Program-made: the position numbers and the translations under genes
Origin: Opitutia bacterium Tous-C4FEB
GTDB taxonomy: Bacteria; Verrucomicrobiota; Verrucomicrobiia; Opitutales; Opitutaceae
NCBI GenBank assembly: GCA_002304445.1
Contig: NEVA01000001.1
Coordinates: 1-64,000, forward strand
Direction of reading: 5' to 3'
DNA length: 64,000 nt
The notes under the pieces: model-generated
Database searches by the model: none
The model's input: only the letters and a program-made list of their open reading frames with translations
Told to the model about the DNA's origin: nothing
Part shown: positions 1 through 64,000 of the stretch, one piece after another
Layout of the letters: the number at the start of each line of letters is the position of its first letter
Numbering within the stretch: the stretch's first letter is position 1

Positions 1-128
1 TGCTCCGCGTCGCCCACCACCACCTGGGCGGAGATGCTTTCCTATTCACTCCCGACCACGCGACCGTGCTCGCTCCGATTCGCGCCCACCTCGATGCCGA
101 CCTCGCGCTCGCCCGTCGCCAGCATTGA
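1..128 (+). CDS. 3' end of an unidentified gene
   Basis: An open frame enters from the left edge in phase 3 and stops with TGA at 126-128. It would give about 41 residues ending DLALARRQH, with third-position GC and hydrophobic/charged spacing like its neighbours. It is convergent with hisC, ten bases away. The piece is too short to place in a family; I do not recognise it. It could still be a chance open frame in GC-rich DNA. Confidence 0.45.
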   Translation, partial: LRVAHHHLGGDAFLFTPDHATVLAPIRAHLDADLALARRQH

Positions 129-137
129 CGGCCAACA

Positions 138-1241
138 TTAACGGCTCGCCAACGCCACCTTCAGTTCCGCCAACAGCCGCGCATTTTGCTCGGGCGTTCC
201 CACCGTTACCCGGATCCAGTCGGGCAATCCATAAATCTTCACCGGACGCACGATCACCCCGCGCGCCTGTAACGCACCGAAAACTCGCGCGCCATCGCCC
301 ACTTTCACCAACATGAAGTTCGCCACGCTTGGCACCCACTCCAACCCCAGCTCCCGCAACCCCGCCTCAATTTGCACCAGTCCGGACCGATTCTCCCGGG
401 CACATTTCTCGGCGAATTCCCGATCGTCCAACGCCGCCGTTGCCGCCGCCTGCGCGATGGCGTTGACGTTAAACGGTTGCCGCACCCGGTTCAACAAAGC
501 GACCAGCTCCACCCCGGCATACCCGTAGCCGACCCGTAACGAGGCCAATCCGTAAATTTTCGAAAACGTCCGCAGGCCGATCACCTTTCGTCCTTCCGCA
601 ATCAACGGCCGCAGATCCATCGCCGTTCCCGGGGCCAGATACTCCGCATACGCCTCGTCGAACACCGCGATCACATGCTCCGGCAACGCCCGCGCCCAAG
701 CCGTCATTTCGGCGGCATCGTTCGCCGTCCCGGTCGGATTGTTCGGGCTCGCCACAAAGACCAACTTCGTTCGCGGCGTGATCGCACGCGCCATCCCGGC
801 TAGGTCGTGCCGCCAGTGCTGCAACGGCACCTCCACCACCTTTGCCCCGAACAGCAGCGTCACCAGTTTATAGACCACAAACGCGGGTCCTCCGAAAACC
901 ACTTCGTCCTCCGGGCCCAAAAAGACATGACCCAACAGTTCGATGATCTCGTTCGAGCCGTTGCCGATGACAAACTGATCGGCTCCGAGGCCGTGCACCG
1001 CCGCCAGTTTCTGCCGTAGAACAAAACAACCGCCGTCAGGATAAAGCTCGCTGTGGTCCAATGCCGCCTTCGCCGCCGCCAGTGCCTTCGGCGAAGGCCC
1101 CCAAGGATTCTCATTCGACGCCAATTTTATGATCGTTGCCGGATCCAGGCCCAGCTCCCGCGCCACATCCTCGATCGGCTTCCCCGGTTCGTAGCTCGGT
1201 TGGGTGCGCACCGACGGTTTGACCAACGTCTCTAGTTTCAT
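138..1241 (-). CDS. hisC: Histidinol-phosphate aminotransferase (HisC)
   Basis: Pyridoxal-phosphate class I/II aminotransferase of about 367 residues. In the family it converts imidazole-acetol phosphate and glutamate to histidinol phosphate in histidine synthesis, in the cytoplasm. Visible marks: SNENP near residue 42, PNNPTG near 167, FDEAYAEY near 194 and the PLP lysine in TFSKIYGLASLR near 228, followed by RVGYG. The start at 1241 (MKLETLV) matches usual HisC N-termini. A longer in-frame ATG at 1289 has a better spaced GGAG upstream and would add 16 residues, so it cannot be excluded. The gene stands alone; no other his genes are nearby. Some family members act on aromatic amino acids instead. 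Confidence 0.9.
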   Translation of the reverse strand: MKLETLVKPSVRTQPSYEPGKPIEDVARELGLDPATIIKLASNENPWGPSPKALAAAKAALDHSELYPDGGCFVLRQKLAAVHGLGADQFVIGNGSNEIIELLGHVFLGPEDEVVFGGPAFVVYKLVTLLFGAKVVEVPLQHWRHDLAGMARAITPRTKLVFVASPNNPTGTANDAAEMTAWARALPEHVIAVFDEAYAEYLAPGTAMDLRPLIAEGRKVIGLRTFSKIYGLASLRVGYGYAGVELVALLNRVRQPFNVNAIAQAAATAALDDREFAEKCARENRSGLVQIEAGLRELGLEWVPSVANFMLVKVGDGARVFGALQARGVIVRPVKIYGLPDWIRVTVGTPEQNARLLAELKVALASR

Positions 1242-1425
1242 CCTCCGAGCCGAACACGAATCAACACCACCAAGAAAGCCCGAAATCATTTTCCTTTGCT
1301 CCGCCCTTACCTATTTCCAGCGCTAATCCTCCTCGCTCAGGTATCATCTGCCGACCCACCGGTCACTCCGCCGGCGTCCGACTTTCGTCTCGAAAGCGGC
1401 GAACTCAGCGGCGCCATCCGCTCAC

Positions 1426-2025
1426 TCACCCCTTGATTTTGCGGCTGTCGACCCGCACCCACGGCATCCCCGCCGCCTCGGCCGCGCGCATTCCAGGTTC
1501 CGCGTCTTCAAACACCAGGCACCGGTCCGCCGGCACGCCCATCCGTTTTGCGGCCAACAGAAACATGTCCGGCGACGGCTTCCCGTGCACCACGTCATCC
1601 GCCGACACCACCACGGGAAACAACGCCGCCAATCCGCTCACCGCCAGCGAACGCTCCACGATCTCCCGCGGCCCGCCCGAGGCGATCGCCAACGGCCGCG
1701 TTTTGGCCACCTCCCGCGCCACCGCCACCACGGGCTCGATCAACCTCACGCCCGCGAGTTTCTCCGTGAAAAACGCCTCCTTCTCGTGGAAAACCTGCTC
1801 CACGTCCACCGTGAGTCCGTAGTGCTGCCCGATCAATTCCGCCACCCGGCGCGTCGGCACGCCCCCGAGCGAATAAAACAACTCTTCGCTCAATTTTTCC
1901 CGCAATCCCGCGCGCCGCATCGCCGCATCCCACGCCACGTAGTGGATCGGCATCGAGTCGATCAAGGTCCCATCCAGATCAAAAATGTAGCCGGCGAAAT
2001 CGCCCGCGGGAATGTCCAGTTTCAT
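1426..2025 (-). CDS. HAD-superfamily sugar-phosphate phosphatase
   Basis: A 199-residue haloacid dehalogenase hydrolase with an inserted cap domain. Motif I FDLDGTLIDS is at residues 15-24, with nucleophile Asp16 and acid/base Asp18. Motif II lies in IASGG, motif III in HGKPSPD, and motif IV in FEDAEPG. Length and the GKPSPD/EDAEPG pattern match the beta-phosphoglucomutase/YqaB group, whose members dephosphorylate or isomerise small sugar phosphates such as fructose-1-phosphate. The exact substrate cannot be read from sequence. It is transcribed in the same direction as hisC, 184 bases upstream of it, with no sign of coupling. Confidence 0.85.
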   Translation of the reverse strand: MKLDIPAGDFAGYIFDLDGTLIDSMPIHYVAWDAAMRRAGLREKLSEELFYSLGGVPTRRVAELIGQHYGLTVDVEQVFHEKEAFFTEKLAGVRLIEPVVAVAREVAKTRPLAIASGGPREIVERSLAVSGLAALFPVVVSADDVVHGKPSPDMFLLAAKRMGVPADRCLVFEDAEPGMRAAEAAGMPWVRVDSRKIKG

Positions 2026-2304
2026 GCGTAAGCCGCCACCATCTCCGCCCGCCCGCGCTCAGCGCAAGCCCTACTCCGTTCACTCCCGGCAAACTTCCCC
2101 TTGCCATCTTTCCTCTCATCCCGACCGTCGCCGCTCTCGATGACTCTCACGCCGCCTTGATTTCACCCGCCGCCCACGTGCTCGTCTCAGCTCGTGCCCG
2201 CGGCCGCCCAGTCATCTCTCATCGACCGCCGATGCGCCGATCGCTTCCACGTTATTCTAGCCGTCCATTTCTATTCCACTCCTTTCACCTATTTTGTTCC
2301 CGCT

Positions 2305-3801
2305 ATGTCCGCATCCACCCCTTCCACCTATCGCCAATCTTGGTTTGGTAATCCCACCCGTGATCTGGTCGCCGGCACCGTCGTCGCCCTCGCGTTGATA
2401 CCCGAAGCCATCGCCTTCTCTCTCATCGCCGGTGTCGATCCCAAGGTCGGCCTCTACGCCTCGTTCTGCATCGCCGTCACGATCGCCTTCGTCGGCGGCC
2501 GCTCCGGCATGATCTCCGCCGCCACCGGCGCGATGGCGCTGCTGATGGTCACGCTCGTGAAAGAGCACGGCATCCAATACCTCTTCGCCGCCACGCTGCT
2601 CACCGGCGTTCTCCAAATCGCCGCCGGCCTGCTCAAGCTCGGCAACCTCATGCGCTTCGTCGCCCGCTCCGTCGTCATCGGCTTCGTCAACGCCCTCGCG
2701 ATCCTCATCTTCCTCGCCCAACTCCCCGAATTCCGCGGCCAAGGCTGGCTCATGTATGCCTGCGTCGCCGGCGGCCTCGTCATCATCTACGGTCTGCCTC
2801 GCCTCACCAAAGCCGTCCCCTCGCCACTCATCTGCATCGTCGTGCTCACCGCGCTCTCGATGACGTTCGGCTGGGCTCGCGACGGCCTGCTCCGCACCGT
2901 TGGAGATTTGGGCAAGCTCCCCGACCAATTTCCCGCCTTCTACTTGCCCGGCATCCCTTTCACTTGGGAAACGCTCCGCATCATTCTGCCCTACTCGTTA
3001 CCCCTCGCCGTCGTCGGCCTGCTCGAATCGCTCATGACCACCACCATCGTCGATGACTACACCGACACCACAAGCGACAAAAACCGCGAGTGCACCGGCC
3101 AAGGCATCGCCAACCTCGCCTCCGGCTTTTTTGGCGGCATGGCCGGTTGTGCCATGATCGGCCAAACCGTCATCAACGTGAAATCCGGCGGCCGCGGTCG
3201 CCTCTCCACGTTTTGGGCCGGCACGTTTTTGCTCATTCTCGTCGTGCTCCTCGGCGACTGGGTCGCCCGCATCCCCATGGCCGCCCTCGTCGCCGTGATG
3301 ATTATGGTCTCCATCGGCACTTTTAGCTGGGCCTCGTTGAAAAATATTCCCGTTTATCCGAAGTCCGCCTCGTTCGTGACGTTTGCCACCGTCGCCGTCG
3401 TCGTCGGCACGCACAACCTCGCCCTCGGCGTCGGCGCCGGCGTCCTCCTCAGCGCGCTCTTCTTCGCCGCCAAAATCGCCAAACTCCTCCACGTCACCTC
3501 GCACCTCACACCCGACGGTACCGAGCGCACCTACCACGTGCGCGGACAACTTTTCTTCGCCTCCACCACCGCCTTCGCCGCCGCCTTCGATTTCCGCGAG
3601 CCCATCCGCAAGGTCACGCTCGACGTCACCCACTCACACTTCTGGGACACCACCTCGATCAACGCCCTCGACAAAGTCGTCTTCAAATACCGCCAGCAAG
3701 GCACCGCCGTCGAACTCGTCGGCCTCAACGCCGCCAGCCAAGCCATCGTCCAGCGCCTCGCCATCTACGACAAACCGGGCGCCGACCCCGCCGCTCACTG
3801 A
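2305..3801 (+). CDS. SulP-family anion transporter with STAS domain
   Basis: About 498 residues. The first part is a multi-span membrane region opening with the SulP signature ([21 protein letters not shown]). The last roughly 100 residues form a cytoplasmic STAS domain ([18 protein letters not shown]). Family members carry sulfate, bicarbonate or dicarboxylates across the inner membrane, coupled to H+ or Na+. The start at ATG 2305 (MSASTPSTY) removes an implausible hydrophilic extension in the longer open frame from 2194. It is convergent with the arsenic operon. Substrate unknown; no sulfate assimilation genes are nearby. Confidence 0.9.
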
Positions 3802-3856
3802 TCCGAGTCCGCCCGACTACATCTACCGGCCTTCGCCATCGGCTCAAAAGAGAGAT

Positions 3857-4918
3857 TCACGGCGCCGCGCTCAGCCCACGCTTCCACCGCAGCGCCAACG
3901 TCACCAGCGCGATCAGCGCCGGCACCTCCACCAGCGGTCCCACCACGGCCGCAAACGCCGCGCCCGAAGTCAGCCCGAACACCCCCACCGCCACCGCGAT
4001 GGCCAACTCAAAATTATTCCCCGCCGCGGTAAACGCCAGCGTCGCCGCCTTCGCATAGTCGGCTCCCGCTCTCACGCTCATCCAAAAAGTCACCGTAAAC
4101 ATGATCGCAAAATAAACCACCAGCGGCACGGCGATCCGCAGCACATCGAGGGGCCGCGCCAGCACCTGCTCCCCTTGCAGGCTGAACATCACCACGATCG
4201 TGAACAGCAGCGCACCTAACGTCACCGGACTGATCGCCGGCAGAAACTTCTCGTCAAACCACGCCGCCCGCGCCCCGCGCCGCCACACCAAGCGCGTCAG
4301 CCACCCTGCTAAAAATGGAACCCCCAAGTAGATGAAAACGCTCCACGCGATGCTCCCGACCGTGATCGCCGAAAGATCCAGCACGCCGAGATCCACGCCC
4401 ACCAGCGGCGGCAACACCTTCAGGAAAAACCACGCCAGCGGGGCAAAAGCGAACACCTGAAACAGCGCATTCGCCGCCACCAGCCCCGCACAATACTCCC
4501 GGCTTCCGCCCGCCAGATCGTTCCAAACGATCACCATCGCGATACACCGCGCGATTCCCACCAACACCAGCCCCGCGAAATACTCCGGCCGGTCCCGCAA
4601 GAAAATCACCGCCAGCAAAAACATCAGACCGGGGCCGATCACCCAATTCTGAATCAGCGAGAGCGCGTGCACGCGCTTGTTCCGAAACACATCGGGCAAC
4701 TCTTCATAGCGCACTTTCGCCAGCGGCGGATACATCATCAAGATCAGTCCCACCGCGATCGGAATCGAGGTCGTGCCCACGCTCCAATTTGTGAGCCCCT
4801 CCGCCAGCCCCGGCGCGAATCGTCCCAGCGCCACCCCCAGGCCCATCGCCATAAAAATCCAAAGCGTCAGATAGCGGTCGAGAAACGAGAGCTTTTTAGT
4901 AAGGGAGTCGGCCGACAT
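3857..4918 (-). CDS. acr3: Arsenite efflux transporter, ACR3 family
   Basis: A 353-residue inner-membrane protein with about ten hydrophobic segments, the usual length for ACR3. It exports As(III) using the proton motive force. The conserved transport cysteine is seen in [13 protein letters not shown] (Cys125), and the conserved C-terminal glutamate in [10 protein letters not shown]. It is the last gene of the arsR-DUF6428-arsC-acr3 run; only 20 bases separate it from arsC, so it should be co-transcribed and induced by arsenite or antimonite. Some relatives move antimonite or borate, but the arsC neighbour supports arsenite. Confidence 0.93.
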
Positions 4919-4938
4919 AAGAATTGAATTGGAACACC

Positions 4939-5409
4939 CTACCGCTGCAACCGCGCCGCCGCTCTTGACGCATCACGCCGCCCGTCCGCATACGCCGTGA
5001 ACACCGCCCGGATCTCTTCCCTCACCCGGCGAAACACCGCCATCTTTTCAGCGTCCGTGCCGGTCGCATGCGCCGGGTCCTCAAACGGCCAATGATGTCG
5101 GTTCACCTGCCCCGGATAAATCGGGCAAGCCTGATCCGCATTCCCGCACACCGTGATGACCGTCTCAACGTCACGACTTAGAAAGTCATTCATGTGCTTT
5201 GAACGATGACCCGAGATATCGATCCCGACTTCCTTCATCGCCCCGACCGCCATCGGATGCACGTAGCCGGCCGGTTTCGACCCTGCGCTCTGGACATCAA
5301 AAAGATCGCCCGCCGCCGCCCGCAGGAGACCTTCGGCAAGATGGCTGCGGCATGAGTTGCCGGTGCAAAGAATCAATACGGTGGGTTTCACTTCCGGAGA
5401 GGTGCTCAT
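4939..5409 (-). CDS. arsC: Thioredoxin-coupled arsenate reductase (ArsC, low-MW phosphatase fold)
   Basis: A 156-residue protein of the low molecular weight tyrosine phosphatase fold that reduces As(V) to As(III) for export by the adjacent ACR3. The CX5R phosphate loop is CTGNSCR, residues 15-21. The redox cysteines are Cys15 (nucleophile), Cys20, Cys88 and Cys95; the 5- and 7-residue spacings match S. aureus pI258 ArsC (10/15 and 82/89). This points to thioredoxin rather than glutaredoxin coupling. ATG 5409 (MSTSPEVKP) is chosen because the longer frame adds 28 residues with no family match. It lies 17 bases after the DUF6428-like gene. Confidence 0.93.
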
Positions 5410-5426
5410 GGGAAAGTTAAGTCGGT

Positions 5427-5957
5427 TCAGCAGCAGCCCGCACTCGCACCCGCGGTCCGCGCCGACGGGACACAGAGGTCTTTTGCCAAGCAATCGGTGT
5501 GCTTGCCGCCCAGTCGCACCACGAAACGCTCCGTCTCACGCTCGACCGCGACCACCTTGAACTGAATCACATTGCACGCCTCATACTCGAGTTCCACCGG
5601 CAGGTCCTCCACGCCCAGCACCTCGGCGCCGTGGTCGAAGGCCTTCAGCAACTTTCCCGCCGTGATCCGGTGATCCACATCCTCGCCCACCCATGTCTGC
5701 AAAAGACAGGTGACCGTGCGGCGGACCTTGCCCCCACAGTCCACAAAATCCTTCTGCACACGCCCGACCTCGGTCACATGAAAATGAGCTTCGATCGGAT
5801 CACCGTCCGGCCATAGCACCGTCAGCGGCAAATCCGGTCCCGCTGCGAGCGCTGACCGCATCGCCGCCACCGTGATCGACGACAATTCCCGGACCGGAGC
5901 GACACACCCGCAGGCTCCGCCGCTCGTTTCTCCTGCTGCATTAATTTCTTCGTTCAT
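5427..5957 (-). CDS. DUF6428-like protein of the arsenic operon
   Basis: A 176-residue cytoplasmic protein with no signal peptide or membrane span. From memory it resembles DUF6428, a family of unknown function found in arsR-arsC-acr3 operons of Bacteroidota and Verrucomicrobiota. It holds a Cys-rich N-terminus (GGACGCV), an HFHVTEVG strand, a [18 protein letters not shown] core, and ends with a Cys-Cys pair (GASAGCC). These cysteines could bind As(III), which is only an inference. It sits between arsR (15 bases) and arsC (17 bases) and should share their regulation. The family name was not checked by a search. Confidence 0.75.
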
Positions 5958-5972
5958 AAATTCTCCCCGTTC

Positions 5973-6353
5973 TTACCTGCAGCGACACTGCCCCGGCGCC
6001 TTCTCCGGCTCGCCCGCCCGCACCCAGGCGCACGCCGGCTCGATCTTTTTGAGCCGCGCCAGATCGCGTTTAAACACCGCATTCTCCCGCGCGCAGTCCT
6101 GCAAACACGCCAGATTCGCCTTCAGCTCCCGCGACGGCTTCGTCGGCAACGCATAGACCACCCAGTTTCCATGCCGCTCACATTCTACCAGGCTGCGCTC
6201 CCGCAGATACCCCAGATGTTTGGAAATCTTTACCTGCGGCTCCCCGAGCACCGCCTGAAAGTGACATACACACACCGGCCCCTGCGCCAGCACGTTGAGC
6301 AACCGCAACCGCGTCCGGTCGCACAGGCATTCGTAGATTTTGATCAGATCCAC
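5973..6353 (-). CDS. arsR: ArsR-family arsenic-responsive repressor
   Basis: A small winged-helix repressor (about 126 residues from GTG 6353) that releases DNA when As(III)/Sb(III) binds. The family metal site in helix 3 is visible as PVCVCHF (Cys28, Cys30), and the recognition helix as EPQVKISKHLGYLR. Extra cysteines near the start (ECLCD) and at the end (GQCRCR) may add ligands. An upstream ATG at 6425 would extend it by 24 residues, but that stretch overlaps a strong terminator and an inverted repeat, so the GTG start is preferred. First gene of the ars operon. Confidence 0.88.
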   Translation of the reverse strand: MDLIKIYECLCDRTRLRLLNVLAQGPVCVCHFQAVLGEPQVKISKHLGYLRERSLVECERHGNWVVYALPTKPSRELKANLACLQDCARENAVFKRDLARLKKIEPACAWVRAGEPEKAPGQCRCR

Positions 6354-6390
6354 GCCCAATCCGTATGCTTGCCAAGGAATATGAATCAAG

Positions 6391-6408
6391 CGCGATCGGT
6401 GGATCGCG
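6391..6408. promoter_or_regulatory. Candidate ArsR operator (perfect inverted repeat)
   Basis: CGCGATC, four bases, GATCGCG: a perfect 7-bp inverted repeat 38 bases upstream of the proposed arsR start and just downstream of the helicase terminator. Position fits an autoregulatory site. The bases do not closely match the classic AT-rich ArsR operator, so binding is inferred from location. Confidence 0.45.
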
Positions 6409-6423
6409 GCAGAAACCGGACAC

Positions 6424-6446
6424 AAAAAAAGCCGGTTCGCCCCGGC
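6424..6446 (-). terminator. Rho-independent terminator of the helicase gene
   Basis: Read on the minus strand: stem GCCGG, loop GGCGAA, stem CCGGC, then seven T. It lies 25 bases past the helicase stop and separates it from the ars operon that runs in the same direction. Confidence 0.88.
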
Positions 6447-6471
6447 CTTTGATTTCGCTGCGCCCGCTGGC

Positions 6472-8130
6472 TCAGCGCCGCACGCCGCGGTGCAACCGGC
6501 TCACCGGTTTCGCCGCCGCCGCCGCGACTTCCGCCTGCGCCTTCTCGTCAAAGAGCGCCGAGTAGATATAGGGGAAACCCTCGATCTTCTTCCGCTCGAT
6601 CGTCATTCCGGTGAAGCGCTCGATGCTGCGGGCGTCACGCACGTCTTCCTCAGTCACGAGCGTAAACGCGTCGCCGGTGTTCTGCGCGCGGCCCGTTCGT
6701 CCGATGCGGTGCACGTAGTCCTCGGCATTCTCCGGCACGTCGTAGTTGATCACGTGCGACACGCCCGCGATGTCCAAGCCGCGCGCCGCGATATCCGTCG
6801 CCACGAGCACTTCAAATTTGCCCGACTTGAACCCCTCGAGCGCTTCGATGCGCTCGCGTTGGCTGCGGTCGGAGTGGAGCACGCCGACCGTATGACCCTT
6901 GCGCTGGAGCCGGTCCGCGATGCGGTCCGAGCCCATCCGCGTGCGGGCGAAAATGATCACGCTCTTGAAATCCGTCTGCTCCAACAACAGCTGGAGCAGA
7001 TCGAATTTTTGCGACGCCACCACGGGATAAAACGCGTGTGCGATCGTCTCCGCGACCGAGCGTTGCCGCCCGATTTCAACGCGCGCCGGATCTTTCAACG
7101 CCCAACTCGCCAACGACGCGATCTCCGGTGGCACCGTAGCCGTGAAGAACAGCGTCTGCCGCGTATTCGGCGTCTTCTGCACGATCCGCTTCACGTCCGG
7201 CAGAAAGCCCATGTCCAACATCCGATCCACTTCATCGAGCACGAGGATGTCCACGTTGGCCAACGACACGTTGCCTTGCTCCATGTGATCGAGCAACCGC
7301 CCCGGCGTCGCCGCCAGAATGTCGATCCCGCCGCGCAGATCCTCCAGCTGTTTGCCGTAGCCCACGCCACCGTAGACGATGGTTACGCGGAGATCGGTGA
7401 ATTTGGAAAATTTCTGAAACGCTTCCTCCACCTGCAGCGCCAGTTCGCGCGTCGGTTCAAGGATCAGGCAACGCAGCTTTCCGTGGGTGCCGAGTTTCTG
7501 GATGATCGGCAGAGCAAACGCCGCCGTCTTACCCGTGCCGGTCTGCGCCGAGCCGATCAGATCGCGGCCCGACAACACCACCGGGATCGCCTGCGCCTGA
7601 ATCGGCGTGGGCTCGACATACCCCATCTCCTGCACGCCAAACGCCAACGCATCCGACAGCCCGAGTTTGGTAAATGCCGTGTCCATCTTCGGCACGTCGA
7701 TCGGCACCGCCGGCTTGATCGGCGCCGCGCGCGGATGGTCGTAATTCTGGTCGATGACCGGGCGCTCCCGCGGCTCGCGCGGGCCGCGGCTGTCGCCGCG
7801 AAAATCATCCCGCCGGCCACCGCCGCCGCCTTCTCCGCGACCACCGCCACGGCCGCCACGCTCGCCACTTCGGGGCTGAAAATCCCGGCGCGGCTCACCG
7901 CCACTACCGCGGCCGGACCGGCCTTCACCGCGACCTTCGCCATTGCCACGCCCATAGCCGCCGCGGCCTTGTCCCTGTCCCTCGCCGCGACGCGCTCCGT
8001 CGCCGCCCTGCCGGCGACCATCGTGCTCCCTCGCTGCGGGCCTGGCCGGCGTCGATGCGGCTGCGGCCGGGGCTGGTTTCTTGGCGGGGGAGATTTTTTC
8101 GCGCAACTTCGCGAGAAATTTTTTGAACAT
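6472..8130 (-). CDS. DEAD-box-type RNA helicase (RhlE-like) with Gly/Arg-rich N-terminus
   Basis: About 552 residues from ATG 8130. The ATP-dependent RNA helicase core shows a Q-motif (PTPIQAQAIP), motif I AQTGTGKT, Ia PTRELALQ, Ib TPGRL, motif II DEVD (not DEAD), III TAT, V DIAARGLDI and VI HRIGRTGR. Such enzymes unwind short RNA duplexes in ribosome assembly, mRNA decay and cold adaptation. Ahead of the core, roughly residues 25-130 are rich in Gly, Arg, Asp and Glu with RGG/GRGEG-like runs; in most bacterial RhlE proteins that kind of tail is C-terminal. The longer frame to 8277 adds a non-conserved stretch. Followed by a strong terminator. Confidence 0.92.
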   Translation of the reverse strand: MFKKFLAKLREKISPAKKPAPAAAASTPARPAAREHDGRRQGGDGARRGEGQGQGRGGYGRGNGEGRGEGRSGRGSGGEPRRDFQPRSGERGGRGGGRGEGGGGGRRDDFRGDSRGPREPRERPVIDQNYDHPRAAPIKPAVPIDVPKMDTAFTKLGLSDALAFGVQEMGYVEPTPIQAQAIPVVLSGRDLIGSAQTGTGKTAAFALPIIQKLGTHGKLRCLILEPTRELALQVEEAFQKFSKFTDLRVTIVYGGVGYGKQLEDLRGGIDILAATPGRLLDHMEQGNVSLANVDILVLDEVDRMLDMGFLPDVKRIVQKTPNTRQTLFFTATVPPEIASLASWALKDPARVEIGRQRSVAETIAHAFYPVVASQKFDLLQLLLEQTDFKSVIIFARTRMGSDRIADRLQRKGHTVGVLHSDRSQRERIEALEGFKSGKFEVLVATDIAARGLDIAGVSHVINYDVPENAEDYVHRIGRTGRAQNTGDAFTLVTEEDVRDARSIERFTGMTIERKKIEGFPYIYSALFDEKAQAEVAAAAAKPVSRLHRGVRR

Positions 8131-8277
8131 AGGTGACGAATTAAATCGCTGAACCTCTCGCAAATACCCCGCTTTGCAACCCCGGAGATGGCCGCGCCCA
8201 TCAGGAGCGTGGCCGACAGTCCGTTCTATCGCCCGATTAGTTGTAACATTTATAATGAGCAGACGCCCTCGCCTCAC

Positions 8278-8843
8278 CGTTCACGCGGGCCGTTCGCCGC
8301 AACCGTCTCTGCACCGACGAACTCCGCATTGCCCATCGCACCCACCCTGCGGCTCACAACCCGGCCTTCTCTGGCCTGAGCCGGTCCCGCAACCTCAGGT
8401 CGATTCATGTGCGCGGGTGCGACGCTTCCCACCGTCTCGACTTTCAACGGCGGCTTCGACGTGCACGCCACCGGGCGCGACCGCCGCCACGCTTACCGCT
8501 GCTCCCGCCGACGCGGCGCCCCCGCCGACGCCGCGGGCCTTTTTCACGCCGCGTTGCTTTGCCTCGCCGGCATCACCTTTCCTCTTGTTGCCGAAAGCTC
8601 ATGGCAGATTCCTCAACCTCAAAGAGCGCAGCGATACGGCCGTTCAACTCGGAACTCGCCGGCGCGAATCACCCCCGCACGTTCTCCCTCCACCAAAAAA
8701 TTCCGCCGCCTTCGCGCTTGGCACCCTGCGCCCCACGCGTGTTGATCGCATCACGAATCGCGATGAAACTGGAGATCCGCTGGCTAGCCCAGCCCCGCCC
8801 TAGCTGATAGTTCAAACCGCGACCTCCGCCGCACATTCACCTG
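8278..8843. other. 566-base stretch with no convincing gene
   Basis: Open frames exist on the plus strand (for example 8407-8745 and 8409-8807), but their translations are Arg/Pro/Ala-rich and overlap each other in different phases, as expected from GC-rich non-coding DNA. A TATAAT hexamer is present at 8251-8256 without a good -35 partner. A decayed gene is possible but I cannot identify one. Confidence 0.5.
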
Positions 8844-9107
8844 ATGCCCCGTCCGCCACCCACCACCGCCGAGCTCCACGTCCTCATTGAGGCCCACCGC
8901 AAAGCCCGCCGCGTGGTTCTCGGCCATTTCATTTTCTTCATCATCTGTTGCGTGGTGATCATGATCGCCCGCCGTTACCTGAAATTTCCCCTGCAACTTT
9001 CTTGGGTCATCATCATCGCCTTTCTTGTCGCTTTCGCCGGTGACCTCGGCCGGTTCCTTTACCGCCGCTACCAACTTCAGCGCCTGCTCGCCGCCCACAA
9101 TTCGTAA
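8844..9107 (+). CDS. Small membrane protein of unknown function
   Basis: An 87-residue protein with a short polar start (MPRPPPTTAELHVLIEAHRKARR) followed by two hydrophobic segments, about residues 25-42 and 50-66, and a basic tail (FLYRRYQLQRLL). This suggests two inner-membrane spans with both ends in the cytoplasm by the positive-inside rule. No family recognised. It is isolated, with the helicase 700 bases upstream on the other strand and another small membrane protein downstream, also on the other strand. Confidence 0.7.
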   Translation: MPRPPPTTAELHVLIEAHRKARRVVLGHFIFFIICCVVIMIARRYLKFPLQLSWVIIIAFLVAFAGDLGRFLYRRYQLQRLLAAHNS

Positions 9108-9268
9108 CTCTAATCGCCGGCATCGACAGGTTTTGGGCTCAAGCCAGCACCACCGAGGCCAAAGCGCCCTATGTGAGCGCGACAACGAAACCCTCTTCGC
9201 TCCGCTCCTCAAACCGGGCGACCTCGCCTAAGGGCATTGAGTCCGCGGCAAAGCTGATCGCCGGGCGC

Positions 9269-9300
9269 AAAAAAACGGGACCGGATTGCTCCGGCCCCGT
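9269..9300 (-). terminator. Rho-independent terminator of the small membrane gene
   Basis: On the minus strand: CGGG(G)-CCGG, loop AGCAAT, CCGG-t-CCCG, then seven T. It lies 29 bases beyond the stop of the 60-residue membrane protein gene at 9329, confirming that short gene as a transcribed unit. Confidence 0.88.
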
Positions 9301-9328
9301 TGCAGGGAGAGGTTTGACGAAACCTCGA

Positions 9329-9511
9329 TTAGAGGCCTCGCAAACTCTTCTGGCTTGGGCGGTATTCGAGCGCGGCGATCAGGCCCAGTGCGAGCACTGC
9401 GCCGAAGCCGAGAACGAGGTCCGCGTTGACCAGGGTAGCGAAAGAAAGCAGCAGCACGATCGCAGCGGTAGCGCTAGGGATGATCGTCGAAGCATTGATG
9501 TAGTTTTTCAT
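9329..9511 (-). CDS. Small two-span membrane protein, divergent from the LysR gene
   Basis: A 60-residue protein, MKNYINAST then two hydrophobic segments (about residues 12-27 and 31-48), ending in EYRPSQKSLRGL. It is real as a unit because a strong terminator follows 29 bases after its stop. It is divergent from the OxyR-like regulator; the 113-base gap between them contains OxyR-type repeats, so this gene is a plausible target of that regulator. No family is recognised. A membrane-stress or anchoring role would be guesswork. Confidence 0.75.
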   Translation of the reverse strand: MKNYINASTIIPSATAAIVLLLSFATLVNADLVLGFGAVLALGLIAALEYRPSQKSLRGL

Positions 9512-9579
9512 AGGTTTTGTCTTTGGTTGAATCCCTAACCCAGTAGCGGTCAGGTCCCCTATACTACGGCATATCTTTC

Positions 9580-9628
9580 AATAGTTGAAATCACATCTAA
9601 CTATTCCGATCATAGCCATAGACTATGG
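9580..9628. promoter_or_regulatory. OxyR-type operator overlapping the LysR start codon
   Basis: Three elements, CTAT (9601-9604), ATAG (9612-9615) and CTAT (9623-9626), are each separated by exactly 7 bases, as in the OxyR consensus ATAG-N7-CTAT-N7-ATAG-N7-CTAT. The fourth (9590-9593) reads ATCA. Also present are AATAGTT/AACTATT arms (9580-9586, 9599-9605) and a palindrome CCATAG-A-CTATGG (9616-9628) that contains the ATG at 9625. Binding here should block translation-region access and repress the regulator gene. Confidence 0.65.
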
Positions 9629-10521
9629 AACTTCACCAACTTCGCTACGTTGTCGCCGTCGCTGAAACCGGCAATTTCACCCGCGCATCGGAGCGCGTAA
9701 ACATCAGCCAACCATCGCTTAGCCAGCAGATCATCAACCTGGAAGCCGAGGTCGGTCGAAAGCTCTTCCACCGCCTCGGTCGCAAAGCCGTCCTCACCGA
9801 GGCCGGCGAAGTTTTCCTCGAACGCGCCCGCCGTATCCTGTTCGAAATTGAAAACGCCGCCAAAGAACTGGGCGATCACCCCACCTTAGAACGCCGCATC
9901 ACCGTCGGCGCCATCCCGACGGTCGCTCCCTATTTGCTGCCCACGCTCATCACCCGGTGCCGGGAGCGTCACCCCAATCTGCAAATCGATGTGCGTGAGG
10001 ATTTTCGCACCCATCTCACCCGGGCCGCGGTCGAGGGCGAGGTCGACCTCGCCATCGTGGCCCTGCCCGTGAAAGACGTCCGGCTCTCCATCGAACCGCT
10101 TCTCACCGAACCGCTGCTCCTCGTCGTGGCCAAGGACCATCCGCTGGCTCGGAAGCCTCGCGTGAAGGCTCCCGATCTCGCGGGCGAGACGTTTGTCATC
10201 CTCGGTACCTCCAGCTCGCTCGCGAGTCAGATCCAGCGATTCTGCGGCGACCATCACTTCGAGCCGCGCGTGGGGTTCCGGTGCGCCCAAGTCGCCACCG
10301 TGAAAGCCCTCGTCGCCCTGGGTGTCGGCATCTCCATCTTACCCCAAGTTGCGCGCGATCCGGACGATAACGCCAATCTTGTCTACATCGCCCTCTCCGG
10401 CGGTTCTCCCACGCGCGAGCTCGCCGTCATCCGCCATCTCCAACGCTACCAAAGCCGGGGCGCCGAACAGTTTCTCACGCTCCTCCGCGAGCGCGCCGCC
10501 GAGCTTGCCCTGCCGGCCTGA
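9625..10521 (+). CDS. LysR-family regulator of the OxyR subgroup
   Basis: A 298-residue LysR-type activator/repressor: winged helix-turn-helix in residues 1-60 (FTRASERVNISQPSLSQQI), linker helix, then a periplasmic-binding-like sensor domain. The domain resembles OxyR (ELHQLRYVVAVAETGNFTRAS; VKALVALGVGISILP). Cys207 in QRFCGDHHF lines up with OxyR Cys208, but the position of the peroxide-sensing Cys199 is Ser198; Cys220 is an extra. So peroxide sensing by the classic disulfide is doubtful. The operator over its own start suggests autorepression, and the divergent small membrane gene is the obvious target. No catalase or peroxiredoxin gene is adjacent. Confidence 0.9.
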   Translation: MELHQLRYVVAVAETGNFTRASERVNISQPSLSQQIINLEAEVGRKLFHRLGRKAVLTEAGEVFLERARRILFEIENAAKELGDHPTLERRITVGAIPTVAPYLLPTLITRCRERHPNLQIDVREDFRTHLTRAAVEGEVDLAIVALPVKDVRLSIEPLLTEPLLLVVAKDHPLARKPRVKAPDLAGETFVILGTSSSLASQIQRFCGDHHFEPRVGFRCAQVATVKALVALGVGISILPQVARDPDDNANLVYIALSGGSPTRELAVIRHLQRYQSRGAEQFLTLLRERAAELALPA

Positions 10522-10593
10522 CGCCACTCCGGGCTCCCCCGCGGTCAACCTCGCGGTTGCGCTTTACGCAAAACGCCCGACCCTGCCCCGTTT

Positions 10594-11871
10594 ATGTCCG
10601 CACCCGCCGCTCTCGTCGAACACCACGCGCTGACCCCGCGGCGCGAGTTGGCGACCTTGATCGCGCTGGCCGCCGTGCAGTTCACGCATGTCCTCGATTT
10701 CATGATCATGCTGCCGCTGGGGCCGCAGCTGATGCGTGCTTTTGCTCTTACGCCCGCGCAATTCACCCACCTCGTCGCGGCTTACGGGCTCGCCGCCGCT
10801 CTCAGCGGTTTCGCCGGCGGTTTTTTCCTCGACCGCATCGACCGCAAGCGCGCGCTCGTCGTCGTTTACGCCGGCTTCGGTCTCGCCACTCTCGCCTGCG
10901 CCCTCGCGCCCACCCACTCCGCCTTGCTGATCACCCGGCTCATCGCCGGCGCTTTCGGCGGCATCTCCAGCTCTCTCGTCACCGCCATGATCGGCGATAT
11001 CATCCCTCCCACCCGCCGGGGTCGCGCGATGAGTTACGTCATGTCCGCCTTTCCGCTCGCCTCCGTCCTCGGCGTTCCGCTCGGGCTGACGCTCGCCGGC
11101 TGGTTCGACTGGCACGCGCCCTTTTACCTGCTGGCCGGTTGCTCCGCGTTCATTCTGGCCTTGGCCCTCTTCGCGTTGCCCAACATCCGCACGGCCATCA
11201 AGAATCACCAGCCGATCCGCCAGATGCGTGAAATCGTCACGAGCGGCATTCATCTGCGCGCATTTGCCGTCACGTGTTTCCTCGTCATGGCCGGCGCCTG
11301 TATCATCCCGTTTCTCGCCCCGTCGTTTGTGATCAACTACGGTCTCGCCGAATCCGATCTGCCCAAACTCTACGCCATCGGTGGCATCGCGGCGTTCATC
11401 ACCGCGCCGATCGTCGGCCGGCTCAGCGACCGGCTGGACCGCTTGCACCTGCTGGCGGGCATCACGTTTTTCGCCGCCGTCGTCGTCCTGATCCTCACCA
11501 ATCTCGAAACCGCGACTTTCCCCGTCGCCGCGGCGCTCATGGCTTCGTTCATGGTCACGATGTCCAGCCGCTTCGCCCCGGCCATGGCCATGGTCACCGA
11601 TGCCGTCTCCGCCCGCTACCGGGGCGGTTTCATGAGCGTCAACTCCGCCTTGCAGCAAGCCTCCGGCGGCCTCGCCAATCTCCTCGCCGGCGTCTTCATC
11701 ACCACCGGCGCCGGCGGCCGGCTCGTCGGCTTCCCCGCGCTCGGGATCGCCTCGGTCGGTTTCTTCGGCCTCACGCTGTTCTTCGCCGCCCGTCTCAAGG
11801 CCGCCGCGCCCCACGTCGCCCGCGCCGCCAAGAAATCCGACACTCCGCCCCTCGCTGGCCCCGCCACGTGA
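10594..11871 (+). CDS. Major facilitator superfamily transporter (DHA1-like)
   Basis: A 425-residue inner-membrane protein with about twelve hydrophobic segments in two halves. The cytoplasmic loop motif DRIDRKR follows the second span (GGFFLDRIDRKRALV), and a related RLSDRLDR loop occurs in the second half. A GVPLG motif in span 5 (ASVLGVPLGLTLAG) is the drug:H+ antiporter motif C type, suggesting efflux. It follows the LysR gene by 72 bases on the same strand and may be read through from it. Substrate cannot be deduced; sugar or arabinose-type exporters (AraJ-like) are alternatives. Confidence 0.87.
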   Translation: MSAPAALVEHHALTPRRELATLIALAAVQFTHVLDFMIMLPLGPQLMRAFALTPAQFTHLVAAYGLAAALSGFAGGFFLDRIDRKRALVVVYAGFGLATLACALAPTHSALLITRLIAGAFGGISSSLVTAMIGDIIPPTRRGRAMSYVMSAFPLASVLGVPLGLTLAGWFDWHAPFYLLAGCSAFILALALFALPNIRTAIKNHQPIRQMREIVTSGIHLRAFAVTCFLVMAGACIIPFLAPSFVINYGLAESDLPKLYAIGGIAAFITAPIVGRLSDRLDRLHLLAGITFFAAVVVLILTNLETATFPVAAALMASFMVTMSSRFAPAMAMVTDAVSARYRGGFMSVNSALQQASGGLANLLAGVFITTGAGGRLVGFPALGIASVGFFGLTLFFAARLKAAAPHVARAAKKSDTPPLAGPAT

Positions 11872-11912
11872 TTCCGTTTGCGGGCGTCCGCACTTCGTCT
11901 TCGTCTCCGCCC

Positions 11913-14551
<2,639 letters not shown>

Positions 14552-14552
<1 letters not shown>

Positions 14553-14577
14553 GGCGAGGCCTCCGCCCCGCCCTTTT
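14552..14577 (+). terminator. Probable terminator after the U32 gene
   Basis: GGGCG (overlapping the TAG stop) pairs with CGCCC, followed by TTTT. The element also belongs to the GTAGGGC...GCCC hairpin family seen elsewhere in the window, so it may be a repeat used as terminator. Confidence 0.45.
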
Positions 14578-14647
14578 CGCTCAGCAACGAAATCGGCCTG
14601 AGCCGGCACGCAGGGACTTGAAAGCCACGCGGCCGGGACTCTGCCCG

Positions 14648-14690
14648 TTACGGCACCTCGTAGATCTCGATCAACGCCACGCCGTGTGCC
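14648..14690 (-). pseudogene. Remnant: last residues of a DUF1800-type N-terminal beta domain
   Basis: On the minus strand the end reads GVALIEIYEVP-stop. About 33 bases are almost identical to the start of the larger remnant at 46947-47142 and similar to the GVALIEVYDL repeats of the DUF1800 protein at 30663-33914. Only the tail survives; no frame extends upstream. Confidence 0.5.
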
Positions 14691-14759
14691 AGGCATCCTC
14701 ACCCCATCGTCCCCTCCCCGACCTTGCCAGCTCGGCGCACTGATCTTTTGGTTCTGCCC

Positions 14760-15275
14760 ATGAGCCAGCCGCCCCCCGACTCAGAATCGACTCCCGTAGC
14801 GCCGAATCACGCGGCAGTGAAACGATTCATGCTGCGTCGCCCCACCGCCCGGCTGGCCGACTGCGTGTGGTTGCCCCGGTTCATCGACAAGGCCCGCCAC
14901 CACTTGGCCGGCACCCTCGATCCGGACTTTGTCCGCCCGTTTTGTCACCCGCTCGCCACCGACGGCATTTTCCTCGGGCACTTTGAACTTTCGAAAGAGG
15001 AAATTCTCGACGTGATCGCCCGCTCCGACGGCGACGATGCCGTCGTGGCAGAGTGGTTTCGTCAGCGGCCCCACAACAGCGCGAAAAAGGTCGCGGCTTG
15101 GAACGAGCTCGCCCCAAACATCGGTAAGCCCGGTTTTCCCATGCACCGCGGATATTCGTGGATGCTACGGCAACTCTACGGCGGCATTCCGCCCGACCCG
15201 CGCGTCAACAGCGCCTTCACCGCGATCGCCTTCGACGAAGGTTATATCGACGAAATCGACGCCGGCACGCCTTGA
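14760..15275 (+). CDS. DUF5069 domain protein
   Basis: About 171 residues from ATG 14760 (MSQPPPDSES). It shows the DUF5069 pattern: RRPTARLADCVWLPRFIDKARHHLAG, then FELSKEEILDVIARSDGDDAVVAEWF. The family is common in Verrucomicrobiota and Planctomycetota and has no assigned function; it is soluble and has no signal peptide. It stands alone between the U32 gene and a convergent DUF1080 gene 22 bases downstream. The longer frame (14724) begins at a poorer start. Confidence 0.82.
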   Translation: MSQPPPDSESTPVAPNHAAVKRFMLRRPTARLADCVWLPRFIDKARHHLAGTLDPDFVRPFCHPLATDGIFLGHFELSKEEILDVIARSDGDDAVVAEWFRQRPHNSAKKVAAWNELAPNIGKPGFPMHRGYSWMLRQLYGGIPPDPRVNSAFTAIAFDEGYIDEIDAGTP

Positions 15276-15297
15276 GCGCGACGCCCGAAGCGCCGCC

Positions 15298-16182
15298 TCA
15301 CCGCTCCGCCCACTCCGCCGGCACCGCGGTGATTGGACGCAGCTCAAGCGCGCGGTAAAAAATCTCCGCGCCCTCCGATTGCAGAATGAGCGGCCCCGAG
15401 GTCACCGTCTGCGGCGTCGGCGTATCGAGGCGCACCGTGCGGTGCAGGCGCATCACCACTTTGCCGTTCACGATGTGGATACTGTCTTCGCCGAAGCAGA
15501 TCAGCTCAACGGTGTTCCACTCGCCCGTCGGTTTCTCGTTGTCGGGCTGCTTCACGCAGCGCCCCTCCGCACCCGGGACTTGGGCGAACACGTTCCAAGC
15601 CGCCTTAGGATCATAGTCAAAAATCGCCCGCGCTCCGGCCTTGCCCGTCCCCACGCGCAACGCCGAGCGTACAAACACAAACGATCCCACCGCGTAAAGA
15701 TCGCCCACGTCGCGCTCCTGAATCTGCAACTCCGTCGAGCGCGACCACGTGCGCCCCTCCGCGCCGGACTCCGCGTGCACGTGATACAACAACCCGCTAT
15801 CCCGGGGCGTCTCGGGTTTATCGCGCGGCGCCCATTTCTTTTCGCCCCACTTGAACTGCAATCGCAGGTGATAATTTGAAAACGCCGCCTGCGTGCGCAG
15901 CTCGCCAAACACTTGCCCCGAGATCCGGATCGCCGGTTGCCCGTCCACGTCCGCCACGGTGAACACGGCCAGCGGGTCGCGCCCGCCACCGAGGACCTGC
16001 GTGAAATTGCCCTTCGCATCCCGCGCCTCGCCCGGTAGCACCGAGCTCGCATGTGGCCGCGCGAGCCACGTTGACCAGCCGCTCAAATCACGACCGTTCC
16101 AAAGCGGTCGCCACGATTCAGCGGACCGCCCGGATGAAACAACGCTCAGGAGCACGGCCACAACGACGAAGGGATAACGCAT
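15298..16182 (-). CDS. Secreted DUF1080 (3-keto-disaccharide hydrolase-type) protein
   Basis: About 294 residues from ATG 16182, with a Sec signal peptide (MRYPFVVVAVLLSVVSSGRSAES). The mature part is a jelly-roll of the DUF1080/PF06439 family: WRPLWNGRDLSGWSTW near the start, NYHLRLQFKWGEKKW, DSGLLYHVH, STELQIQERDVGDLY, GEWNTVELICFGEDSIHIVNGK, and a C-terminal GPLILQSEGAEIFYRALELRPI. Family members cleave 3-keto-glycosides or bind glycans outside the inner membrane. Sugar genes are not adjacent here. Convergent with the DUF5069 gene. Confidence 0.88.
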   Translation of the reverse strand: MRYPFVVVAVLLSVVSSGRSAESWRPLWNGRDLSGWSTWLARPHASSVLPGEARDAKGNFTQVLGGGRDPLAVFTVADVDGQPAIRISGQVFGELRTQAAFSNYHLRLQFKWGEKKWAPRDKPETPRDSGLLYHVHAESGAEGRTWSRSTELQIQERDVGDLYAVGSFVFVRSALRVGTGKAGARAIFDYDPKAAWNVFAQVPGAEGRCVKQPDNEKPTGEWNTVELICFGEDSIHIVNGKVVMRLHRTVRLDTPTPQTVTSGPLILQSEGAEIFYRALELRPITAVPAEWAER

Positions 16183-16415
16183 GGTCCCAAGGTTGAAACC
16201 GGGCTTAGCCGAGCGCAAACCACGTTTTTACCGGCAACAGGCCATCAGACCCGGGCGTCAGCGCTTCAGCCCATTGTCAGTTGATCGGGTCGGCCCTTAA
16301 CGAGACGGTTCCCATCCAAGCGCTCCAAGTTCTCCGCCTATGAATCCGGAGACAACGCAACGAGGCTCGCGATCCTGGGTTTAACCGATGCCTGATTATA
16401 TTTAGACTTCAGGCG

Positions 16416-16461
16416 GTAGGCCGCCTCAGGCGCTCGGAGCGTCCGCAAGCGGACGGCCTAC
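16416..16461. repeat. Cloverleaf-like hairpin repeat
   Basis: Outer arms GTAGGCCG (16416-16423) and CGGCCTAC (16454-16461) pair perfectly. Inside are three small hairpins: CGCC-TCA-GGCG, CGCTC-G-GAGCG (sharing bases) and GTCCGC-AA-GCGGAC. It lies in the 430-base non-coding gap before the toxin-antitoxin pair and looks like a dispersed element. Nothing else was recognised in 16183-16615. Confidence 0.65.
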
Positions 16462-16615
16462 GAAAAACCTCTAGAAATTAAGGGACGTTGGTATAACCGA
16501 GGCGCATTGCATCTTGGATACTGCCCGCCAAGGCCTTGACCGATCAAAACCATCGTTCTAGCACCTCTGTAATCCAGCCTTGTTTTCCTTACTTTCTTAG
16601 CTTACAAATATATTC

Positions 16616-16870
16616 ATGCAAGCAACGCTTACTTCTAAAGGCCAAATCACCATCCCCATCCGCGTCCGCAACCGGCTCCACCTTAAGCCGGGCGATGTCC
16701 TCGATTTCGATGAAACGGCCCCTTTTCTCAAAGCCACGAAAACCATCCCACCACAAGCTTGGGGGGAGTTTGCCAAAGGATGGAAAGACCCTTGGCCCGA
16801 CCTCACCACGATTGAGGTGATGGACGACCTGCGCGGCCCTGTGGAAATCCCCACCGGCGCCTCGCCATGA
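16616..16870 (+). CDS. AbrB/VapB-type antitoxin
   Basis: An 84-residue protein with an N-terminal SpoVT-AbrB swapped-hairpin DNA-binding domain: MQATLTSKGQITIPIRVRNRLHLKPGDVLDF. The C-terminal half, about residues 40-84, would wrap the toxin. Its stop overlaps the start of the PIN toxin gene by four bases (ATGA), the standard antitoxin-toxin layout. Such pairs autoregulate through the antitoxin. A 430-base gap with a repeat lies upstream, so the promoter is local. Confidence 0.9.
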   Translation: MQATLTSKGQITIPIRVRNRLHLKPGDVLDFDETAPFLKATKTIPPQAWGEFAKGWKDPWPDLTTIEVMDDLRGPVEIPTGASP

Positions 16871-17271
16871 GAACAGCCATCGATTCCTCCGTGCTCCTCT
16901 GCATCCTCCGACGTCAGGCTGGCTGGGAGCAGTGGCGTGCCGCCCTCAATCGTGCCGCCGAAGAGGGCAGCTTAGCGGTTTGTCCCGTCGTTTTTGCGGA
17001 GTGTTCCATCGGGTTTGCGAGCGTTGACGAGGCACTCGCTAGGTTCGACGCCCTCTGTATCGCTTACGATCCCATCGAACCCGCCGCCGCTTACCTCGCC
17101 GGCCAGATATTCCTGCGCTATCGGCGCGAGGGTGGGCCACGCCAACAGCTCATACCCGACTTCCTCATCGCCGCCCACGCCAGTATGCAGGCCGACCGCC
17201 TCGCCGCCCTCGACTGCGGCTACCTCCGCACCTACTTCCCCGCTTTGGCCCTGCTCACTCCCTCTGCTTAA
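16867..17271 (+). CDS. VapC-type PIN-domain toxin
   Basis: A 134-residue PIN-domain RNase. The acidic metal-binding residues are visible: Asp6 (AIDSSV), Glu45 (VFAECS), Asp98 (LIPDFLIAAHA) and Asp116 (ALDCGYL). Members cut tRNA or rRNA and halt growth unless held by the antitoxin. It overlaps the AbrB-type antitoxin by four bases. The catalytic set is complete, so it is likely active. A 41-codon frame just after it (17285-17410) has no support. Confidence 0.9.
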   Translation: MRTAIDSSVLLCILRRQAGWEQWRAALNRAAEEGSLAVCPVVFAECSIGFASVDEALARFDALCIAYDPIEPAAAYLAGQIFLRYRREGGPRQQLIPDFLIAAHASMQADRLAALDCGYLRTYFPALALLTPSA

Positions 17272-17406
17272 AAGTTCAAACTTCATGACCCCACCTCCCG
17301 CCGCCGACCCGAGATCAAAGGCGGAAAAAGAGGCTTCGCCGTTGTTTGTTATTTTTCGGCGGGTTCAGTCTGATGACGATGAGGCGACAAAAGGTTCAGC
17401 TAGGCT

Positions 17407-17530
17407 CTAGCTGCCGCCTATTTGATTCCCCGATCTACCCACCTTCTCGAGCAGCACCTTGAGCGGGTGTAGCCCCATCCGTCTGGCCGGTTCGCCGCCG
17501 TGCGAGAACGCATGACCGGCCCAGCAGATC
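17407..17530 (-). pseudogene. Remnant: C-terminal end of a xylose-isomerase-like protein
   Basis: On the minus strand this reads WAGHAFSHGGEPARRMG then LHPLKVLLEKVG. It matches the last 30 residues of the intact TIM-barrel gene at 47240-48136 (PAGHAFSHGGEPASRTC, LHNLKALLETLG). No upstream coding sequence remains: a VOC gene begins its 3' end at 17543. The open frame then runs a few codons past the family end before a stop. It is a paralogous fragment left by deletion. Confidence 0.7.
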
Positions 17531-17542
17531 GGCGGCCCGTCT

Positions 17543-17923
17543 TTACCGCCGCCGCTCAATCAGTTCGACCTCATACCCCTCGGGCGCGTCGATGAAGGCG
17601 ATCATCCCGCTGCCGCTCGGCGTCGGCCCATCGCTCAAGGGATAACCCTTTCGCGCCGCCTCCGCCGCGAACGCCACAAGATTCTCTACCTCGAACGCCA
17701 AGTGCATGAGATCAGGCTGCACCACCACGCTCGGCGCCCCCGGCGGCATCTGGCAGATCTCAATTTCTTCATCGCTGTTCGGCGTCGCGATAAACGCGAG
17801 TTGCGCGCCCCGCGGCGAGGTGTGCCGGCGTGAAACCGTCAGCCCCAGCGCCTCCTCATAGAATTTTACTGTCCGGGCCAGATCGTTCACGCGCATCCGC
17901 GTGTGCAAAAGTTTTTTGATCAT
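17543..17923 (-). CDS. VOC-family (glyoxalase I-like) protein
   Basis: About 126 residues from ATG 17923 (MIKKLLHTRMRVND). One vicinal-oxygen-chelate domain built of two beta-alpha-beta-beta-beta repeats. The likely metal ligands are all visible: His in LLHTRMRV, Glu in EEIEICQ, His in LMHLAFEV and Glu in EGYEVELIE. That set matches lactoylglutathione lyase (GloA), which detoxifies methylglyoxal with glutathione. GloA is possible, but the family also includes epimerases and resistance proteins, and the context gives no help. The longer frame to 17953 starts less well. Confidence 0.82.
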   Translation of the reverse strand: MIKKLLHTRMRVNDLARTVKFYEEALGLTVSRRHTSPRGAQLAFIATPNSDEEIEICQMPPGAPSVVVQPDLMHLAFEVENLVAFAAEAARKGYPLSDGPTPSGSGMIAFIDAPEGYEVELIERRR

Positions 17924-18104
17924 ATCTTCGCAAGTTCGGATGCCCTTCCACACGCTTGCAAATCACTTTTGGGTTCAAACCGCTTTCGATGACCACGCGA
18001 TTGTTCACCCTGTTTTATCTCCGCGCTTTAATCACGCGGCACAATCCAGCTCTGAACCAAGTAGATGCCGGTGCCCCATTTTCTGTCGGCAAGTCCAGCT
18101 GGCC

Positions 18105-18209
18105 ATGCTCGCCGGCGGCTGGGACGACGCCCCGCCCGGTGCCGCACCCGGCTTCCCCCGCGACGGCACGTGGACCGTCCGCGCCGAAGGCATCAATCGG
18201 CTGCCGTAG
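18105..18209 (+). pseudogene. Possible remnant of a secreted hydrolase C-terminus
   Basis: The frame ends GFPRDGTWTVRAEGINRLP-stop, preceded by MLAGGWDDAPPGAAP. It looks like the end of an extracellular enzyme, but the upstream sequence in this frame is not coding-like. It sits in the 450-base gap before the TonB receptor, which otherwise shows no gene. Family unknown. Confidence 0.28.
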
Positions 18210-18373
18210 TCCCGTTGGGGAGCGGCGAGCCCTGTTTACATCGGCCCAATTCGGCGGTGGCATGGCTCAAATCTCGCAATCTTTTCGACCAGAACCGTGC
18301 CCGGTTCGGCTTCAACTCTCCACTTGCAACCTTGGCTTTCGCGTCTTTCGTCCACCCCCCGTCACTTTACACC

Positions 18374-21091
18374 ATGAGCAAACGCACCCTGTCCCATATC
18401 CTCGTACTCGCCGCGGTCCTGCCCGCGCTTACGTTCGCCCAAGCCCCGGTCGCACCCGCCGCCGACACCGTGAAGCTCGAAGCGTTCACCGTCACCGGCT
18501 CCAATCTCCGCGCCGGTGAGTCCACCGGCGGGGTTAACCTCCGCGTCCTCTCCACCGCCGAGGTCGAGCAGGCCGGCACCGGCAGCCTTTACTCGTTCCT
18601 CAGGAAAATCCCCGAGGTCGGCGCCGGCAGTCTCGGCGAGAACCGCGTCAACACTTCCTCCCCCGGCACCGCCTCCGTCTCCCTCCGCGGCCTCGGCGCC
18701 AACTCCACTCTCGTCCTGCTCAACGGCCGCCGCGTCACCCCCGCGCCCTTCGCTCAGGGCGGCACCGCCGCCGCGCTCGGGACCACCCAGTTCGTCGATC
18801 TCAACATGATTCCCGTCGACGCCATCGCCCGCGTCGAGGTCCTCAAAGACGGCGCGTCCGCCATCTACGGCGCCGACGCCGTCGCCGGCGTGTTTAACGT
18901 CATTCTCAAGGACAACGTCCAAGGCTCAACCGTCCGCGCGTTCTACGGCGATTTCCCCGGCGACATCGCCGCCAACACCTTCCGCGGCAGCGCCTACACC
19001 GGCGCCACCAGCGGCAAGCTCCGCGTCTTCGCCCTCGCGAACTACATGCATCAGGCGAAAATCCAATACGGCGAACTCTCCCCGAAACTCGTCGCCCTCG
19101 CCAACGGTTCCACCCCCGGCACGTTTGTTGTCCCCGTCGGCGCGACCAACCCGATCACCGGCGCCGTAATCCCCGCCGGCACCGCCGCCGGCGCCCGCAC
19201 CTTCACCGTTGATTTCTCCTCGGGCGCCTTCCCCCCGGTCTTCAACACCACCTTGGCCACCGCCCCGCAGAACCGCCACAACATCAACGAGGCCCTCACC
19301 CCGCAGCCCCGCGTCACGCGCTACGGCGCGCTCGCCACCGCCCGCTACGAACTCACCCCGAGCGTCACCGCTTACGGCGAAGTCAACTACCAGACGAACA
19401 CCAACCTCGAATACCTCTCCGCCGTCGCGATCAGCAATCTCAACTCCGTCACCCTGCCCGCCACCGCCGCGTTCAATCCTTTCGGCGTGGCCGTCGTCAA
19501 TAATTCCACGGTCGGCGCCACCCTCGTTTACCGTTTCCTCGAGGCCGGTCCCCGCGCCACCGAGACCACCAACACCTTTAAGCGCCTCGTCGGCGGTCTG
19601 AAAGGCAAGTTCGGCGACACCTGGACCTGGGACTCCTCCGTCCTCTACAATCTCGCGAAGTCCAAGAACGAACTCCCCACCGGTTGGCTCTCTCAGTCCG
19701 CCGTCAACGCCGCCCTCGCCGACACCAACCGCGCCACCGCGCTTAACCTTTTCACGAACCCGACCCGCGGCATCGTCAACTCTCCCGCTGCGATCGAACG
19801 GATCCGCTCCCGCGCCACCCGCGAGGCCTACACCGAGCTCACCTCCTTTAACGCGCAGGCCAACGGCAACGTCCTTTCGCTTCCCGCCGGCGCCCTCGCA
19901 CTCGCCACCGGCGTCGAGGCCCGTGAGGAACGTTTCCGCGACAAACGCGACCAAGACCAACTCATCGGTCAGGGCGTGCCCGTCCCCCAATCCAAGGGCT
20001 CCCGCCGCGTGCAGGCGCTCTACACCGAATTCAGCCTGCCGCTCACCGCACCGTCGCAAAAGATCCCGCTCCTCTCCACGTTGGAGCTGAACGCCGCCGG
20101 CCGCGCTGAGCGCTACAGCGACGCCGGCTTCACCAACACCGCCGTCCCCAAGGTCGGCTTCCGCTGGCAGCCGTTTGATTCGCAGGTCTCGTTCCGCGGC
20201 TCATGGGGCAAGGGCTATCGCGCCCCATCCCTCGCCGAGCTTTATCAGCCGCAGAGCACCGGTAATTTCTTCAACATCCCCGACCCGCTCCGCGCCGGCC
20301 GCCCCGGTTCGAACGTCAACGACACCGCCACCGGTCTCCGGATCATCACCTCCGGCGGCAACCCCAATCTGAGCCCCGAAAAATCCGAGTCGCGCAACTA
20401 CGGGATTCTTCTCCAACCGAAATTCCTGAAGGGCCTTTCCCTCAGCGTGGACTACTACGACGTCGAAGTCCGCGACCGCATCGGACCGCCCGCCACCGCC
20501 GCGATCATCCTCGCCAACCCGACGCTCTTCCCCGGCTTTGTGGACCGCGCCGCCCCCACCGCCAGCGACACCGCCAACGGCCTCCCCGGTGAAGTCCTCC
20601 GCATCCGCACCGTCACCGGCAATTTCGGCACCGCGGAAACGAGCGGTCTCGATGTGAGCGCCGAATACAAATTCTCCACCGCTCAATTCGGCCAGTTCAC
20701 CGTGCGCGCCGCCGGCAGCCGCACCTATCACTCGAAGATCCGCTCCCGCGCCGATCTGCCCACCGTCGAGACCATCAGCACCTTTGAAGTTCCCAATTTC
20801 CGCGGCAACGCCGGCGTCGCCTGGCAACGCGGCAAGCTGGGCGCTGGCGTCACGGCCGACTACATCTCCGGTTTCGCCGATCTCGCCCCCAGCCTCGTGC
20901 GCGTGAAACAGCAGACGATCACGGGCGTGCAACTCAGCTACGATTTGCCCTACGCGACGAAAGTCACCTTCGGTGCGAATAACATCTTCGACCGGAATCC
21001 GCCCCTCACCGCGTCCTCCACCGGCTACGGCGAATCCACCAGTTCTTTCCTCCCGCGCTTCCTTTACTTGGACGTGACGAAGAAATTCTGA
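18374..21091 (+). CDS. TonB-dependent outer-membrane receptor
   Basis: About 905 residues from ATG 18374. A signal peptide (MSKRTLSHILVLAAVLPALTFA) is followed by a TonB-box-like EAFTVTGSN, a plug domain (GTGSLYSFLRKIPEVGAG, TASVSLRGLGANSTLVLLNGRR, VEVLKDGASAIYGADAVAGVFNVILK) and a 22-strand type barrel. It ends in the usual aromatic residue (LYLDVTKKF). These receptors import siderophores, vitamins or oligosaccharides using energy from TonB-ExbBD. No TonB, siderophore or polysaccharide genes adjoin it, so the ligand is unknown. The longer frame (18065) covers non-coding leader. Confidence 0.92.
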   Translation: MSKRTLSHILVLAAVLPALTFAQAPVAPAADTVKLEAFTVTGSNLRAGESTGGVNLRVLSTAEVEQAGTGSLYSFLRKIPEVGAGSLGENRVNTSSPGTASVSLRGLGANSTLVLLNGRRVTPAPFAQGGTAAALGTTQFVDLNMIPVDAIARVEVLKDGASAIYGADAVAGVFNVILKDNVQGSTVRAFYGDFPGDIAANTFRGSAYTGATSGKLRVFALANYMHQAKIQYGELSPKLVALANGSTPGTFVVPVGATNPITGAVIPAGTAAGARTFTVDFSSGAFPPVFNTTLATAPQNRHNINEALTPQPRVTRYGALATARYELTPSVTAYGEVNYQTNTNLEYLSAVAISNLNSVTLPATAAFNPFGVAVVNNSTVGATLVYRFLEAGPRATETTNTFKRLVGGLKGKFGDTWTWDSSVLYNLAKSKNELPTGWLSQSAVNAALADTNRATALNLFTNPTRGIVNSPAAIERIRSRATREAYTELTSFNAQANGNVLSLPAGALALATGVEAREERFRDKRDQDQLIGQGVPVPQSKGSRRVQALYTEFSLPLTAPSQKIPLLSTLELNAAGRAERYSDAGFTNTAVPKVGFRWQPFDSQVSFRGSWGKGYRAPSLAELYQPQSTGNFFNIPDPLRAGRPGSNVNDTATGLRIITSGGNPNLSPEKSESRNYGILLQPKFLKGLSLSVDYYDVEVRDRIGPPATAAIILANPTLFPGFVDRAAPTASDTANGLPGEVLRIRTVTGNFGTAETSGLDVSAEYKFSTAQFGQFTVRAAGSRTYHSKIRSRADLPTVETISTFEVPNFRGNAGVAWQRGKLGAGVTADYISGFADLAPSLVRVKQQTITGVQLSYDLPYATKVTFGANNIFDRNPPLTASSTGYGESTSSFLPRFLYLDVTKKF

Positions 21092-21110
21092 TCTAGGGCC
21101 GAAAAGGTAC

Positions 21111-21131
21111 GGACGGCTCTGTGAGCCGTCC
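21111..21131. repeat. Perfect 9-bp hairpin after the TonB receptor
   Basis: GGACGGCTC, three bases, GAGCCGTCC. No T-run follows on either strand, so an intrinsic terminator is uncertain. A second stem, AAGCCTC/GAGGCTT with CCCTAC after it, follows at 21156-21188 and resembles the GTAGGG-type hairpins elsewhere. Nothing else is seen in 21092-21304. Confidence 0.6.
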
Positions 21132-21304
21132 GCTTTCCTCACAAAAACGCCGGGCAAGCCTCGGACGCCTCGGAGAGGCTTCCCTACCCTGCAATCGCCT
21201 CTTCGCTGCCTCCAAAAAACCGTCTCGCGCATCGCCGAGACCCATCCGATCGAAACGTGGCCCGGGCATCTTGCCCATGAGTCCGGCCCGGACCTCGGGC
21301 CGCC

Positions 21305-22777
21305 TCACGTTCCACAGAATGTCTGATATCCGGCACCGCCATTCGGTGCCGGCTCCCGGTAGGCCGCCGCCACTCCGTAATCGTAGGGCGCGGCCAATAC
21401 CGCCAGCAGTCGCTCCATCACCGACAGGTCGCCCTGCTCGGCCGCCGCGAGCGCGGCCTCGACCTGATGATTGCGCGGAATCACCGCCGGACAATTCGCC
21501 CGGCGCAGCCGCATCACCTCCTCTGCGCCCTGCGCCTGCCGCGTCAGCCGCGCCCGCCAGCTTGCCTTCCAGTCCGCAAATCCAGCGTCGGCCACCTCCA
21601 GCGTTTCCAGCCCGGTGAACGTGTTCGTGAAGTCGGCCTTCGTCGCCCGCATCCACTCCAATAGCGTCTCGACTAAGGCCACATCCTCGGCCTCTTCGTT
21701 CGCCAAGCCCAGCTTGCGCCGCATCCCGGCCAACCAGTGCCATTGGAATCGCTGCCCAAAACGCGCGATCGCCTCGTTCGCCCGCTCGACTGCCACCGCT
21801 TCCACCGGATCGATCAACGGCAACAACGCCTCCGCCAAACGCGCCAGATTCCATTGCGCGATCCGGGCCTGATTGCCGAACGCGTAACGCCCGTGGGCGT
21901 CAATTGAGCTGAACACCGTCGCCGGATCATACGTGTCGATGAACGCACAGGGACCGTAATCGATCGTCTCGCCCGACAACGCCATGTTGTCCGTGTTCAT
22001 GACTCCATGCACGAAACCCACGTGCATCCACCGGGCGATCAGCGCCGCCTGCCGCTCCGCCACCGCCTCGAAGAGCGCGAGAGCCCGGTTCTTCGCCGCC
22101 GCCAGTTCCGGATAATGACGCTTTACCGTATAGTCCACCAACGCGGCCAACAACTCCTCGTCCCGACGCGCCGCCACCCACGCAAACGTGCCGACGCGGA
22201 TATGACTCGCCGCGACCCGGGTGAGCACCGCGCCCGGTCGCGCCCCGTCTTGCCGCCACACTTCTTCTCCCGTGCCCGCCACCGCCAGACTTCGCGTGGT
22301 GGGAATGCCCAGCGCGTGCATGGCCTCGCTGACGATGTATTCCCGCAACATGGCCCCCAGCGTCGCCCGCCCGTCGCCGCGACGTGAAAACGGTGTCGGC
22401 CCCGCGCCTTTTAGCTGCACATCGAAACGCTCTCCCCGCGGCGTGATGTGCTCGCCCAGCAAGATCGCCCGCCCATCGCCCAACGTCGCGAAGTGTCCGA
22501 ACTGGTGCCCCGCATAGGCCTGGGCCAGCGGCGACGCGCCCGGCGGCAGGGAATTCCCGGAAAAAATCTGCGCCCCCTCGGGCCCCGCCAACCGCTCGCC
22601 TTCCAAGCCCAGTTCCCTCGCCAACAGGCGGTTGAAAACCAGCATCCGCGGAGCGCGCACCGGAGTGGGCGCGACGGCGACATGCAACGCCACGGGCAGC
22701 TGCGCGTAAGTGTGCTCCAGCCTCCAGCCCAGCTGAGCATCCCCGCTTTGACTTGGTCCCATCCCGATCTTGGCCAT
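21305..22777 (-). CDS. selO: SelO-type protein adenylyltransferase (YdiU)
   Basis: About 490 residues from ATG 22777; the 22795 start of the longer frame is a TTG. SelO has a pseudokinase fold that binds ATP upside down and transfers AMP to Ser/Thr/Tyr of proteins, linked to redox stress. Visible marks: QLGWRLEHTYAQLP near the start, YAGHQFGHFATLGDGRA, LKGAGPTPFSRRGDGRA, and the catalytic loop HGVMNTDNMAL. It ends in YQTFCGT, with cysteine where eukaryotic SelO may have selenocysteine. The gene is alone, convergent with the TonB receptor gene. Confidence 0.94.
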   Translation of the reverse strand: MAKIGMGPSQSGDAQLGWRLEHTYAQLPVALHVAVAPTPVRAPRMLVFNRLLARELGLEGERLAGPEGAQIFSGNSLPPGASPLAQAYAGHQFGHFATLGDGRAILLGEHITPRGERFDVQLKGAGPTPFSRRGDGRATLGAMLREYIVSEAMHALGIPTTRSLAVAGTGEEVWRQDGARPGAVLTRVAASHIRVGTFAWVAARRDEELLAALVDYTVKRHYPELAAAKNRALALFEAVAERQAALIARWMHVGFVHGVMNTDNMALSGETIDYGPCAFIDTYDPATVFSSIDAHGRYAFGNQARIAQWNLARLAEALLPLIDPVEAVAVERANEAIARFGQRFQWHWLAGMRRKLGLANEEAEDVALVETLLEWMRATKADFTNTFTGLETLEVADAGFADWKASWRARLTRQAQGAEEVMRLRRANCPAVIPRNHQVEAALAAAEQGDLSVMERLLAVLAAPYDYGVAAAYREPAPNGGAGYQTFCGT

Positions 22778-22974
22778 GGCCCTACCTTGACCCAAAACCC
22801 CGGCGCGTCGAGTCCACCACCGGATTCTGCACGGGTAGTTTCACTGCAACCGGCCACTCCACGATGACATGGAATGACCGGCAGGATGCGGAGGCGCTAA
22901 CGACCGGCGCCATGATCACCCCTAATCTCCGAATGTGGGCGGGACCCCGTGCAGCTCGACCGGCGCGGTGGATC

Positions 22975-23505
22975 CTACTTGGCGACCTCGACCGACGACA
23001 CGCGGAGGACGGCGGTGAGCGGCGAACCGGCAGGCGGCGCGTTGAGCGCGAATTGCTCGATGCTGATGTAGGGCGAGCGCGCTTGAAGATTCAGATAAAA
23101 TTTTTTCAACGACTCCCAGTCCACCCGGTTCACGGTGACTTGCAGGGAATGAACCGAGAATTGATCGCCGATCACATCGCGTTGCTCGCCGAGGCCGGGG
23201 TTGAGGCCGGCATCGCGAGCGATCTTGTCCACTTCGGCGTAGAGGCGAGTCGCGTCGAGCGTGCTGGCGGCGTCGAGTCGACCGGCGGATTTCTGGGCGG
23301 CGGCTTCGATGGCGGCGCGGTTCGCCAGCCACTGTTTCTGCTCGGCGAGGGTGACGGTGGTGGAGCGTTGCTCGCGCCAGAAAACACCGGCCCGGTCGCT
23401 GAAGCCGGAGAACCACATGGCGACGCCGAGGACGGCGAAGGCCACGAGCAGCAATTTTTCGCGGAGCAGGCGGGCGAGGAAGAGAGCGCGGAGGGTGCGG
23501 ATCAT
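22975..23505 (-). CDS. GspM/PilO-like inner-membrane secretion component
   Basis: A 176-residue bitopic membrane protein: a short basic cytoplasmic end, one hydrophobic span at about residues 18-35, then a coiled-coil-prone region and a ferredoxin-like C-terminal domain (DRV, FYLNLQARSPYISIEQFAL). This is the layout of GspM/PilO, which dimerises with GspL/PilN to join the cytoplasmic ATPase to the pseudopilus. It overlaps the GspL-like gene by four bases and is the last gene of the run. Sequence identity to known GspM is low, so the assignment rests on order and topology. Confidence 0.7.
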   Translation of the reverse strand: MIRTLRALFLARLLREKLLLVAFAVLGVAMWFSGFSDRAGVFWREQRSTTVTLAEQKQWLANRAAIEAAAQKSAGRLDAASTLDATRLYAEVDKIARDAGLNPGLGEQRDVIGDQFSVHSLQVTVNRVDWESLKKFYLNLQARSPYISIEQFALNAPPAGSPLTAVLRVSSVEVAK

Positions 23506-24668
23506 GGCGCAGCGGCCGGCTTGACGGCGCCGGGTTTGAAGGTGGTCGTGACGGTGAAGCTGGTAGTGGGCGAGCCGGGCGAATTGCGCTGGCTGCTGAT
23601 TTCGACGGAGGCGACTTCGGGCAGGCCTTCGAGCGCAGTCTTGAAGAGCGTGATCTCGCCGCTGTTGTCGGTGCGCGCTTCGATGACGGCGCGGTCAAGA
23701 TCTTTGGACTCGGTGGTGACGCGGGAGAACCGGATATTGCCGGGGATTTTTCCCGCCACGAGGGAGATCATCTCCATCGGGAGCAGCCGCTTGGTCGCCA
23801 AATCCTCGATGCGGGTGGCGAGCGTCTGCGCGTTCATGATTTTTTCGACCGTAGGCTTTTGCGCGGCGACTTGTTTGAGGCGGGCCTGTTGCCACGTGGC
23901 CCGACCCACGCCGAGCACCAGTTCGCCCGCGGCGAGAAGGACGAGCGCAAGGACACAGCCGACGGCCACCCGCCAAAAGAGCAGGTCGCGGGCGAGACCG
24001 CGGCGGCGGGCAGCGAGATCGGCCTTGTCGCGCACATCGAGGGCGGCGGCAGTGGCAGCGGGGAGCCGCGAGGTCACTTCGCCGGCGATAAAGGTGAACT
24101 CACCGTCGCTGGCGGCAGGTTGAGCGACCGGGAGAGTGGCGAGATCGAGCACCTTAAGGCTACCGCCGACCGTGCGGAGCAACTCGGTCTTGGCGGCGGT
24201 GAGCGCGGCCTCGTTGGCGGCGGGGTCGTCGGTCGCAGGTGGCAACGGAGCGGTGAAAATCTGGGCCGGGCCGTCGGCGACGGAGAGCAGCGCGGTGAGA
24301 CTTTCGGCGTGCGTGATGATGACGGTCGTACCGGGGTCCAGCGGCGCGCCGAGGAAGGCGGCAAAGGTCGGAAGCACGAGATCGGCGTCGAACCAAAGCT
24401 CGGTTTGCTCGGCGGTGAAGCGCCGGCGATAGGAGGCGAAGACCAAAGCGGCGGTCGCCCCGGGCGGGAAGTAGTAGCCGTGGTAAAGTTGGGCGACGGG
24501 AAACGGGGCGAGCGATTCAAGGGCGATCTCGACCTGCGCGGCCACGTCGGCGGCCGGGGTATCGGGGGCGATGGGAATGGCGCGGGTAAAAAACAGCGCG
24601 TCGGGCAAAAGACTGACTTTGGGCGGCGGCGGACCGGCCCGGAGAAATTTAAAAGGAGAATCGCTCAT
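23502..24668 (-). CDS. GspL/PilMN-like secretion component
   Basis: A 388-residue protein with an N-terminal cytoplasmic domain resembling the actin-like fold of GspL, a single membrane span at about residues 230-252 (FWRVAVGCVLALVLLAAGELVLG), and a periplasmic PilN-like domain ending in repeated beta strands (SFTVTTTFKPG). GspL links the secretion ATPase to the inner-membrane platform. It is upstream of and overlaps the GspM-like gene (ATGA) and lies 96 bases after the GspK-like gene. No ATPase gene (GspE) is present in the window. Confidence 0.7.
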   Translation of the reverse strand: MSDSPFKFLRAGPPPPKVSLLPDALFFTRAIPIAPDTPAADVAAQVEIALESLAPFPVAQLYHGYYFPPGATAALVFASYRRRFTAEQTELWFDADLVLPTFAAFLGAPLDPGTTVIITHAESLTALLSVADGPAQIFTAPLPPATDDPAANEAALTAAKTELLRTVGGSLKVLDLATLPVAQPAASDGEFTFIAGEVTSRLPAATAAALDVRDKADLAARRRGLARDLLFWRVAVGCVLALVLLAAGELVLGVGRATWQQARLKQVAAQKPTVEKIMNAQTLATRIEDLATKRLLPMEMISLVAGKIPGNIRFSRVTTESKDLDRAVIEARTDNSGEITLFKTALEGLPEVASVEISSQRNSPGSPTTSFTVTTTFKPGAVKPAAAP

Positions 24669-24764
24669 GCGCAGAAAGGGAAAAGAGGAGAATCAGAGTG
24701 AAAGAGAGAGAAAACGGCGCGGCGAGCAGGATTGCCGCGCCGCCGCGCCGCCCGCAATGACCGA

Positions 24765-26006
24765 TCAAGACGGCGGCGGAGGAGGTGGCGGGGGAAGCGG
24801 TTCGTTTTCGACCAGCTGGAGAATGGTGAACGGATAGTTGATGCGAGGGGCGGCGGCCGTGGCGGCTCCCGTGGGTCGAGACGACGGTTGGGCTGTCGCG
24901 GTGACATTGGAAGTGCTCTCGGCGTCATTTTCGGGGGTGTTGGCGCGGGCGGCGGTCGCGGTGGTGATGATGCTGGTGGCTCCGCCGCCTTGGGGCGACA
25001 CGACGACGTTGAGCCGATACTCGGAGCGGCCCTCGCGGACGGTCACCCGAATGCGAAGCGCGCTGATGGTGGTGGCAAACGCGTTGGCGCGACCCGTAGC
25101 GCCGAGGAAACGCCGGGCGTCATTGCCGGCGGTGAACCAGCCGGGACCGGTCGACGTGGACGTGCCGGTGCCGGTGCGATATTCGTCGAGCCGGCGTTTT
25201 TGAGTTTCATCGAATTCGCCGACCGCGGTGAGCACATCGGAACGGGCACCGTTAAGATTGCTCTCGCGGAAATTCAGCAGGGAAACGTTTTCGATGAAAC
25301 GGCGGTAAAGCTCGGTCGCGCGGCCATTCTCGTCGAAGAAAACGGTGCGAGCGAACTCGATGGCGGCCAGTTCCTCATAGGAGCGGAGGGACCGGCGGGG
25401 CTCGGTGTAGGGCACGACGGATTGTTCGTAGGCGGTCGAAAGGGCGGTCGTGTAGGTGTGGTTGCGCTGCTTCCAACCGAGGATCGCATCAACGAGTTTC
25501 TCGGAGTCGGCGATCGTGAGGCCCCAGGCGATAAAAAGATTCTGGAGTTGAACGCCGGTGGCACGCGGCAAGGAAAGTTTTCCGCTCTCGTCCTCGAAGG
25601 CGACTTCGACCGTGCGCCCGTCGCCCGGCGCGTAGGCGGCGAACCCGAGCGGATCGGCCCAGCCTTCGGCGGCTGAGTGGAGGCCGTTGGACGCGGCACG
25701 AAACTGTTCGAGAACCGCGAGCGTGGTCTCGAGCGCGGAGTAGGCTTCTTGGCGGAGGCGACGCGTGTCGGCCTCGCGGGCCTCGACGATGAGGTCGTTG
25801 GAGGCCTTTTCCAGAAAGACAGTGAGCGCCAGAGCGGTAAAAATCAGAGTGACCATGACGATCACGAGGACGGACGCGCGCTGCGGGAGCGTCGGGATTT
25901 CCGATTTTCGATTCTCGATTTTTGATGGCGGACGCACGCGAGCTTTCGGCGCTTCGGGTAAGTCCGAAGCGAATCGAGAATCGAAAATCGAAAATCGAGA
26001 ACCCAT
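24765..26006 (-). CDS. GspK-like minor pseudopilin
   Basis: About 413 residues from ATG 26006, which overlaps the GspJ-like stop by one base. A hydrophobic segment (VLVIVMVTLIFTALALTVF) is at about residues 50-68, followed by the large alpha-helical GspK domain (LFIAWGLTIADSEKLVDAILGWK) and a Ser/Thr/Ala-rich tail ending in eight prolines and a serine. GspK caps the pseudopilus tip with GspI and J. Its leader is unusually long because residues 1-45 are encoded by ATCGAAAATCGA repeats (RFSIFDSRF, SKIENRKSEI). The longer frame to 26336 is not used. Confidence 0.8.
   Translation of the reverse strand: MGSRFSIFDSRFASDLPEAPKARVRPPSKIENRKSEIPTLPQRASVLVIVMVTLIFTALALTVFLEKASNDLIVEAREADTRRLRQEAYSALETTLAVLEQFRAASNGLHSAAEGWADPLGFAAYAPGDGRTVEVAFEDESGKLSLPRATGVQLQNLFIAWGLTIADSEKLVDAILGWKQRNHTYTTALSTAYEQSVVPYTEPRRSLRSYEELAAIEFARTVFFDENGRATELYRRFIENVSLLNFRESNLNGARSDVLTAVGEFDETQKRRLDEYRTGTGTSTSTGPGWFTAGNDARRFLGATGRANAFATTISALRIRVTVREGRSEYRLNVVVSPQGGGATSIITTATAARANTPENDAESTSNVTATAQPSSRPTGAATAAAPRINYPFTILQLVENEPLPPPPPPPPS
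25901..26000. repeat. Inverted ATCGAAAATCGA repeat within the GspK-like leader
   Basis: Left arm at about 25901-25921 and right arm at 25971-26000 share AATCGAGAATCGAAAATCG (19 bases) in opposite orientation. Between them is a nested perfect hairpin, CGCTTCGG (25950-25957) and CCGAAGCG (25964-25971). The whole element is translated as the N-terminal leader of the GspK-like protein. Confidence 0.8.
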
Positions 26007-26758
26007 CAAAAATTGGGCAAGCCTTGGGGCGTGTTGCCGAGAGCGACCACGGTCTCGCGGGTGAGTTTGCCGTGAGCGAATTTCAGCCGGAGCCGCTGGG
26101 GCGCGGTGGCTTGGCCGTTGTTTTCTTTTTTGAGCGCAGGCTCGGTGGTCCACCGCATGAGCGCCGCATCGTAGTAATCGTACGCCAGCGCGGTGACGAA
26201 GGGTGTGAGCACCGTCTCCCGCGGCGGGTCGGAATCGAAACGGGTTTCGAGGCGGGAGTGCCAGAGCAGCACGAGACCCTCCTGCGGACGCGCTTGGAGC
26301 GAGCAGACCACCTCGGGCAGGGCGGGACCGGGCCAAGTGATGAGACGGGTGCCGGCGGGCAGTTCAAAGGTGAGCAGCGTATCGGTCGCGCCGCCGGTAG
26401 GCCGGATTTCCTGCGGGGCGACCGGCGAGGCGTTAGCGCGCGCGGCGGGAGGCAGGGTCGCGGCGCGGAGTTCGCGCTCAAGGGCGCGGGTGACAGCGCG
26501 GACGTGTTGCTCGAAGAGGCGGACGTCGGTGTTCTTGCCCCAGAGTTCGCCCATCGAAAACACGAAGGTGTTCATCGCAACGAGGAGCATCGCGACCAAG
26601 GCGAGGGAAAGAAGAATTTCGAGAAGAGTGAAAGCGGATTGGGTTCTCGATTTTGGATGCTTGATTTTCGATCCGATGAGAAAAGCGAAGCGTGTTCGGA
26701 GAGCACGCGCACCCGGCGGTCGCTCGGCCCACTCGGAAGCTTGGCGACGTGCGATCAT
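26006..26758 (-). CDS. GspJ-like minor pseudopilin
   Basis: A 250-residue type IV pilin-like protein. The methylation motif and hydrophobic helix FTLLEILLSLALVAMLLVAMNTF begin at about residue 43, so the prepilin leader is about 42 residues, far longer than the usual 6-15. Part of that leader (GSKIKHPKSRTQ) is encoded by a degenerate ATCGAAAATCGA repeat at 26641-26672. The globular part fits GspJ by size. It overlaps the GspI-like gene by four bases and the GspK-like gene by one. The prepilin peptidase would be elsewhere. Confidence 0.8.
   Translation of the reverse strand: MIARRQASEWAERPPGARALRTRFAFLIGSKIKHPKSRTQSAFTLLEILLSLALVAMLLVAMNTFVFSMGELWGKNTDVRLFEQHVRAVTRALERELRAATLPPAARANASPVAPQEIRPTGGATDTLLTFELPAGTRLITWPGPALPEVVCSLQARPQEGLVLLWHSRLETRFDSDPPRETVLTPFVTALAYDYYDAALMRWTTEPALKKENNGQATAPQRLRLKFAHGKLTRETVVALGNTPQGLPNF
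26641..26672 (-). repeat. Degenerate ATCGAAAATCGA repeat in the GspJ-like leader
   Basis: Reading on the minus strand, GATCGAAAATCAAGC then CCAAAATCGAGAACCC. The end AAAATCGAGAACCC is shared exactly with the right arm of the element at 25901-26003. Confidence 0.7.
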
Positions 26759-27228
26759 TTTTTGGTCTTCCCCTGGATTTCCGCGATGCGGTCTTGCACG
26801 GCTTGGCGGAGCTGGGATTTCTCGACGGCATCAGACCACGTGGGCCGAAGGACGGTGAACACCTGGGTCGTCTTCTGCGAATCGCCGCCCTTGGAGTTGT
26901 CGGAGATCTCGCAGACAAAAGTCACGGTGAAGAGGTCGGGCAGCGTCGTGCTCGCAAGCGTGGCGGTCCAGCGGACACGGCGGCCCTCGGTGGCTTCAAA
27001 CTCGGCCCCGGCCTCGACCTTGGCGCGATCGGGTTCGGCAAGAAGTTGGGCGCGGGCGAAGGCGACGTCTTCGTCGCGGGTGTTGCCGCGGGAAACGGCC
27101 TCGTAGCTGTTGAGAACGTTGACGTAGGTGGAGCCGAGGACGACGGCGGCCAAGCCGAAGATCATCAATGCGACGAGCACCTCGAGGAGGCTGAAGCCGG
27201 AGCGAAATCTGGCTGATCGATGCTTCAC
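26755..27228 (-). CDS. GspI-like minor pseudopilin
   Basis: A 157-residue prepilin with a normal short leader (MKHRSARFRSG) and FSLLEVLVALMIFGLAAVVLG at residues 12-32, including Glu5 of the mature protein. The remainder is a small globular domain rich in beta strand. Size and place between GspH and GspJ favour GspI, part of the tip complex that starts pseudopilus assembly. It overlaps both neighbours by four bases, showing translational coupling. Confidence 0.82.
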   Translation of the reverse strand: MKHRSARFRSGFSLLEVLVALMIFGLAAVVLGSTYVNVLNSYEAVSRGNTRDEDVAFARAQLLAEPDRAKVEAGAEFEATEGRRVRWTATLASTTLPDLFTVTFVCEISDNSKGGDSQKTTQVFTVLRPTWSDAVEKSQLRQAVQDRIAEIQGKTKK

Positions 27229-27806
27229 GGGTTAGGGGCGCGCGGGATGACGGGCGCGCAAGTCCAAGGGTCGATCGCGATGATGCTGGCACCGCCGTTG
27301 AGCCTGATTTGCAGGCGAAACGCCGTGCAGGTGCCGTCCGAGTAAAACGTGACGCCGCCGGGCAGCGGTTCCGTCTCAACGACGCTCCCACCGAGCAAAA
27401 TCAAACCGCCCGTGCGTTGGGTGGAGAGGAAATCAACGCCCAAATCTGCGGGCGCACCGGGAATCGGGATCGTTTTGGAAACACCGTCGAACGAGGTGAG
27501 GACAAACGCCTTGGCCTTGTCGTCGAAACGAAACGCGATGTCGCGCTGCGAATTGAGGGCAGTCTTCCGGGCAGTGCGAACCGCCGACCAAAAGACATCA
27601 TTGGCGGAAGGCGCGCGCTCGGAAATCAACGCGGAGGATCCGCCGATCAGGGCGCCGGCCAGGAGGCCGATAAGCGCAAGCGTGAGAAGAATCTCAAGCA
27701 GCGTGAATCCGGCGCGATTTTGGGCGCAGCGCGGAGGGTTAAGACTAACCCGCTTTAACCCTGTGGCCGGTCCGGGCGGCGGGAGCCGGTGGCCTGACTC
27801 GGTCAT
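27225..27806 (-). CDS. GspH-like minor pseudopilin
   Basis: A 193-residue prepilin with FTLLEILLTLALIGLLAGALIGG at about residues 34-56 and a longer than usual leader. The C-terminal part shows alternating strands and two cysteines (GTCTAF, WTCAPV) that could form a disulfide in the periplasm. GspH connects the tip complex to the main GspG shaft. It starts four bases after the GspG stop and overlaps the GspI-like gene by four. Confidence 0.8.
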   Translation of the reverse strand: MTESGHRLPPPGPATGLKRVSLNPPRCAQNRAGFTLLEILLTLALIGLLAGALIGGSSALISERAPSANDVFWSAVRTARKTALNSQRDIAFRFDDKAKAFVLTSFDGVSKTIPIPGAPADLGVDFLSTQRTGGLILLGGSVVETEPLPGGVTFYSDGTCTAFRLQIRLNGGASIIAIDPWTCAPVIPRAPNP

Positions 27807-27809
27807 GGA

Positions 27810-28301
27810 TTACTTAGTGGGCGCAGCCGGAGCATCCCAGTTGCCGATGTCGTCTTCGTTGCCGTCGACTTTGTCCGGGCCCTTAGAATACAAGTCATAG
27901 CTCCCTTTATTTTTCGCGCCCGGGGACCGGTATTGATAAGGCTCACCCCAAGGATCAAGCGGGACCTTGTTGCCTTCGATGTAAGGGCCGCGCCAACGGT
28001 CGGCTTTATTGGCCGGGGCGGTGATGAGGGCTTGGATGCCGTCCGACGTGGACGGGTAATCGCCGACATGGATGCGATAGGTCGTGAGCGAGGTCTTCAT
28101 GCTTTCGCGGACGAAGAGCGAGGCCGTCGTAGTCTGGGCGCCGCCGAAAATCTTATCGACGTTGCTGATCGCGAGGCCGGCGAGCAGGCCGATGATCGCG
28201 AGCACAACGAGGATTTCCAAGAGCGTGAAGGCGCGGCGGCTCTTCGACGCCCGGATCAGGGGGTTGGTTTGGAAAGGGACGGAACGGAAGGTCGAGGGCA
28301 T
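27810..28301 (-). CDS. gspG: GspG-like major pseudopilin
   Basis: About 163 residues from ATG 28301 (MPSTFRSVPF). A leader of about 24 residues precedes AFTLLEILVVLAIIGLLAGLAISNV with the mature Glu5. The C-terminal domain carries the GspG hallmarks: YPSTSDGIQALI, WRGPYI, LDPWGEPYQYRSPG and a calcium-site tail (SKGPDKVDGNEDDIGNW). GspG polymerises into the type II secretion shaft. It heads the tight GHIJK run. A longer frame to 28406 has no better start. Confidence 0.92.
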   Translation of the reverse strand: MPSTFRSVPFQTNPLIRASKSRRAFTLLEILVVLAIIGLLAGLAISNVDKIFGGAQTTTASLFVRESMKTSLTTYRIHVGDYPSTSDGIQALITAPANKADRWRGPYIEGNKVPLDPWGEPYQYRSPGAKNKGSYDLYSKGPDKVDGNEDDIGNWDAPAAPTK

Positions 28302-28421
28302 ATTCGAGCTGAAGTTGGAGATTCGCTGACGGTTGTCGAGACGCCGACGGACGCTCAAGGTTGCAATAAAATGCGACGCGGCCGAGTCGATCGGACAATC
28401 GACCACCGGTCGGTGCTAAAG

Positions 28422-29012
28422 CTAAAGCAACGGCTCACCGCCGGGGGGTGGCGGAGGCGTCAAGCGGGCGTCGTCGGTCGTGCCGAATTTCTTATCGGGG
28501 CCGGCGGAGCGGACCTCCATGCGGTCTCCGGCGAGTGCGTGAAAAAGGAAGGGCGTGCCCCAACGGTCAACGAGCTCGCCCGCGGCGTTGATCGCCGGAT
28601 GGGTGCGCGGAATCAGGCGAAGACCGAGGGAGTTGTCGCCGGTGAGCGCGGCCGTGATCTCGGCGTTTTCACCCCAAGGGTTGCCGGCATTGGGGAAATT
28701 GAGGCGCCAGTCGCTCAGCAAGTCGTTTAAGAGCGTGAGGTCGCGAGTAATGGTGCCGCCGGGAGCATTGAGCGCGGCGGCGACAGAAATGGTGGGAGAC
28801 GAATCAACAAAAAGGGGCCGATCGTTCGTGCCCGCAAAAGGAACGGGAGCAACAGGGAGCGACGGCGCAGCAGGCGCAGCAGGCGCAGCGGGAGCGGCGG
28901 GTGAAGGAGCCGCCGGGGAGGAATCGGCCGGGCGGCGCGGGAGCAACGACCAAACAAGGGCTCCGCCAAGCAGGGCCAAGCCGAGGACGAGCAGAAGGCG
29001 GCGGAAAGACAT
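28422..29012 (-). CDS. Membrane-anchored orphan protein with a GspG-like C-terminus
   Basis: A 196-residue protein with an N-terminal hydrophobic anchor (LLLVLGLALLGGALVWSLL), a low-complexity Ala/Pro linker made by repeated nine-base units (about residues 30-52) and a globular end. The end, LVDRWGTPFLFHALAGDR then SAGPDKKFGTTDDA, mirrors the GspG pattern LDPWGEPYQYR...SKGPDK.DGNEDD just downstream, but the pilin motif FTLLE is absent. It is thus a GspG-related domain on a different anchor. Function unknown; place at the head of the pseudopilin run suggests a partner of the shaft. Confidence 0.7.
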   Translation of the reverse strand: MSFRRLLLVLGLALLGGALVWSLLPRRPADSSPAAPSPAAPAAPAAPAAPSLPVAPVPFAGTNDRPLFVDSSPTISVAAALNAPGGTITRDLTLLNDLLSDWRLNFPNAGNPWGENAEITAALTGDNSLGLRLIPRTHPAINAAGELVDRWGTPFLFHALAGDRMEVRSAGPDKKFGTTDDARLTPPPPPGGEPLL

Positions 29013-29053
29013 TCCGAAAGGCAGATCGATCAGGAATCAAAGGCGAGACGGCT

Positions 29054-29117
29054 GGTCGCCTGTGGGAGCGACCACCTCTCTGTGCGCGAGGAGGGCGGGT
29101 CGGAGACCCTGCCCTAC
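29054..29117. repeat. Two hairpins of the GTAGGGC family
   Basis: GGTCGC (29054-29059) pairs with GCGACC (29068-29073), and GGGC-GGGTC (29093-29101) pairs with GACCC-t-GCCC (29105-29114), then TAC. It fills the gap between the DUF1501 stop and the orphan GspG-like gene. Confidence 0.65.
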
Positions 29118-29121
29118 TTAT

Positions 29122-30630
29122 TTAGAGGAAAGCCGGGAGAGCGCGGGAATCGGTGAAGCGGCGGATGTTGGGCAAGACCGTCGAAAGATTGGTCGGGCTG
29201 ACGCCGAACCAGGTCGCCAACGTCGCGCTGTATTCATCGACGCTGGTGGTCGGAATCCAGTTGCCGCGGGAACCCGAGTCATCGGGGCCGCTGCGGGTGA
29301 GGTTGGGCATGCGGCCGTAGATGTCGCCGCCTTTGACCGCGCCGCCGACGATGAAGTGGTGCGAGCCCCAGCCATGGTCGGAGCCGTCGCCGTTGGTGTT
29401 AAACGTGCGGCCGAAGTCCGAGGCCGTGAACGTCGTGACTTGTTCCGCGGCGCCCAGTTCGACGGTGGCGTTGTAAAAGGACGAGAGGCTACGGGAAATG
29501 TCGGCGAAGATGTTCGCGTGGGCTCCGGTCGCGGTGTTGCCGGCGTTGACTTGAGCATCATGGAGGTCGAAGCCGCCGATGCGGGCAAAGAAGACCTGGC
29601 GCTTGAGCCCGAGCGTGGGTGCGGCGGCGATGAGGCGGGCGATGGTGCGGAGCTGTTGGCCGAGGCTGGTCGTGGGGAACGCGGTGGTGAAGGGCACCGC
29701 TCCGGCAAAGATGCTGGCCACAAGGGCGCTGTCGGAGATGGCGTTGGAAGTGAGTCCGGCAAACGCGGTTTCGAAAAGGTTTTGGTTTTGCGCGGCGAGC
29801 AGATCGTTTTGGGCCTTCGTGCGGATGTTCTGGAAACCGGTGCCGACCGGGGAAGCGGAACCGGAGACCCTGATGGCGCCCGTGGGGCTGACGGCGTACT
29901 GGGCGACCTTCGGGCTCGAGCCGACTTGGAACGCGTTTTGGCCGTTCAAGGTGATCGACATCGAGATCGAGTTGTTCGAGTTCATCGCGTCGGTGAGGTC
30001 GGCCATCCGGCCGCCCCAGCCGGAGGTGAACGCCCGGTCGGGAATGCTGCTCTGCCATTCGACCTGTTGGTCGTTGTGCGAAAAGAGCTGGAGCGGAAGC
30101 GGCACGGAGCGGGCCATGTATTGGGCCTTGGTCGTGGGCACGGCGAGGGTACCGACGTTGGCGAGAAGGGCCATCTTGCCCGAATCGAAGAGGGACTTGA
30201 GGCCTGTCGTGTTCGTGCCGGCGAGGTCGAAGTTGAGTGCAGGGTGCAGGGCCCAAGCGCGGCCGTCGGAGGTCTTGGGGTTGAGGCCGAGCAGGGAGCT
30301 GCGCGGCAGGGCGAGCGCGCCACGGCCCCCGGAGATCGAGGCGTAACCGGTGGCGGCGGCGGCGGAACCGTAGCCGGCGTCGTCGTTGGGGATCAGGAGA
30401 TTGTTGGCGTCGTTACCGCCGGCGAAGAAGAGGCAGACGAGGGCTTTGTAGTCGGAGGGCAGCGCGCCGGCGGCGGTAGGGACGACCGGGCCTTGGTCAG
30501 GGCTGGCGAGCGCGCCCGTCAGCCGGAGCTGCGCGAGCGTGGACAACATACCTGTAGCACCGACGGCAGCGCAGCAGGAACCGATGAACTGGCGGCGGGC
30601 AGGATCGAACGAAGGATTTTTTGGATTCAT
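29122..30630 (-). CDS. DUF1501 protein with Tat-like signal
   Basis: A 502-residue exported protein. The start, FDPARRQFIGSCCAAVGATG, has a twin-arginine pattern (RRQFIG) followed by a hydrophobic region. The body matches DUF1501, of the alkaline-phosphatase-like fold: LVCLFFAGGNDANNLLIP near residue 65, LFSHNDQQVEWQS, FFARIGGFDLHDAQ, and TFTASDFGRTFNTNGDGSDHGWGSHH near 400 with clustered His/Asp that could bind metal. Members always travel with DUF1800, as here (32 bases apart). Biochemical role unknown. It lies directly upstream of the pseudopilin run. Confidence 0.9.
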   Translation of the reverse strand: MNPKNPSFDPARRQFIGSCCAAVGATGMLSTLAQLRLTGALASPDQGPVVPTAAGALPSDYKALVCLFFAGGNDANNLLIPNDDAGYGSAAAATGYASISGGRGALALPRSSLLGLNPKTSDGRAWALHPALNFDLAGTNTTGLKSLFDSGKMALLANVGTLAVPTTKAQYMARSVPLPLQLFSHNDQQVEWQSSIPDRAFTSGWGGRMADLTDAMNSNNSISMSITLNGQNAFQVGSSPKVAQYAVSPTGAIRVSGSASPVGTGFQNIRTKAQNDLLAAQNQNLFETAFAGLTSNAISDSALVASIFAGAVPFTTAFPTTSLGQQLRTIARLIAAAPTLGLKRQVFFARIGGFDLHDAQVNAGNTATGAHANIFADISRSLSSFYNATVELGAAEQVTTFTASDFGRTFNTNGDGSDHGWGSHHFIVGGAVKGGDIYGRMPNLTRSGPDDSGSRGNWIPTTSVDEYSATLATWFGVSPTNLSTVLPNIRRFTDSRALPAFL

Positions 30631-30662
30631 GGGAGCGGTGGCTTTTCGGCGGGGAGCGCGGA

Positions 30663-33600
30663 TTATTTTTGAATCGAACCCTCGGGGGAGGTGACCACGA
30701 GGTAGAGAGCAGAACGCACGCGCTCAAGGTCGGACGTGCTGGCGGGCATTCGGGTAAGAGCTGAAACAATGAGCTCGGTATCCGACCGGGCCATCGTGCC
30801 ACCGGCCAAAACCAAATTGGCGTAATCGACGAGTTGTTGCGGCGACCGAGCCAAGGGCAACAGGTCGGTCAACGTCAGGCCGACGTTCGTAGCGTTGCGA
30901 GTCGCGTAAAGCATGTTGTAAAGATAGTTGGGGATGGTGATCGCCGTCGTATCCGTAAAAATCTGAAATTCGGGAGCGAAAAGACCGGCGGCGGCCAACA
31001 CGCCAGGATGCACGTATTCAGGCTCGAAAAAGTTGAACACCGTCGGGGCCCGCAGGGCCGCTTGGGCCAGCCCGCTTCCCTCTGGATTTGAGTAGGCCCC
31101 CAAGTAACGACCGCCATCGGAAGCTCCATTGAAGGCGCGGAGGAGAGCCGTGGCGCGGAGCAGCGGCTCCTTCGATTTGCCAAATCCGACCGAGTTCAAG
31201 AAGGCCGGCGAACGGGCTTCATAATCGGTCAGGATCGCCCGCACAACCGCGCCGAGATCGCCGCGCACGCCCGCTCCGTTATTTGCGAAGGCGGAGGCAA
31301 CACGGTACACGTAACCCGGGCTGGGATTGCTCGTGACCAGACGCTGGATGAGCTGACGGGAGATAAACGGCGGCGTGTTGGGGTGATTGAAGAGCGTGTC
31401 CAGCGTGTCCTTGAGGTCCTTAATGCCGCCTTGGTTAGCGGGGAGAACTTTGCCGGTGACGATCGTTTTTGCCGTGTCGTCGTGGAACGTAGGAAAGAGC
31501 ACCATCGGGTTGAGATAGCTCTCACTGCCGGGGCCGGTGCCACGGAAGTTGGGCGTGGCCACACTTTGGAAAAAGCCCCAACCCGTGAAGACCTTGGCGG
31601 TCTGGACAATCATGTCCTGCGTGTAGGTGGGAATCGGCTGGCCGTTGACGTCGAGTTTGAGGGTGCCGTCGGGCTGGAGTTCGTTGCGACCGATGGTGAA
31701 CAGCTGCATCACTTCGCGCGCGTAATTTTCGTCGGCTTGGGTGAGTTGGACACCTTGGTTGTTGAACGTGGCTTTGGCGTTCCGCAGCGAGCTGAGGTAG
31801 ATACCCATGTTGGGACTCAGCGTCACATTCTCGAGGAGCTGGCGGAAATTACCAAAGGCACCACGTACCAGCAGATCGTAATATTGAGCGTGGCCGTCCT
31901 GCCAAGCGTTGATCGTGCTGTTGGTATCGGACGTGACAAGAATCTGGCTCAGGGCAAAGGCGACGCGCTGGCGGAGTTGGTCAGGGGCGTTTACCGCCAG
32001 CTTCCACCAAGCGTTCTGCCGATGAACCCCGCCGATGCGGGTATTCAATACAGGGGGCATTGCATTGGCGTTACCGCCGGCCCCGCCGGCATTGTTGAGC
32101 GCAAAATCGGTATTGGCCGCGGCGAGATGCAACGAGGCCGGCAAGGCCATCTGTTCGTTCAACCAAGCGGTGTAGCCCTTAACGGTAAGGGCGTAGATCT
32201 CATCGTTTTTCGGGCCAAACGTCGCTTGGGCCAAGAAACGCGAAGCATCTTGCGCGGTGATCCGAGCCAGATCGACCGCCGGAGGAGGCGGCGGGGAGTT
32301 GAAGACGGACGACCCGGTGTTGCGCACGAAACTACCGGCGAGTTCGCCTGTGGGATTGCTGGCCGAATCAATCGTGATCGTGATACGGCCGGCTTTGAGC
32401 GCCGCAACGAGGTCTGAGGAGCTGTAGCCGAGGGTGGGCGCGAAGTCCCAGAACGCGTTACTGACCTGACCTTGAGGCAATTTGAGGAGGTAGTTTCCGT
32501 CGATGTAAAGGTACCCAAGTACCTGCGGCGAACTCAAATTTGAGAACGAAACGTTGATGTAGGCGGACTTTTCGTCCGGCGCCAAAAGGATGGTGCCAGT
32601 GCCGTTGGCCGTGGAACCCATGACCGTGGAAGGCGTGCGGAGATTGGAAACGTAGAGCGCTCCGGAATTATAGAAAAAAGAAACACTCGCCGACTCGGCA
32701 GCCGCCACGCCGTAGGTCCGGTTAGCGATCAGCGTGAGGGTGGCCGTGCGGTTGTTGAGATTGCCGGAATTAACCCGCGGCGTAAGCGTGACGGTCGCCG
32801 TGGATGCTCCCGCTGCAAACGACGCCACGCCGCTCACGGGCGCGTAATCGACCCCGGATTGGGCCGTTCCGCCGATGGTGTAGGCGACGTTGATCGCCGA
32901 AGCGAGATTACCGACGCGGTTGAGCGTGAAGACCGCAGGAGTGGTTCCCCGCGAATCAACACTCACGACGGATGCCGCCACGCTGACCGTCGACAAAACC
33001 TCGGATGTGAGGTCGTAGACCTCGATCAAGGCCACGCCCCCGGTGCCACCGACGCCGGACGCCTGGATGGTATAGCCGCCCGGAGGGAGGTCGACGAGAA
33101 CTGCCGAGTCTCGGGCCCCAGGAGCGAAGGGAAACGCGCCGTTCTGCGCAAACGCCGCCGAAAGTGCGGCAGTGTTGGCGGCGCCGTCCGAGTCCCAGTT
33201 ATCATTACCCGCTCCGGCCACGATCCGGCCGGAGGAGTTTAGAATCGAAAAGACGGGATCGCTCAGAAATCCGGTGAAACCGAGCCCGTTTAGGGACGGT
33301 CCCGCCACCCGCACCATCAGTCGTCGCGATCCGCCGCCGGGAGCGATATTCACGCCGGCGATCAGAATCCCGTTGCCCGGCGATACCAGAGCACGCGTCG
33401 AGATGTTGAGTAGCCGGGCGGAGCCGGTGAGATCATAAACTTCGAGCAGGCCGATTCCGGACGTGTTGCCGACGCCGCTGACCGAAGCGGTGTAGGTGCC
33501 AGGGGCCAGGGTCGCGATGAGGGCCGAGTCGTTGTTGGCACTGTTGCCGAATGAAAACGCGCCGGCTGAAGCGGTGGCGGCGGCCAGCGCAGCTTGATTG

Positions 33601-33914
33601 TTGTCGCTGCTGTTCCAATTGTCGTTCTCGAGCACGAGTTGCCCGCTGTTGTTGAAGACGCGCAAGATCGGATTCGTCAAAACCCCCGTGAGCCCAAACG
33701 GCGCTTGGCTCAAGCGCTGCCCAACGGCACGGATCAGAATCCGCTTCGGCGCGCCGTCGGTCACGATGAAGCCGGTGATCATGACGTTGTTGCCGGTGCC
33801 TACTTGGCCGCGGGTGGCGAGGCTCGTGACGCGTTGATCATACTGAGCCGCGCGGGCGGTCGGAAACGCGGAGAACAGAGCGACCAAGGAGATGAACAGG
33901 CGCGAAGTTTTCAT
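30663..33914 (-). CDS. Large secreted DUF1800 protein with beta-domain repeats, Calx-beta and CHRD domains
   Basis: About 1083 residues from ATG 33914, with a Sec signal (MKTSRLFISLVALFSAFPTARA). In order: two copies of a roughly 125-residue beta domain ending GLLEVYDLTG and GVALIEVYDLTS (residues 25-280); a Calx-beta-like region (AINVAYTIGGTAQSGVDYAPVSG); a CHRD-like domain (about 400-520); then DUF1800 from about 540 (ARFLAQATFGP, LRQRVAFALSQILV, YAREVMQLFTIG, HPNTPPFISRQLIQRL). DUF1800/DUF1501 pairs are widespread in Verrucomicrobiota and Planctomycetota with no known function. The N-terminal domains suggest surface exposure. First gene of the presumed operon. Confidence 0.9.
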   Translation of the reverse strand: MKTSRLFISLVALFSAFPTARAAQYDQRVTSLATRGQVGTGNNVMITGFIVTDGAPKRILIRAVGQRLSQAPFGLTGVLTNPILRVFNNSGQLVLENDNWNSSDNNQAALAAATASAGAFSFGNSANNDSALIATLAPGTYTASVSGVGNTSGIGLLEVYDLTGSARLLNISTRALVSPGNGILIAGVNIAPGGGSRRLMVRVAGPSLNGLGFTGFLSDPVFSILNSSGRIVAGAGNDNWDSDGAANTAALSAAFAQNGAFPFAPGARDSAVLVDLPPGGYTIQASGVGGTGGVALIEVYDLTSEVLSTVSVAASVVSVDSRGTTPAVFTLNRVGNLASAINVAYTIGGTAQSGVDYAPVSGVASFAAGASTATVTLTPRVNSGNLNNRTATLTLIANRTYGVAAAESASVSFFYNSGALYVSNLRTPSTVMGSTANGTGTILLAPDEKSAYINVSFSNLSSPQVLGYLYIDGNYLLKLPQGQVSNAFWDFAPTLGYSSSDLVAALKAGRITITIDSASNPTGELAGSFVRNTGSSVFNSPPPPPAVDLARITAQDASRFLAQATFGPKNDEIYALTVKGYTAWLNEQMALPASLHLAAANTDFALNNAGGAGGNANAMPPVLNTRIGGVHRQNAWWKLAVNAPDQLRQRVAFALSQILVTSDTNSTINAWQDGHAQYYDLLVRGAFGNFRQLLENVTLSPNMGIYLSSLRNAKATFNNQGVQLTQADENYAREVMQLFTIGRNELQPDGTLKLDVNGQPIPTYTQDMIVQTAKVFTGWGFFQSVATPNFRGTGPGSESYLNPMVLFPTFHDDTAKTIVTGKVLPANQGGIKDLKDTLDTLFNHPNTPPFISRQLIQRLVTSNPSPGYVYRVASAFANNGAGVRGDLGAVVRAILTDYEARSPAFLNSVGFGKSKEPLLRATALLRAFNGASDGGRYLGAYSNPEGSGLAQAALRAPTVFNFFEPEYVHPGVLAAAGLFAPEFQIFTDTTAITIPNYLYNMLYATRNATNVGLTLTDLLPLARSPQQLVDYANLVLAGGTMARSDTELIVSALTRMPASTSDLERVRSALYLVVTSPEGSIQK

Positions 33915-34086
33915 AGGGAATCGGGCTAAAGCGGTTGTGGGGAGTGCCGAAGGGGTTCGGAGTCGGCCGGACAACAAGTTGTTGACGGGAAGGTGTATAG
34001 TCGGCGCCCAAAAGTCGAGCCGCCGATTGCAAAAAATAAGCAAATTTTTGATGACCAGCATTTAAACATCCACCGCAAGCGTAGCC

Positions 34087-34866
34087 TCAACGTCCGCACC
34101 AACCGCCATCCACCGTCATAACGTGGCCACTCATGTAGTCGCTTGCGGGCGAAGCCAAAAAGACAATCGCCCCCTCCAGATCACTTGGCTCGCCCCAGCG
34201 GCCCGCCGGAATTCGACCCAGAATCTCTTGGGAACGCACGGCATCGGCCTGGAGCGCAGCGGTGTTGTCGGTGCGCATATAGCCGGGCGCGATGGCGTTT
34301 ACCGTGACGCCCTGCTTGGACCATTCGTTCGACAGCGCTTTGGTGAGCTGACCGACCGCGCCTTTGCTCGCAGCATAGCCCGGCACCGTGATGCCGCCGA
34401 AGAACGTGAGCAGCGATGCGATGTTGATGATCTTGCCGGAGCCGCGACCGATCATGTGCCGACCCGCGGCTCGGCAGGCGGTGAACACTCCGTTAAGATT
34501 AACGTCGATGACCTCATCCCAATCGGCATCCGTGTGATCGACGGCCGGCGCGCGCTTAATGATGCCGGCGTTATTGACGAGGATATCAAGCTGCCCCTGC
34601 CAAGCCACGGCTTCATCGATGAGCCGCTGGACGGCGGCCCGGTCGCCCAGATCGGCCGCACTCGCGTGAGCGCGGACGCCGAGGTTGAGCGCGGCTATCT
34701 CGGCAACAACGGGAGCTAGTTTCGCCGCATCACGGCCATTAATGATCACGTCCGCCCCGGCGCGCGCGAGGGCGAGAGCCATGGCTTTGCCGAGGCCTCG
34801 GGAAGAGCCGGTGACGAGGGCGACCTTCCCGGCGAGGCCGAATTTTTGCTGGAGAAACGAGTTCAT
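34087..34866 (-). CDS. kduD: Short-chain dehydrogenase, 2-deoxy-D-gluconate 3-dehydrogenase type (KduD)
   Basis: About 259 residues from ATG 34866. A Rossmann-fold NAD(P) enzyme: TGSSRGLGKA binds the dinucleotide, NNAG near residue 88, and the catalytic Ser and Tyr-x-x-x-Lys (PGYAASK) near 140-160. In pectin and alginate breakdown KduD reduces or oxidises 2,5-diketo-3-deoxygluconate/KDG. The gene next upstream on the same strand is kduI, 15 bases away, which makes KduD more likely than gluconate 5-dehydrogenase. The stop codon is at 34087-34089. Confidence 0.88.
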   Translation of the reverse strand: MNSFLQQKFGLAGKVALVTGSSRGLGKAMALALARAGADVIINGRDAAKLAPVVAEIAALNLGVRAHASAADLGDRAAVQRLIDEAVAWQGQLDILVNNAGIIKRAPAVDHTDADWDEVIDVNLNGVFTACRAAGRHMIGRGSGKIINIASLLTFFGGITVPGYAASKGAVGQLTKALSNEWSKQGVTVNAIAPGYMRTDNTAALQADAVRSQEILGRIPAGRWGEPSDLEGAIVFLASPASDYMSGHVMTVDGGWCGR

Positions 34867-34881
34867 GGACGCAGCGGGCAA

Positions 34882-35709
34882 TTACTTCAACGTCGCGATC
34901 GGCGCAGGGTCCATGTCGGAGAAATTTTGGTTGTCGCCGCCCATCGCCCACACGAAACGATAGGCCCCGGTGCCGACGCCGCAGTGGATCGACCAAGCGG
35001 GCGACAAGACCACCTCGCGATCGCGGACGACGAGGTGCCTCGTGGCCTGCGGCTCGCCCATAAAGTGCATCGCGATGTTTTCGCCGAGGTCGAAGTAAAG
35101 ATAGATCTCGGTGCGGCGACTGTGGGTGTGCGGCGGCATCGTGTTCCAGATGTTGCCCGGTTCAAACTCGGTGAAGCCCAAGACGAGTTGGCAGCTTTTG
35201 ATTCCCTCCGGGTGGATGTATTTCAAAATCGTGCGGCGGTTGGCCTTGGTGGCGTCGCCGATCGGAGCCGCCGAGGCATCGGCCCGCCGCGCGACGGTGG
35301 TCGGATATTTGGCGTGGGCGGGGGTGCTGACAAAGTAGAACTGGGCTTGGCCAGCCGGGCCGTTTTCAAAGACGACGTCTTTTTCGCCGAGTCCGATGTA
35401 AAGACAGTCGAGCGTGGACAAAGTGTGGGCAATGCCGCCGACGCGCACCACGCCGGCACCGGAGCCGACGTTGAGAATTCCGATTTCGCGGCGCTCCAGG
35501 AAAAACGACGTGCCGAGTTCTTTGTCGGTCGGCAGACCGAGCGGCGCCCCGGTAGGGACGGCGGCGCCGCAAATCATGCGGTCAAGATCGGTGTAGTGCG
35601 CGATGACTTCGCCGGGCCGGAAGAGGCCACCGATGAGGAATGTTTCGCGCAGCTGCTCGGTGGAGAGCGTGTTGGTCGCGGCCGGTGTGGGGAAATAATG
35701 GAGTTTCAT
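34882..35709 (-). CDS. kduI: 5-dehydro-4-deoxy-D-glucuronate isomerase (KduI)
   Basis: A 275-residue cupin-type zinc isomerase that converts the unsaturated uronate product of pectin (or hyaluronate) lyases to 2,5-diketo-3-deoxygluconate, the KduD substrate. The metal ligands are in PPHTHSRRTEIYLYF and a later His (MHFMGEPQATRH). Other conserved stretches: ERREIGILNVG and LYIGLGEKDVVF. It is followed by kduD and preceded, 347 bases away, by a pectinesterase gene, so it belongs to a pectin-use block. Length is typical for the family (about 278). Confidence 0.94.
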   Translation of the reverse strand: MKLHYFPTPAATNTLSTEQLRETFLIGGLFRPGEVIAHYTDLDRMICGAAVPTGAPLGLPTDKELGTSFFLERREIGILNVGSGAGVVRVGGIAHTLSTLDCLYIGLGEKDVVFENGPAGQAQFYFVSTPAHAKYPTTVARRADASAAPIGDATKANRRTILKYIHPEGIKSCQLVLGFTEFEPGNIWNTMPPHTHSRRTEIYLYFDLGENIAMHFMGEPQATRHLVVRDREVVLSPAWSIHCGVGTGAYRFVWAMGGDNQNFSDMDPAPIATLK

Positions 35710-35727
35710 CAGGAATGGGTCGGAAAA

Positions 35728-35958
35728 TTAAAGCGGCGAAAGCCAAATGCGGCGAACTTCAAATGGGAGTTTCCCTAACTGGAATCCGACGGCACCGACC
35801 GCCGGTTTGATGTCGCCGAGATGGCGATGCCAACCGGCCGTTTCGCGGCCGCTCAGCCGCGAAACGGTTCCGGAAGGCGGCTCATCGGTAGCGGCGGCAG
35901 CGCGCGTGAGTAGTCCGGAAACAAGGCTCGGGGCCAGAGCAAGCAGTCGGAGTTTCAT
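35728..35958 (-). pseudogene. Small secreted ORF, probably an internally deleted DUF1080-like gene
   Basis: From ATG 35958 the frame gives 76 residues: a signal-like start (MKLRLLALAPSLVSGLLTRAAA) then an end GAVGFQLGKLPFEVRRIWLSPL. That ending resembles the last strand of DUF1080-type jelly-roll proteins, yet no domain body lies between. A 12-bp perfect hairpin sits inside it. It could be a real small exported protein, but an internal deletion is the simpler reading. Confidence 0.35.
35838..35867. repeat. Perfect 12-bp inverted repeat
   Basis: CCGTTTCGCGGC, six bases (CGCTCA), GCCGCGAAACGG. It lies within the small ORF between kduI and the pectinesterase gene. It could be a binding site for a regulator of the pectin genes or a deletion junction. 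Confidence 0.7.
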
Positions 35959-36055
35959 CACGACGGAGAAGCCTCGAGCGTGATCCCCGAGGCAACCCGA
36001 ACTGCATGGCCGCAAAATGCCGCTCGGGCCGCCGCCGTGACTAAAAGGGCCGAGG

Positions 36056-37537
36056 TCATCGCTCCATGATTCGGGCTCGACGCGGCTGCCAATCGCGACC
36101 CAGCACGAAGGTCGGGTCGGAATAATTCGCGACGAGCTCCGCGTCGGCCGGAAGCCGCAGTTGGCGGGAGACAGACAGGCGCTGGCTCACGTCGGCGGGT
36201 GTACCGTCGGGGGCGCGGCTGTTGAATTCCATGAACCGGAGACTCAAGATCGATCCCGGCGGCGCGCCGTCCCGCGGGGCCTGCAGTTGCCAGCCGACGG
36301 CGGCGACACTCGCACCCAGCGTGCAGTCGATGAGGACCACTTCGCTGTGCGGGAACCGATGCGGTTCGATCCGCGAAAGAAAATTCTCCGTCACGCCCGG
36401 CGCGCCTTCAAACGTGCACCGCACAAAGACGAAGCCATGTTGACCGGCCGGATTACGGACTTGGGTGTAGTAGGCCGAAGATCGCAAAGACCGTGCCGTG
36501 CAATGCTCGAAGAACGCCGGTCCGGTGCCCCACATAAAATCGACGTCGCCCTCGATGAAACAGCCGGTGACGTACACTTGGCCATTCAACTGGATCGTAT
36601 CCTGAAAACTGCGGAAGTTGACGTCCTTGATCACCGCGCGGGCGGAGGCGGAGCCATTGACGATGAGCGCCTCGGCTTGCGAGCCACCCTGCGGCGTGGT
36701 GTTCCAGAGAGTAAGATTGGCGAGGGTGAAGTCGTCGACGCGGTGCGCGAGGAACATGCCCCGACGATTGACGCTGCCACCCGCGCGCGCGGGTTCGCCG
36801 GCAGGGCTCGGGGTGGGTTCGCCGGACGGATTACCACGGTAGCTGTTGAACTTCGCGTTATTGGGGTAAGCGATCACGGTCTCACGCCGGTCTTCGCCCA
36901 GAATTGTGACCGCATGTTTGCCGGTGAAAAAAATAATCTCCCGATAAGTGCCCTTGCGCAGGAAAACCGTCACCGGGTCGGTATTCCCGTCGGGAATATA
37001 ATCCAGCGCGGCCTGCACGGTGCAGAAATCCCCGGAACCATCGGCGGCGACGATCACGCGCTTCGCACCCGGAGCAGGCGGCGCGGCGCGGGTCGCGAAA
37101 CGCCAGGCAGTTGGCCCGTCGATCCCGCTGAACGAGTCACCACCCGTCACGAAAGCTCCCGCGCTCACCGTGACATAGTAGCTGCGCCCGTAAGCCAGAG
37201 TGCCCGTTTTGGGCACGAGCCAAACCTCCCGATCAACCCCGAGAACCGAATAGACCTGGAAATGATCGATGCCACCGATGGTGCGCTCGCTGACCGGAGA
37301 CCCGAGCGTGAAGGTTTCAACGACCGCCCGCGAGGCGGCATCGTGGATCTGGATCCGACCCGTCGGCACCAGCGATGGGGCAGCGGCGAAAACCAAGCGC
37401 AACGGAGCGTCCGGCGTCACCTCGGTCGCACCCGGGGCAGGGAAAAGACGCTGCGCCGAAAACGCAGCTTGCGCGTGAGCCGCCAAAACCGTGACGAGCC
37501 AAACGCCTAGGCAAACCGGCAGAGAGCGGTGAAACAT
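36056..37537 (-). CDS. Secreted pectinesterase (carbohydrate esterase family 8) with N-terminal Ig-like domain
   Basis: A 493-residue enzyme with a signal peptide (MFHRSLPVCLGVWLVTVLAAHAQA), a Big_5/Ig-like domain at about 30-130 (PAPGATEVTPDAPLRLVF) and a right-handed beta-helix. CE8 marks: VAADGSGDFCTVQAALDYIP, GKHAVTILGE, and the catalytic region SFQDTIQLNGQVYVTGCFIEGDVDFMWGTG with both active-site aspartates. It removes methyl esters from pectin outside the cell so that lyases can act; KduI/KduD then process the products. No lyase gene is seen in the window, so the set is incomplete locally. Confidence 0.93.
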   Translation of the reverse strand: MFHRSLPVCLGVWLVTVLAAHAQAAFSAQRLFPAPGATEVTPDAPLRLVFAAAPSLVPTGRIQIHDAASRAVVETFTLGSPVSERTIGGIDHFQVYSVLGVDREVWLVPKTGTLAYGRSYYVTVSAGAFVTGGDSFSGIDGPTAWRFATRAAPPAPGAKRVIVAADGSGDFCTVQAALDYIPDGNTDPVTVFLRKGTYREIIFFTGKHAVTILGEDRRETVIAYPNNAKFNSYRGNPSGEPTPSPAGEPARAGGSVNRRGMFLAHRVDDFTLANLTLWNTTPQGGSQAEALIVNGSASARAVIKDVNFRSFQDTIQLNGQVYVTGCFIEGDVDFMWGTGPAFFEHCTARSLRSSAYYTQVRNPAGQHGFVFVRCTFEGAPGVTENFLSRIEPHRFPHSEVVLIDCTLGASVAAVGWQLQAPRDGAPPGSILSLRFMEFNSRAPDGTPADVSQRLSVSRQLRLPADAELVANYSDPTFVLGRDWQPRRARIMER

Positions 37538-37630
37538 CGGGCGAGCCTAACCGCAAATTCTCTCCCGTCCAAAGCAAAGCCGCGCGGTGAATTCCGCGCG
37601 GCCGGACTGGCAGCCGTCAGGCAACCGGGC

Positions 37631-38001
37631 TCAGAACGAGCCCTTCACTCCGATCGTGTATTGCACGCCAAACTCCTCGCGACGGTAAGTGCGGCTCCAG
37701 CTGGGAGAAACCGGACCGTAGCGCTGGGCGTCTTGGGCGACGTTGGTGAGATTACGGGCGTTGAGGAAGAACCCGACCAAGTTGGTGTAACGGTAATTGA
37801 AATTCACGTCCGTGTAGACGCGCGGTTTAAAGTAGTCGAAGAAACCTTCGTCGGTGCGCGCCAGACCATTGTAGGTGATGGTCTGCTGGGTGAGCCGCTG
37901 ACGGCGTCCAGCGCCAGAGGAGAATTTAACTTGAGGCCTGTAACGCGCGCGCTGCCAAAGTTGAAGCGCGCCGAGATGGTCGCCCCGGCTGCGGAAATCT
38001 A
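37631..38001 (-). pseudogene. Truncated, frameshifted TonB-dependent receptor (C-terminal end)
   Basis: The minus strand shows barrel strands typical of a receptor end: FDYFKPRVYTDVNFNYRY, FFLNARNLTNVAQDAQRY and the terminal FGVQYTIGVKGSF. Upstream the reading shifts phase: ISAAGATISARFNFGSARVTG is in another frame, breaking near 37925. Nothing receptor-like lies before about 38001, where the lacI leader begins. So the plug and most of the barrel are gone. Its place beside pectinesterase suggests it once imported pectin oligomers. Confidence 0.72.
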
Positions 38002-38087
38002 ACCGCTCGCTTCCACGCGCGCTTGATTCATGGCCTCGAAGCGTTGACTTCTTCGGCGCGCTTTTCCGCCGCCGTAATCTCCCCGCC

Positions 38088-39143
38088 GTGAGCAAATCCA
38101 AACCCACGCCCCGCCCCGCTTTGCGCTCCACGGCCGATTTTGCCCGCCATGTCGGTTTGGCGCGCACCACCATTTCGCGGGTGCTCAACGGCCAGCCCGG
38201 GCTTAAGCCCAAGACGATTGCCCGCGTGCACGCGGCGATGGAGGCCACCGGCTTCACGCCCAACGCGCACGCCCTTCACCTGAAGGGCAAAAACTCCGCC
38301 ACCATCGGGATCTGCATGGAGGACCTGCTCACCCCGCCGGCCGTGCGGAAACTCGCCGCGTTGCAGCGCCTGCTGCGCGCACAAAACTACGCGTCCCTCA
38401 TCGAGGTGTTGGACCCGGGCGAAAGCCGGCGGGTGGTCCGTCACTTCCTGTCCATGCGCGTTGATGCGATCGTCTTCATCGGGCTGTTCGACGAAGCCGA
38501 GATCACCGCCCGGATCTCCGAACTGGTCGTTCATGGCACGCCGCACCTTATCATCGACCACGCGGGCATCGCGGGCGCCAACACCGTGTCGCTCGATCGC
38601 GCCGCCGGCATGACTGCGGTCGTGAACCACCTGCTTGCCTTCGGCCACACCCGATTCGGTCTGCTCGGTTTAAGCTCGCCCGCCCGCACCGCCGGCGAGC
38701 GGTTAAACGGCATTCGCGCAGCCTTGGCCGCGCATCGGCTCGATTTCGATTCCTGCACCCAATCCCTCGATCATCTGCACGTGCGGGCGGGCGACTTCGA
38801 ATACGGCCGGGCCCTCGCCACCACGTTCGCTTCGACCCCCAACCGTCCCACCGCCTTTCTCGCGCTCAACGACGAAATCGGCGTCGGCGCACTTCATGGT
38901 TTCCAAGCCTCCCGACTGCGCGTGCCACACGATCTTTCCATCTCCGGCTTCAATAATCAGGACATCTGCGCGATGACGACGCCCGGTCTCACCAGCGTGG
39001 ACCAACAAATCGCACCCACCGTCGCCGCCGCCGCCAAGTTGATCTTTGAACAACTCAACGGCCCCGTCCGGCGACGGCCGGTCTTGCGCACCATCGTTCC
39101 GGAACTCGTCGCCCGCGGGTCAACCGGTCCGGCCCCGGCCTGA
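38088..39143 (+). CDS. LacI-family transcription regulator
   Basis: A 351-residue repressor-type protein starting at GTG 38088. Helix-turn-helix at about residues 15-35 ([22 protein letters not shown]), hinge [16 protein letters not shown], then a ribose-binding-protein-like effector domain ([25 protein letters not shown]-like [15 protein letters not shown]). LacI members bind a sugar or uronate and release DNA. It is divergent from the pectinesterase/receptor remnant, so control of pectin genes is likely. No operator was confirmed. Confidence 0.9.
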
Positions 39144-39241
39144 GAGTGGGCGTCACCCGGCCGAAATTAGGCCGGTTCAATTCGGGAAAATCTCATTCTT
39201 CCCATTCGCGTCCCGCGGGCTTTATCTCACCCTTAACACCC

Positions 39242-40729
39242 GTGAGTTCCCTCGCCTCCCCTCCGCTTCACCCTTCCGTCGCCGACCCCGCGCGTTGTCT
39301 CCGCCGCCTCGCCGCTCTGCTCCCGGCCTCGCGCGTGCTCTCCGGACCGGCCCAACTCGCCGCCTATGAAAGCGACGGCCTCACCGCCTTCCGCACCGCG
39401 CCGCTCGCCGTCGTCGTCCCCGAGACTCAGGCCGAGGTCATCGCCCTCGTCCGTCTCTGCCACGAGGAGAAGCTCCCCTTCGTGGCCCGCGGCAGCGGCA
39501 CCAGCCTGTCCGGCGGCTCCACGCCCGTCGCCGGTGGACTCGTGATCACGCTCAACCGCCTCAACCGCATCCTCCGCGTCGACCCCGCCCAGCGTCTCGC
39601 CGTCGTCGAGCCCGGCGTGATCAATACCGCCGTCACCGCCGCCGCCGCGCCCCACGGCTTGCACTACGCGCCCGACCCTTCGAGCCAGTCCATCTGCACC
39701 ATCGGGGGCAACGTCGCCTTCAACTCCGGGGGCGCCCACTGCCTAAAATACGGCATGACTTCCAATCACGTGCTCGGGCTCAAAGCCGTGCTCGCCACCG
39801 GCGAGGTCGTCGAATTCGGCTCCGCTTCCCGCGAGCAACTCGGCCCCGACTGGTGCGGCCTGTTCTCCGGCAATGAAGGCCTTTTCGGCATCGCCCTTGA
39901 GATCACCGTGCAACTCCTGCCGCGCGCCGAGGTGTTTCATACCGTCCTCGCCGGCTACCGCACCCTCGAGCAGGCCGGTGACGCCGTCTCTGCCATCATC
40001 GCCAGCGGCCTGCTCCCCGGCGCGATCGAAATCATGGACGCGCTCGCCCTCGAGGCCGCCAGCGCCGCCGTCCACGCCGAGTATCCGCCCGGATGCGAAG
40101 CCGTCCTCATCGTCGAGCTCGAAGGCCCGCGCGAGGTCGTCGCCGCCCAGCGCCCCCAACTCGACGCGCTAATCGCCGCCAGCGCGCCCGTCGAGGCCCG
40201 CCCCGCCCGCGATGCCGCCGAACGCGCCGCCATCTGGAAGGGCCGCAAGAGCGCCTTCAGCGCCGTCGGCCGACTCTCCCCGGATTTCATCGTGCAGGAC
40301 GGCGTCGTCCCCCGCCGCCGCCTCGGCGAGGCCCTGCGCCGCATCGCCGAGATGTCCCGCGCCGCCGGCATTCGCTGCGCCAATGTCTTCCACGCCGGCG
40401 ATGGGAATCTTCACCCGCTCATTCTCTACAACGGCACCGAACCCGGCGCCCTCGACCGCGCCGAAGTCCTCGCGGGCAACATCCTGAAAATGTGCGTCGA
40501 GATGGGTGGCTCCATCACCGGCGAACACGGCGTCGGCCTCGAAAAACGCGACTACCTCGCCTCGATGTTCAACGCCGACGAACTCGATTGCCTCCACCGG
40601 ATCCGCGCCGCCTTCGATCCGCTCGGCATCGCGAATCCCGGCAAGATGTTTCCCGACGGCACCGCGCCCGCGCTCGCCCAACACGGCCTGCACCCGCTCG
40701 AAAAAGCCGGCCTCATCTCCCGCGAATGA
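39242..40729 (+). CDS. glcD: Glycolate/D-lactate oxidase FAD subunit (GlcD)
   Basis: About 495 residues from GTG 39242, close to the E. coli GlcD length of 499; the first frame start at 39146 adds a non-conserved stretch. FAD-binding type 4 domain: [32 protein letters not shown] and the [22 protein letters not shown] block. The C-terminal oxidase domain ends with [28 protein letters not shown] and [13 protein letters not shown]. It oxidises glycolate to glyoxylate, or D-lactate to pyruvate, with electrons passed via GlcF. Coupled to glcE by a four-base overlap. Confidence 0.93.
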
Positions 40730-41784
40730 ACGCCCTGCTTTCCCCCACCACGCTCGCCGAGCTCGCCGAAGCCGTGCGCTCCGCCCCGCGCATTCTCGCC
40801 GTCGGCGCGCGCACCAAGCCGCGCCTCTCCGCCGCCGCGCCCGACGTCACCCTCGTCTCCACCCTCGGCCTCAGCGGCATCACGGAATACCAGCCCGACG
40901 AATTCACCTTCACCGCCCTCGCCGGCACGCCCCTCAGCGAGATCGCCGCCACCCTCGCCGCGCGCGGTCAATATCTGCCGTTCGATCCCTTGCTGCTCAC
41001 CGCCGGCGCGACCCTCGGCGGCACGCTCGGCGCCGGTCTCAGCGGCTCCGGCCGGTTCCGCTTTGGCGGCCAACGCGACTTCATCCTCGGCGTGCGCTTC
41101 GTTGATGGCACCGGCCGACTCCTGCGCCTCGGCGGCAAGGTCGTGAAAAACGCTGCCGGCTTCGACCTGCCGAAATTCTTCGTCGGCAGCCTCGGCCGCT
41201 TCGGCGTCTTCGGTGAGCTCACTTTCAAGGTCTTCCCTCGTCCCGCCTCGACGCTCACCCTGCGCCTGCCCGTCGCCGACGCCTCCGCCGCCACCGCGCT
41301 GCTCAACGCCGCCGCCGGCGCCCGCTGGGAGATCGACGCCCTCGATCTGCTCCCCGCCGCCGATGCGGTCGCCGTTCGTCTCGCCGGCCCGGAGAGCGCG
41401 CTCCCGATCCTCGCGGCCGAGATTCTCACGCGTTTTCCGGGGGAAATTCTCTCCGCCTCCGCCGCCGATGCGCTCTGGTCCGATCTCCGCGAACTCCGCT
41501 GGACCCACGCCGGCGGCTCTCTGCTCAAGCTCGCGCTCACGCCCGCGCAACTCCCCGAACTCGTCGCCCGCGTGCGCGCACTCTCCGGCCGCATCCACGT
41601 GACCGCCGGCGGCAACGCCGCGCTCGTCTCCCTCCCCGCGCCCGCCGCCTCACTCGGCCTCCCCGCGCTCACGTTGCGCGGCCCCGGCCCGCTGTGGCTC
41701 GACGCCCCCGCCCCACCCGCAATCCACGCCGCCGTAAAAACCGCCCTCGATCCGCACAACCGTTTCCCGTCCCTTGCCGCCTGA
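40726..41784 (+). CDS. glcE: Glycolate oxidase FAD-binding subunit (GlcE)
   Basis: About 352 residues from ATG 40726. It has the FAD/PCMH domain of GlcE ([69 protein letters not shown]) and a shorter C-terminal region than GlcD. GlcE is needed with GlcD and GlcF for membrane-linked glycolate oxidase activity. Its start overlaps the glcD stop (ATGA) and its stop overlaps the glcF start (TGATG), so the three are translated together. Confidence 0.93.
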
Positions 41785-43043
41785 TGCTCCACACCATCGC
41801 CAAAAACAAACACGGCCCGCTCACCGAATCGATGGCCCATGCCGTCGAGTCCTGCGTCCACTGCGGCTTCTGCCTCGCCGCCTGCCCCACTTACTCCGAG
41901 CTCGGCCAAGAAATGGATTCCCCCCGCGGCCGCATCGTCCTCATGAAGCAGGTCCTCGAGGAAAAACTCCCGTGGGCCGACGCCCAGCCGCACGTTGACC
42001 GCTGCCTCGGTTGCCTTGCCTGCGAGCCCGCGTGCCCGAGCGGCGTGCCTTACCGCGACCTGATCAGCCCGTTTCGCGCCGTCGCCCAACCCAAGTTCAA
42101 CCGCACGTTCGCCGAAAAGCTCCGCCGCTTTCTGGCCGCGCAAACGATCCCGTTTCCCCGCCGCTTCCGGCTCGCCGCCGCCGCCGGCCGCCTCGGCAAA
42201 CTCGTCCGCCCGCTCGTCCCCGCCGCCCTTCGCCCCATGATCGACCTCGTGCCGGCGTCGATCCCGCCCGCCGAATCATGGCCCCGCGTCACCCCGGCCG
42301 TCGGCGAACGCCGTGCCCGCGTCGCGCTCCTCACCGGCTGCGCGCAACAAGTCCTCTCGCCCGACATCAACACCGCCACCATCGCCGTCCTCGCCCAACA
42401 AGGCGTCGAAGTCATCGTGCCCGAGTCGCAGGGCTGCTGCGGCGGCCTCGCGTGGCACACCGGCGACCTCACCGCCGCACAAAATTTCGCCCGCAAAAAC
42501 CTCGCCGCTTTCCCCGCCGACGTGGACGCGATCCTCACCAACGCCGCCGGCTGCGGCTCCGCGCTGCACGAATACCACCTCGTCCTCAAGGGCACGCCCG
42601 ACGAGGCCCGCGCCGAGGCATTTCGGCACCGCGTGATGGATGTGAGCTTGTTTCTCACCAAGCTCGGCCTGCGGACGCCTCCGCCCACCGCCCAAGTCCC
42701 GCGTCGCATCGCCTATCACGACGCCTGCCACCTGGCCAACGCCCAAGGCGTGCGCGCCGAACCTCGCGCCCTCCTTCGCGCGATCCCGGGCGCCACCGTG
42801 ATCGAGCTCGCCGACGCCCATCTCTGCTGCGGCAGCGCCGGCACCTATAATTTGGACCAACCCGACATCGCCGCCTCCCTCGGCGAGAAAAAGGCCCGCG
42901 CCGTCATGGCCAGCGGCGCCGAGGTCGTCGCCAGCGGCAACATCGGCTGCCTCACTCAACTCTCGTCACACCTCGCCCGCCTCGGCTCCCCGATCAAGGT
43001 CCGCCACACCTTTCAGGTTTTGCGCGACGCCTACACGCCGTAA
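41784..43043 (+). CDS. glcF: Glycolate oxidase iron-sulfur subunit (GlcF)
   Basis: About 419 residues from ATG 41784. Two 4Fe-4S ferredoxin clusters: CVHCGFCLAACP near residue 23 and CLGCLACEPACP near 73. Two CCG/cysteine-rich domains follow (SQGCCGGLAWHTGD; HDACHLANAQGV...HLCCGSAG), as in heterodisulfide-reductase-type subunits. It passes electrons from GlcD/E to the quinone pool at the inner membrane. Last gene of the glcDEF unit; the next gene is convergent. Confidence 0.94.
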   Translation: MLHTIAKNKHGPLTESMAHAVESCVHCGFCLAACPTYSELGQEMDSPRGRIVLMKQVLEEKLPWADAQPHVDRCLGCLACEPACPSGVPYRDLISPFRAVAQPKFNRTFAEKLRRFLAAQTIPFPRRFRLAAAAGRLGKLVRPLVPAALRPMIDLVPASIPPAESWPRVTPAVGERRARVALLTGCAQQVLSPDINTATIAVLAQQGVEVIVPESQGCCGGLAWHTGDLTAAQNFARKNLAAFPADVDAILTNAAGCGSALHEYHLVLKGTPDEARAEAFRHRVMDVSLFLTKLGLRTPPPTAQVPRRIAYHDACHLANAQGVRAEPRALLRAIPGATVIELADAHLCCGSAGTYNLDQPDIAASLGEKKARAVMASGAEVVASGNIGCLTQLSSHLARLGSPIKVRHTFQVLRDAYTP

Positions 43044-43077
43044 CTCTCCCGCCCGCTCCGGCTGACGGCGGGCCGCC

Positions 43078-44028
43078 TCAAAGCCCGAGGGCGGCCGCCG
43101 CTCCGCGTCGCACCCACCGGTAGGCGGCGTGCGAATTTTGCCAGAAAAATTTCTCCGCCGCAGCCCGGCTTTGACCGGCGAAGAAATCCGCGGCGACCCG
43201 ATGCACCGTCGCATACGGCGCGACCCGATCACTGACCGGCCAGTTGCTCCCAAACATCACGCGGTCCTCGCCAAACAGATCCAGAATCGTGTCGAGCGCC
43301 GCCCGGTAGTGCGCGGGATTGTCCACGACCACACCACCCTCTCGGCGCACGATATTGGAAACCTTGGCAAACACGTTGGGCTGGCGGGCCAGCTCCGCCC
43401 ACGCCGGACGCATGGCCGCCGGAGCGGCGTCCCAATCGGCAAACGGGAGATGGTTCACCACGATCCGCAGGCCGGGCAACGTACGCGAGAGTTGCAGGGT
43501 CGGCCCGAGCACCGCCACGCCACCCAGCACGTCGATCGAAAGATCCGCGGCGGCTACCCGCTTGAGATCGGCCAAAACCTCCGCAGTCGCCAAATTCCTG
43601 AGGACGTTTAGGCGCAGCCGCAGTCCCCGAAAAATCGGGTCCGCCGTGAAGCGACTCAGGTTGTCCGCAAACTCCGGCCGACCCGGCACGAGGTGCCCCA
43701 CAAAGCCGACGATCTCAGGATTCGCCCGTGCGAGATCGAGGATCCATTGGTTATCCTCAATCCGATCACTCGCCTCGACGACGACGGTGCCCACGACGTT
43801 GAGCGCGCCGTGGTGCGCCGCGAAATCCGCCGGCAACCTCGGCCGGAAGAGAACGTTATCTGTGCGCGGGGGCCAAGGCACCCCTTGCGCGCGCGTCGGA
43901 TCATAGAAATGCGTGTGCGTGTCGATGATCGGAATCGGCGCCGCGACGGCATTCATCGCCGCACCCGCCACTCCGGTCGAGAGCGCGGCGGTGGCAGCCG
44001 AGGACCATAGAAATTCGCGACGGGTCAT
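43078..44028 (-). CDS. Exported amidohydrolase (TIM-barrel, COG3618-like)
   Basis: About 316 residues from ATG 44028 with a twin-arginine signal (MTRREFLWSSAATAALSTGVAGA). The amidohydrolase-2 barrel starts IIDTHTHFYDP with the HxH metal pair. Later parts are FVGHLVPG, NHLPFADWD, and MFGSNWPVSD with the final metal aspartate region. Relatives include L-fuconolactone hydrolase and 2-pyrone-4,6-dicarboxylate lactonase, so a sugar-lactone substrate is plausible. The Tat signal implies a folded, metal-loaded periplasmic enzyme. Divergent from the methyltransferase gene. Confidence 0.88.
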   Translation of the reverse strand: MTRREFLWSSAATAALSTGVAGAAMNAVAAPIPIIDTHTHFYDPTRAQGVPWPPRTDNVLFRPRLPADFAAHHGALNVVGTVVVEASDRIEDNQWILDLARANPEIVGFVGHLVPGRPEFADNLSRFTADPIFRGLRLRLNVLRNLATAEVLADLKRVAAADLSIDVLGGVAVLGPTLQLSRTLPGLRIVVNHLPFADWDAAPAAMRPAWAELARQPNVFAKVSNIVRREGGVVVDNPAHYRAALDTILDLFGEDRVMFGSNWPVSDRVAPYATVHRVAADFFAGQSRAAAEKFFWQNSHAAYRWVRRGAAAALGL

Positions 44029-44161
44029 GGGGCGGGATCTGGAAGAAAAGGAATTCGGCGCGACCGAGCCAGAACCTTCTGCCCGATCTGTTAACCCCGC
44101 CCCGCAAAGCCTGGAAATTGAACCTCGACCCGTTCCACCCGCGCCGCCCAAATCCCCGGCC

Positions 44162-44938
44162 ATGCTCTCGGCCAAACGCTCCAAACTCGAAAAAATTCGC
44201 CCGCTGCTTCGGACCGATCTGCCGTTCACCGAAACCCCCGGTTGTTTTAATTTCCTCGATGCCGCCCTCGCCGAGAAGCACGGCGTCTTCGAAACCGAAA
44301 ACGTCTCGCAGCACTCCTACGACCCCCACGCGCTGCAAATCATCAACCGGTTCCCCGAGGGTCTCATCCTCGATTGCGGTGCCGGCAAGCGCGCCGAGTA
44401 TCTGACCAACGTCGTCAACTTCGAGATCGTCCCCTACGACACGACCGATGTGGTCGGCGTCGCGGAAGAACTACCGTTTGCCGACGCTTCCTTCGACGGC
44501 GTCGTCTGCCTCAACGTGCTCGAGCACGTCAAAAATCCGTTTCAAGCCGCCAAGGAGATCTCCCGCGTGCTGAAGCCCGGCGCGCAACTCTACTGCGTGG
44601 TGCCCTTCCTCCAGTTGCGTCACGGCTTCCCCAATCACTACTACAACATGACCGCCGAGGGCCTGAAAAACCTCTTCGACCCCTACCTCAAAATCGACAG
44701 CCAGGAAGTGATCGCGAGCGGCCTGCCGATCTGGTCGTTGTGGTTGCTCATCATGCACTGGGCTGCCGGCCTGCCCGAGCCCACGAAGAGCGAATTCCTC
44801 AACCTGAAGCTCTCCGATCTCATGCACCATCCGGTCGCGATCATGAACCAAGACTTCGTGACGAAGCTCTCCGCCGACAAAAACTTCGAGCTCGCGAGCA
44901 CGACCGCCCTCTTCGCCACCAAGCCTCCCGTCTTATAA
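44162..44938 (+). CDS. Class I SAM-dependent methyltransferase
   Basis: About 258 residues from ATG 44162. The Rossmann-like SAM site is LILDCGAGKRAEYL, followed by an acidic strand end (EIVPYDTTDVVGVAEELPF), CLNVLEHVKNPFQAAKEI and LKPGAQLYCVVPF. The pattern is the Methyltransf_11 type used on small molecules, lipids or glycans. There is no clue to substrate; a longer frame from 43913 overlaps the amidohydrolase leader and is rejected. The next gene, a transporter, is 93 bases downstream. Confidence 0.85.
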   Translation: MLSAKRSKLEKIRPLLRTDLPFTETPGCFNFLDAALAEKHGVFETENVSQHSYDPHALQIINRFPEGLILDCGAGKRAEYLTNVVNFEIVPYDTTDVVGVAEELPFADASFDGVVCLNVLEHVKNPFQAAKEISRVLKPGAQLYCVVPFLQLRHGFPNHYYNMTAEGLKNLFDPYLKIDSQEVIASGLPIWSLWLLIMHWAAGLPEPTKSEFLNLKLSDLMHHPVAIMNQDFVTKLSADKNFELASTTALFATKPPVL

Positions 44939-45031
44939 GGATGCCCGCCGTGCGCCGTTGCGGCACTCCAAAATAAAGGAGTTGAAACTCGACCCGTTTT
45001 GCCCGGCTCTACAGCCACGCTCCTCAAAACC

Positions 45032-46702
45032 ATGAAAAACCATGTTACCCCGACCGAATCAGAGTTGATCGACCTCGCCCAGACCAAGGGACCGCTCGGG
45101 AAGGCCTCTATTTATTTGAAGCTCTCCGGACCCGGCTGGCTCCAAGGCGCAGTGACCCTGGGCGGCGGCTCTCTGGCCGGTGCGCTCTACGTGGGGATCA
45201 TTTCCGGCTACCAGCTTCTTTGGCTCCAGCCACTCGCGATGATCCTCGGCGTGATCATGCTTTCGGCGATCGGCTACGTGGCCCTCTCCACCGGTCGCCG
45301 TCCGTTTGAATCCGTCAAGACTCACATCTCTCCCGTGCTGGCGTGGGCCTGGGCCATCGCCACACTCATGGCCAACATCGTCTGGGCCATGCCTCAGTTC
45401 AGCCTCGGTATCGGCGCGATGCAGCAAAACATCTTCCCGTTCATCGGCACGTCCCAGGCCTCCACCATCGGCGTCGCGTTGCTGTTCTTCGTGACCGGAA
45501 TGGTGATCAACTACGCCTACGAGACCGGCAGCAAGGGCGTGAAGATCTTTGAAGACGTCCTCAAGGCCATGGTCGGCCTGATCGTGATCGCATTTTTTCT
45601 GGTCGTCGGCGTGCTCACGTTTTCCGGCACCATCAGTTGGGCCGACATTTTCAACGGCATGATCCCGCGCGTCAGCGATCTCTACAACCCCGCCCGGGAT
45701 TACATCGCGCCCATCGCGGCCACCGGCGAGTTCGCCGAGTATTGGACCAAGTCCATCGTCAGCAGCCAGCGCGACATCATCATGACCGCGTTCGGCACGG
45801 CGGTCGGCATCAACATGACCTTCCTCCTCCCCTACTCCATGCTTCGCCGGAAATGGGGACGCCGCGAGCGCGGGCTGGCGATCTTCGATCTTTCCATCGG
45901 CCTCATCATCCCCTTCGTGCTCGCCACGTCCTGCATCGTCATCGCCGCCGCCGCCGCTTTCCACGCGAAGACCTCGGACATCCTCAGGCCCGACGGCACG
46001 CCCATCCCCGCGGCCGCGAGAAGCTACTACGCTGCGTTCGCGACCCATCCCGCCGTCGTGAAGGCCACGGCGCAATCGCCGGCGGCGGAGAAGGCCGCCT
46101 CCGTCGCAATCGCTGTCGCCGCCCTCCCGGAAGCCGATCGCAAGGTCGGAGCTATGCTCGCCCAGCGCGGCAACATCCAACTCGCCACCACTTTGGCGCC
46201 GCTCACCGGCCCCGGCATCGCGCAGAAAGTCTTCGGCCTTGGCGTCCTGGGTATGGCGGTCTCGACCATCATCGTACTGATGTTGATGAACGGCTTCGCC
46301 CTCACGGAAATGCTGGGCCGATCGGGAGACCGCAAAATCCATCTGATCGGCTGCGCCATCTCGGGCATCGGTGGCTTTGCGGGCGCTTTCCTCTGGGGTA
46401 ATCCCGATGCCCGCGCCGCCCTCGCCGTCCCCACCTCCGTCATCGGCGGCTCCATGATCCCCATCGCCTACTTTACCTTTCTCCTGATGATGAACTCCAA
46501 GCCCCTCCTCGGCGCCGACCTGCCCTCCGGCGGTGCCCGTATCCGCTGGAACATCCTCATGATCACCGCCACCGGCATCGCGACGGGCGGTTCGATCTGG
46601 GCGCTCTCCGCAAAAGGAATCCCCGGCTACATCGGCCTGGCCATCCTCGCCACCCTCGCCATTTTAGGCACCGTCGGTTTTCTCAAAAAGAACCGCGCTT
46701 AA
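45032..46702 (+). CDS. NRAMP-fold transporter with an unusual substrate site
   Basis: About 556 residues from ATG 45032 with roughly eleven membrane spans. The overall pattern (LSGPGWLQGAVTLGGGSLAGAL at span 1, residues 31-52) is that of NRAMP/SLC11-related divalent metal transporters. However span 1 lacks the DPGN metal motif (it reads GPGW), and span 6 lacks MPH (NMTFLLPYS, about 261-269). There is also an extra loop of about 85 residues (312-398) rich in Ala. Verrucomicrobial relatives with these changes exist to my memory. Substrate may not be Mn2+/Fe2+; Mg2+ or a non-metal is possible. Confidence 0.85.
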   Translation: MKNHVTPTESELIDLAQTKGPLGKASIYLKLSGPGWLQGAVTLGGGSLAGALYVGIISGYQLLWLQPLAMILGVIMLSAIGYVALSTGRRPFESVKTHISPVLAWAWAIATLMANIVWAMPQFSLGIGAMQQNIFPFIGTSQASTIGVALLFFVTGMVINYAYETGSKGVKIFEDVLKAMVGLIVIAFFLVVGVLTFSGTISWADIFNGMIPRVSDLYNPARDYIAPIAATGEFAEYWTKSIVSSQRDIIMTAFGTAVGINMTFLLPYSMLRRKWGRRERGLAIFDLSIGLIIPFVLATSCIVIAAAAAFHAKTSDILRPDGTPIPAAARSYYAAFATHPAVVKATAQSPAAEKAASVAIAVAALPEADRKVGAMLAQRGNIQLATTLAPLTGPGIAQKVFGLGVLGMAVSTIIVLMLMNGFALTEMLGRSGDRKIHLIGCAISGIGGFAGAFLWGNPDARAALAVPTSVIGGSMIPIAYFTFLLMMNSKPLLGADLPSGGARIRWNILMITATGIATGGSIWALSAKGIPGYIGLAILATLAILGTVGFLKKNRA

Positions 46703-46946
46703 AAAGCGGGCTAAAAAAGAGACGCGGAGCTCGGGGCTCACATCACGTGAGCCCGGCCGGGTTGGGTGAGTGATTGCCGCGCGTTTGAGCACAAGCCTTC
46801 ACCCGAGGTAGCATTCCGCAACGGAGGCGACGGGCATTCAAAAACTGACAAACCACGGCCTGACTCCTGCGGATCGCCCGCTGCCGACGGATAACCTGCA
46901 AACAACGGCCAGACTCTCTGGCTCGGCATCGCCGGTATAAGACCAT

Positions 46947-47142
46947 TTACGGCACCTCGTAGATCTCGATCAGCGCCACGCCGGAGGAGGCGCTCTGCGC
47001 GGCCTTGACCTGAGCAGTGTAGGAACCGGGTTTCAAGGTGACCAGCAACGCGGCGTCGCGGCTGCCCGCCACGAGGGCAAAGGCACCGGCCTGCGTGGCC
47101 GCCGTCGTGATCTCGGCGCGATTGGCCCAGCCTACGTTTAAC
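46947..47142 (-). pseudogene. Remnant of a DUF1800-type N-terminal beta domain
   Basis: On the minus strand about 65 codons remain: GWANRAEITTAATQAG, FALVAGSRDAALLVTLKPG, SYTAQV and GVALIEIYEVP-stop. They match one copy of the beta domain in the DUF1800 protein (NGAFPFAPGARDSAVLVDLPPG, YTIQASG, GVALIEVYDL). There is no start or upstream body. The rest of 46703-46946 shows no gene. This and the shorter copy at 14648-14690 end in the same EIYEVP-stop. Confidence 0.75.
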
Positions 47143-47187
47143 GGCCCGAGGCGCTCAACGGCCCAACACGAGGCCGGGCCCTACATC
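47142..47187. repeat. GGCCC/GGGCC hairpin element ending CCCTAC
   Basis: Several GGCCC and GGGCC blocks can pair (for instance GGCCC at about 47142 and GGGCC at 47176). It ends GCCGGGCCCTAC, like other GTAGGG-type hairpins in the window. Confidence 0.45.
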
Positions 47188-47204
47188 CGCAATTAATCGG
47201 GATA

Positions 47205-47233
47205 CGGGCGACTCGCTCGATTCGCCCGTTTTT
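47205..47233 (+). terminator. Stem-loop with T-run
   Basis: CGGGCGA, ten-base loop, TCGCCCG, then TTTTT on the plus strand. The nearest plus-strand gene, the NRAMP-like one, ends 500 bases earlier; on the minus strand it lies just past the TIM-barrel gene stop, where it lacks a T-run. Confidence 0.55.
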
Positions 47234-47239
47234 CCCCGT

Positions 47240-48136
47240 TCAACCCAACGTCTCGAGCAGCGCCTTGAGATTGTGCAGGCACGTCCGGCTCGCCGGTTCG
47301 CCGCCATGCGAGAACGCGTGGCCGGCCGGCAGGTGCAGCAGCGACTCGTCGATCTTCTCCAGTCGCCAATGGGTTTCCAGCGAGAGCAGCCCGCGATAGC
47401 CCATCGCCTGCAACGCCCGGAAGTGCGCCCGCCAATCGACGTCGCCGACCCCCACCGGGGTGCCCACCGCGATCAATTCGCCGCTACGTACCGCCCCGCT
47501 CCGCCGCACCGCGTCCTTCACGTGCAGGTGAAAAATCCGTGAGCCCAACCGGGCCAGATCGGCCGGCGTGGGCGCATCAGCTCCGGGCACATACAGCACA
47601 TTGCACGGATCCCAAATCGCCCCGACGCGGTCCGCCGGCAGAGGCCCCAAAATCGCCGAGGTCTCCTCCGCCGTCGCCGCGAGGCAGGAGTGCTCGTTCT
47701 CCAACCCCAACCGCACGCCGGAGCCTTCCGCCAATTCCAACAACCCCCACAACTGCTCGACGACGCGGCGCTGCTTCGCGGGGTCCGACGGATTCACCGA
47801 ACGGAAAAAGGTAAACACGCGCAGCAAGTCGCACTTCAACTCGCGGGCCACATCGAGGCTCCGCTTAAAAATCTCCCGATGCGCCGCGATCGCGGTGGCA
47901 TCGTCGAGCTCACACTTGAAGACCGGCGTCGAACAACCGTAGACGCGCCAGCCTTCGTCCCGCGACGCCGCCCCGATCGCCGCGACATCGGCCGGCGTCA
48001 GGTCCTTGAACGCCCGGCCGCCAAAACTGCGCAGCTCAATGCCCGAGAGCCGAAACTCACGGATAAACTCCGTGATGACGGGGAGCTCTTGGGAAACTTC
48101 ATCGGTGATGAACGTGATGGATTCTGGGAATTTCAT
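47240..48136 (-). CDS. Xylose-isomerase-like TIM-barrel protein (sugar phosphate isomerase/epimerase)
   Basis: A 298-residue AP-endonuclease-2-type TIM barrel. Features: ITFITDEVSQELP near the start, IELRSFGG, LLRVFTFF, LGLENEHSCLAATAEE with the metal Glu, IWDPCNVLY with Asp, FHLHVKD with His, and a final Glu in LLSLETHW. This gives the usual Glu/Asp/His/Glu metal set of D-tagatose epimerase and inosose-type isomerases. It is followed by a C-terminal tail (PAGHAFSHGGEPASRTCLHNLKALLE) shared with the remnant at 17407-17530. A Gfo/Idh/MocA gene is just upstream, as in inositol or keto-sugar routes. Confidence 0.88.
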   Translation of the reverse strand: MKFPESITFITDEVSQELPVITEFIREFRLSGIELRSFGGRAFKDLTPADVAAIGAASRDEGWRVYGCSTPVFKCELDDATAIAAHREIFKRSLDVARELKCDLLRVFTFFRSVNPSDPAKQRRVVEQLWGLLELAEGSGVRLGLENEHSCLAATAEETSAILGPLPADRVGAIWDPCNVLYVPGADAPTPADLARLGSRIFHLHVKDAVRRSGAVRSGELIAVGTPVGVGDVDWRAHFRALQAMGYRGLLSLETHWRLEKIDESLLHLPAGHAFSHGGEPASRTCLHNLKALLETLG

Positions 48137-48179
48137 AGAATGCGTTTAACGAAGTGGATCTCGGTCAGTGGCCCGAAAG

Positions 48180-48234
48180 GTGGCACGGGCGTCTCGCCCG
48201 TGGGTTCGAATCATGGGCGGGACGCCCATGCTAC
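48180..48234. repeat. Twin-hairpin REP-like element with a TTCGAAT centre
   Basis: CACGGGCG-TCT-CGCCCGTG (48184-48202) and CATGGGCG-GGA-CGCCCATG (48212-48230), two perfect 8-bp stems separated by GGTTCGAAT. Outer GTGGCA and TGCTAC can also pair with one G-T. It fills the gap between two minus-strand genes. From memory such elements are repeated in Verrucomicrobiota genomes. Confidence 0.8.
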
Positions 48235-48249
48235 TGCAGAACGGATGCC

Positions 48250-49227
48250 TCAGCGCTTTGCGCCCGCCTTCGCCATCACTTCGGCGATCGTGACCGGGAC
48301 GCCGCCGCGCCGTTTGCTTTCGTCGGCCGCCTCCATGAACGCGAGCAACTCCAACGTCGTCTCCGGCGCCACCGGCGAAATCCGAGTTTGAAAAAACTTC
48401 ATGATCTCAACCGTCAGCCCGGCGTAGTTCTGCTTCTCGCCGACGACCGCCACGCCCTTCGTGCCGACTACCGTTACGCCATAACCTTTGTGGCTCTTAC
48501 GATTGCCCTGCACCGTGCCCACGCGGCCATCAGCCCAAATGCCGGTAATGACATCCGTGTTGGCCGTGTGCGTGCGAACCACCTGCACACATCCGGGCCC
48601 GAGCACCGTGTAAAGTGCTTCGACGGCGTGAATCCCATACCAGAAAAAATCAGGATGCGTCGGCTCGATGTCCGCCGGCCCGATCGAGAACGCCGACGTG
48701 ATGTCGCCGATCGTCGCCAGCTTCGGCGCGTAGGGCTCGGGCGCGTAACGCAGCGACGACGAACTGAAAATCGGCACCCCGGCCTCCTTGGCGAGCCGCA
48801 CCATCTCCACGGCATCCTTGAGCGAACCCGCAAACGGCTTGTCGATGAACACCGGTTTCTTCGCCGCCAGCGTGCGCCGAAATTGATCCAAGTGCGTGCG
48901 ACCATCGACGCTCTCGATCAAAATCGCGTCCACGTTGCGCGCGAGTTCCTCGATCGAATCGTAAAGTTTCACGCCGTGAGTCTCGACGAGTTGCTTGGTG
49001 AACCCTTCGACCCGCGACGCGCTCGCCACGATGTCGGGGCTGCCCCCTTTAAACGCCGCGACGACCTTCCCGCCCGGCACGTGGCCCGGCGCCTTGGGGT
49101 CGTTAAACACTTTTGCGAACGCCGGCACGTGCGACGTATCGAGCCCAATCATGCCCAGCCGCAGCGGTTCGGCCGCGCCGGCGGGAAGCAGTGCCATCAG
49201 AATAACGGATAAAGAGGATCGGATCAT
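48250..49227 (-). CDS. Gfo/Idh/MocA-family oxidoreductase, exported form
   Basis: A 325-residue protein with a Sec-type signal (MIRSSLSVILMALLPAGAAEP) and then a Rossmann domain (LRLGMIGLDTSHV) and the DKPFAG-like motif (VFIDKPFAGSLKDAVEMVRLAKEAG), followed by the C-terminal beta-sheet domain. The GxGxxG dinucleotide motif is altered (GMIGLD), which is common in exported relatives. Such proteins oxidise sugars or inositols with tightly held NAD(P), or hydrolyse glycosides by the GH109 route. The next gene downstream is the TIM-barrel isomerase. Periplasmic location is inferred only from the signal. Confidence 0.85.
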   Translation of the reverse strand: MIRSSLSVILMALLPAGAAEPLRLGMIGLDTSHVPAFAKVFNDPKAPGHVPGGKVVAAFKGGSPDIVASASRVEGFTKQLVETHGVKLYDSIEELARNVDAILIESVDGRTHLDQFRRTLAAKKPVFIDKPFAGSLKDAVEMVRLAKEAGVPIFSSSSLRYAPEPYAPKLATIGDITSAFSIGPADIEPTHPDFFWYGIHAVEALYTVLGPGCVQVVRTHTANTDVITGIWADGRVGTVQGNRKSHKGYGVTVVGTKGVAVVGEKQNYAGLTVEIMKFFQTRISPVAPETTLELLAFMEAADESKRRGGVPVTIAEVMAKAGAKR

Positions 49228-49233
49228 GGGAGT

Positions 49234-50025
49234 TTAGGTTGAGAGTGACGCTGCTGCCGCCGCATCGATGTAGAGCGTGGCATCGGCGTGAAGGCGAAGA
49301 ATAGACGCGGGGCACGCGGTTGCAATCGGTCCCTCGACCGTCGCACGGACCGCTGCCGCCTTGCGCGGCCCCGGCACATGGATGCTCAGGCGGCGCGCCT
49401 GCCGGAAGACCGGCACCGTGAGCGTAAAGGCATGGCGCGGAACCGCCTCGAGCGTTGGAAAACAACCGTCGTTCACCTGCTGCTGGCGGCACGCGTGATC
49501 GAGTTCGACCACTTTCACGAGCTGCGCATCGGCGAAGTCGGCCACGGGCGGATCATTGAAAGCGATGTGCCCGTTTTCACCGATGCCCATGCACACGAGA
49601 TCGATCGGCCGCTCGCGCAGGAGCGCCGAATAACGCGCCGCGACCGCCGCCGCATCCGGTTCCTCGGCCGGCAACGGATGGAAAACACCGATCGGCACCT
49701 TACTCAGCAGATGCTGCCGGAGGTAGTGGCGAAAACTCTGCGAATGGTCGCCTGAGAGCCCCACATAATCATCCATGTGAAACGCGGTGATCCGGGACCA
49801 ATCCAGAGCGATGCCGCACTGCGCCGGATCGACCAGCGCCGCGAGAAATTCATCCTGCGAAGGCGCGCAGGCGAAAATCACCCGCGCCTCCCCTTGCCGG
49901 GCGACGACCCCGTGCAAATACGCGGCGACCGCCTGCGCGGCGGCTCGACCAAGGGCGGCACGGTCGCGATGAATCTCAAGCGCCAGACGGCCGGCGGTGG
50001 AATAGAAAGGAGCGATGACGGGCAT
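49234..50025 (-). CDS. nagB: Glucosamine-6-phosphate deaminase (NagB)
   Basis: About 263 residues from ATG 50025, the normal NagB length. It converts glucosamine-6-phosphate to fructose-6-phosphate and ammonia. Marks: FACAPSQDEFLAAL, ITAFHMDDYVGLSGDHSQSF with the catalytic Asp-Asp, LVCMGIGENGHIAFNDPP, and HAFTLTVPVF. It starts seven bases after nagA, so the two are co-transcribed for amino sugar recycling or chitin/peptidoglycan use. The longer frame to 50145 overlaps nagA and is rejected. Confidence 0.92.
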   Translation of the reverse strand: MPVIAPFYSTAGRLALEIHRDRAALGRAAAQAVAAYLHGVVARQGEARVIFACAPSQDEFLAALVDPAQCGIALDWSRITAFHMDDYVGLSGDHSQSFRHYLRQHLLSKVPIGVFHPLPAEEPDAAAVAARYSALLRERPIDLVCMGIGENGHIAFNDPPVADFADAQLVKVVELDHACRQQQVNDGCFPTLEAVPRHAFTLTVPVFRQARRLSIHVPGPRKAAAVRATVEGPIATACPASILRLHADATLYIDAAAAASLST

Positions 50026-50032
50026 AGAAAAA

Positions 50033-50962
50033 TCAGAGCGTGGGCAGTGTGACGCCAAAAGCGGCGGCCGGGGCCGTGGACCAGAGCGCGCGGGCCTCAT
50101 CCGGCGGGAGCCCGAGCCAGTCAGCGACATGGCGCACGCCGACATCCGGCGTCAACGTCGAGCCGGCGAAGTTCTGTGCTCCGGGCTGCCGCGCCACGCC
50201 GTCGGCCCCGACCTCGATCTCATGCGGCCCGATCGTGTAACGCCCCGGCGGCGCCCCGGCGCCCGCCATCGCATCGGTCGTGAACAGCACGCGGCCGGAA
50301 GGTTTGGCGCGGAAGAAATTCTTGAGCACCGCACGCGGCAGATGAATCCCGTCGGGGATGAAACACGCCGTCAGCTCGTCACGCGCGAGCAGGCGCTGCA
50401 CGATGTTGTCGTGACGGTGGAGTTGCAGCGGACAACCGTTGCCCAGATGCGTGCAGAACCGCGCGCCGGCGCGCACGGCTTCGTCGATCTGAGCCTCGGT
50501 GGCGTTCGTGTGCCCGAGCGAAACATGGACCCCCGCCCGCGTGACCGCCGCGATGAACTCAGGACTGCCCGGCCACTCCGGCGCGAGCGTGACGAGCCGG
50601 ATGCGACCGCCCGCCGCCGACTGCAACCGGTCAAACTCCGCGAGCGACGGAGCATGTTGGGGCGCGGCCGGATGCGCGCCGCGAAATCCCTCCACCGGAC
50701 TCAGCCACGGCCCTTCAAGGTGATAACCAAGAATCGCCGAACCCGCCGCCGGCGACTCGGCGCACCGCCGTTCGAAGGCCTCGAATCGCCGACAGAGCGC
50801 GTCCACCTCGTCGGTGATCAACGTCGCAAAAATCCCCGAGGTCCCGCAACGGCGCAACGCTCCGACCGCGTGCTCAAACTGCGCCCGGGTGAGCCCGTCG
50901 CGTTGGAAATCAACGCCGCCGAAGCCGTTAATCTGAAAATCGAAAAGATCCGCCGGTACCAT
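50033..50962 (-). CDS. nagA: N-acetylglucosamine-6-phosphate deacetylase (NagA)
   Basis: About 309 residues from ATG 50962 (MVPADLFDFQINGFGG); the 50983 start is a TTG. It removes acetate from GlcNAc-6-phosphate, feeding NagB. The amidohydrolase pattern is visible: FQINGFGGVDF, HLEGPWLSP with metal Glu, VSLGHTNA with His, CTHLGNGCPLQLHR with His, FIPDGIHLP and LFTTDAMAGAG with the catalytic Asp. Slightly shorter than E. coli NagA (382), lacking the usual N-terminal beta-sandwich, which is a known short form in some phyla. Confidence 0.9.
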   Translation of the reverse strand: MVPADLFDFQINGFGGVDFQRDGLTRAQFEHAVGALRRCGTSGIFATLITDEVDALCRRFEAFERRCAESPAAGSAILGYHLEGPWLSPVEGFRGAHPAAPQHAPSLAEFDRLQSAAGGRIRLVTLAPEWPGSPEFIAAVTRAGVHVSLGHTNATEAQIDEAVRAGARFCTHLGNGCPLQLHRHDNIVQRLLARDELTACFIPDGIHLPRAVLKNFFRAKPSGRVLFTTDAMAGAGAPPGRYTIGPHEIEVGADGVARQPGAQNFAGSTLTPDVGVRHVADWLGLPPDEARALWSTAPAAAFGVTLPTL

Positions 50963-51199
50963 ACGGAGGAAATGAAACGCCAATGATTAGGATGGCGTCG
51001 AGTGTTTGTGATAAAATCTACACCTCGCCCGAGTACGGCGGAGAATCCTCGGAACTCAATCGCTCACCGCGCTGAGGCCCGTCGCAACCGAACACCCTCA
51101 CCCGTCTTGATTTCAGCGCCCCGAATATTCCTTTACCACCTTCTCGTCCTTTAAAAGACTTCCTATGATTGTTTCTCACCGTATATTTCGAGTGTTCGC

Positions 51200-51889
51200 A
51201 TGAAACTTTCCGTCATCATCCCCTGCTACAACGAGGCCAAGACCATCCGCACCATCATTGATCGGGTGCGGTCGGCTCCCATCCCAGACAAGGAAATTAT
51301 CATCGTCGACGACTGCTCGCACGACGGCACTCGGGACTTACTCCGCCGCGAGATCGCGCCACTCGTTTCCCAAATCATCTATCACGAAGTCAACCAAGGC
51401 AAAGGAGCCGCACTTCGCTCCGGCTTCGCCGTCGCCACAGGGGACGTAGTCGTAGTACAAGACGCTGATCTTGAGTATGATCCGCAGGAGTATCCTCGCC
51501 TGCTGAAACCTATACTCGACGGCAAAGCCGATGTTGTCTTCGGCTCGCGCTTCATGGGCGCCGAGGCTCACCGGGTCGTTTATTTTTGGCACATGGTAGG
51601 AAACAAGTTTCTCACCCTGCTCTCAAATATGGGAACGAACATTAACCTGACGGATATGGAAACCTGCTATAAAATGTTCCGCCGCGAGGTGCTGCAAAAA
51701 ATTACGATCGAAGAGAACCGCTTCGGTTTCGAGCCAGAGATTACCGCCAAAGTCGCAAAGCTCGGTGTGGTGATCTACGAAGTAGGAATCAGCTACTACG
51801 GCCGAACCTACGCCGAAGGTAAAAAAATCGGATGGCGCGATGGCTTCCGCGCGCTTTGGGCAATTTTTAAATACAATCTACTCCGCTGA
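51200..51889 (+). CDS. Family 2 glycosyltransferase (dolichol-phosphate mannose synthase-like)
   Basis: A 229-residue GT-A enzyme without membrane spans. [16 protein letters not shown] begins the nucleotide-sugar fold; [15 protein letters not shown] and [15 protein letters not shown] carry the acidic/DxD metal site; [18 protein letters not shown] and [10 protein letters not shown] are typical of bacterial Dpm1/polyprenyl-phosphate glycosyltransferases. It would transfer a sugar from UDP- or GDP-sugar to undecaprenyl phosphate at the inner membrane. GC content falls slightly from here to about 53.6 kb relative to the flanks. No glycan gene cluster adjoins it. Confidence 0.88.
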
Positions 51890-52027
51890 ATATTATCACA
51901 GCTGCCGCCACCGACGGACTACCTATTATTTTTCCGCCAATTCATTTGGGGTGACAGCACGACCAATCTTCAAGATTAGTTAACCCGGATCGGTGCTCGC
52001 GGGTCGACTAATACCATGATCCTGATA

Positions 52028-52384
52028 TCAGGGAGGATATATAACCGTACGAGACCCTGCAACCCCAGTGACTTTGATCGGCACCCCTTGGCTAAAAGTG
52101 AGCGGATAAGTCTCATTTGCTACAATTTTGAGTTCTGTGACGAGATTGGTCGGGCCAACCAGTTTGTCTAATGTCACTGTAGAAACACCGTTCTTCAAAA
52201 AGTATTCTTCAGCAGCCACTGCCAACCTACGGGCATTATCAAGAACCGCTTTATCTTGTGTGGACTGACGAAGCTTTTCGAAGGCAGGAAACGCCATAGC
52301 GGCCAAAAGGCCGATGATGACGACGACGATCATGATTTCGACAACGGTAAAGCCCTTAGAGGAGTTGTTGGATAAGTTTTTCAT
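52028..52384 (-). CDS. Type IV pilin-like protein
   Basis: A 118-residue prepilin: MKNLSNNSSKG leader, then FTVVEIMIVVVIIGLLAAMAFPAF with mature Glu5, and a small globular part (AVAAEEYFLKNGVSTVTLDKLVG; VIYPP end). It resembles the short general pilins common in Verrucomicrobiota. It is not part of the pseudopilin run at 23-28 kb, being a lone gene. Use of codons is more AT-rich than in neighbours. The role (twitching, adhesion or DNA uptake) is unknown. Confidence 0.88.
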   Translation of the reverse strand: MKNLSNNSSKGFTVVEIMIVVVIIGLLAAMAFPAFEKLRQSTQDKAVLDNARRLAVAAEEYFLKNGVSTVTLDKLVGPTNLVTELKIVANETYPLTFSQGVPIKVTGVAGSRTVIYPP

Positions 52385-52433
52385 TTTGGCATCTTTGTAT
52401 TTTATAACAATCGGTTAAAGGCTGCTGACGTTG

Positions 52434-52464
52434 AGTTTAGGAGACAAGTTAGAAATTATGTCAA
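52434..52464 (-). promoter_or_regulatory. Possible sigma-70 promoter of the pilin gene
   Basis: On the minus strand, TTGACA (52464-52459) and TAAACT (52439-52434) are 19 bases apart, about 50 bases ahead of the pilin start. Spacing is longer than the ideal 17, so this is tentative. The gap 52385-52598 holds nothing else. Confidence 0.35.
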
Positions 52465-52598
52465 CGCTCGGTCGCACACCCTGAATCGTATCTTTAATTC
52501 CTACCAGAAAGCGCTTAGCAAGTACGCAAATAAGCTACAAAACACATTCGCGACTACCCCAAAATCACGGACTTTAATCGCTAATTGCCACCTGATTC

Positions 52599-53051
52599 CT
52601 ACTTCTTTATTCGCGATTTAGTCGGCTTCTTCGGCTTCTCGGGCTCCGCTTTTTTCCGGACTGTCGGCTTTTGTTTTTTTGGCACCGCCAGCAGCTTCGA
52701 AACCGAAACTTCCGTCGCGTCTTTCCAAAGATTTTCCAAAGCATATCGCTCCCGTTGATCCGTCGTGAACAGATGCACCATGACGTCAAAGGCGTCGATT
52801 ACCATCCACCCGCTGTCTTGCGGGATCTCCATTCCAACGATCGGCGCGTTAGCGGAATCCAAAGCCTTTTCTACTTCAATCCGCAATGCCCGCAGATGAG
52901 GCGATGACGTACCCGTGGCCAAGACCAGAAAATCTGTAATCGATGACTGTTCACTCACATCCATCACCCGAAGGTCCTCCGCTTTCTTATCCTCCAAGGC
53001 CCGACAGCACAGCTTAACGAGAGCGAGCGATTCAGATTTTTTCAATTTCAT
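52599..53051 (-). CDS. rsfS: Ribosomal silencing factor RsfS
   Basis: About 150 residues from ATG 53051, with GGGAGG just ahead. RsfS binds uL14 on the large subunit and blocks subunit joining in starvation. Family pattern: ALEDKKAEDLRVMDVSEQSSITDFLVLATGTSSPHLRAL, IPQDSGWMVIDAFDVMVHLFTTDQRERYALENLW. A C-terminal tail of about 30 Lys/Pro-rich residues (PKKQKPTVRKKAEPEKPKK) goes beyond the core. Start overlaps the nadD stop by four bases, the common nadD-rsfS pair. Confidence 0.95.
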   Translation of the reverse strand: MKLKKSESLALVKLCCRALEDKKAEDLRVMDVSEQSSITDFLVLATGTSSPHLRALRIEVEKALDSANAPIVGMEIPQDSGWMVIDAFDVMVHLFTTDQRERYALENLWKDATEVSVSKLLAVPKKQKPTVRKKAEPEKPKKPTKSRIKK

Positions 53052-53635
53052 TGCCTCCCGCAATACAGACCCTTTTCGCGGATGTAAACAATCGCCTTAT
53101 GCGGCACAAAATAATCGAGCGCTAAATTCAGTCGGGTTCGCTCTCGCAGTTCAGTTGAGCTGATCGCCAGCAGGTGTCCGTCACACCGACGCAAACGCAA
53201 GCCAGGTATATCGACGCAGGCTTTAACCGGATACCCGGGACGCTCGAGAAAGATGAACTCCACAAGCTTCGCCAATTCTTCGATATCTTTCCAAAGGTGC
53301 AGCTTGGGCAACTGATCACCACCGATTACCCAATAGAGTTCGTCCTGCGGATAGAGCGCCCGAAAGTGCCGCGCCGAATCAATCGTATAACTGACCCCTC
53401 CCTTGCGCAGCTCGAAGTCGGAAATCTCGAAGCGTTCATCCCAACCGGCCGCCGCCTTCAGCATCGCCATGCGGTCCTCGGGGGTGGATTGCACATCGGT
53501 GGGCTTTAGCGGCGCTTGAGCCGCCGGAACCAAGATCAAACGGTCCAAACCGCACTGTTCATACGCGTCTTGAGCGGCCATCAAATGGCCGAAATGCACG
53601 GGATCAAAACTGCCGCCAAGAAATCCAATTTTCAC
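53048..53635 (-). CDS. nadD: Nicotinate-nucleotide adenylyltransferase (NadD)
   Basis: About 195 residues from GTG 53635 (VKIGFLGGSFDPVHFGHL). This nucleotidyltransferase makes nicotinate adenine dinucleotide from NaMN and ATP in NAD synthesis. The HxGH motif is HFGHL; other family parts are LDRLILVPAAQAPLK, YWVIGGDQLPKLHLWKD, LLAISSTELRERTR and the ISST ATP motif. The longer frame (53719) includes the start of a divergent gene and is rejected. It is coupled to rsfS. Confidence 0.94.
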   Translation of the reverse strand: MKIGFLGGSFDPVHFGHLMAAQDAYEQCGLDRLILVPAAQAPLKPTDVQSTPEDRMAMLKAAAGWDERFEISDFELRKGGVSYTIDSARHFRALYPQDELYWVIGGDQLPKLHLWKDIEELAKLVEFIFLERPGYPVKACVDIPGLRLRRCDGHLLAISSTELRERTRLNLALDYFVPHKAIVYIREKGLYCGRQ

Positions 53636-53742
53636 GCCGCTGGAACGTGAGTTTGCCTCAATTCTCCAGCAAGGCCCAATTCCCGAGATTGATTCCTTTC
53701 GCAAAGCCCATCGGTGCATCTTCTGCTTCTCGCCTTATCGCC

Positions 53743-55368
53743 ATGTTAAGACCTTCACCCGCTCATCTGCTGTTGATCGGCCTAGTTGTCTTTGCCGGGG
53801 CCGCGTGCTCTCGCCGGGAAACTCTTGTCCAATCGGGCGATCGCGAGAAAATTCTCCACGTCGGCAACGGCGCAGAAGTTCAATTCCTCGATCCCCAAAT
53901 TGCCGGCGGTTCCATCGATCACAACGTTCTGAGTTCTTTATTCGAGGGCCTCGTCACACTCGACGAAACGACCCTGCAACCGAGACCAGGAATTGCAGAC
54001 CGCTGGGAGTCTTCGACCGACGGACTCGTCTATATCTTTCACCTGCGACCGGATGCCAGATGGTCAAACGGCGACCCGCTTACTACCCAAGATTTTCTTT
54101 TTAGCTTCCAACGCGCCCTCACGCCCGCTCTCGCCTCGGAATACAAGGACGTTTTCTACCCCGTAAAAAATGCGGAGCTCTTCGCCAAAGGCCTGCTGAC
54201 CGACTTCGGTCTAGTTGGTTTCCGGGCTCCCGACCAAAGGACACTCGAAATCACCCTCGCACGCCCCACCGCGTATTTCCTGTCACTCCTGCGAACCAAT
54301 GTTTGGTTTCCCGTTCATCGATCTTCAGTCGAAAAATCCAGTTCGCCTTACGACCGAAGCGCCCGTTGGACGCGCGACTTCCCGCTCGTAAGCAACGGCC
54401 CTTTTCGGCTCCGGGAATGGCGCGAAGGACAACATCTCAGCGTCGAAAAAAATCCTCACTACTGGGACGCAGCCCGCGTCCAGCTCAATGAGATCAGATT
54501 CTACCCCAGTGAGTCATTGCAAAGCCAAGAACTCGCTTTTCGCGCCGGCCAGCTGCACACCGCTTGGGACCTGCCGCTGAGCAAGATTGATTCCTACAAG
54601 ACCGAGGCGCCCCATCTGCTTCGAATCGAGCCCGCGTTCGAAAGCTACTTCGTCAGGTTTAACGTGACCGAAGCTCCATTCCGCGATTCCCGCGTACGCC
54701 GGGCGTTTGCCCTCGCGATCGATCGAGAGGCCATCGTCAAGAACGTCCTTCGCGGCGGCCAAATCCCCGCCCATGCCCTCACTCCCCCTGGCCTCGCCGG
54801 ATACCATCCGCCCACGGGCCTCGTTTCCGATCCCGCCGAAGCACGTCGTCTTCTCGCCGAGGCCGGGTTCCCGGATGGAATGGGTTTCCCCAAGGTTGAA
54901 TTCCTCACGATCCCTCAAGAAACTAACCAGCGAATCGCGGAGATTCTACAAGAGCGCTGGCGGCGCGAACTCGGGGTCGAAGTCGTGATCGCCCAAAAGG
55001 AATTCAAAATGTTTCTCGCCGCCATCAACGATCAATCCCGCGACTACACGTTGGCGCGGGGGCGGTGGAACGCCGAGTTTCCCGATCCATTGACCTTTCT
55101 CGGTATCTTCGCTTCGGGCAATGGCATCAACGGAACCGGCTGGAGCGAACCGGCCTACGACGCCCTACTCGCCGCCGCCGCTTCCGAACTCAATCCCGCC
55201 CGACGCCACGCCGCGCTTCAACAAGCCGAGACTTACCTCATCGAACGGACTCCCATCGCACCGATTTACTGGGGAACGCGCACGACGCTGGTTCACTCTT
55301 CCGTCCGGGGCTGGAAAAATTCACCGCTCCTTTTTCGGAACTACAAAGACGTCTCCCTCGAGCCCTGA
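53743..55368 (+). CDS. Peptide-binding lipoprotein of the OppA/DppA family (ABC-type, SBP family 5)
   Basis: About 541 residues from ATG 53743, with a lipoprotein signal (LLLIGLVVFAGAACS, Cys at about residue 21). The SBP_bac_5 fold is clear: LHVGNGAEVQFLDPQ, SLFEGLVTLDE, WSNGDPLTTQDFLFSFQRAL, SNGPFRLREWREGQHLSVEKNPHYWD, VRRAFALAIDREAIV and APIYWGTRT. It delivers oligopeptides (possibly murein peptides) to an ABC permease, but none is encoded here. It is divergent from nadD and followed 29 bases later by a nucleoside hydrolase-like gene. Confidence 0.92.
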   Translation: MLRPSPAHLLLIGLVVFAGAACSRRETLVQSGDREKILHVGNGAEVQFLDPQIAGGSIDHNVLSSLFEGLVTLDETTLQPRPGIADRWESSTDGLVYIFHLRPDARWSNGDPLTTQDFLFSFQRALTPALASEYKDVFYPVKNAELFAKGLLTDFGLVGFRAPDQRTLEITLARPTAYFLSLLRTNVWFPVHRSSVEKSSSPYDRSARWTRDFPLVSNGPFRLREWREGQHLSVEKNPHYWDAARVQLNEIRFYPSESLQSQELAFRAGQLHTAWDLPLSKIDSYKTEAPHLLRIEPAFESYFVRFNVTEAPFRDSRVRRAFALAIDREAIVKNVLRGGQIPAHALTPPGLAGYHPPTGLVSDPAEARRLLAEAGFPDGMGFPKVEFLTIPQETNQRIAEILQERWRRELGVEVVIAQKEFKMFLAAINDQSRDYTLARGRWNAEFPDPLTFLGIFASGNGINGTGWSEPAYDALLAAAASELNPARRHAALQQAETYLIERTPIAPIYWGTRTTLVHSSVRGWKNSPLLFRNYKDVSLEP

Positions 55369-55397
55369 CCGCCGGCCACAACTCAACGACGCATTTT

Positions 55398-56393
55398 ATG
55401 CCCTCCCGCAAAATCATTATCGACCAAGACGCCCTAGGACCCGCGTCCACCAATCTCCAGGCGATCGCCATGCTCCTCAACGCTCCGGACGTCGAAGCCC
55501 TCGGCATCTGCGTTCCCACCGGCGACCACTGGCGCGATCTTCAGGTCCGTCACGCCCTCCGTCTCCTCGAAATCATGGAGCGCACCGAGATTCCCGTCTT
55601 GCCCGGTGCTCTCGCTCCACTTGTGCACACCCCACGCGACCACGCTCTCTGGGAGAAACAACATGGCCGTCTCATCTACAACGGCGCTTGGGACCTTACC
55701 CGTCCCGGACGCACGATCGATCCCCACGCCGCCCCCGACCTGCCCGAAGGCAATCCTACCACCGCACCCGCCGACGAACACGCAGCCAACTTTATCATCC
55801 GCCAAGCCCGAGCCCACCCCGGCGAAATCTCCCTTTGGTGCGCCGGCCCGCTGACCAATATCGCCCTCGCCGTGCGCCTTGAACCCCGTTTGCCCGAGCT
55901 CATCCGCGAACTCCACTTCATGGGCGGATCATTCCACCCCAAAACCGACTCGGCTGAGTTCAAACACACCCCGCGCCGCGAATTCAACCTTCGCTTCGAC
56001 CCGGAAGCTTCGCGGATTGTCCTCCGCTCAACGTGGAAAAAAATCACCTGCTCGCCCATCGATATCTCCCAGCACGTCCGATCTACCCCTGAGCAGTTCG
56101 CGACCATCGCTCGGGCCGGCACGCCGCTCGCATCCTACCTTGATCGCTTCGGCCAACGCGGGCGCCCGCTATGGGACGAGATCGCCGCGGCGTCTTGGAT
56201 CGATCCCTCCGTCGTGACTCATGCCGAGAACGCCTTCATCGACGTTAACCTCGATCGCGGTGCCAGCTACGGCGACACCTTGAGTTGGACCCCTGGCCTC
56301 CAACCAAATTTGGGCGAACAACTCGCCCGCATCGAATTTCAACTCGATGTCCCTCAATTTTCGAACCTCTTCACCTCCTTGCTCTCACGATAA
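55398..56393 (+). CDS. Nucleoside hydrolase-like protein with an altered metal motif
   Basis: About 331 residues from ATG 55398. It aligns with inosine-uridine nucleoside hydrolases by length, the LWCAGPLTNIALAVRLEP block and the FMGGSFHPKTDSAEF-FNLRFDPEASRIVL region. The hallmark N-terminal DTDPGxDDA, which binds Ca2+, is replaced by IIIDQDALGPASTN: the first two aspartates are present but the DD pair is lost. So activity on nucleosides is uncertain; it may use a different ligand. No signal peptide. It sits between the peptide-binding lipoprotein and an exported deaminase-like enzyme, on one strand with short gaps. Confidence 0.75.
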   Translation: MPSRKIIIDQDALGPASTNLQAIAMLLNAPDVEALGICVPTGDHWRDLQVRHALRLLEIMERTEIPVLPGALAPLVHTPRDHALWEKQHGRLIYNGAWDLTRPGRTIDPHAAPDLPEGNPTTAPADEHAANFIIRQARAHPGEISLWCAGPLTNIALAVRLEPRLPELIRELHFMGGSFHPKTDSAEFKHTPRREFNLRFDPEASRIVLRSTWKKITCSPIDISQHVRSTPEQFATIARAGTPLASYLDRFGQRGRPLWDEIAAASWIDPSVVTHAENAFIDVNLDRGASYGDTLSWTPGLQPNLGEQLARIEFQLDVPQFSNLFTSLLSR

Positions 56394-56407
56394 CTCTCCC
56401 CGCCGCC

Positions 56408-57805
56408 ATGCGTCCCTTCTCGATCCACATCACCTTTCTTATCCTCTTTCCACTGATCGCCATGACCGCCCTTGCCGCTCCCCAACCCGCCGACCTGATC
56501 ATCACCCGGGCCCACATCGTCACGATGAACGCCGCCCGCGAAGTCATTGAGGACGGAGCCATCATCATCCGCGACTCACGCATCGTTGCAATCGGTTCCT
56601 CCTCCATCGCCGCGAACTATTCCGCCGCGAAAACCATCGACGCCCGCGGGGACCTTGTCTTCCCCGGCCTCATCAACACCCATACCCACGCGTCGATGAC
56701 CGTCTTTCGCGGACTCGGCGACGACGTGCCCGACCGTCTTCGCCGCTTCATTTTCCCTCTCGAGAAAAATCTCATCGACCGCGAACTCGTTTACTGGGGC
56801 GCTCTCCACGGCTTCGTCGAAATGATCGAGGGCGGAGTCACCACGGCCGTCGACATGTATTACTTTGAGGACGAAGTTGCCCGCGCCGCGAAACTCGTCG
56901 GCATCCGCGGCGTCCTCGGCCAGAGTATTCTCAATTTCCCCACCCCCGACTCGCCCGTGCCCTACGGCGGTCTCGCCTACGCGAAAAAATTCGCCGCCGA
57001 TTGGGCCAATGACCCCCTGATCACGCCCGCACTCGCTCCGCACGCCCCCTACTCCCTCGACGCCGAACACCTCCGGCTCGTCGCCAAAGCCTCGGCTGAA
57101 CTCAATCTTCCGATCCTCATGCACGTAGCCGAGATGACCGACGAGATCTCGACCCTCCGCCGAGAGCACAACCAAACTCCCGTCGAATACCTCGACTCGC
57201 TCGGTCTACTCACCCCGCGCCTTGTCGCCGCCCATTGCATTTTCGTGACCGACTCCGATATCGCCCTCCTAAAAGCCCGCGACGTCGGCATCGCCCACAA
57301 CATGGTGGCCAACATCAAATCCGCCAAAGGCGTCGCCCCTGGCCTCAAAATGCACGACGACGGCCTCCGCATCGGCCTAGGCACCGACGGCCCGATGAGC
57401 GGCAACACCCTCGATCTCATCGGCCAGCTCGGTTACGTCGCCAAACTCCACAAGCTCGACCGCAAAGACCGCAACGTCATGCCCGCCCTGAAAGTGGTTG
57501 AGATGGCCACCTTGGGCGGCGCCCGAGCCCTCCATCGCGAGAAAGATTTAGGCTCCCTTGAGCCCGGCAAACTCGCCGATCTCATCATCCTCGATCACAA
57601 CTCCACCGCCCTTGTCCCACTCTACGACGTCTACTCGACCCTTGTATATGCCGCCAGCCCTCGCGACGTGCGCACCACGGTTATCCATGGCCGGGTGGTG
57701 ATGGAAGACCGTAAGATTCTCACGCTCAACCCTCAGGAAGTGCGCGAGAAAATGCGTTCCATCGCGCGCCGCATCAACACGGCGATCGCTGCCGGAATAC
57801 GCTAG
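56408..57805 (+). CDS. Exported amidohydrolase of the MtaD/TrzA (nucleoside deaminase) group
   Basis: About 465 residues from ATG 56408 with a Sec signal (MRPFSIHITFLILFPLIAMTALAAP), unusual for this mostly cytoplasmic group. The enzyme part has LVFPGLINTHTHASMTVFRGLGDD (metal His pair), ILMHVAEM with His, VAAHCIFVTD with His, and LGTDGPMSGNTLDL with the catalytic Asp. Family members deaminate S-adenosylhomocysteine, methylthioadenosine, adenosine or guanine-type rings. With the nucleoside hydrolase-like gene 14 bases upstream it suggests purine nucleoside salvage, partly outside the cytoplasm. Confidence 0.85.
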   Translation: MRPFSIHITFLILFPLIAMTALAAPQPADLIITRAHIVTMNAAREVIEDGAIIIRDSRIVAIGSSSIAANYSAAKTIDARGDLVFPGLINTHTHASMTVFRGLGDDVPDRLRRFIFPLEKNLIDRELVYWGALHGFVEMIEGGVTTAVDMYYFEDEVARAAKLVGIRGVLGQSILNFPTPDSPVPYGGLAYAKKFAADWANDPLITPALAPHAPYSLDAEHLRLVAKASAELNLPILMHVAEMTDEISTLRREHNQTPVEYLDSLGLLTPRLVAAHCIFVTDSDIALLKARDVGIAHNMVANIKSAKGVAPGLKMHDDGLRIGLGTDGPMSGNTLDLIGQLGYVAKLHKLDRKDRNVMPALKVVEMATLGGARALHREKDLGSLEPGKLADLIILDHNSTALVPLYDVYSTLVYAASPRDVRTTVIHGRVVMEDRKILTLNPQEVREKMRSIARRINTAIAAGIR

Positions 57806-57853
57806 ACCAACATCAAGCTCCAAAACCTGCGCCCCCAACCTCAAGCGACCAAA

Positions 57854-59218
57854 TCAAGAAAACAGATCCGTTGGCGTCCGGCTGAGGAATTCCTCCATGT
57901 AGGCCGTAGTCGCCTTGCCTTCGATAAACACCGGATCGGCCATGATCGCCTTGTGCAACGGAATCGTCGTTTTCACGCCGCGAATCAGATATTCGCTCAG
58001 GGCCCGATACATCCGCTCCAGCGCCGTTTTCCGGTTTTCTCCATAAGTGATCAACTTACCGATCATCGAATCGTAGTGCGGGGGGATCGCGTAGCCCGAG
58101 TAAGCATGTGAATCGACCCGCACACCATGCCCGCCCGGGGCATAATAGAGCCCAATCGTGCCCGGTGAAGGGATGAAATTGCGCGCCGGATCTTCGGCGT
58201 TGATGCGACACTCGATCGCGTGCTTCGTAAACTTGATGTCACTCTGGTCGAAACCGAGTTTCTCCCCGTTGGAAATTCGTATCTGCTGCTTGATCAAGTC
58301 GATGCCGGTGACCTCCTCCGTGACCGGATGCTCGACCTGAATACGCGTATTCATCTCGATGAAATAAAAGTTCCCCTTCGCATCCACCAAGAATTCGATC
58401 GTTCCCGCATTCTCATACTTGGCCGCCTCGGCCGCTCGGATCGCCGCTTTTCCCATCTTTTTCCGCAAATCCGGGGTCAAGAACGGCGACGGGGACTCCT
58501 CAATCAACTTTTGATGCCGACGCTGAACCGAGCAATCGCGCTCGCCCAAATGCACCGTCTTCCCGTGCGAATCCGCCAAAATCTGAAACTCGATGTGCCG
58601 AGGTTTCTCGATGTATTTCTCGACGTAAACCTGGCCGTTGCCGAACGCTTTTTCCGCCTCGTTCCGTGCGACATGGTATTCCTTCGCAAAAGAAACGTCA
58701 TTATGCGCGATTCGCATTCCGCGACCACCGCCGCCCGCCACAGCCTTGATGATCACCGGATAACCCATCTTGCGCGCAATCTTCACCGCTTCACTTTCAG
58801 ATTCCACCGGTCCATCCGATCCAGGCACAATCGGGACGCCTGCTTTTCGCACCGTGTCCTTCGCCACCGATTTATCACCCATCATTTTAATGGACTGTGA
58901 TTTAGGGCCAATAAACTTGATATTGCAGGACTCGCACTGCTCGGCGAACTTGGCGTTCTCCGAAAGAAACCCGTAGCCGGGGTGAATCGCGTCCACATCC
59001 GCGATCTCAGCCGCGCTGATGATTCGATCGGCCCGCAGGTAGCTATCGGCGCTCTTCGGACCACCGATACAGATAGCCTCGTCCGCCAATTGCACGTGCA
59101 ACGATTGCACGTCGGCCTCCGAATAAACCGCGAGGGTCTTTATCCCTAACTCTCTGCAGGCCCGAACAATGCGAAGGGCAATCTCGCCTCGGTTGGCGAT
59201 TAGAATTTTCTGAATCAT
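57854..59218 (-). CDS. accC: Acetyl-CoA carboxylase biotin carboxylase (AccC)
   Basis: About 454 residues from ATG 59218 ([21 protein letters not shown]), standard length. The ATP-grasp enzyme carboxylates the biotin on AccB, first step of fatty acid synthesis. Visible: [16 protein letters not shown], the glycine loop [68 protein letters not shown] with catalytic Glu/Arg, and the C-terminal GKLITYG region. AccB lies 123 bases upstream on the same strand. Confidence 0.96.
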
Positions 59219-59341
59219 CGGTAAGAAATAGGAAGGCAACGTCGCCCTGACGCACGCCCGGGAATCGCCCCGGGGACTTGTGCGTTTCGGAAGCTGCTCT
59301 TCGCAGCTCCTCGGGCGATCACTTTATGAATCTCGCAAAAC

Positions 59342-59833
59342 TCAAGATTGCTTAATCTTGAACATCTTCTGGCCATATTCGACCGGTTGGCCGTTCTCCA
59401 CCAAGACCTCGATGATCGTCCCTTTGGCTTCGGCTTGAATCTCGTTCATGATCTTCATCGCCTCAATAATGCACACCGGAGAGGTTTCCGTCACCTTAGT
59501 GCCAACATCGGCGAACGATTTGCTTTCGGGCGATGGCGACCGGTAAAAAGTCCCGACCATCGGCGACTTAATGTAAGCGATACCCGCATCATCCAACACT
59601 GGACTTGCTGGGACCAGATTTTGTTGCGGAGCCGGCGCACTCATCGGCGGGAGGGAGTTATCTGAACCACCCAAAAGGAAAGGCGGATTTGAATCCCTGT
59701 TACGCGTCACAACCGGAACCCCATTTTGTCCCCGGCGAATCTTGAGCTTGAAGCCCTCTTCCTCGACGGCGAACTCCGTCAATTCCGACCGCTTCATGAG
59801 GTCGATGATTTGTTTGATTTGCTTAAGGTCCAA
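59342..59833 (-). CDS. accB: Acetyl-CoA carboxylase biotin carrier protein (AccB), TTG start
   Basis: A 163-residue protein that carries biotin between AccC and the carboxyltransferase. The N-terminal domain begins DLKQIKQIIDLMKRSELTEFAVEEE, and the biotinyl site is CIIEAMKIMNE with Lys127. The family alignment requires the start at 59833, where the codon is TTG; the next ATG (59797) would remove conserved residues. No clear Shine-Dalgarno sequence precedes it, so translation may be modest by design. A long AT-rich leader with an 11-bp inverted repeat lies upstream. Confidence 0.95.
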   Translation of the reverse strand: MDLKQIKQIIDLMKRSELTEFAVEEEGFKLKIRRGQNGVPVVTRNRDSNPPFLLGGSDNSLPPMSAPAPQQNLVPASPVLDDAGIAYIKSPMVGTFYRSPSPESKSFADVGTKVTETSPVCIIEAMKIMNEIQAEAKGTIIEVLVENGQPVEYGQKMFKIKQS

Positions 59834-60197
59834 AGGAATTTTTGGTTAAGGATTGCTGGTCTTTAATGCTTAGTAGCCAATTCAGAATAGGCGTTCAAAA
59901 GAATTGGAACTCCGATAGCAAACCCTGATTATGCTATCTTTTTGCGATAATTAGAAAAACACAGTTTTTAAGGGTATAAACGCTGTTTTTAGTCAAATTT
60001 AGGCCCAAATTATCGCAATTTTATTGTCTGAGGCTGAATCATGACCTCCCGAGACAGCGCAAAACACGGGGCAAAACAGGTCGATTCACCCTTGTTTCCG
60101 GTTCGGGAATTTCGCGCTGACCGAGCCGGTCTAATTCCAAACTCAAGTGAGCGAAGAGCACGGCCCAAAACCTCAATTTTCAATTCTCCAGAACCGC
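59834..60197. promoter_or_regulatory. AT-rich accB leader with an 11-bp inverted repeat
   Basis: TTGCGATAATT (59942-59952) and AATTATCGCAA (60008-60018) are perfect inverse copies 55 bases apart. Inside are smaller pairing stretches (AAAACACAG and CTGTTTTT). The area 59880-60020 is strikingly AT-rich for this genome. It probably holds the accBC promoter and a regulator site; a TTGACT lies in it on the minus strand without a clear -10. Confidence 0.5.
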
Positions 60198-60995
60198 TCA
60201 CTGCGCTTCGATCACGAGCGTAACAAGCTCGGTCACCCAGTCCACGTCAGCCTCGCTCGACCTCCGAGTGTGACGACAGTAAATCAGCCACATTCCCGAC
60301 GCATCGAGCCGAACCGTCGCTTCCCCGTCTGCCCCGGAAAACACGACGCTTTCCCGACCTTCCCCTGCGCGCACGAATCCCACCGCCAACCCCTCTGCCG
60401 GCAGGCCGGCCCGTCGCACCTTGACCAGAAAAGCGTCACCCACCCGATACTCTTTCACCGGTCCTACCACCACCAAATCCAAGCCATCGGTTAGCGGTTG
60501 GGACCAACCTTTGTCGCTGCCATCGGGCTCACCTACGTACACCGCCGTTTTCGCCCGCGCCGAAACCCGCTCCCGCCAGACCTGCCGCGGTGGCCCGTCC
60601 ATCAAGATCATCCGATCCGCTTCGCTCACATGACTGCGGCGCAGGTGGGCGACTGCCTGCTCGGGTTCGCGCTCAACGATCGCTGGCACCATCTCAGCCC
60701 ACACTACCGCCAAACCCGGCCGGCTCAGTGTTGCGGAAAAACCCACTCTTTGTCCGCCCCCGGTCACCGGCCCTAAACTTACCAATTCGCCCGCCAACGT
60801 ACCCCGCTTAGTCAAAACCGCCCCAATTGGTCCCATTCCCTCCGAGCCATAAAAGCTCTCCGATCTCATCAACTCAAACCGCAATGTCGCCCCCGGGGTC
60901 GCGGCAAATCGTTCCGGGGCCAGCCACGTTTCCCGCGAATATCCCGCCGAAATCAGCAAAAATACCCCTAAAAGACCCTTCAAACGCGCCTTCAT
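60198..60995 (-). CDS. Exported DUF4198-like protein
   Basis: A 265-residue protein with a signal peptide (MKARLKGLLGVFLLISAGYSRET). The beginning of the mature part, ETWLAPERFAATPGATLRFELMRSESF, is the DUF4198 pattern seen near nickel/cobalt transport genes; it also has a late beta-sandwich (VKEYRVGDAFLVKVRRAGLPAEGLAV) and ends with strand pairs. Some members bind metal in the periplasm. No metal transport gene adjoins it. It lies nine bases after prmA on the same strand, so they may be transcribed together. Confidence 0.72.
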   Translation of the reverse strand: MKARLKGLLGVFLLISAGYSRETWLAPERFAATPGATLRFELMRSESFYGSEGMGPIGAVLTKRGTLAGELVSLGPVTGGGQRVGFSATLSRPGLAVVWAEMVPAIVEREPEQAVAHLRRSHVSEADRMILMDGPPRQVWRERVSARAKTAVYVGEPDGSDKGWSQPLTDGLDLVVVGPVKEYRVGDAFLVKVRRAGLPAEGLAVGFVRAGEGRESVVFSGADGEATVRLDASGMWLIYCRHTRRSSEADVDWVTELVTLVIEAQ

Positions 60996-61004
60996 GGTCC
61001 AAAA

Positions 61005-61883
61005 TCATCGTATGCTTGGTCGCGTGAGCACCACGTCGCTCCAGTCACCCATCAACCGTGAATCAACTCCCCACCCCGGCGCGGCCGCTTCGAACTTCGC
61101 CCGCACGACGTCGCGCTCCTGCGCCAAGATCCCGCTTAACACCAACACCCCGCCCGGCGCGACCGCAGCCAACAACTCGCCGGCGAAACGCTGCAACACA
61201 TCGGCCTGAATATTAGCCAAGACGACCTCAGCCTGTTTTCCCGCAAAGCCAGTCAAAAGATCTCCGATCAGCCAAGTCGCCCGGCCGGCCAATCCATTCA
61301 AAACCGCGTTCTCCTCACTAATCCGCACCGCTTCCGCGTCATTGTCGAAGCCCATCACGTCCCGAAACCCCAACAATAGGGCCGACAGCGCCAAAATTCC
61401 CGAGCCGCATCCCGCGTCGATTACCCGCCCGCTCACGCCCACCTCGCCCGCCCACACCACCAATCGCTCGACGCAAAGCCGGGTCGTTTCATGGTTCCCG
61501 GTGCCAAACGCCAGCCCCGGATCCAGCCACAGCACCGCGTCCCCCGCCGGCAACACAAACATCTCGCGTTCCCACACGGGCACCCAATGCAGCCGCCCAA
61601 ACTGCCACGCATGAAAGTGCGCCTTATAACTCTCCTTCCAGTCTTGATCACCCATCGGCCGCACCACGGGTTCGATCAACGGCCCCAACCCCAACATCGG
61701 GCTCAGTTCCCGCCACCGCGCCACCGCCTCCGCCTCGGTCGCAAAAATGCCCACAATCCAAGCCCGCTTTGCAATCGCGTCTTCCAGCAGGCTCCAGCCG
61801 TCGATACCCAACTCCAACAACGTCGTATCAACTGCATCTGCTGCCATTGCCGGCACCTCGGCCTTGATCTCAAAAAGCTCCAT
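61005..61883 (-). CDS. prmA: Ribosomal protein L11 methyltransferase (PrmA)
   Basis: About 292 residues from ATG 61883. PrmA trimethylates several amines of ribosomal protein L11. A recognition domain (first 90 residues, VPAMAADAVDTTLLELGIDGWSLLED) is followed by the SAM domain: LDPGLAFGTGNHETTRLC, VIDAGCGSGILALSAL, GFDNDAEAVRISEENAVLNG, and VVLANIQADVL, the catalytic NxxxxxL-type motif. The longer frame to 61994 adds a stretch of Arg/Gly without family match. Confidence 0.93.
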   Translation of the reverse strand: MELFEIKAEVPAMAADAVDTTLLELGIDGWSLLEDAIAKRAWIVGIFATEAEAVARWRELSPMLGLGPLIEPVVRPMGDQDWKESYKAHFHAWQFGRLHWVPVWEREMFVLPAGDAVLWLDPGLAFGTGNHETTRLCVERLVVWAGEVGVSGRVIDAGCGSGILALSALLLGFRDVMGFDNDAEAVRISEENAVLNGLAGRATWLIGDLLTGFAGKQAEVVLANIQADVLQRFAGELLAAVAPGGVLVLSGILAQERDVVRAKFEAAAPGWGVDSRLMGDWSDVVLTRPSIR

Positions 61884-62044
61884 AGCCGCCGAACGTCCCC
61901 GCCGCCTTCTCCCGCCGCAAGGAGAATTCCGACCAACGTCTCGCGCATTCGCCCAACGCCCTGCCGCGCTGGAACCGCGCCGGTGCGATTCCAATCGTTG
62001 AAAACCAACTTGAATCCACGCGAAAGCGAATTCTCTTCGATACC

Positions 62045-62914
62045 ATGCGCTCCCACTGTTTGCCCTTAGTTCTGGGTTTGGTTCTCGCCCTGCTCACGCC
62101 CATCGCTTTCGCCCAAGAGGTTCCATTGACCACCCTCGCGCGCAATACCGGCCCTACCGGTCGTCCACTTTGGGAGGTCGGCCTCGCCGGCATTAGCGGT
62201 TACGTCGCCGATTACCCCGGCGCCGCCCAATCCCGCTTTCGCGGCTTTCCCGTTCCCTACTTCATCTATCGGGGAAAGGTTCTGCGCGCCGGTGACGGCG
62301 GGATTGTGCGCGGGCGTTTTCAGCTCAGTGAAACGCTTGAATTTGACCTGAGCTTCGACGGTTCGCTCAACGCCGACTCTGACAAAAATACCCTACGTCG
62401 CGGTATGCCAGACCTCGACTTTCTCGGCGAGATCGGCCCCCAGCTCACTTGGCGCGCTTGGGAAGAGAAGGATCGCTCGGTCACCGTGAACCTCCCGGTC
62501 CGCGCCTCCCTGAGCTTCGGCGACGGCGGGATCCGCTCCCGTGGTTTTGTGCTCAATCCCCGCCTTACCTACCGCGACCGCGACTTCATCGGTGGCAATA
62601 CCCTCTCGCTCGGTGTCGGCCCCATGTTTTCCTCGGAAAAACTCATGGATTATTTCTACGAAGTCCGCCCGGAATTCGCTCGGCGTGATCGTCCGGTGTT
62701 CGACGCCGAGTCAGGTTATTTGGGATCCGAGGTATCGATCGGTCTTTCCCGCCCGCTCACCCCACAAGTCCGCCTCTTCGTCGGCTCACAGACCGGGCTC
62801 TATCACGGCGCGACCAACCGCCGCAGCACGTTGCTCGCCCGCAAGGCCAACTGGAACTTCGCCTTCGGCTTGTCTTGGGCGATCTGGGAAAGCTCCCGTC
62901 GTTCCGTCGACTGA
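62045..62914 (+). CDS. MipA/OmpV-family outer-membrane protein
   Basis: A 289-residue protein with a signal peptide (MRSHCLPLVLGLVLALLTPIAFA) and repeated amphipathic strands of a beta-barrel. Family pattern: WEVGLAGISGYVADYPGAAQSRFRGFPVPYFIYRGKVLRAG, MPDLDFLGEIGPQL, GPMFSSEKLMDYFYEV and SEVSIGLSRPLTPQVRLFVGS. MipA scaffolds murein enzymes; OmpV-type proteins respond to osmolarity or antibiotics. Divergent from prmA by 161 bases, convergent with the last oxidoreductase. The C-terminus ends SRRSVD, not the classical aromatic residue, so barrel assembly may be atypical. Confidence 0.88.
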   Translation: MRSHCLPLVLGLVLALLTPIAFAQEVPLTTLARNTGPTGRPLWEVGLAGISGYVADYPGAAQSRFRGFPVPYFIYRGKVLRAGDGGIVRGRFQLSETLEFDLSFDGSLNADSDKNTLRRGMPDLDFLGEIGPQLTWRAWEEKDRSVTVNLPVRASLSFGDGGIRSRGFVLNPRLTYRDRDFIGGNTLSLGVGPMFSSEKLMDYFYEVRPEFARRDRPVFDAESGYLGSEVSIGLSRPLTPQVRLFVGSQTGLYHGATNRRSTLLARKANWNFAFGLSWAIWESSRRSVD

Positions 62915-62919
62915 TCTCG

Positions 62920-63999
62920 CTACAACGTCACCGTCCGCCGCTCGCGGAACGATTGATCAGCCGCGAGCACGATTCTCAAGCTGTCCACAGCGCTCTGCCA
63001 ATGCGCCGTCAGATCGCGGTCCTCGCGGATCGCCCGCAGGAAAACCTCCTGCTCGCGTCGACACAGTTCATCGTGGTTCGGCTCATCGTTGACGTCGATG
63101 ATCTCGTCCGCGCGGTCAAAGTTTCCATCGGCCTTGCGCGTCGCATGGTGCAATCGCAACGACTCCGTCTTCGAGTGAGAATCCACGTCGGCCGACATCC
63201 CCGCGGCCGCCGCCGATTTCGCAACGATACTCACGCACCCTTTCGGTCCGATCACGTCCTTCACGAAAAACGCCGTCTCGCTCATCATCGGCCCCCAACC
63301 CGCCTCATACCATCCGATCGAGCCATCCGCGAACGTCACCTGAAGATGTCCGTAGTTGATCTGATCGGCCGCGATTTCGTCCGTCAGCCGCGCCCCGATC
63401 CCGCTGACGCTCACCGGCCTTGAGCCGGTCATACGGCACATCACATCCACGTAGTGCACCCCGCAATCAACGATCGGCGAGGTCGTGCGCAGCAAATTCT
63501 TGTGCGTTTCCCAATTCGCACCCGAACTCTGTTGGTTCAGATTCATCCGCATCACCAGCGGCTTGCCCAACGTCTGCGCGAGCTCGGTAAACTTCTGCCA
63601 CGATGGGTGAACGTGCAGAATATAACCCACGACCAGCTTCCGGCTGAGCCGCTTCGCCGTCGCGATCACCCGCTCGCAGTCGGCGAGGTTGTCGGCAACC
63701 GGCTTTTCCAGAAATACATGGGCTCCCGCTTCCATCGCCGCCACGGCGTAGTCGGCGTGCGTCTCCGCATACGTGCTGATGCACACCGCATCCGGCCGCG
63801 TCGCCGCCAACGCCGCCGTGAAATCGGAAAACTCCGCGCACCCGCCGCCGAGTTCCGCGTTGAGTTTTCCCCGCGACCCCGGTCCTCGGCTAACCAGACC
63901 CACGATTTCAAAGTCTCCCGCCATCGCCCGGTAAGCCCGCGCGTGGGAGATTCCCATGTGCCCGCAACCCACGACCAGAACACGAATTTTCGCCGTCAT
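62920..63999 (-). CDS. Gfo/Idh/MocA-family oxidoreductase
   Basis: A complete 359-residue cytoplasmic dehydrogenase at the right edge. Rossmann motif VLVVGCGHMGISHARAY is at residues 7-24, followed by AVCISTYAETHADYAVAAMEAGAHVFLEKPVADNLADCERV, where EKP is the family lysine motif, then the C-terminal sheet (GSIGWYEAGWGPMM). Likely oxidises a sugar, inositol or aminosugar with NAD(P). Unlike the gene at 48250, it has no signal peptide. No other sugar genes are visible nearby. Confidence 0.92.
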   Translation of the reverse strand: MTAKIRVLVVGCGHMGISHARAYRAMAGDFEIVGLVSRGPGSRGKLNAELGGGCAEFSDFTAALAATRPDAVCISTYAETHADYAVAAMEAGAHVFLEKPVADNLADCERVIATAKRLSRKLVVGYILHVHPSWQKFTELAQTLGKPLVMRMNLNQQSSGANWETHKNLLRTTSPIVDCGVHYVDVMCRMTGSRPVSVSGIGARLTDEIAADQINYGHLQVTFADGSIGWYEAGWGPMMSETAFFVKDVIGPKGCVSIVAKSAAAAGMSADVDSHSKTESLRLHHATRKADGNFDRADEIIDVNDEPNHDELCRREQEVFLRAIREDRDLTAHWQSAVDSLRIVLAADQSFRERRTVTL

Positions 64000-64000
64000 T

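What the first reader, a model, noticed from the sequence alone, without database searches (positions are those of the whole stretch)
22975..33914. DUF1800/DUF1501 pair fused to a pseudopilin operon without secretin or ATPase
Ten minus-strand genes run in order: DUF1800, DUF1501, orphan GspG-like protein, GspG, H, I, J, K, L, M-like. The pseudopilin genes overlap by 1-4 bases (or are separated by 3), so they are translationally coupled. GspC, D, E, F and N are absent from the whole window. DUF1800 and DUF1501 are a known pair of unknown function. The arrangement suggests a dedicated pseudopilus that exports or displays this pair, or uses it as cargo or cap. Joining them is inference from order.
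Basis: partly seen in the sequence, partly recalled or inferred. Interest (0 to 1): 0.72.

Follow-up and report, generated by a model that had tools for sequence, protein, structure and literature searches.

The report
DUF1800-DUF1501 cassette with pilin-head protein
Two widespread bacterial proteins of unknown function turn out to travel, in many members of one phylum, with a membrane-tethered look-alike of the piston protein of a known secretion machine, and in this genome they sit beside half of that machine (the other half is elsewhere in the genome), which suggests they are cargo that the look-alike helps to export.

Summary
The ten-gene array is real, but it is not a pseudopilus lacking secretin and ATPase. 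The same genome carries GspD-E-F on another contig, plus a prepilin peptidase and a second, diverged pseudopilin operon. In several relatives D-E-F sit beside orthologues of this G-M operon, so the window holds the pseudopilin half of a split type II secretion system (T2SS). The more interesting part is the third gene, the "orphan GspG-like" ORF. It is the usual partner of DUF1800-DUF1501: of 59 places sampled across Verrucomicrobiota, 50 have DUF1501 directly upstream, 49 with DUF1800 before it (34 genomes, 10 families). It has an N-terminal membrane anchor, a proline-rich linker and a predicted GspG-fold head, but no prepilin peptide (0 of 66, against 17 of 18 true GspG), so it should not polymerise. 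The trio is linked to T2SS genes in two arrangements: upstream of GspG in many Opitutaceae, and beside T2SS clusters in two genomes of a family related at class level. Most copies are not beside T2SS genes. Best reading: exported DUF1501/DUF1800 are T2SS clients, and the third gene is a membrane-anchored, GspG-mimicking chaperone or adaptor. Linkage is shown, the fold is predicted, client status is inferred.

The parts
30663..33914 (-). DUF1800 protein, 1083 aa from the ATG with a signal-peptide-like start (a frame with an upstream ATG runs to 34061); N-terminal tandem module, then weak Calx-beta and CHRD matches, then DUF1800
   Evidence: the only DUF1800 match in the genome
33000..33842 (-). 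tandem ~135-aa module in the DUF1800 N-terminus (residues 25-305), shared with other proteins of the genome, where it mostly sits at the C-terminus
29122..30630 (-). DUF1501 protein, 502 aa, twin-arginine start (RRQFIG), weak alkaline-phosphatase-superfamily fold match
28422..29012 (-). third gene: 196 aa, N-terminal membrane anchor (helix 3-23), Pro/Ala-rich linker, predicted GspG-fold head (83-185), no prepilin peptide
27810..28301 (-). GspG, major pseudopilin (ATG at 28301)
27225..27806 (-). GspH-like minor pseudopilin
26755..27228 (-). GspI-like minor pseudopilin
26006..26758 (-). GspJ-like minor pseudopilin
24765..26006 (-). GspK-like minor pseudopilin (below family cut-offs; ATG at 26006 overlaps the GspJ stop)
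23502..24668 (-). GspL-like assembly-platform protein, assigned by position; no Pfam or NCBIfam match
22975..23505 (-). GspM-like protein (NCBIfam GspM_XpsM 2e-5, below cut-off)

Best explanation
Two modules lie head to tail. (1) GspG-M is the pseudopilin and platform half of the genome's main T2SS; its secretin, ATPase and platform protein (GspD-E-F) lie at another locus (shown by homology; the split is read from relatives' gene order). (2) DUF1800-DUF1501-third gene is a cassette found in many Verrucomicrobiota. DUF1501 (twin-arginine signal, possible alkaline-phosphatase-type metalloenzyme) and DUF1800 (signal-peptide-like start) are exported to the periplasm. The third protein stays anchored in the inner membrane by one helix and presents a GspG-shaped head on a flexible linker. 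Without the prepilin peptide and a continuous alpha-1 helix it should not enter the pseudopilus fibre. Proposed (inferred): it works as a membrane-bound T2SS chaperone or adaptor, holding the folded clients at the T2SS platform through GspG mimicry so that the pseudopilus can push them through GspD to the surface.
For: Third gene directly after DUF1501 in 70 of 80 named loci and in 50 of 59 places of a phylum-wide sample, 49 with DUF1800. Among 67 measured DUF1501-to-third-gene junctions, 12 overlap by 4 bases and 4 by 1 base (one more scored as -85, probably a start-codon misassignment), so the two are often coupled. Structure: the predicted model (pLDDT 84) has GspG pseudopilins as its top five PDB chains (four entries; prob 0.91-1.00, E 0.006-0.09), the next match being at E 2.8; a second aligner gives seven GspG entries Z 5.8-7.4, next type IV pilins 4.1. 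Profile comparison aligns the GspG C-terminal loop (E 5.7e-5, prob 66%). No prepilin motif in 66 of 66, against 17 of 18 GspG with it. T2SS linkage: GspG directly downstream in 35 of 80 loci; in another family, a T2SS cluster with E, K, L, D, F, G and H-J genes beside the trio in G278, and K, L, an M-like gene and D beside it in G138. In the six fetched loci with D-E-F beside window-type pseudopilin genes, the GspE matches this genome's C23 copy better than its C27 copy. Precedent: 'T2SS chaperones' (LipB, CpaB) are defined as genes beside their effector with an N-terminal membrane helix and a periplasmic C-terminus, required for secretion (PMC4713064, passages), and Tat-exported phospholipase PlcH leaves by the T2SS (PMC4899797, passages).
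Against: Most trios are not beside T2SS genes: 45 of 80 named loci lack GspG directly downstream (3 of them at a contig end), and in the phylum sample outside family f1 only 2 genomes, both of one family, have a cluster of T2SS genes beside a trio; lone GspF-, GspE- or prepilin-type genes near others (L287, L295, L316, L324) were not counted. Nine of 59 third genes stand without DUF1501. The linkage may be one ancestral event inherited in Opitutaceae: GspG-adjacent DUF1501 all fall in one 47-row clade (100/96 support), though the label needs at least 4 changes. Foldseek E-values for the third protein are not below 0.001, and Z below 8 can occur for unrelated folds (note). G069 has the trio but no GspL match; its GspD was not searched. 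Nothing shows secretion, membrane topology or interaction.
Confidence: 0.5

Rival explanations
1. The trio is a self-contained periplasmic enzyme complex. The GspG-fold head is a membrane tether or scaffold for DUF1501/DUF1800 and has nothing to do with the T2SS; adjacency in Opitutaceae is inherited neutral order or shared regulation.
For: The trio is more widespread than its T2SS linkage: 49 trios in 34 genomes of 10 families, with a T2SS cluster beside it seen in two families. Extra trio copies lie away from pseudopilin genes in genomes that also have a linked copy (L160 beside L154; L190 beside L178; L213 beside L176).
Against: A GspG fold is an odd choice for a scaffold unrelated to the T2SS. 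The linkage occurs in two different arrangements (upstream of GspG; beside J or K) and persists in five other genera whose GspL is only 47-54% identical to the window's.
Confidence: 0.32
2. One reading: a dedicated pseudopilus without secretin or ATPase that displays or exports the pair.
For: No secretin, ATPase or GspF match on the window's contig.
Against: GspD-E-F present at C23; GspD in 13 of 13 genus genomes; D-E-F lie beside the same operon type in L119-L121, L123, L128 and L129; a prepilin peptidase is present.
Confidence: 0.04
3. The third gene is a structural T2SS part that replaces GspC: like GspC it has a membrane helix, a Pro-rich linker and a periplasmic domain, and in the window it occupies the slot that a short exported protein holds in the C27 operon.
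For: Slot and topology; no GspC-like ORF noticed by eye upstream of GspG in the trio-less window-type operons whose output was visible (output cut in the middle).
Against: It mostly follows DUF1501, mostly away from T2SS genes; many T2SS operons have none beside them (L115, L117-L120, L122, L123); its predicted fold matches GspG.
Confidence: 0.07
4. The GspG-like head arose from a GspG duplication during operon rearrangement and is a decaying pseudopilin.
For: Shared C-terminal loop with GspG.
Against: Found across ten families with near-invariant D, H, G-P-D and D-D positions (93-100% of 59) and a hydrophobic N-terminal segment in 66 of 66; kept with DUF1501 rather than with GspG.
Confidence: 0.03

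Closest known systems
Type II secretion system, GspC-O (e.g. Pul, Xcp)
   Same: GspG and minor pseudopilins H-K, L- and M-like proteins here; GspD, E, F and a prepilin peptidase elsewhere in the genome
   Different: Genes split over at least two loci; GspC not identified; L, M, J and K are divergent, below family cut-offs or without a match
Membrane-bound T2SS chaperones LipB/Lif and CpaB (PMC4713064, passages read)
   Same: Gene beside the putative client, N-terminal membrane helix (3-23 here, 7-26 in CpaB), rest predicted periplasmic, short or overlapping junction
   Different: Head is a predicted GspG-type pilin fold rather than a Lif or SRPBCC domain; client status and need for secretion unproven
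Major pseudopilin GspG (3g20, 1t92, 5o2y, 4lw9)
   Same: Predicted fold of the periplasmic head and the C-terminal loop
   Different: No prepilin cleavage or methylation motif; head separated from the membrane helix by a low-confidence Pro-rich linker, so no continuous alpha-1
DUF1800/DUF1501 operons with chitin synthase in Enterobacterales and others (PMC5122149, passages read)
   Same: Co-directional DUF1800 and DUF1501 genes, twin-arginine motif on DUF1501
   Different: No pilin-head partner or T2SS link is mentioned in the passages read; other neighbours
Tat- and T2SS-dependent exoprotein PlcH (PMC4899797, passages read)
   Same: Folded enzyme taken across the inner membrane by Tat and then secreted by a T2SS, the route proposed for DUF1501
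   Different: No sequence relation claimed; secretion of DUF1501 untested

Membership tests
Type II secretion system | Outer-membrane secretin GspD | tested here: met
   C23:184761-186818, Secretin 1.3e-38 plus three Secretin_N stretches; not in the window
Type II secretion system | Assembly ATPase GspE and platform protein GspF | tested here: met
   C23:187370-188542 and 188847-189821
Type II secretion system | Major pseudopilin GspG | tested here: met
   T2SSG 4.2e-29; TIGR01710 8.6e-36 over cut-off
Type II secretion system | Minor pseudopilins H-K | tested here: inconclusive
   Prepilin motif in H, I, J; GspH/I/J/K models match below cut-off; order as in relatives with D-E-F alongside
Type II secretion system | GspL, GspM | tested here: inconclusive
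   GspM 2e-5 below cut-off; GspL by position only
Type II secretion system | Prepilin peptidase | tested here: met
   C6:29831-30202, 7.8e-16
Type II secretion system | GspC | not tested
   No family search for GspC was run; none noticed by eye near GspD or GspG
Pseudopilin / type IV pilin (third gene) | Prepilin cleavage/methylation motif | tested here: not met
   0 of 66 relatives and 0 of 59 phylum-wide ORFs, control 17 of 18 GspG
Pseudopilin / type IV pilin (third gene) | GspG-type periplasmic fold | tested here: met
   Top five PDB chains all GspG; Z 5.8-7.4; predicted model only, E-values above 0.001
Membrane-bound T2SS chaperone (CpaB/LipB type) | Encoded beside its client | tested here: inconclusive
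   Follows DUF1501 in 70 of 80 and 50 of 59 places, but DUF1501 is not a proven T2SS effector
Membrane-bound T2SS chaperone (CpaB/LipB type) | N-terminal membrane helix with periplasmic C-terminus | tested here: met
   Hydrophobic N-terminal segment in 66 of 66, helix 3-23 in the model; orientation inferred, not tested
Membrane-bound T2SS chaperone (CpaB/LipB type) | Required for secretion of the client | not testable with these tools
   Needs a mutant and exoproteome
Verru_Chthon cassette (TIGR02596, TIGR02599) | Proteins C and D over their cut-offs | tested here: not met
   TIGR02599 28 bits of 256.5; TIGR02596 20-22 bits of 70
Alkaline-phosphatase superfamily (DUF1501) | Fold and conserved metal-site-like D/H residues | tested here: inconclusive
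   Foldseek to LtaS, sulfatases and AP, best E 1.2e-3, prob up to 0.98, low TM-scores, model pLDDT 69; D74, D355, H357, D405, H419 invariant in 56 of 56, their role as metal ligands is inference; no sequence match in PDB

The most novel reading that the evidence does not exclude
A class of membrane-tethered 'decoy pseudopilins' spread through a phylum: proteins that carry the GspG head without the polymerising peptide and hand a DUF1501/DUF1800 client pair to the type II secretion machine, giving a functional handle on both DUF families.
Probability: 0.3. Interest if true: 0.82.

Novelty: new variant of a known kind. Interest (0 to 1): 0.58.

Why it matters
DUF1800 and DUF1501 occur in several bacterial groups, and the passages read offer no function for either. 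Their usual third partner in Verrucomicrobiota, with a predicted GspG fold and no prepilin peptide, gives a concrete and testable hypothesis: they are type II secretion clients with a pilin-mimicking anchor. It would add a new head type to the small set of T2SS chaperones and bear on the open question of how the T2SS recognises folded clients. It also shows that a gene set that looks incomplete in one window can be half of an ordinary machine.

Tried and rejected
Dedicated pseudopilus without secretin or ATPase: rejected, D-E-F found elsewhere. Recent duplicate of a second T2SS: the genome has a second operon on C27 (E, F, then a short exported protein, H-M; no GspG between them), but its GspL is only 34% identical to the window's, so it is an old paralogue. 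GspC role for the third gene: considered, unlikely (see rivals). Verru_Chthon cassette: scores far below cut-off. Profile search of the third gene against PDB sequences found nothing credible (best E 0.26); Pfam T2SSG matches it weakly in 12 of 24 members, not in the window's own (best 0.015), so the GspG link rests on profile comparison and predicted structure. DUF1501 against PDB sequences: no match. Promoter/terminator scan of 22500-35000: 0 promoter-like sites, 24 terminator-like against 13 (sd 4.4) in shuffles; too weak to settle transcription units.

Chance of the distant T2SS linkage: not formally computed. Two genomes of one family may be one event, so I give it modest weight. The places fetched from the phylum search (59 third genes in 36 genomes) were the stronger matches chosen by me, not all of its list; weak matches to the C-terminal loop alone were left out. 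Trees: 78 different DUF1501 of 92 extracted; adjacency to GspG needs 6 changes (at least 4 forced by supported branches), which does not separate one gain with losses from several gains; the tool warned of long branches, and a row near a contig end may be labelled 'not adjacent' wrongly. Literature: 2 papers hold both DUF names, 4 DUF1800, 10 DUF1501; of these I saw passages of PMC5122149, PMC6653060, PMC4452313 and PMC5615132 (in the last the find showed no DUF1501 passage in the main text) and only listings of the rest. Further searches listed no paper joining DUF1800/DUF1501 to pseudopilins, but lists were capped at 10. PMC4452313 (passage) says that an earlier paper, Kamneva et al. 2012, analysed DUF1501-containing gene clusters of these bacteria; I did not see that paper, so the third gene may have been noted there. 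'Not in print' is not claimed.
Full report
OBSERVATION. The window (contig C1:1-64000 of a 3.76 Mb draft genome in 39 contigs) has the ten minus-strand genes in the reported order. DUF1800 (30663-33914), DUF1501 (29122-30630) and GspG (27810-28301) are unambiguous; H, I and J carry prepilin motifs; K and M match their models only below cut-off; L has no family match; the third gene (28422-29012) has none. Inside the pseudopilin set most junctions overlap by 1 or 4 bases or are 3 bp apart, but K-L is separated by 96 bp; the junctions around the third gene are 109 and 120 bp.

WHERE THE REST OF THE MACHINE IS. Whole-genome searches find two secretins, both on C23, five over-cut-off ATPases of the GspE/PilB/PilT type and six GspF-domain matches in three proteins. 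Reading these places: C23:184.8-189.9 kb is GspD-E-F with no pseudopilins recognised beside it. C27 begins with E and F, followed on the other strand by a short exported protein, H, I, J, K, L and M (names by position and similarity); its GspL is 34% identical to the window's. C23:226.7-230.5 kb has a PilM-like protein and two further genes before the second secretin, and C35 has three ATPases and a GspF-family protein, taken here as a type IV pilus set. A prepilin peptidase is on C6. I fetched 40 of the GspL-bearing loci: in 10 of 40, D, E and F all lie in the same stretch as the pseudopilin operon; in the six of these with window-type pseudopilins (L119, L120, L121, L123, L128, L129) the GspE matches the C23 copy better than the C27 copy (for GspD only the C23 copy was used as query). 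GspD is found in 13 of 13 genomes of the genus, on another contig than the G-M operon wherever that operon was found. So I read the window operon as the pseudopilin half of a T2SS whose other half lies elsewhere.

THE TRIO. Across relatives the third gene stays with DUF1501, not with GspG. A scan of the genome collection (84,980 species) with its alignment gave 191 relatives; the best 80, all titled Opitutia, Opitutae, Opitutales, Opitutaceae, Opitutus or Verrucomicrobia/-iia, were fetched. DUF1501 lies directly upstream in 70 of 80, is absent in 8, and 2 are at a contig edge. GspG lies directly downstream in 35 of 80, is absent in 42, and 3 are at a contig edge. In 67 measured junctions the DUF1501 stop overlaps the next start by 4 bases in 12 and by 1 base in 4. 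A phylum search found matches in 103 of 387 genomes, many of them short ones to the C-terminal loop only. I fetched stronger ones chosen from that list: of 59 places in 36 genomes, 50 have DUF1501 directly upstream and 49 also DUF1800, in 34 genomes and 10 families; 9 stand alone. The window genome has one DUF1800 and 16 DUF1501 matches, the window's being a divergent one (96 bits, against 478-524 bits for 12 others).

WHAT THE THIRD PROTEIN IS. Each of 66 aligned relatives has an N-terminal hydrophobic segment and none has a prepilin motif, while 17 of 18 GspG do; 0 of 59 phylum-wide ORFs have it. The stretch after the helix is rich in proline (19% of residues 26-80 on average, 4% in GspG). 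The C-terminal ~100 residues carry near-invariant D-x-W-G-x-P, F-H, R-S-A-G-P-D and D-D. Profile comparison aligns 46 C-terminal columns with GspG (E 5.7e-5, probability 66%). The predicted structure (mean pLDDT 84; linker low) has a helix at 3-23 and a head from about residue 83. Its first five Foldseek matches in the PDB are chains of major pseudopilins GspG from four entries, E 0.006-0.09, probability 0.91-1.00; the next is an unrelated protein at E 2.8. VIA-align gives seven GspG entries at Z 5.8-7.4 over 88-102 residues, type IV pilins next at 4.1. I take this as a GspG-type head on a membrane leash. By the prepilin test it is not a pseudopilin.

LINKAGE TO THE T2SS. In the genus, 12 of 13 genomes have DUF1501, third gene and pseudopilin genes on one contig (in G003 and G011 the contig ends within DUF1501, so DUF1800 is not seen there); the 13th cannot be judged. 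One genome in each of five further genera of the family has it (G029, G036, G037, G039, G042). In G039 the array is complete: D-E-F convergent with M-L-K-J-I-H-G-third gene-DUF1501-DUF1800. Other members of the family (f1, Opitutaceae by the titles of its named relatives) have trio and operon apart (G016, G019, G032, G041) or the operon with no trio beside it and no close DUF1501 (G015, G018). In a family related at class level, G278 has E, K, L, an M-like gene, D, F, G, H, I and J and then, after two further ORFs, DUF1800-DUF1501-third gene; G138 has GspK directly upstream of DUF1800, with L- and M-like genes and GspD diverging; E, F and G were not seen in the stretches of G138 fetched (Pfam support for E, K, D, F and for prepilin motifs in H-J, the H and I ones below cut-off). 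The arrangement differs from that in Opitutaceae. No other trio of the phylum sample has a T2SS gene cluster within the fetched stretch; single GspF-, GspE- or prepilin-type genes occur near L287, L295, L316 and L324. The tree of 78 DUF1501 proteins puts all 31 GspG-adjacent ones in one supported clade of 47, with at least 4 changes of state. I therefore read the linkage as real, old in Opitutaceae and present at least once elsewhere, but not obligatory.

MECHANISM. Shown: gene order, homology, a hydrophobic N-terminus, the missing prepilin peptide. Predicted: the fold. From established knowledge (partly recalled): the T2SS exports folded proteins delivered by Sec or Tat; Tat-exported PlcH leaves by the Xcp T2SS (PMC4899797, passages); membrane-bound T2SS chaperones are recognised by a gene beside the effector, an N-terminal membrane helix and a periplasmic C-terminus (PMC4713064, passages). 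DUF1501 begins with a twin-arginine motif (R12, R13 invariant in 56 of 56; a twin-arginine motif on DUF1501 is also reported in PMC5122149). Its model (pLDDT 69) resembles alkaline-phosphatase-superfamily enzymes weakly, with D74, D355, H357, D405 and H419 invariant; reading these as metal ligands is inference. Inferred: DUF1501 and DUF1800 are clients, and the third protein docks them to the T2SS through GspG mimicry. The main rival is a free-standing periplasmic complex with a pilin-fold tether; the abundance of trios away from T2SS genes keeps it alive.

VERDICT. The secretin-less machine is an artefact of looking at one window. The lasting find is the third gene of the DUF1800/DUF1501 cassette. 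In the papers I could search (passages of seven papers, listings of the rest) I saw no mention of it, but an earlier study of DUF1501 gene clusters in these bacteria (Kamneva et al. 2012, cited in PMC4452313) was not available to me.

Noticed in passing
window 33000-33842 and 36 further matches genome-wide: The N-terminal tandem module of the DUF1800 protein recurs in other proteins of the genome. In 29 of the 30 loci examined the best match ends within 17 residues of a stop codon (several loci overlap), often as V-E-V-Y-E; besides the DUF1800 copy, the match at C7:91494-92099 is also not C-terminal. It may be a surface or sorting domain.
   Followed up: partly
L105, L106, L107, L109, L113, L114, L119, L122, L127, L128: Proteins ending in the same module lie up to about 4.5 kb downstream of GspM in relatives, in L119 and L128 between GspM and GspF; possible further T2SS clients.
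   Followed up: partly
L017 (G000:C27:1-7910): Second T2SS-like operon (E, F, short exported protein, H-M) with no GspG recognised in it; the contig starts at GspE, so a GspD could be missing from the assembly.
   Followed up: partly
G000:C35:10646-13618: A further cluster of five prepilin-type matches, two of them below the Pfam cut-off, possibly a Verru_Chthon-type cassette; not examined.
   Followed up: no
L272 (G000:C36:36257-36538): A second copy of the GspG-like head domain in the same genome, with no DUF1501 or DUF1800 match in the 17 kb fetched around it.
   Followed up: no
window 52289-52366, minus strand: A prepilin-type N-terminus elsewhere in the window, away from the operon.
   Followed up: no
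L016 (C23:216.5-223.9 kb): A 2453-residue protein with many bacterial Ig domains, ending in the same tandem module, directly downstream of the second secretin.
   Followed up: no
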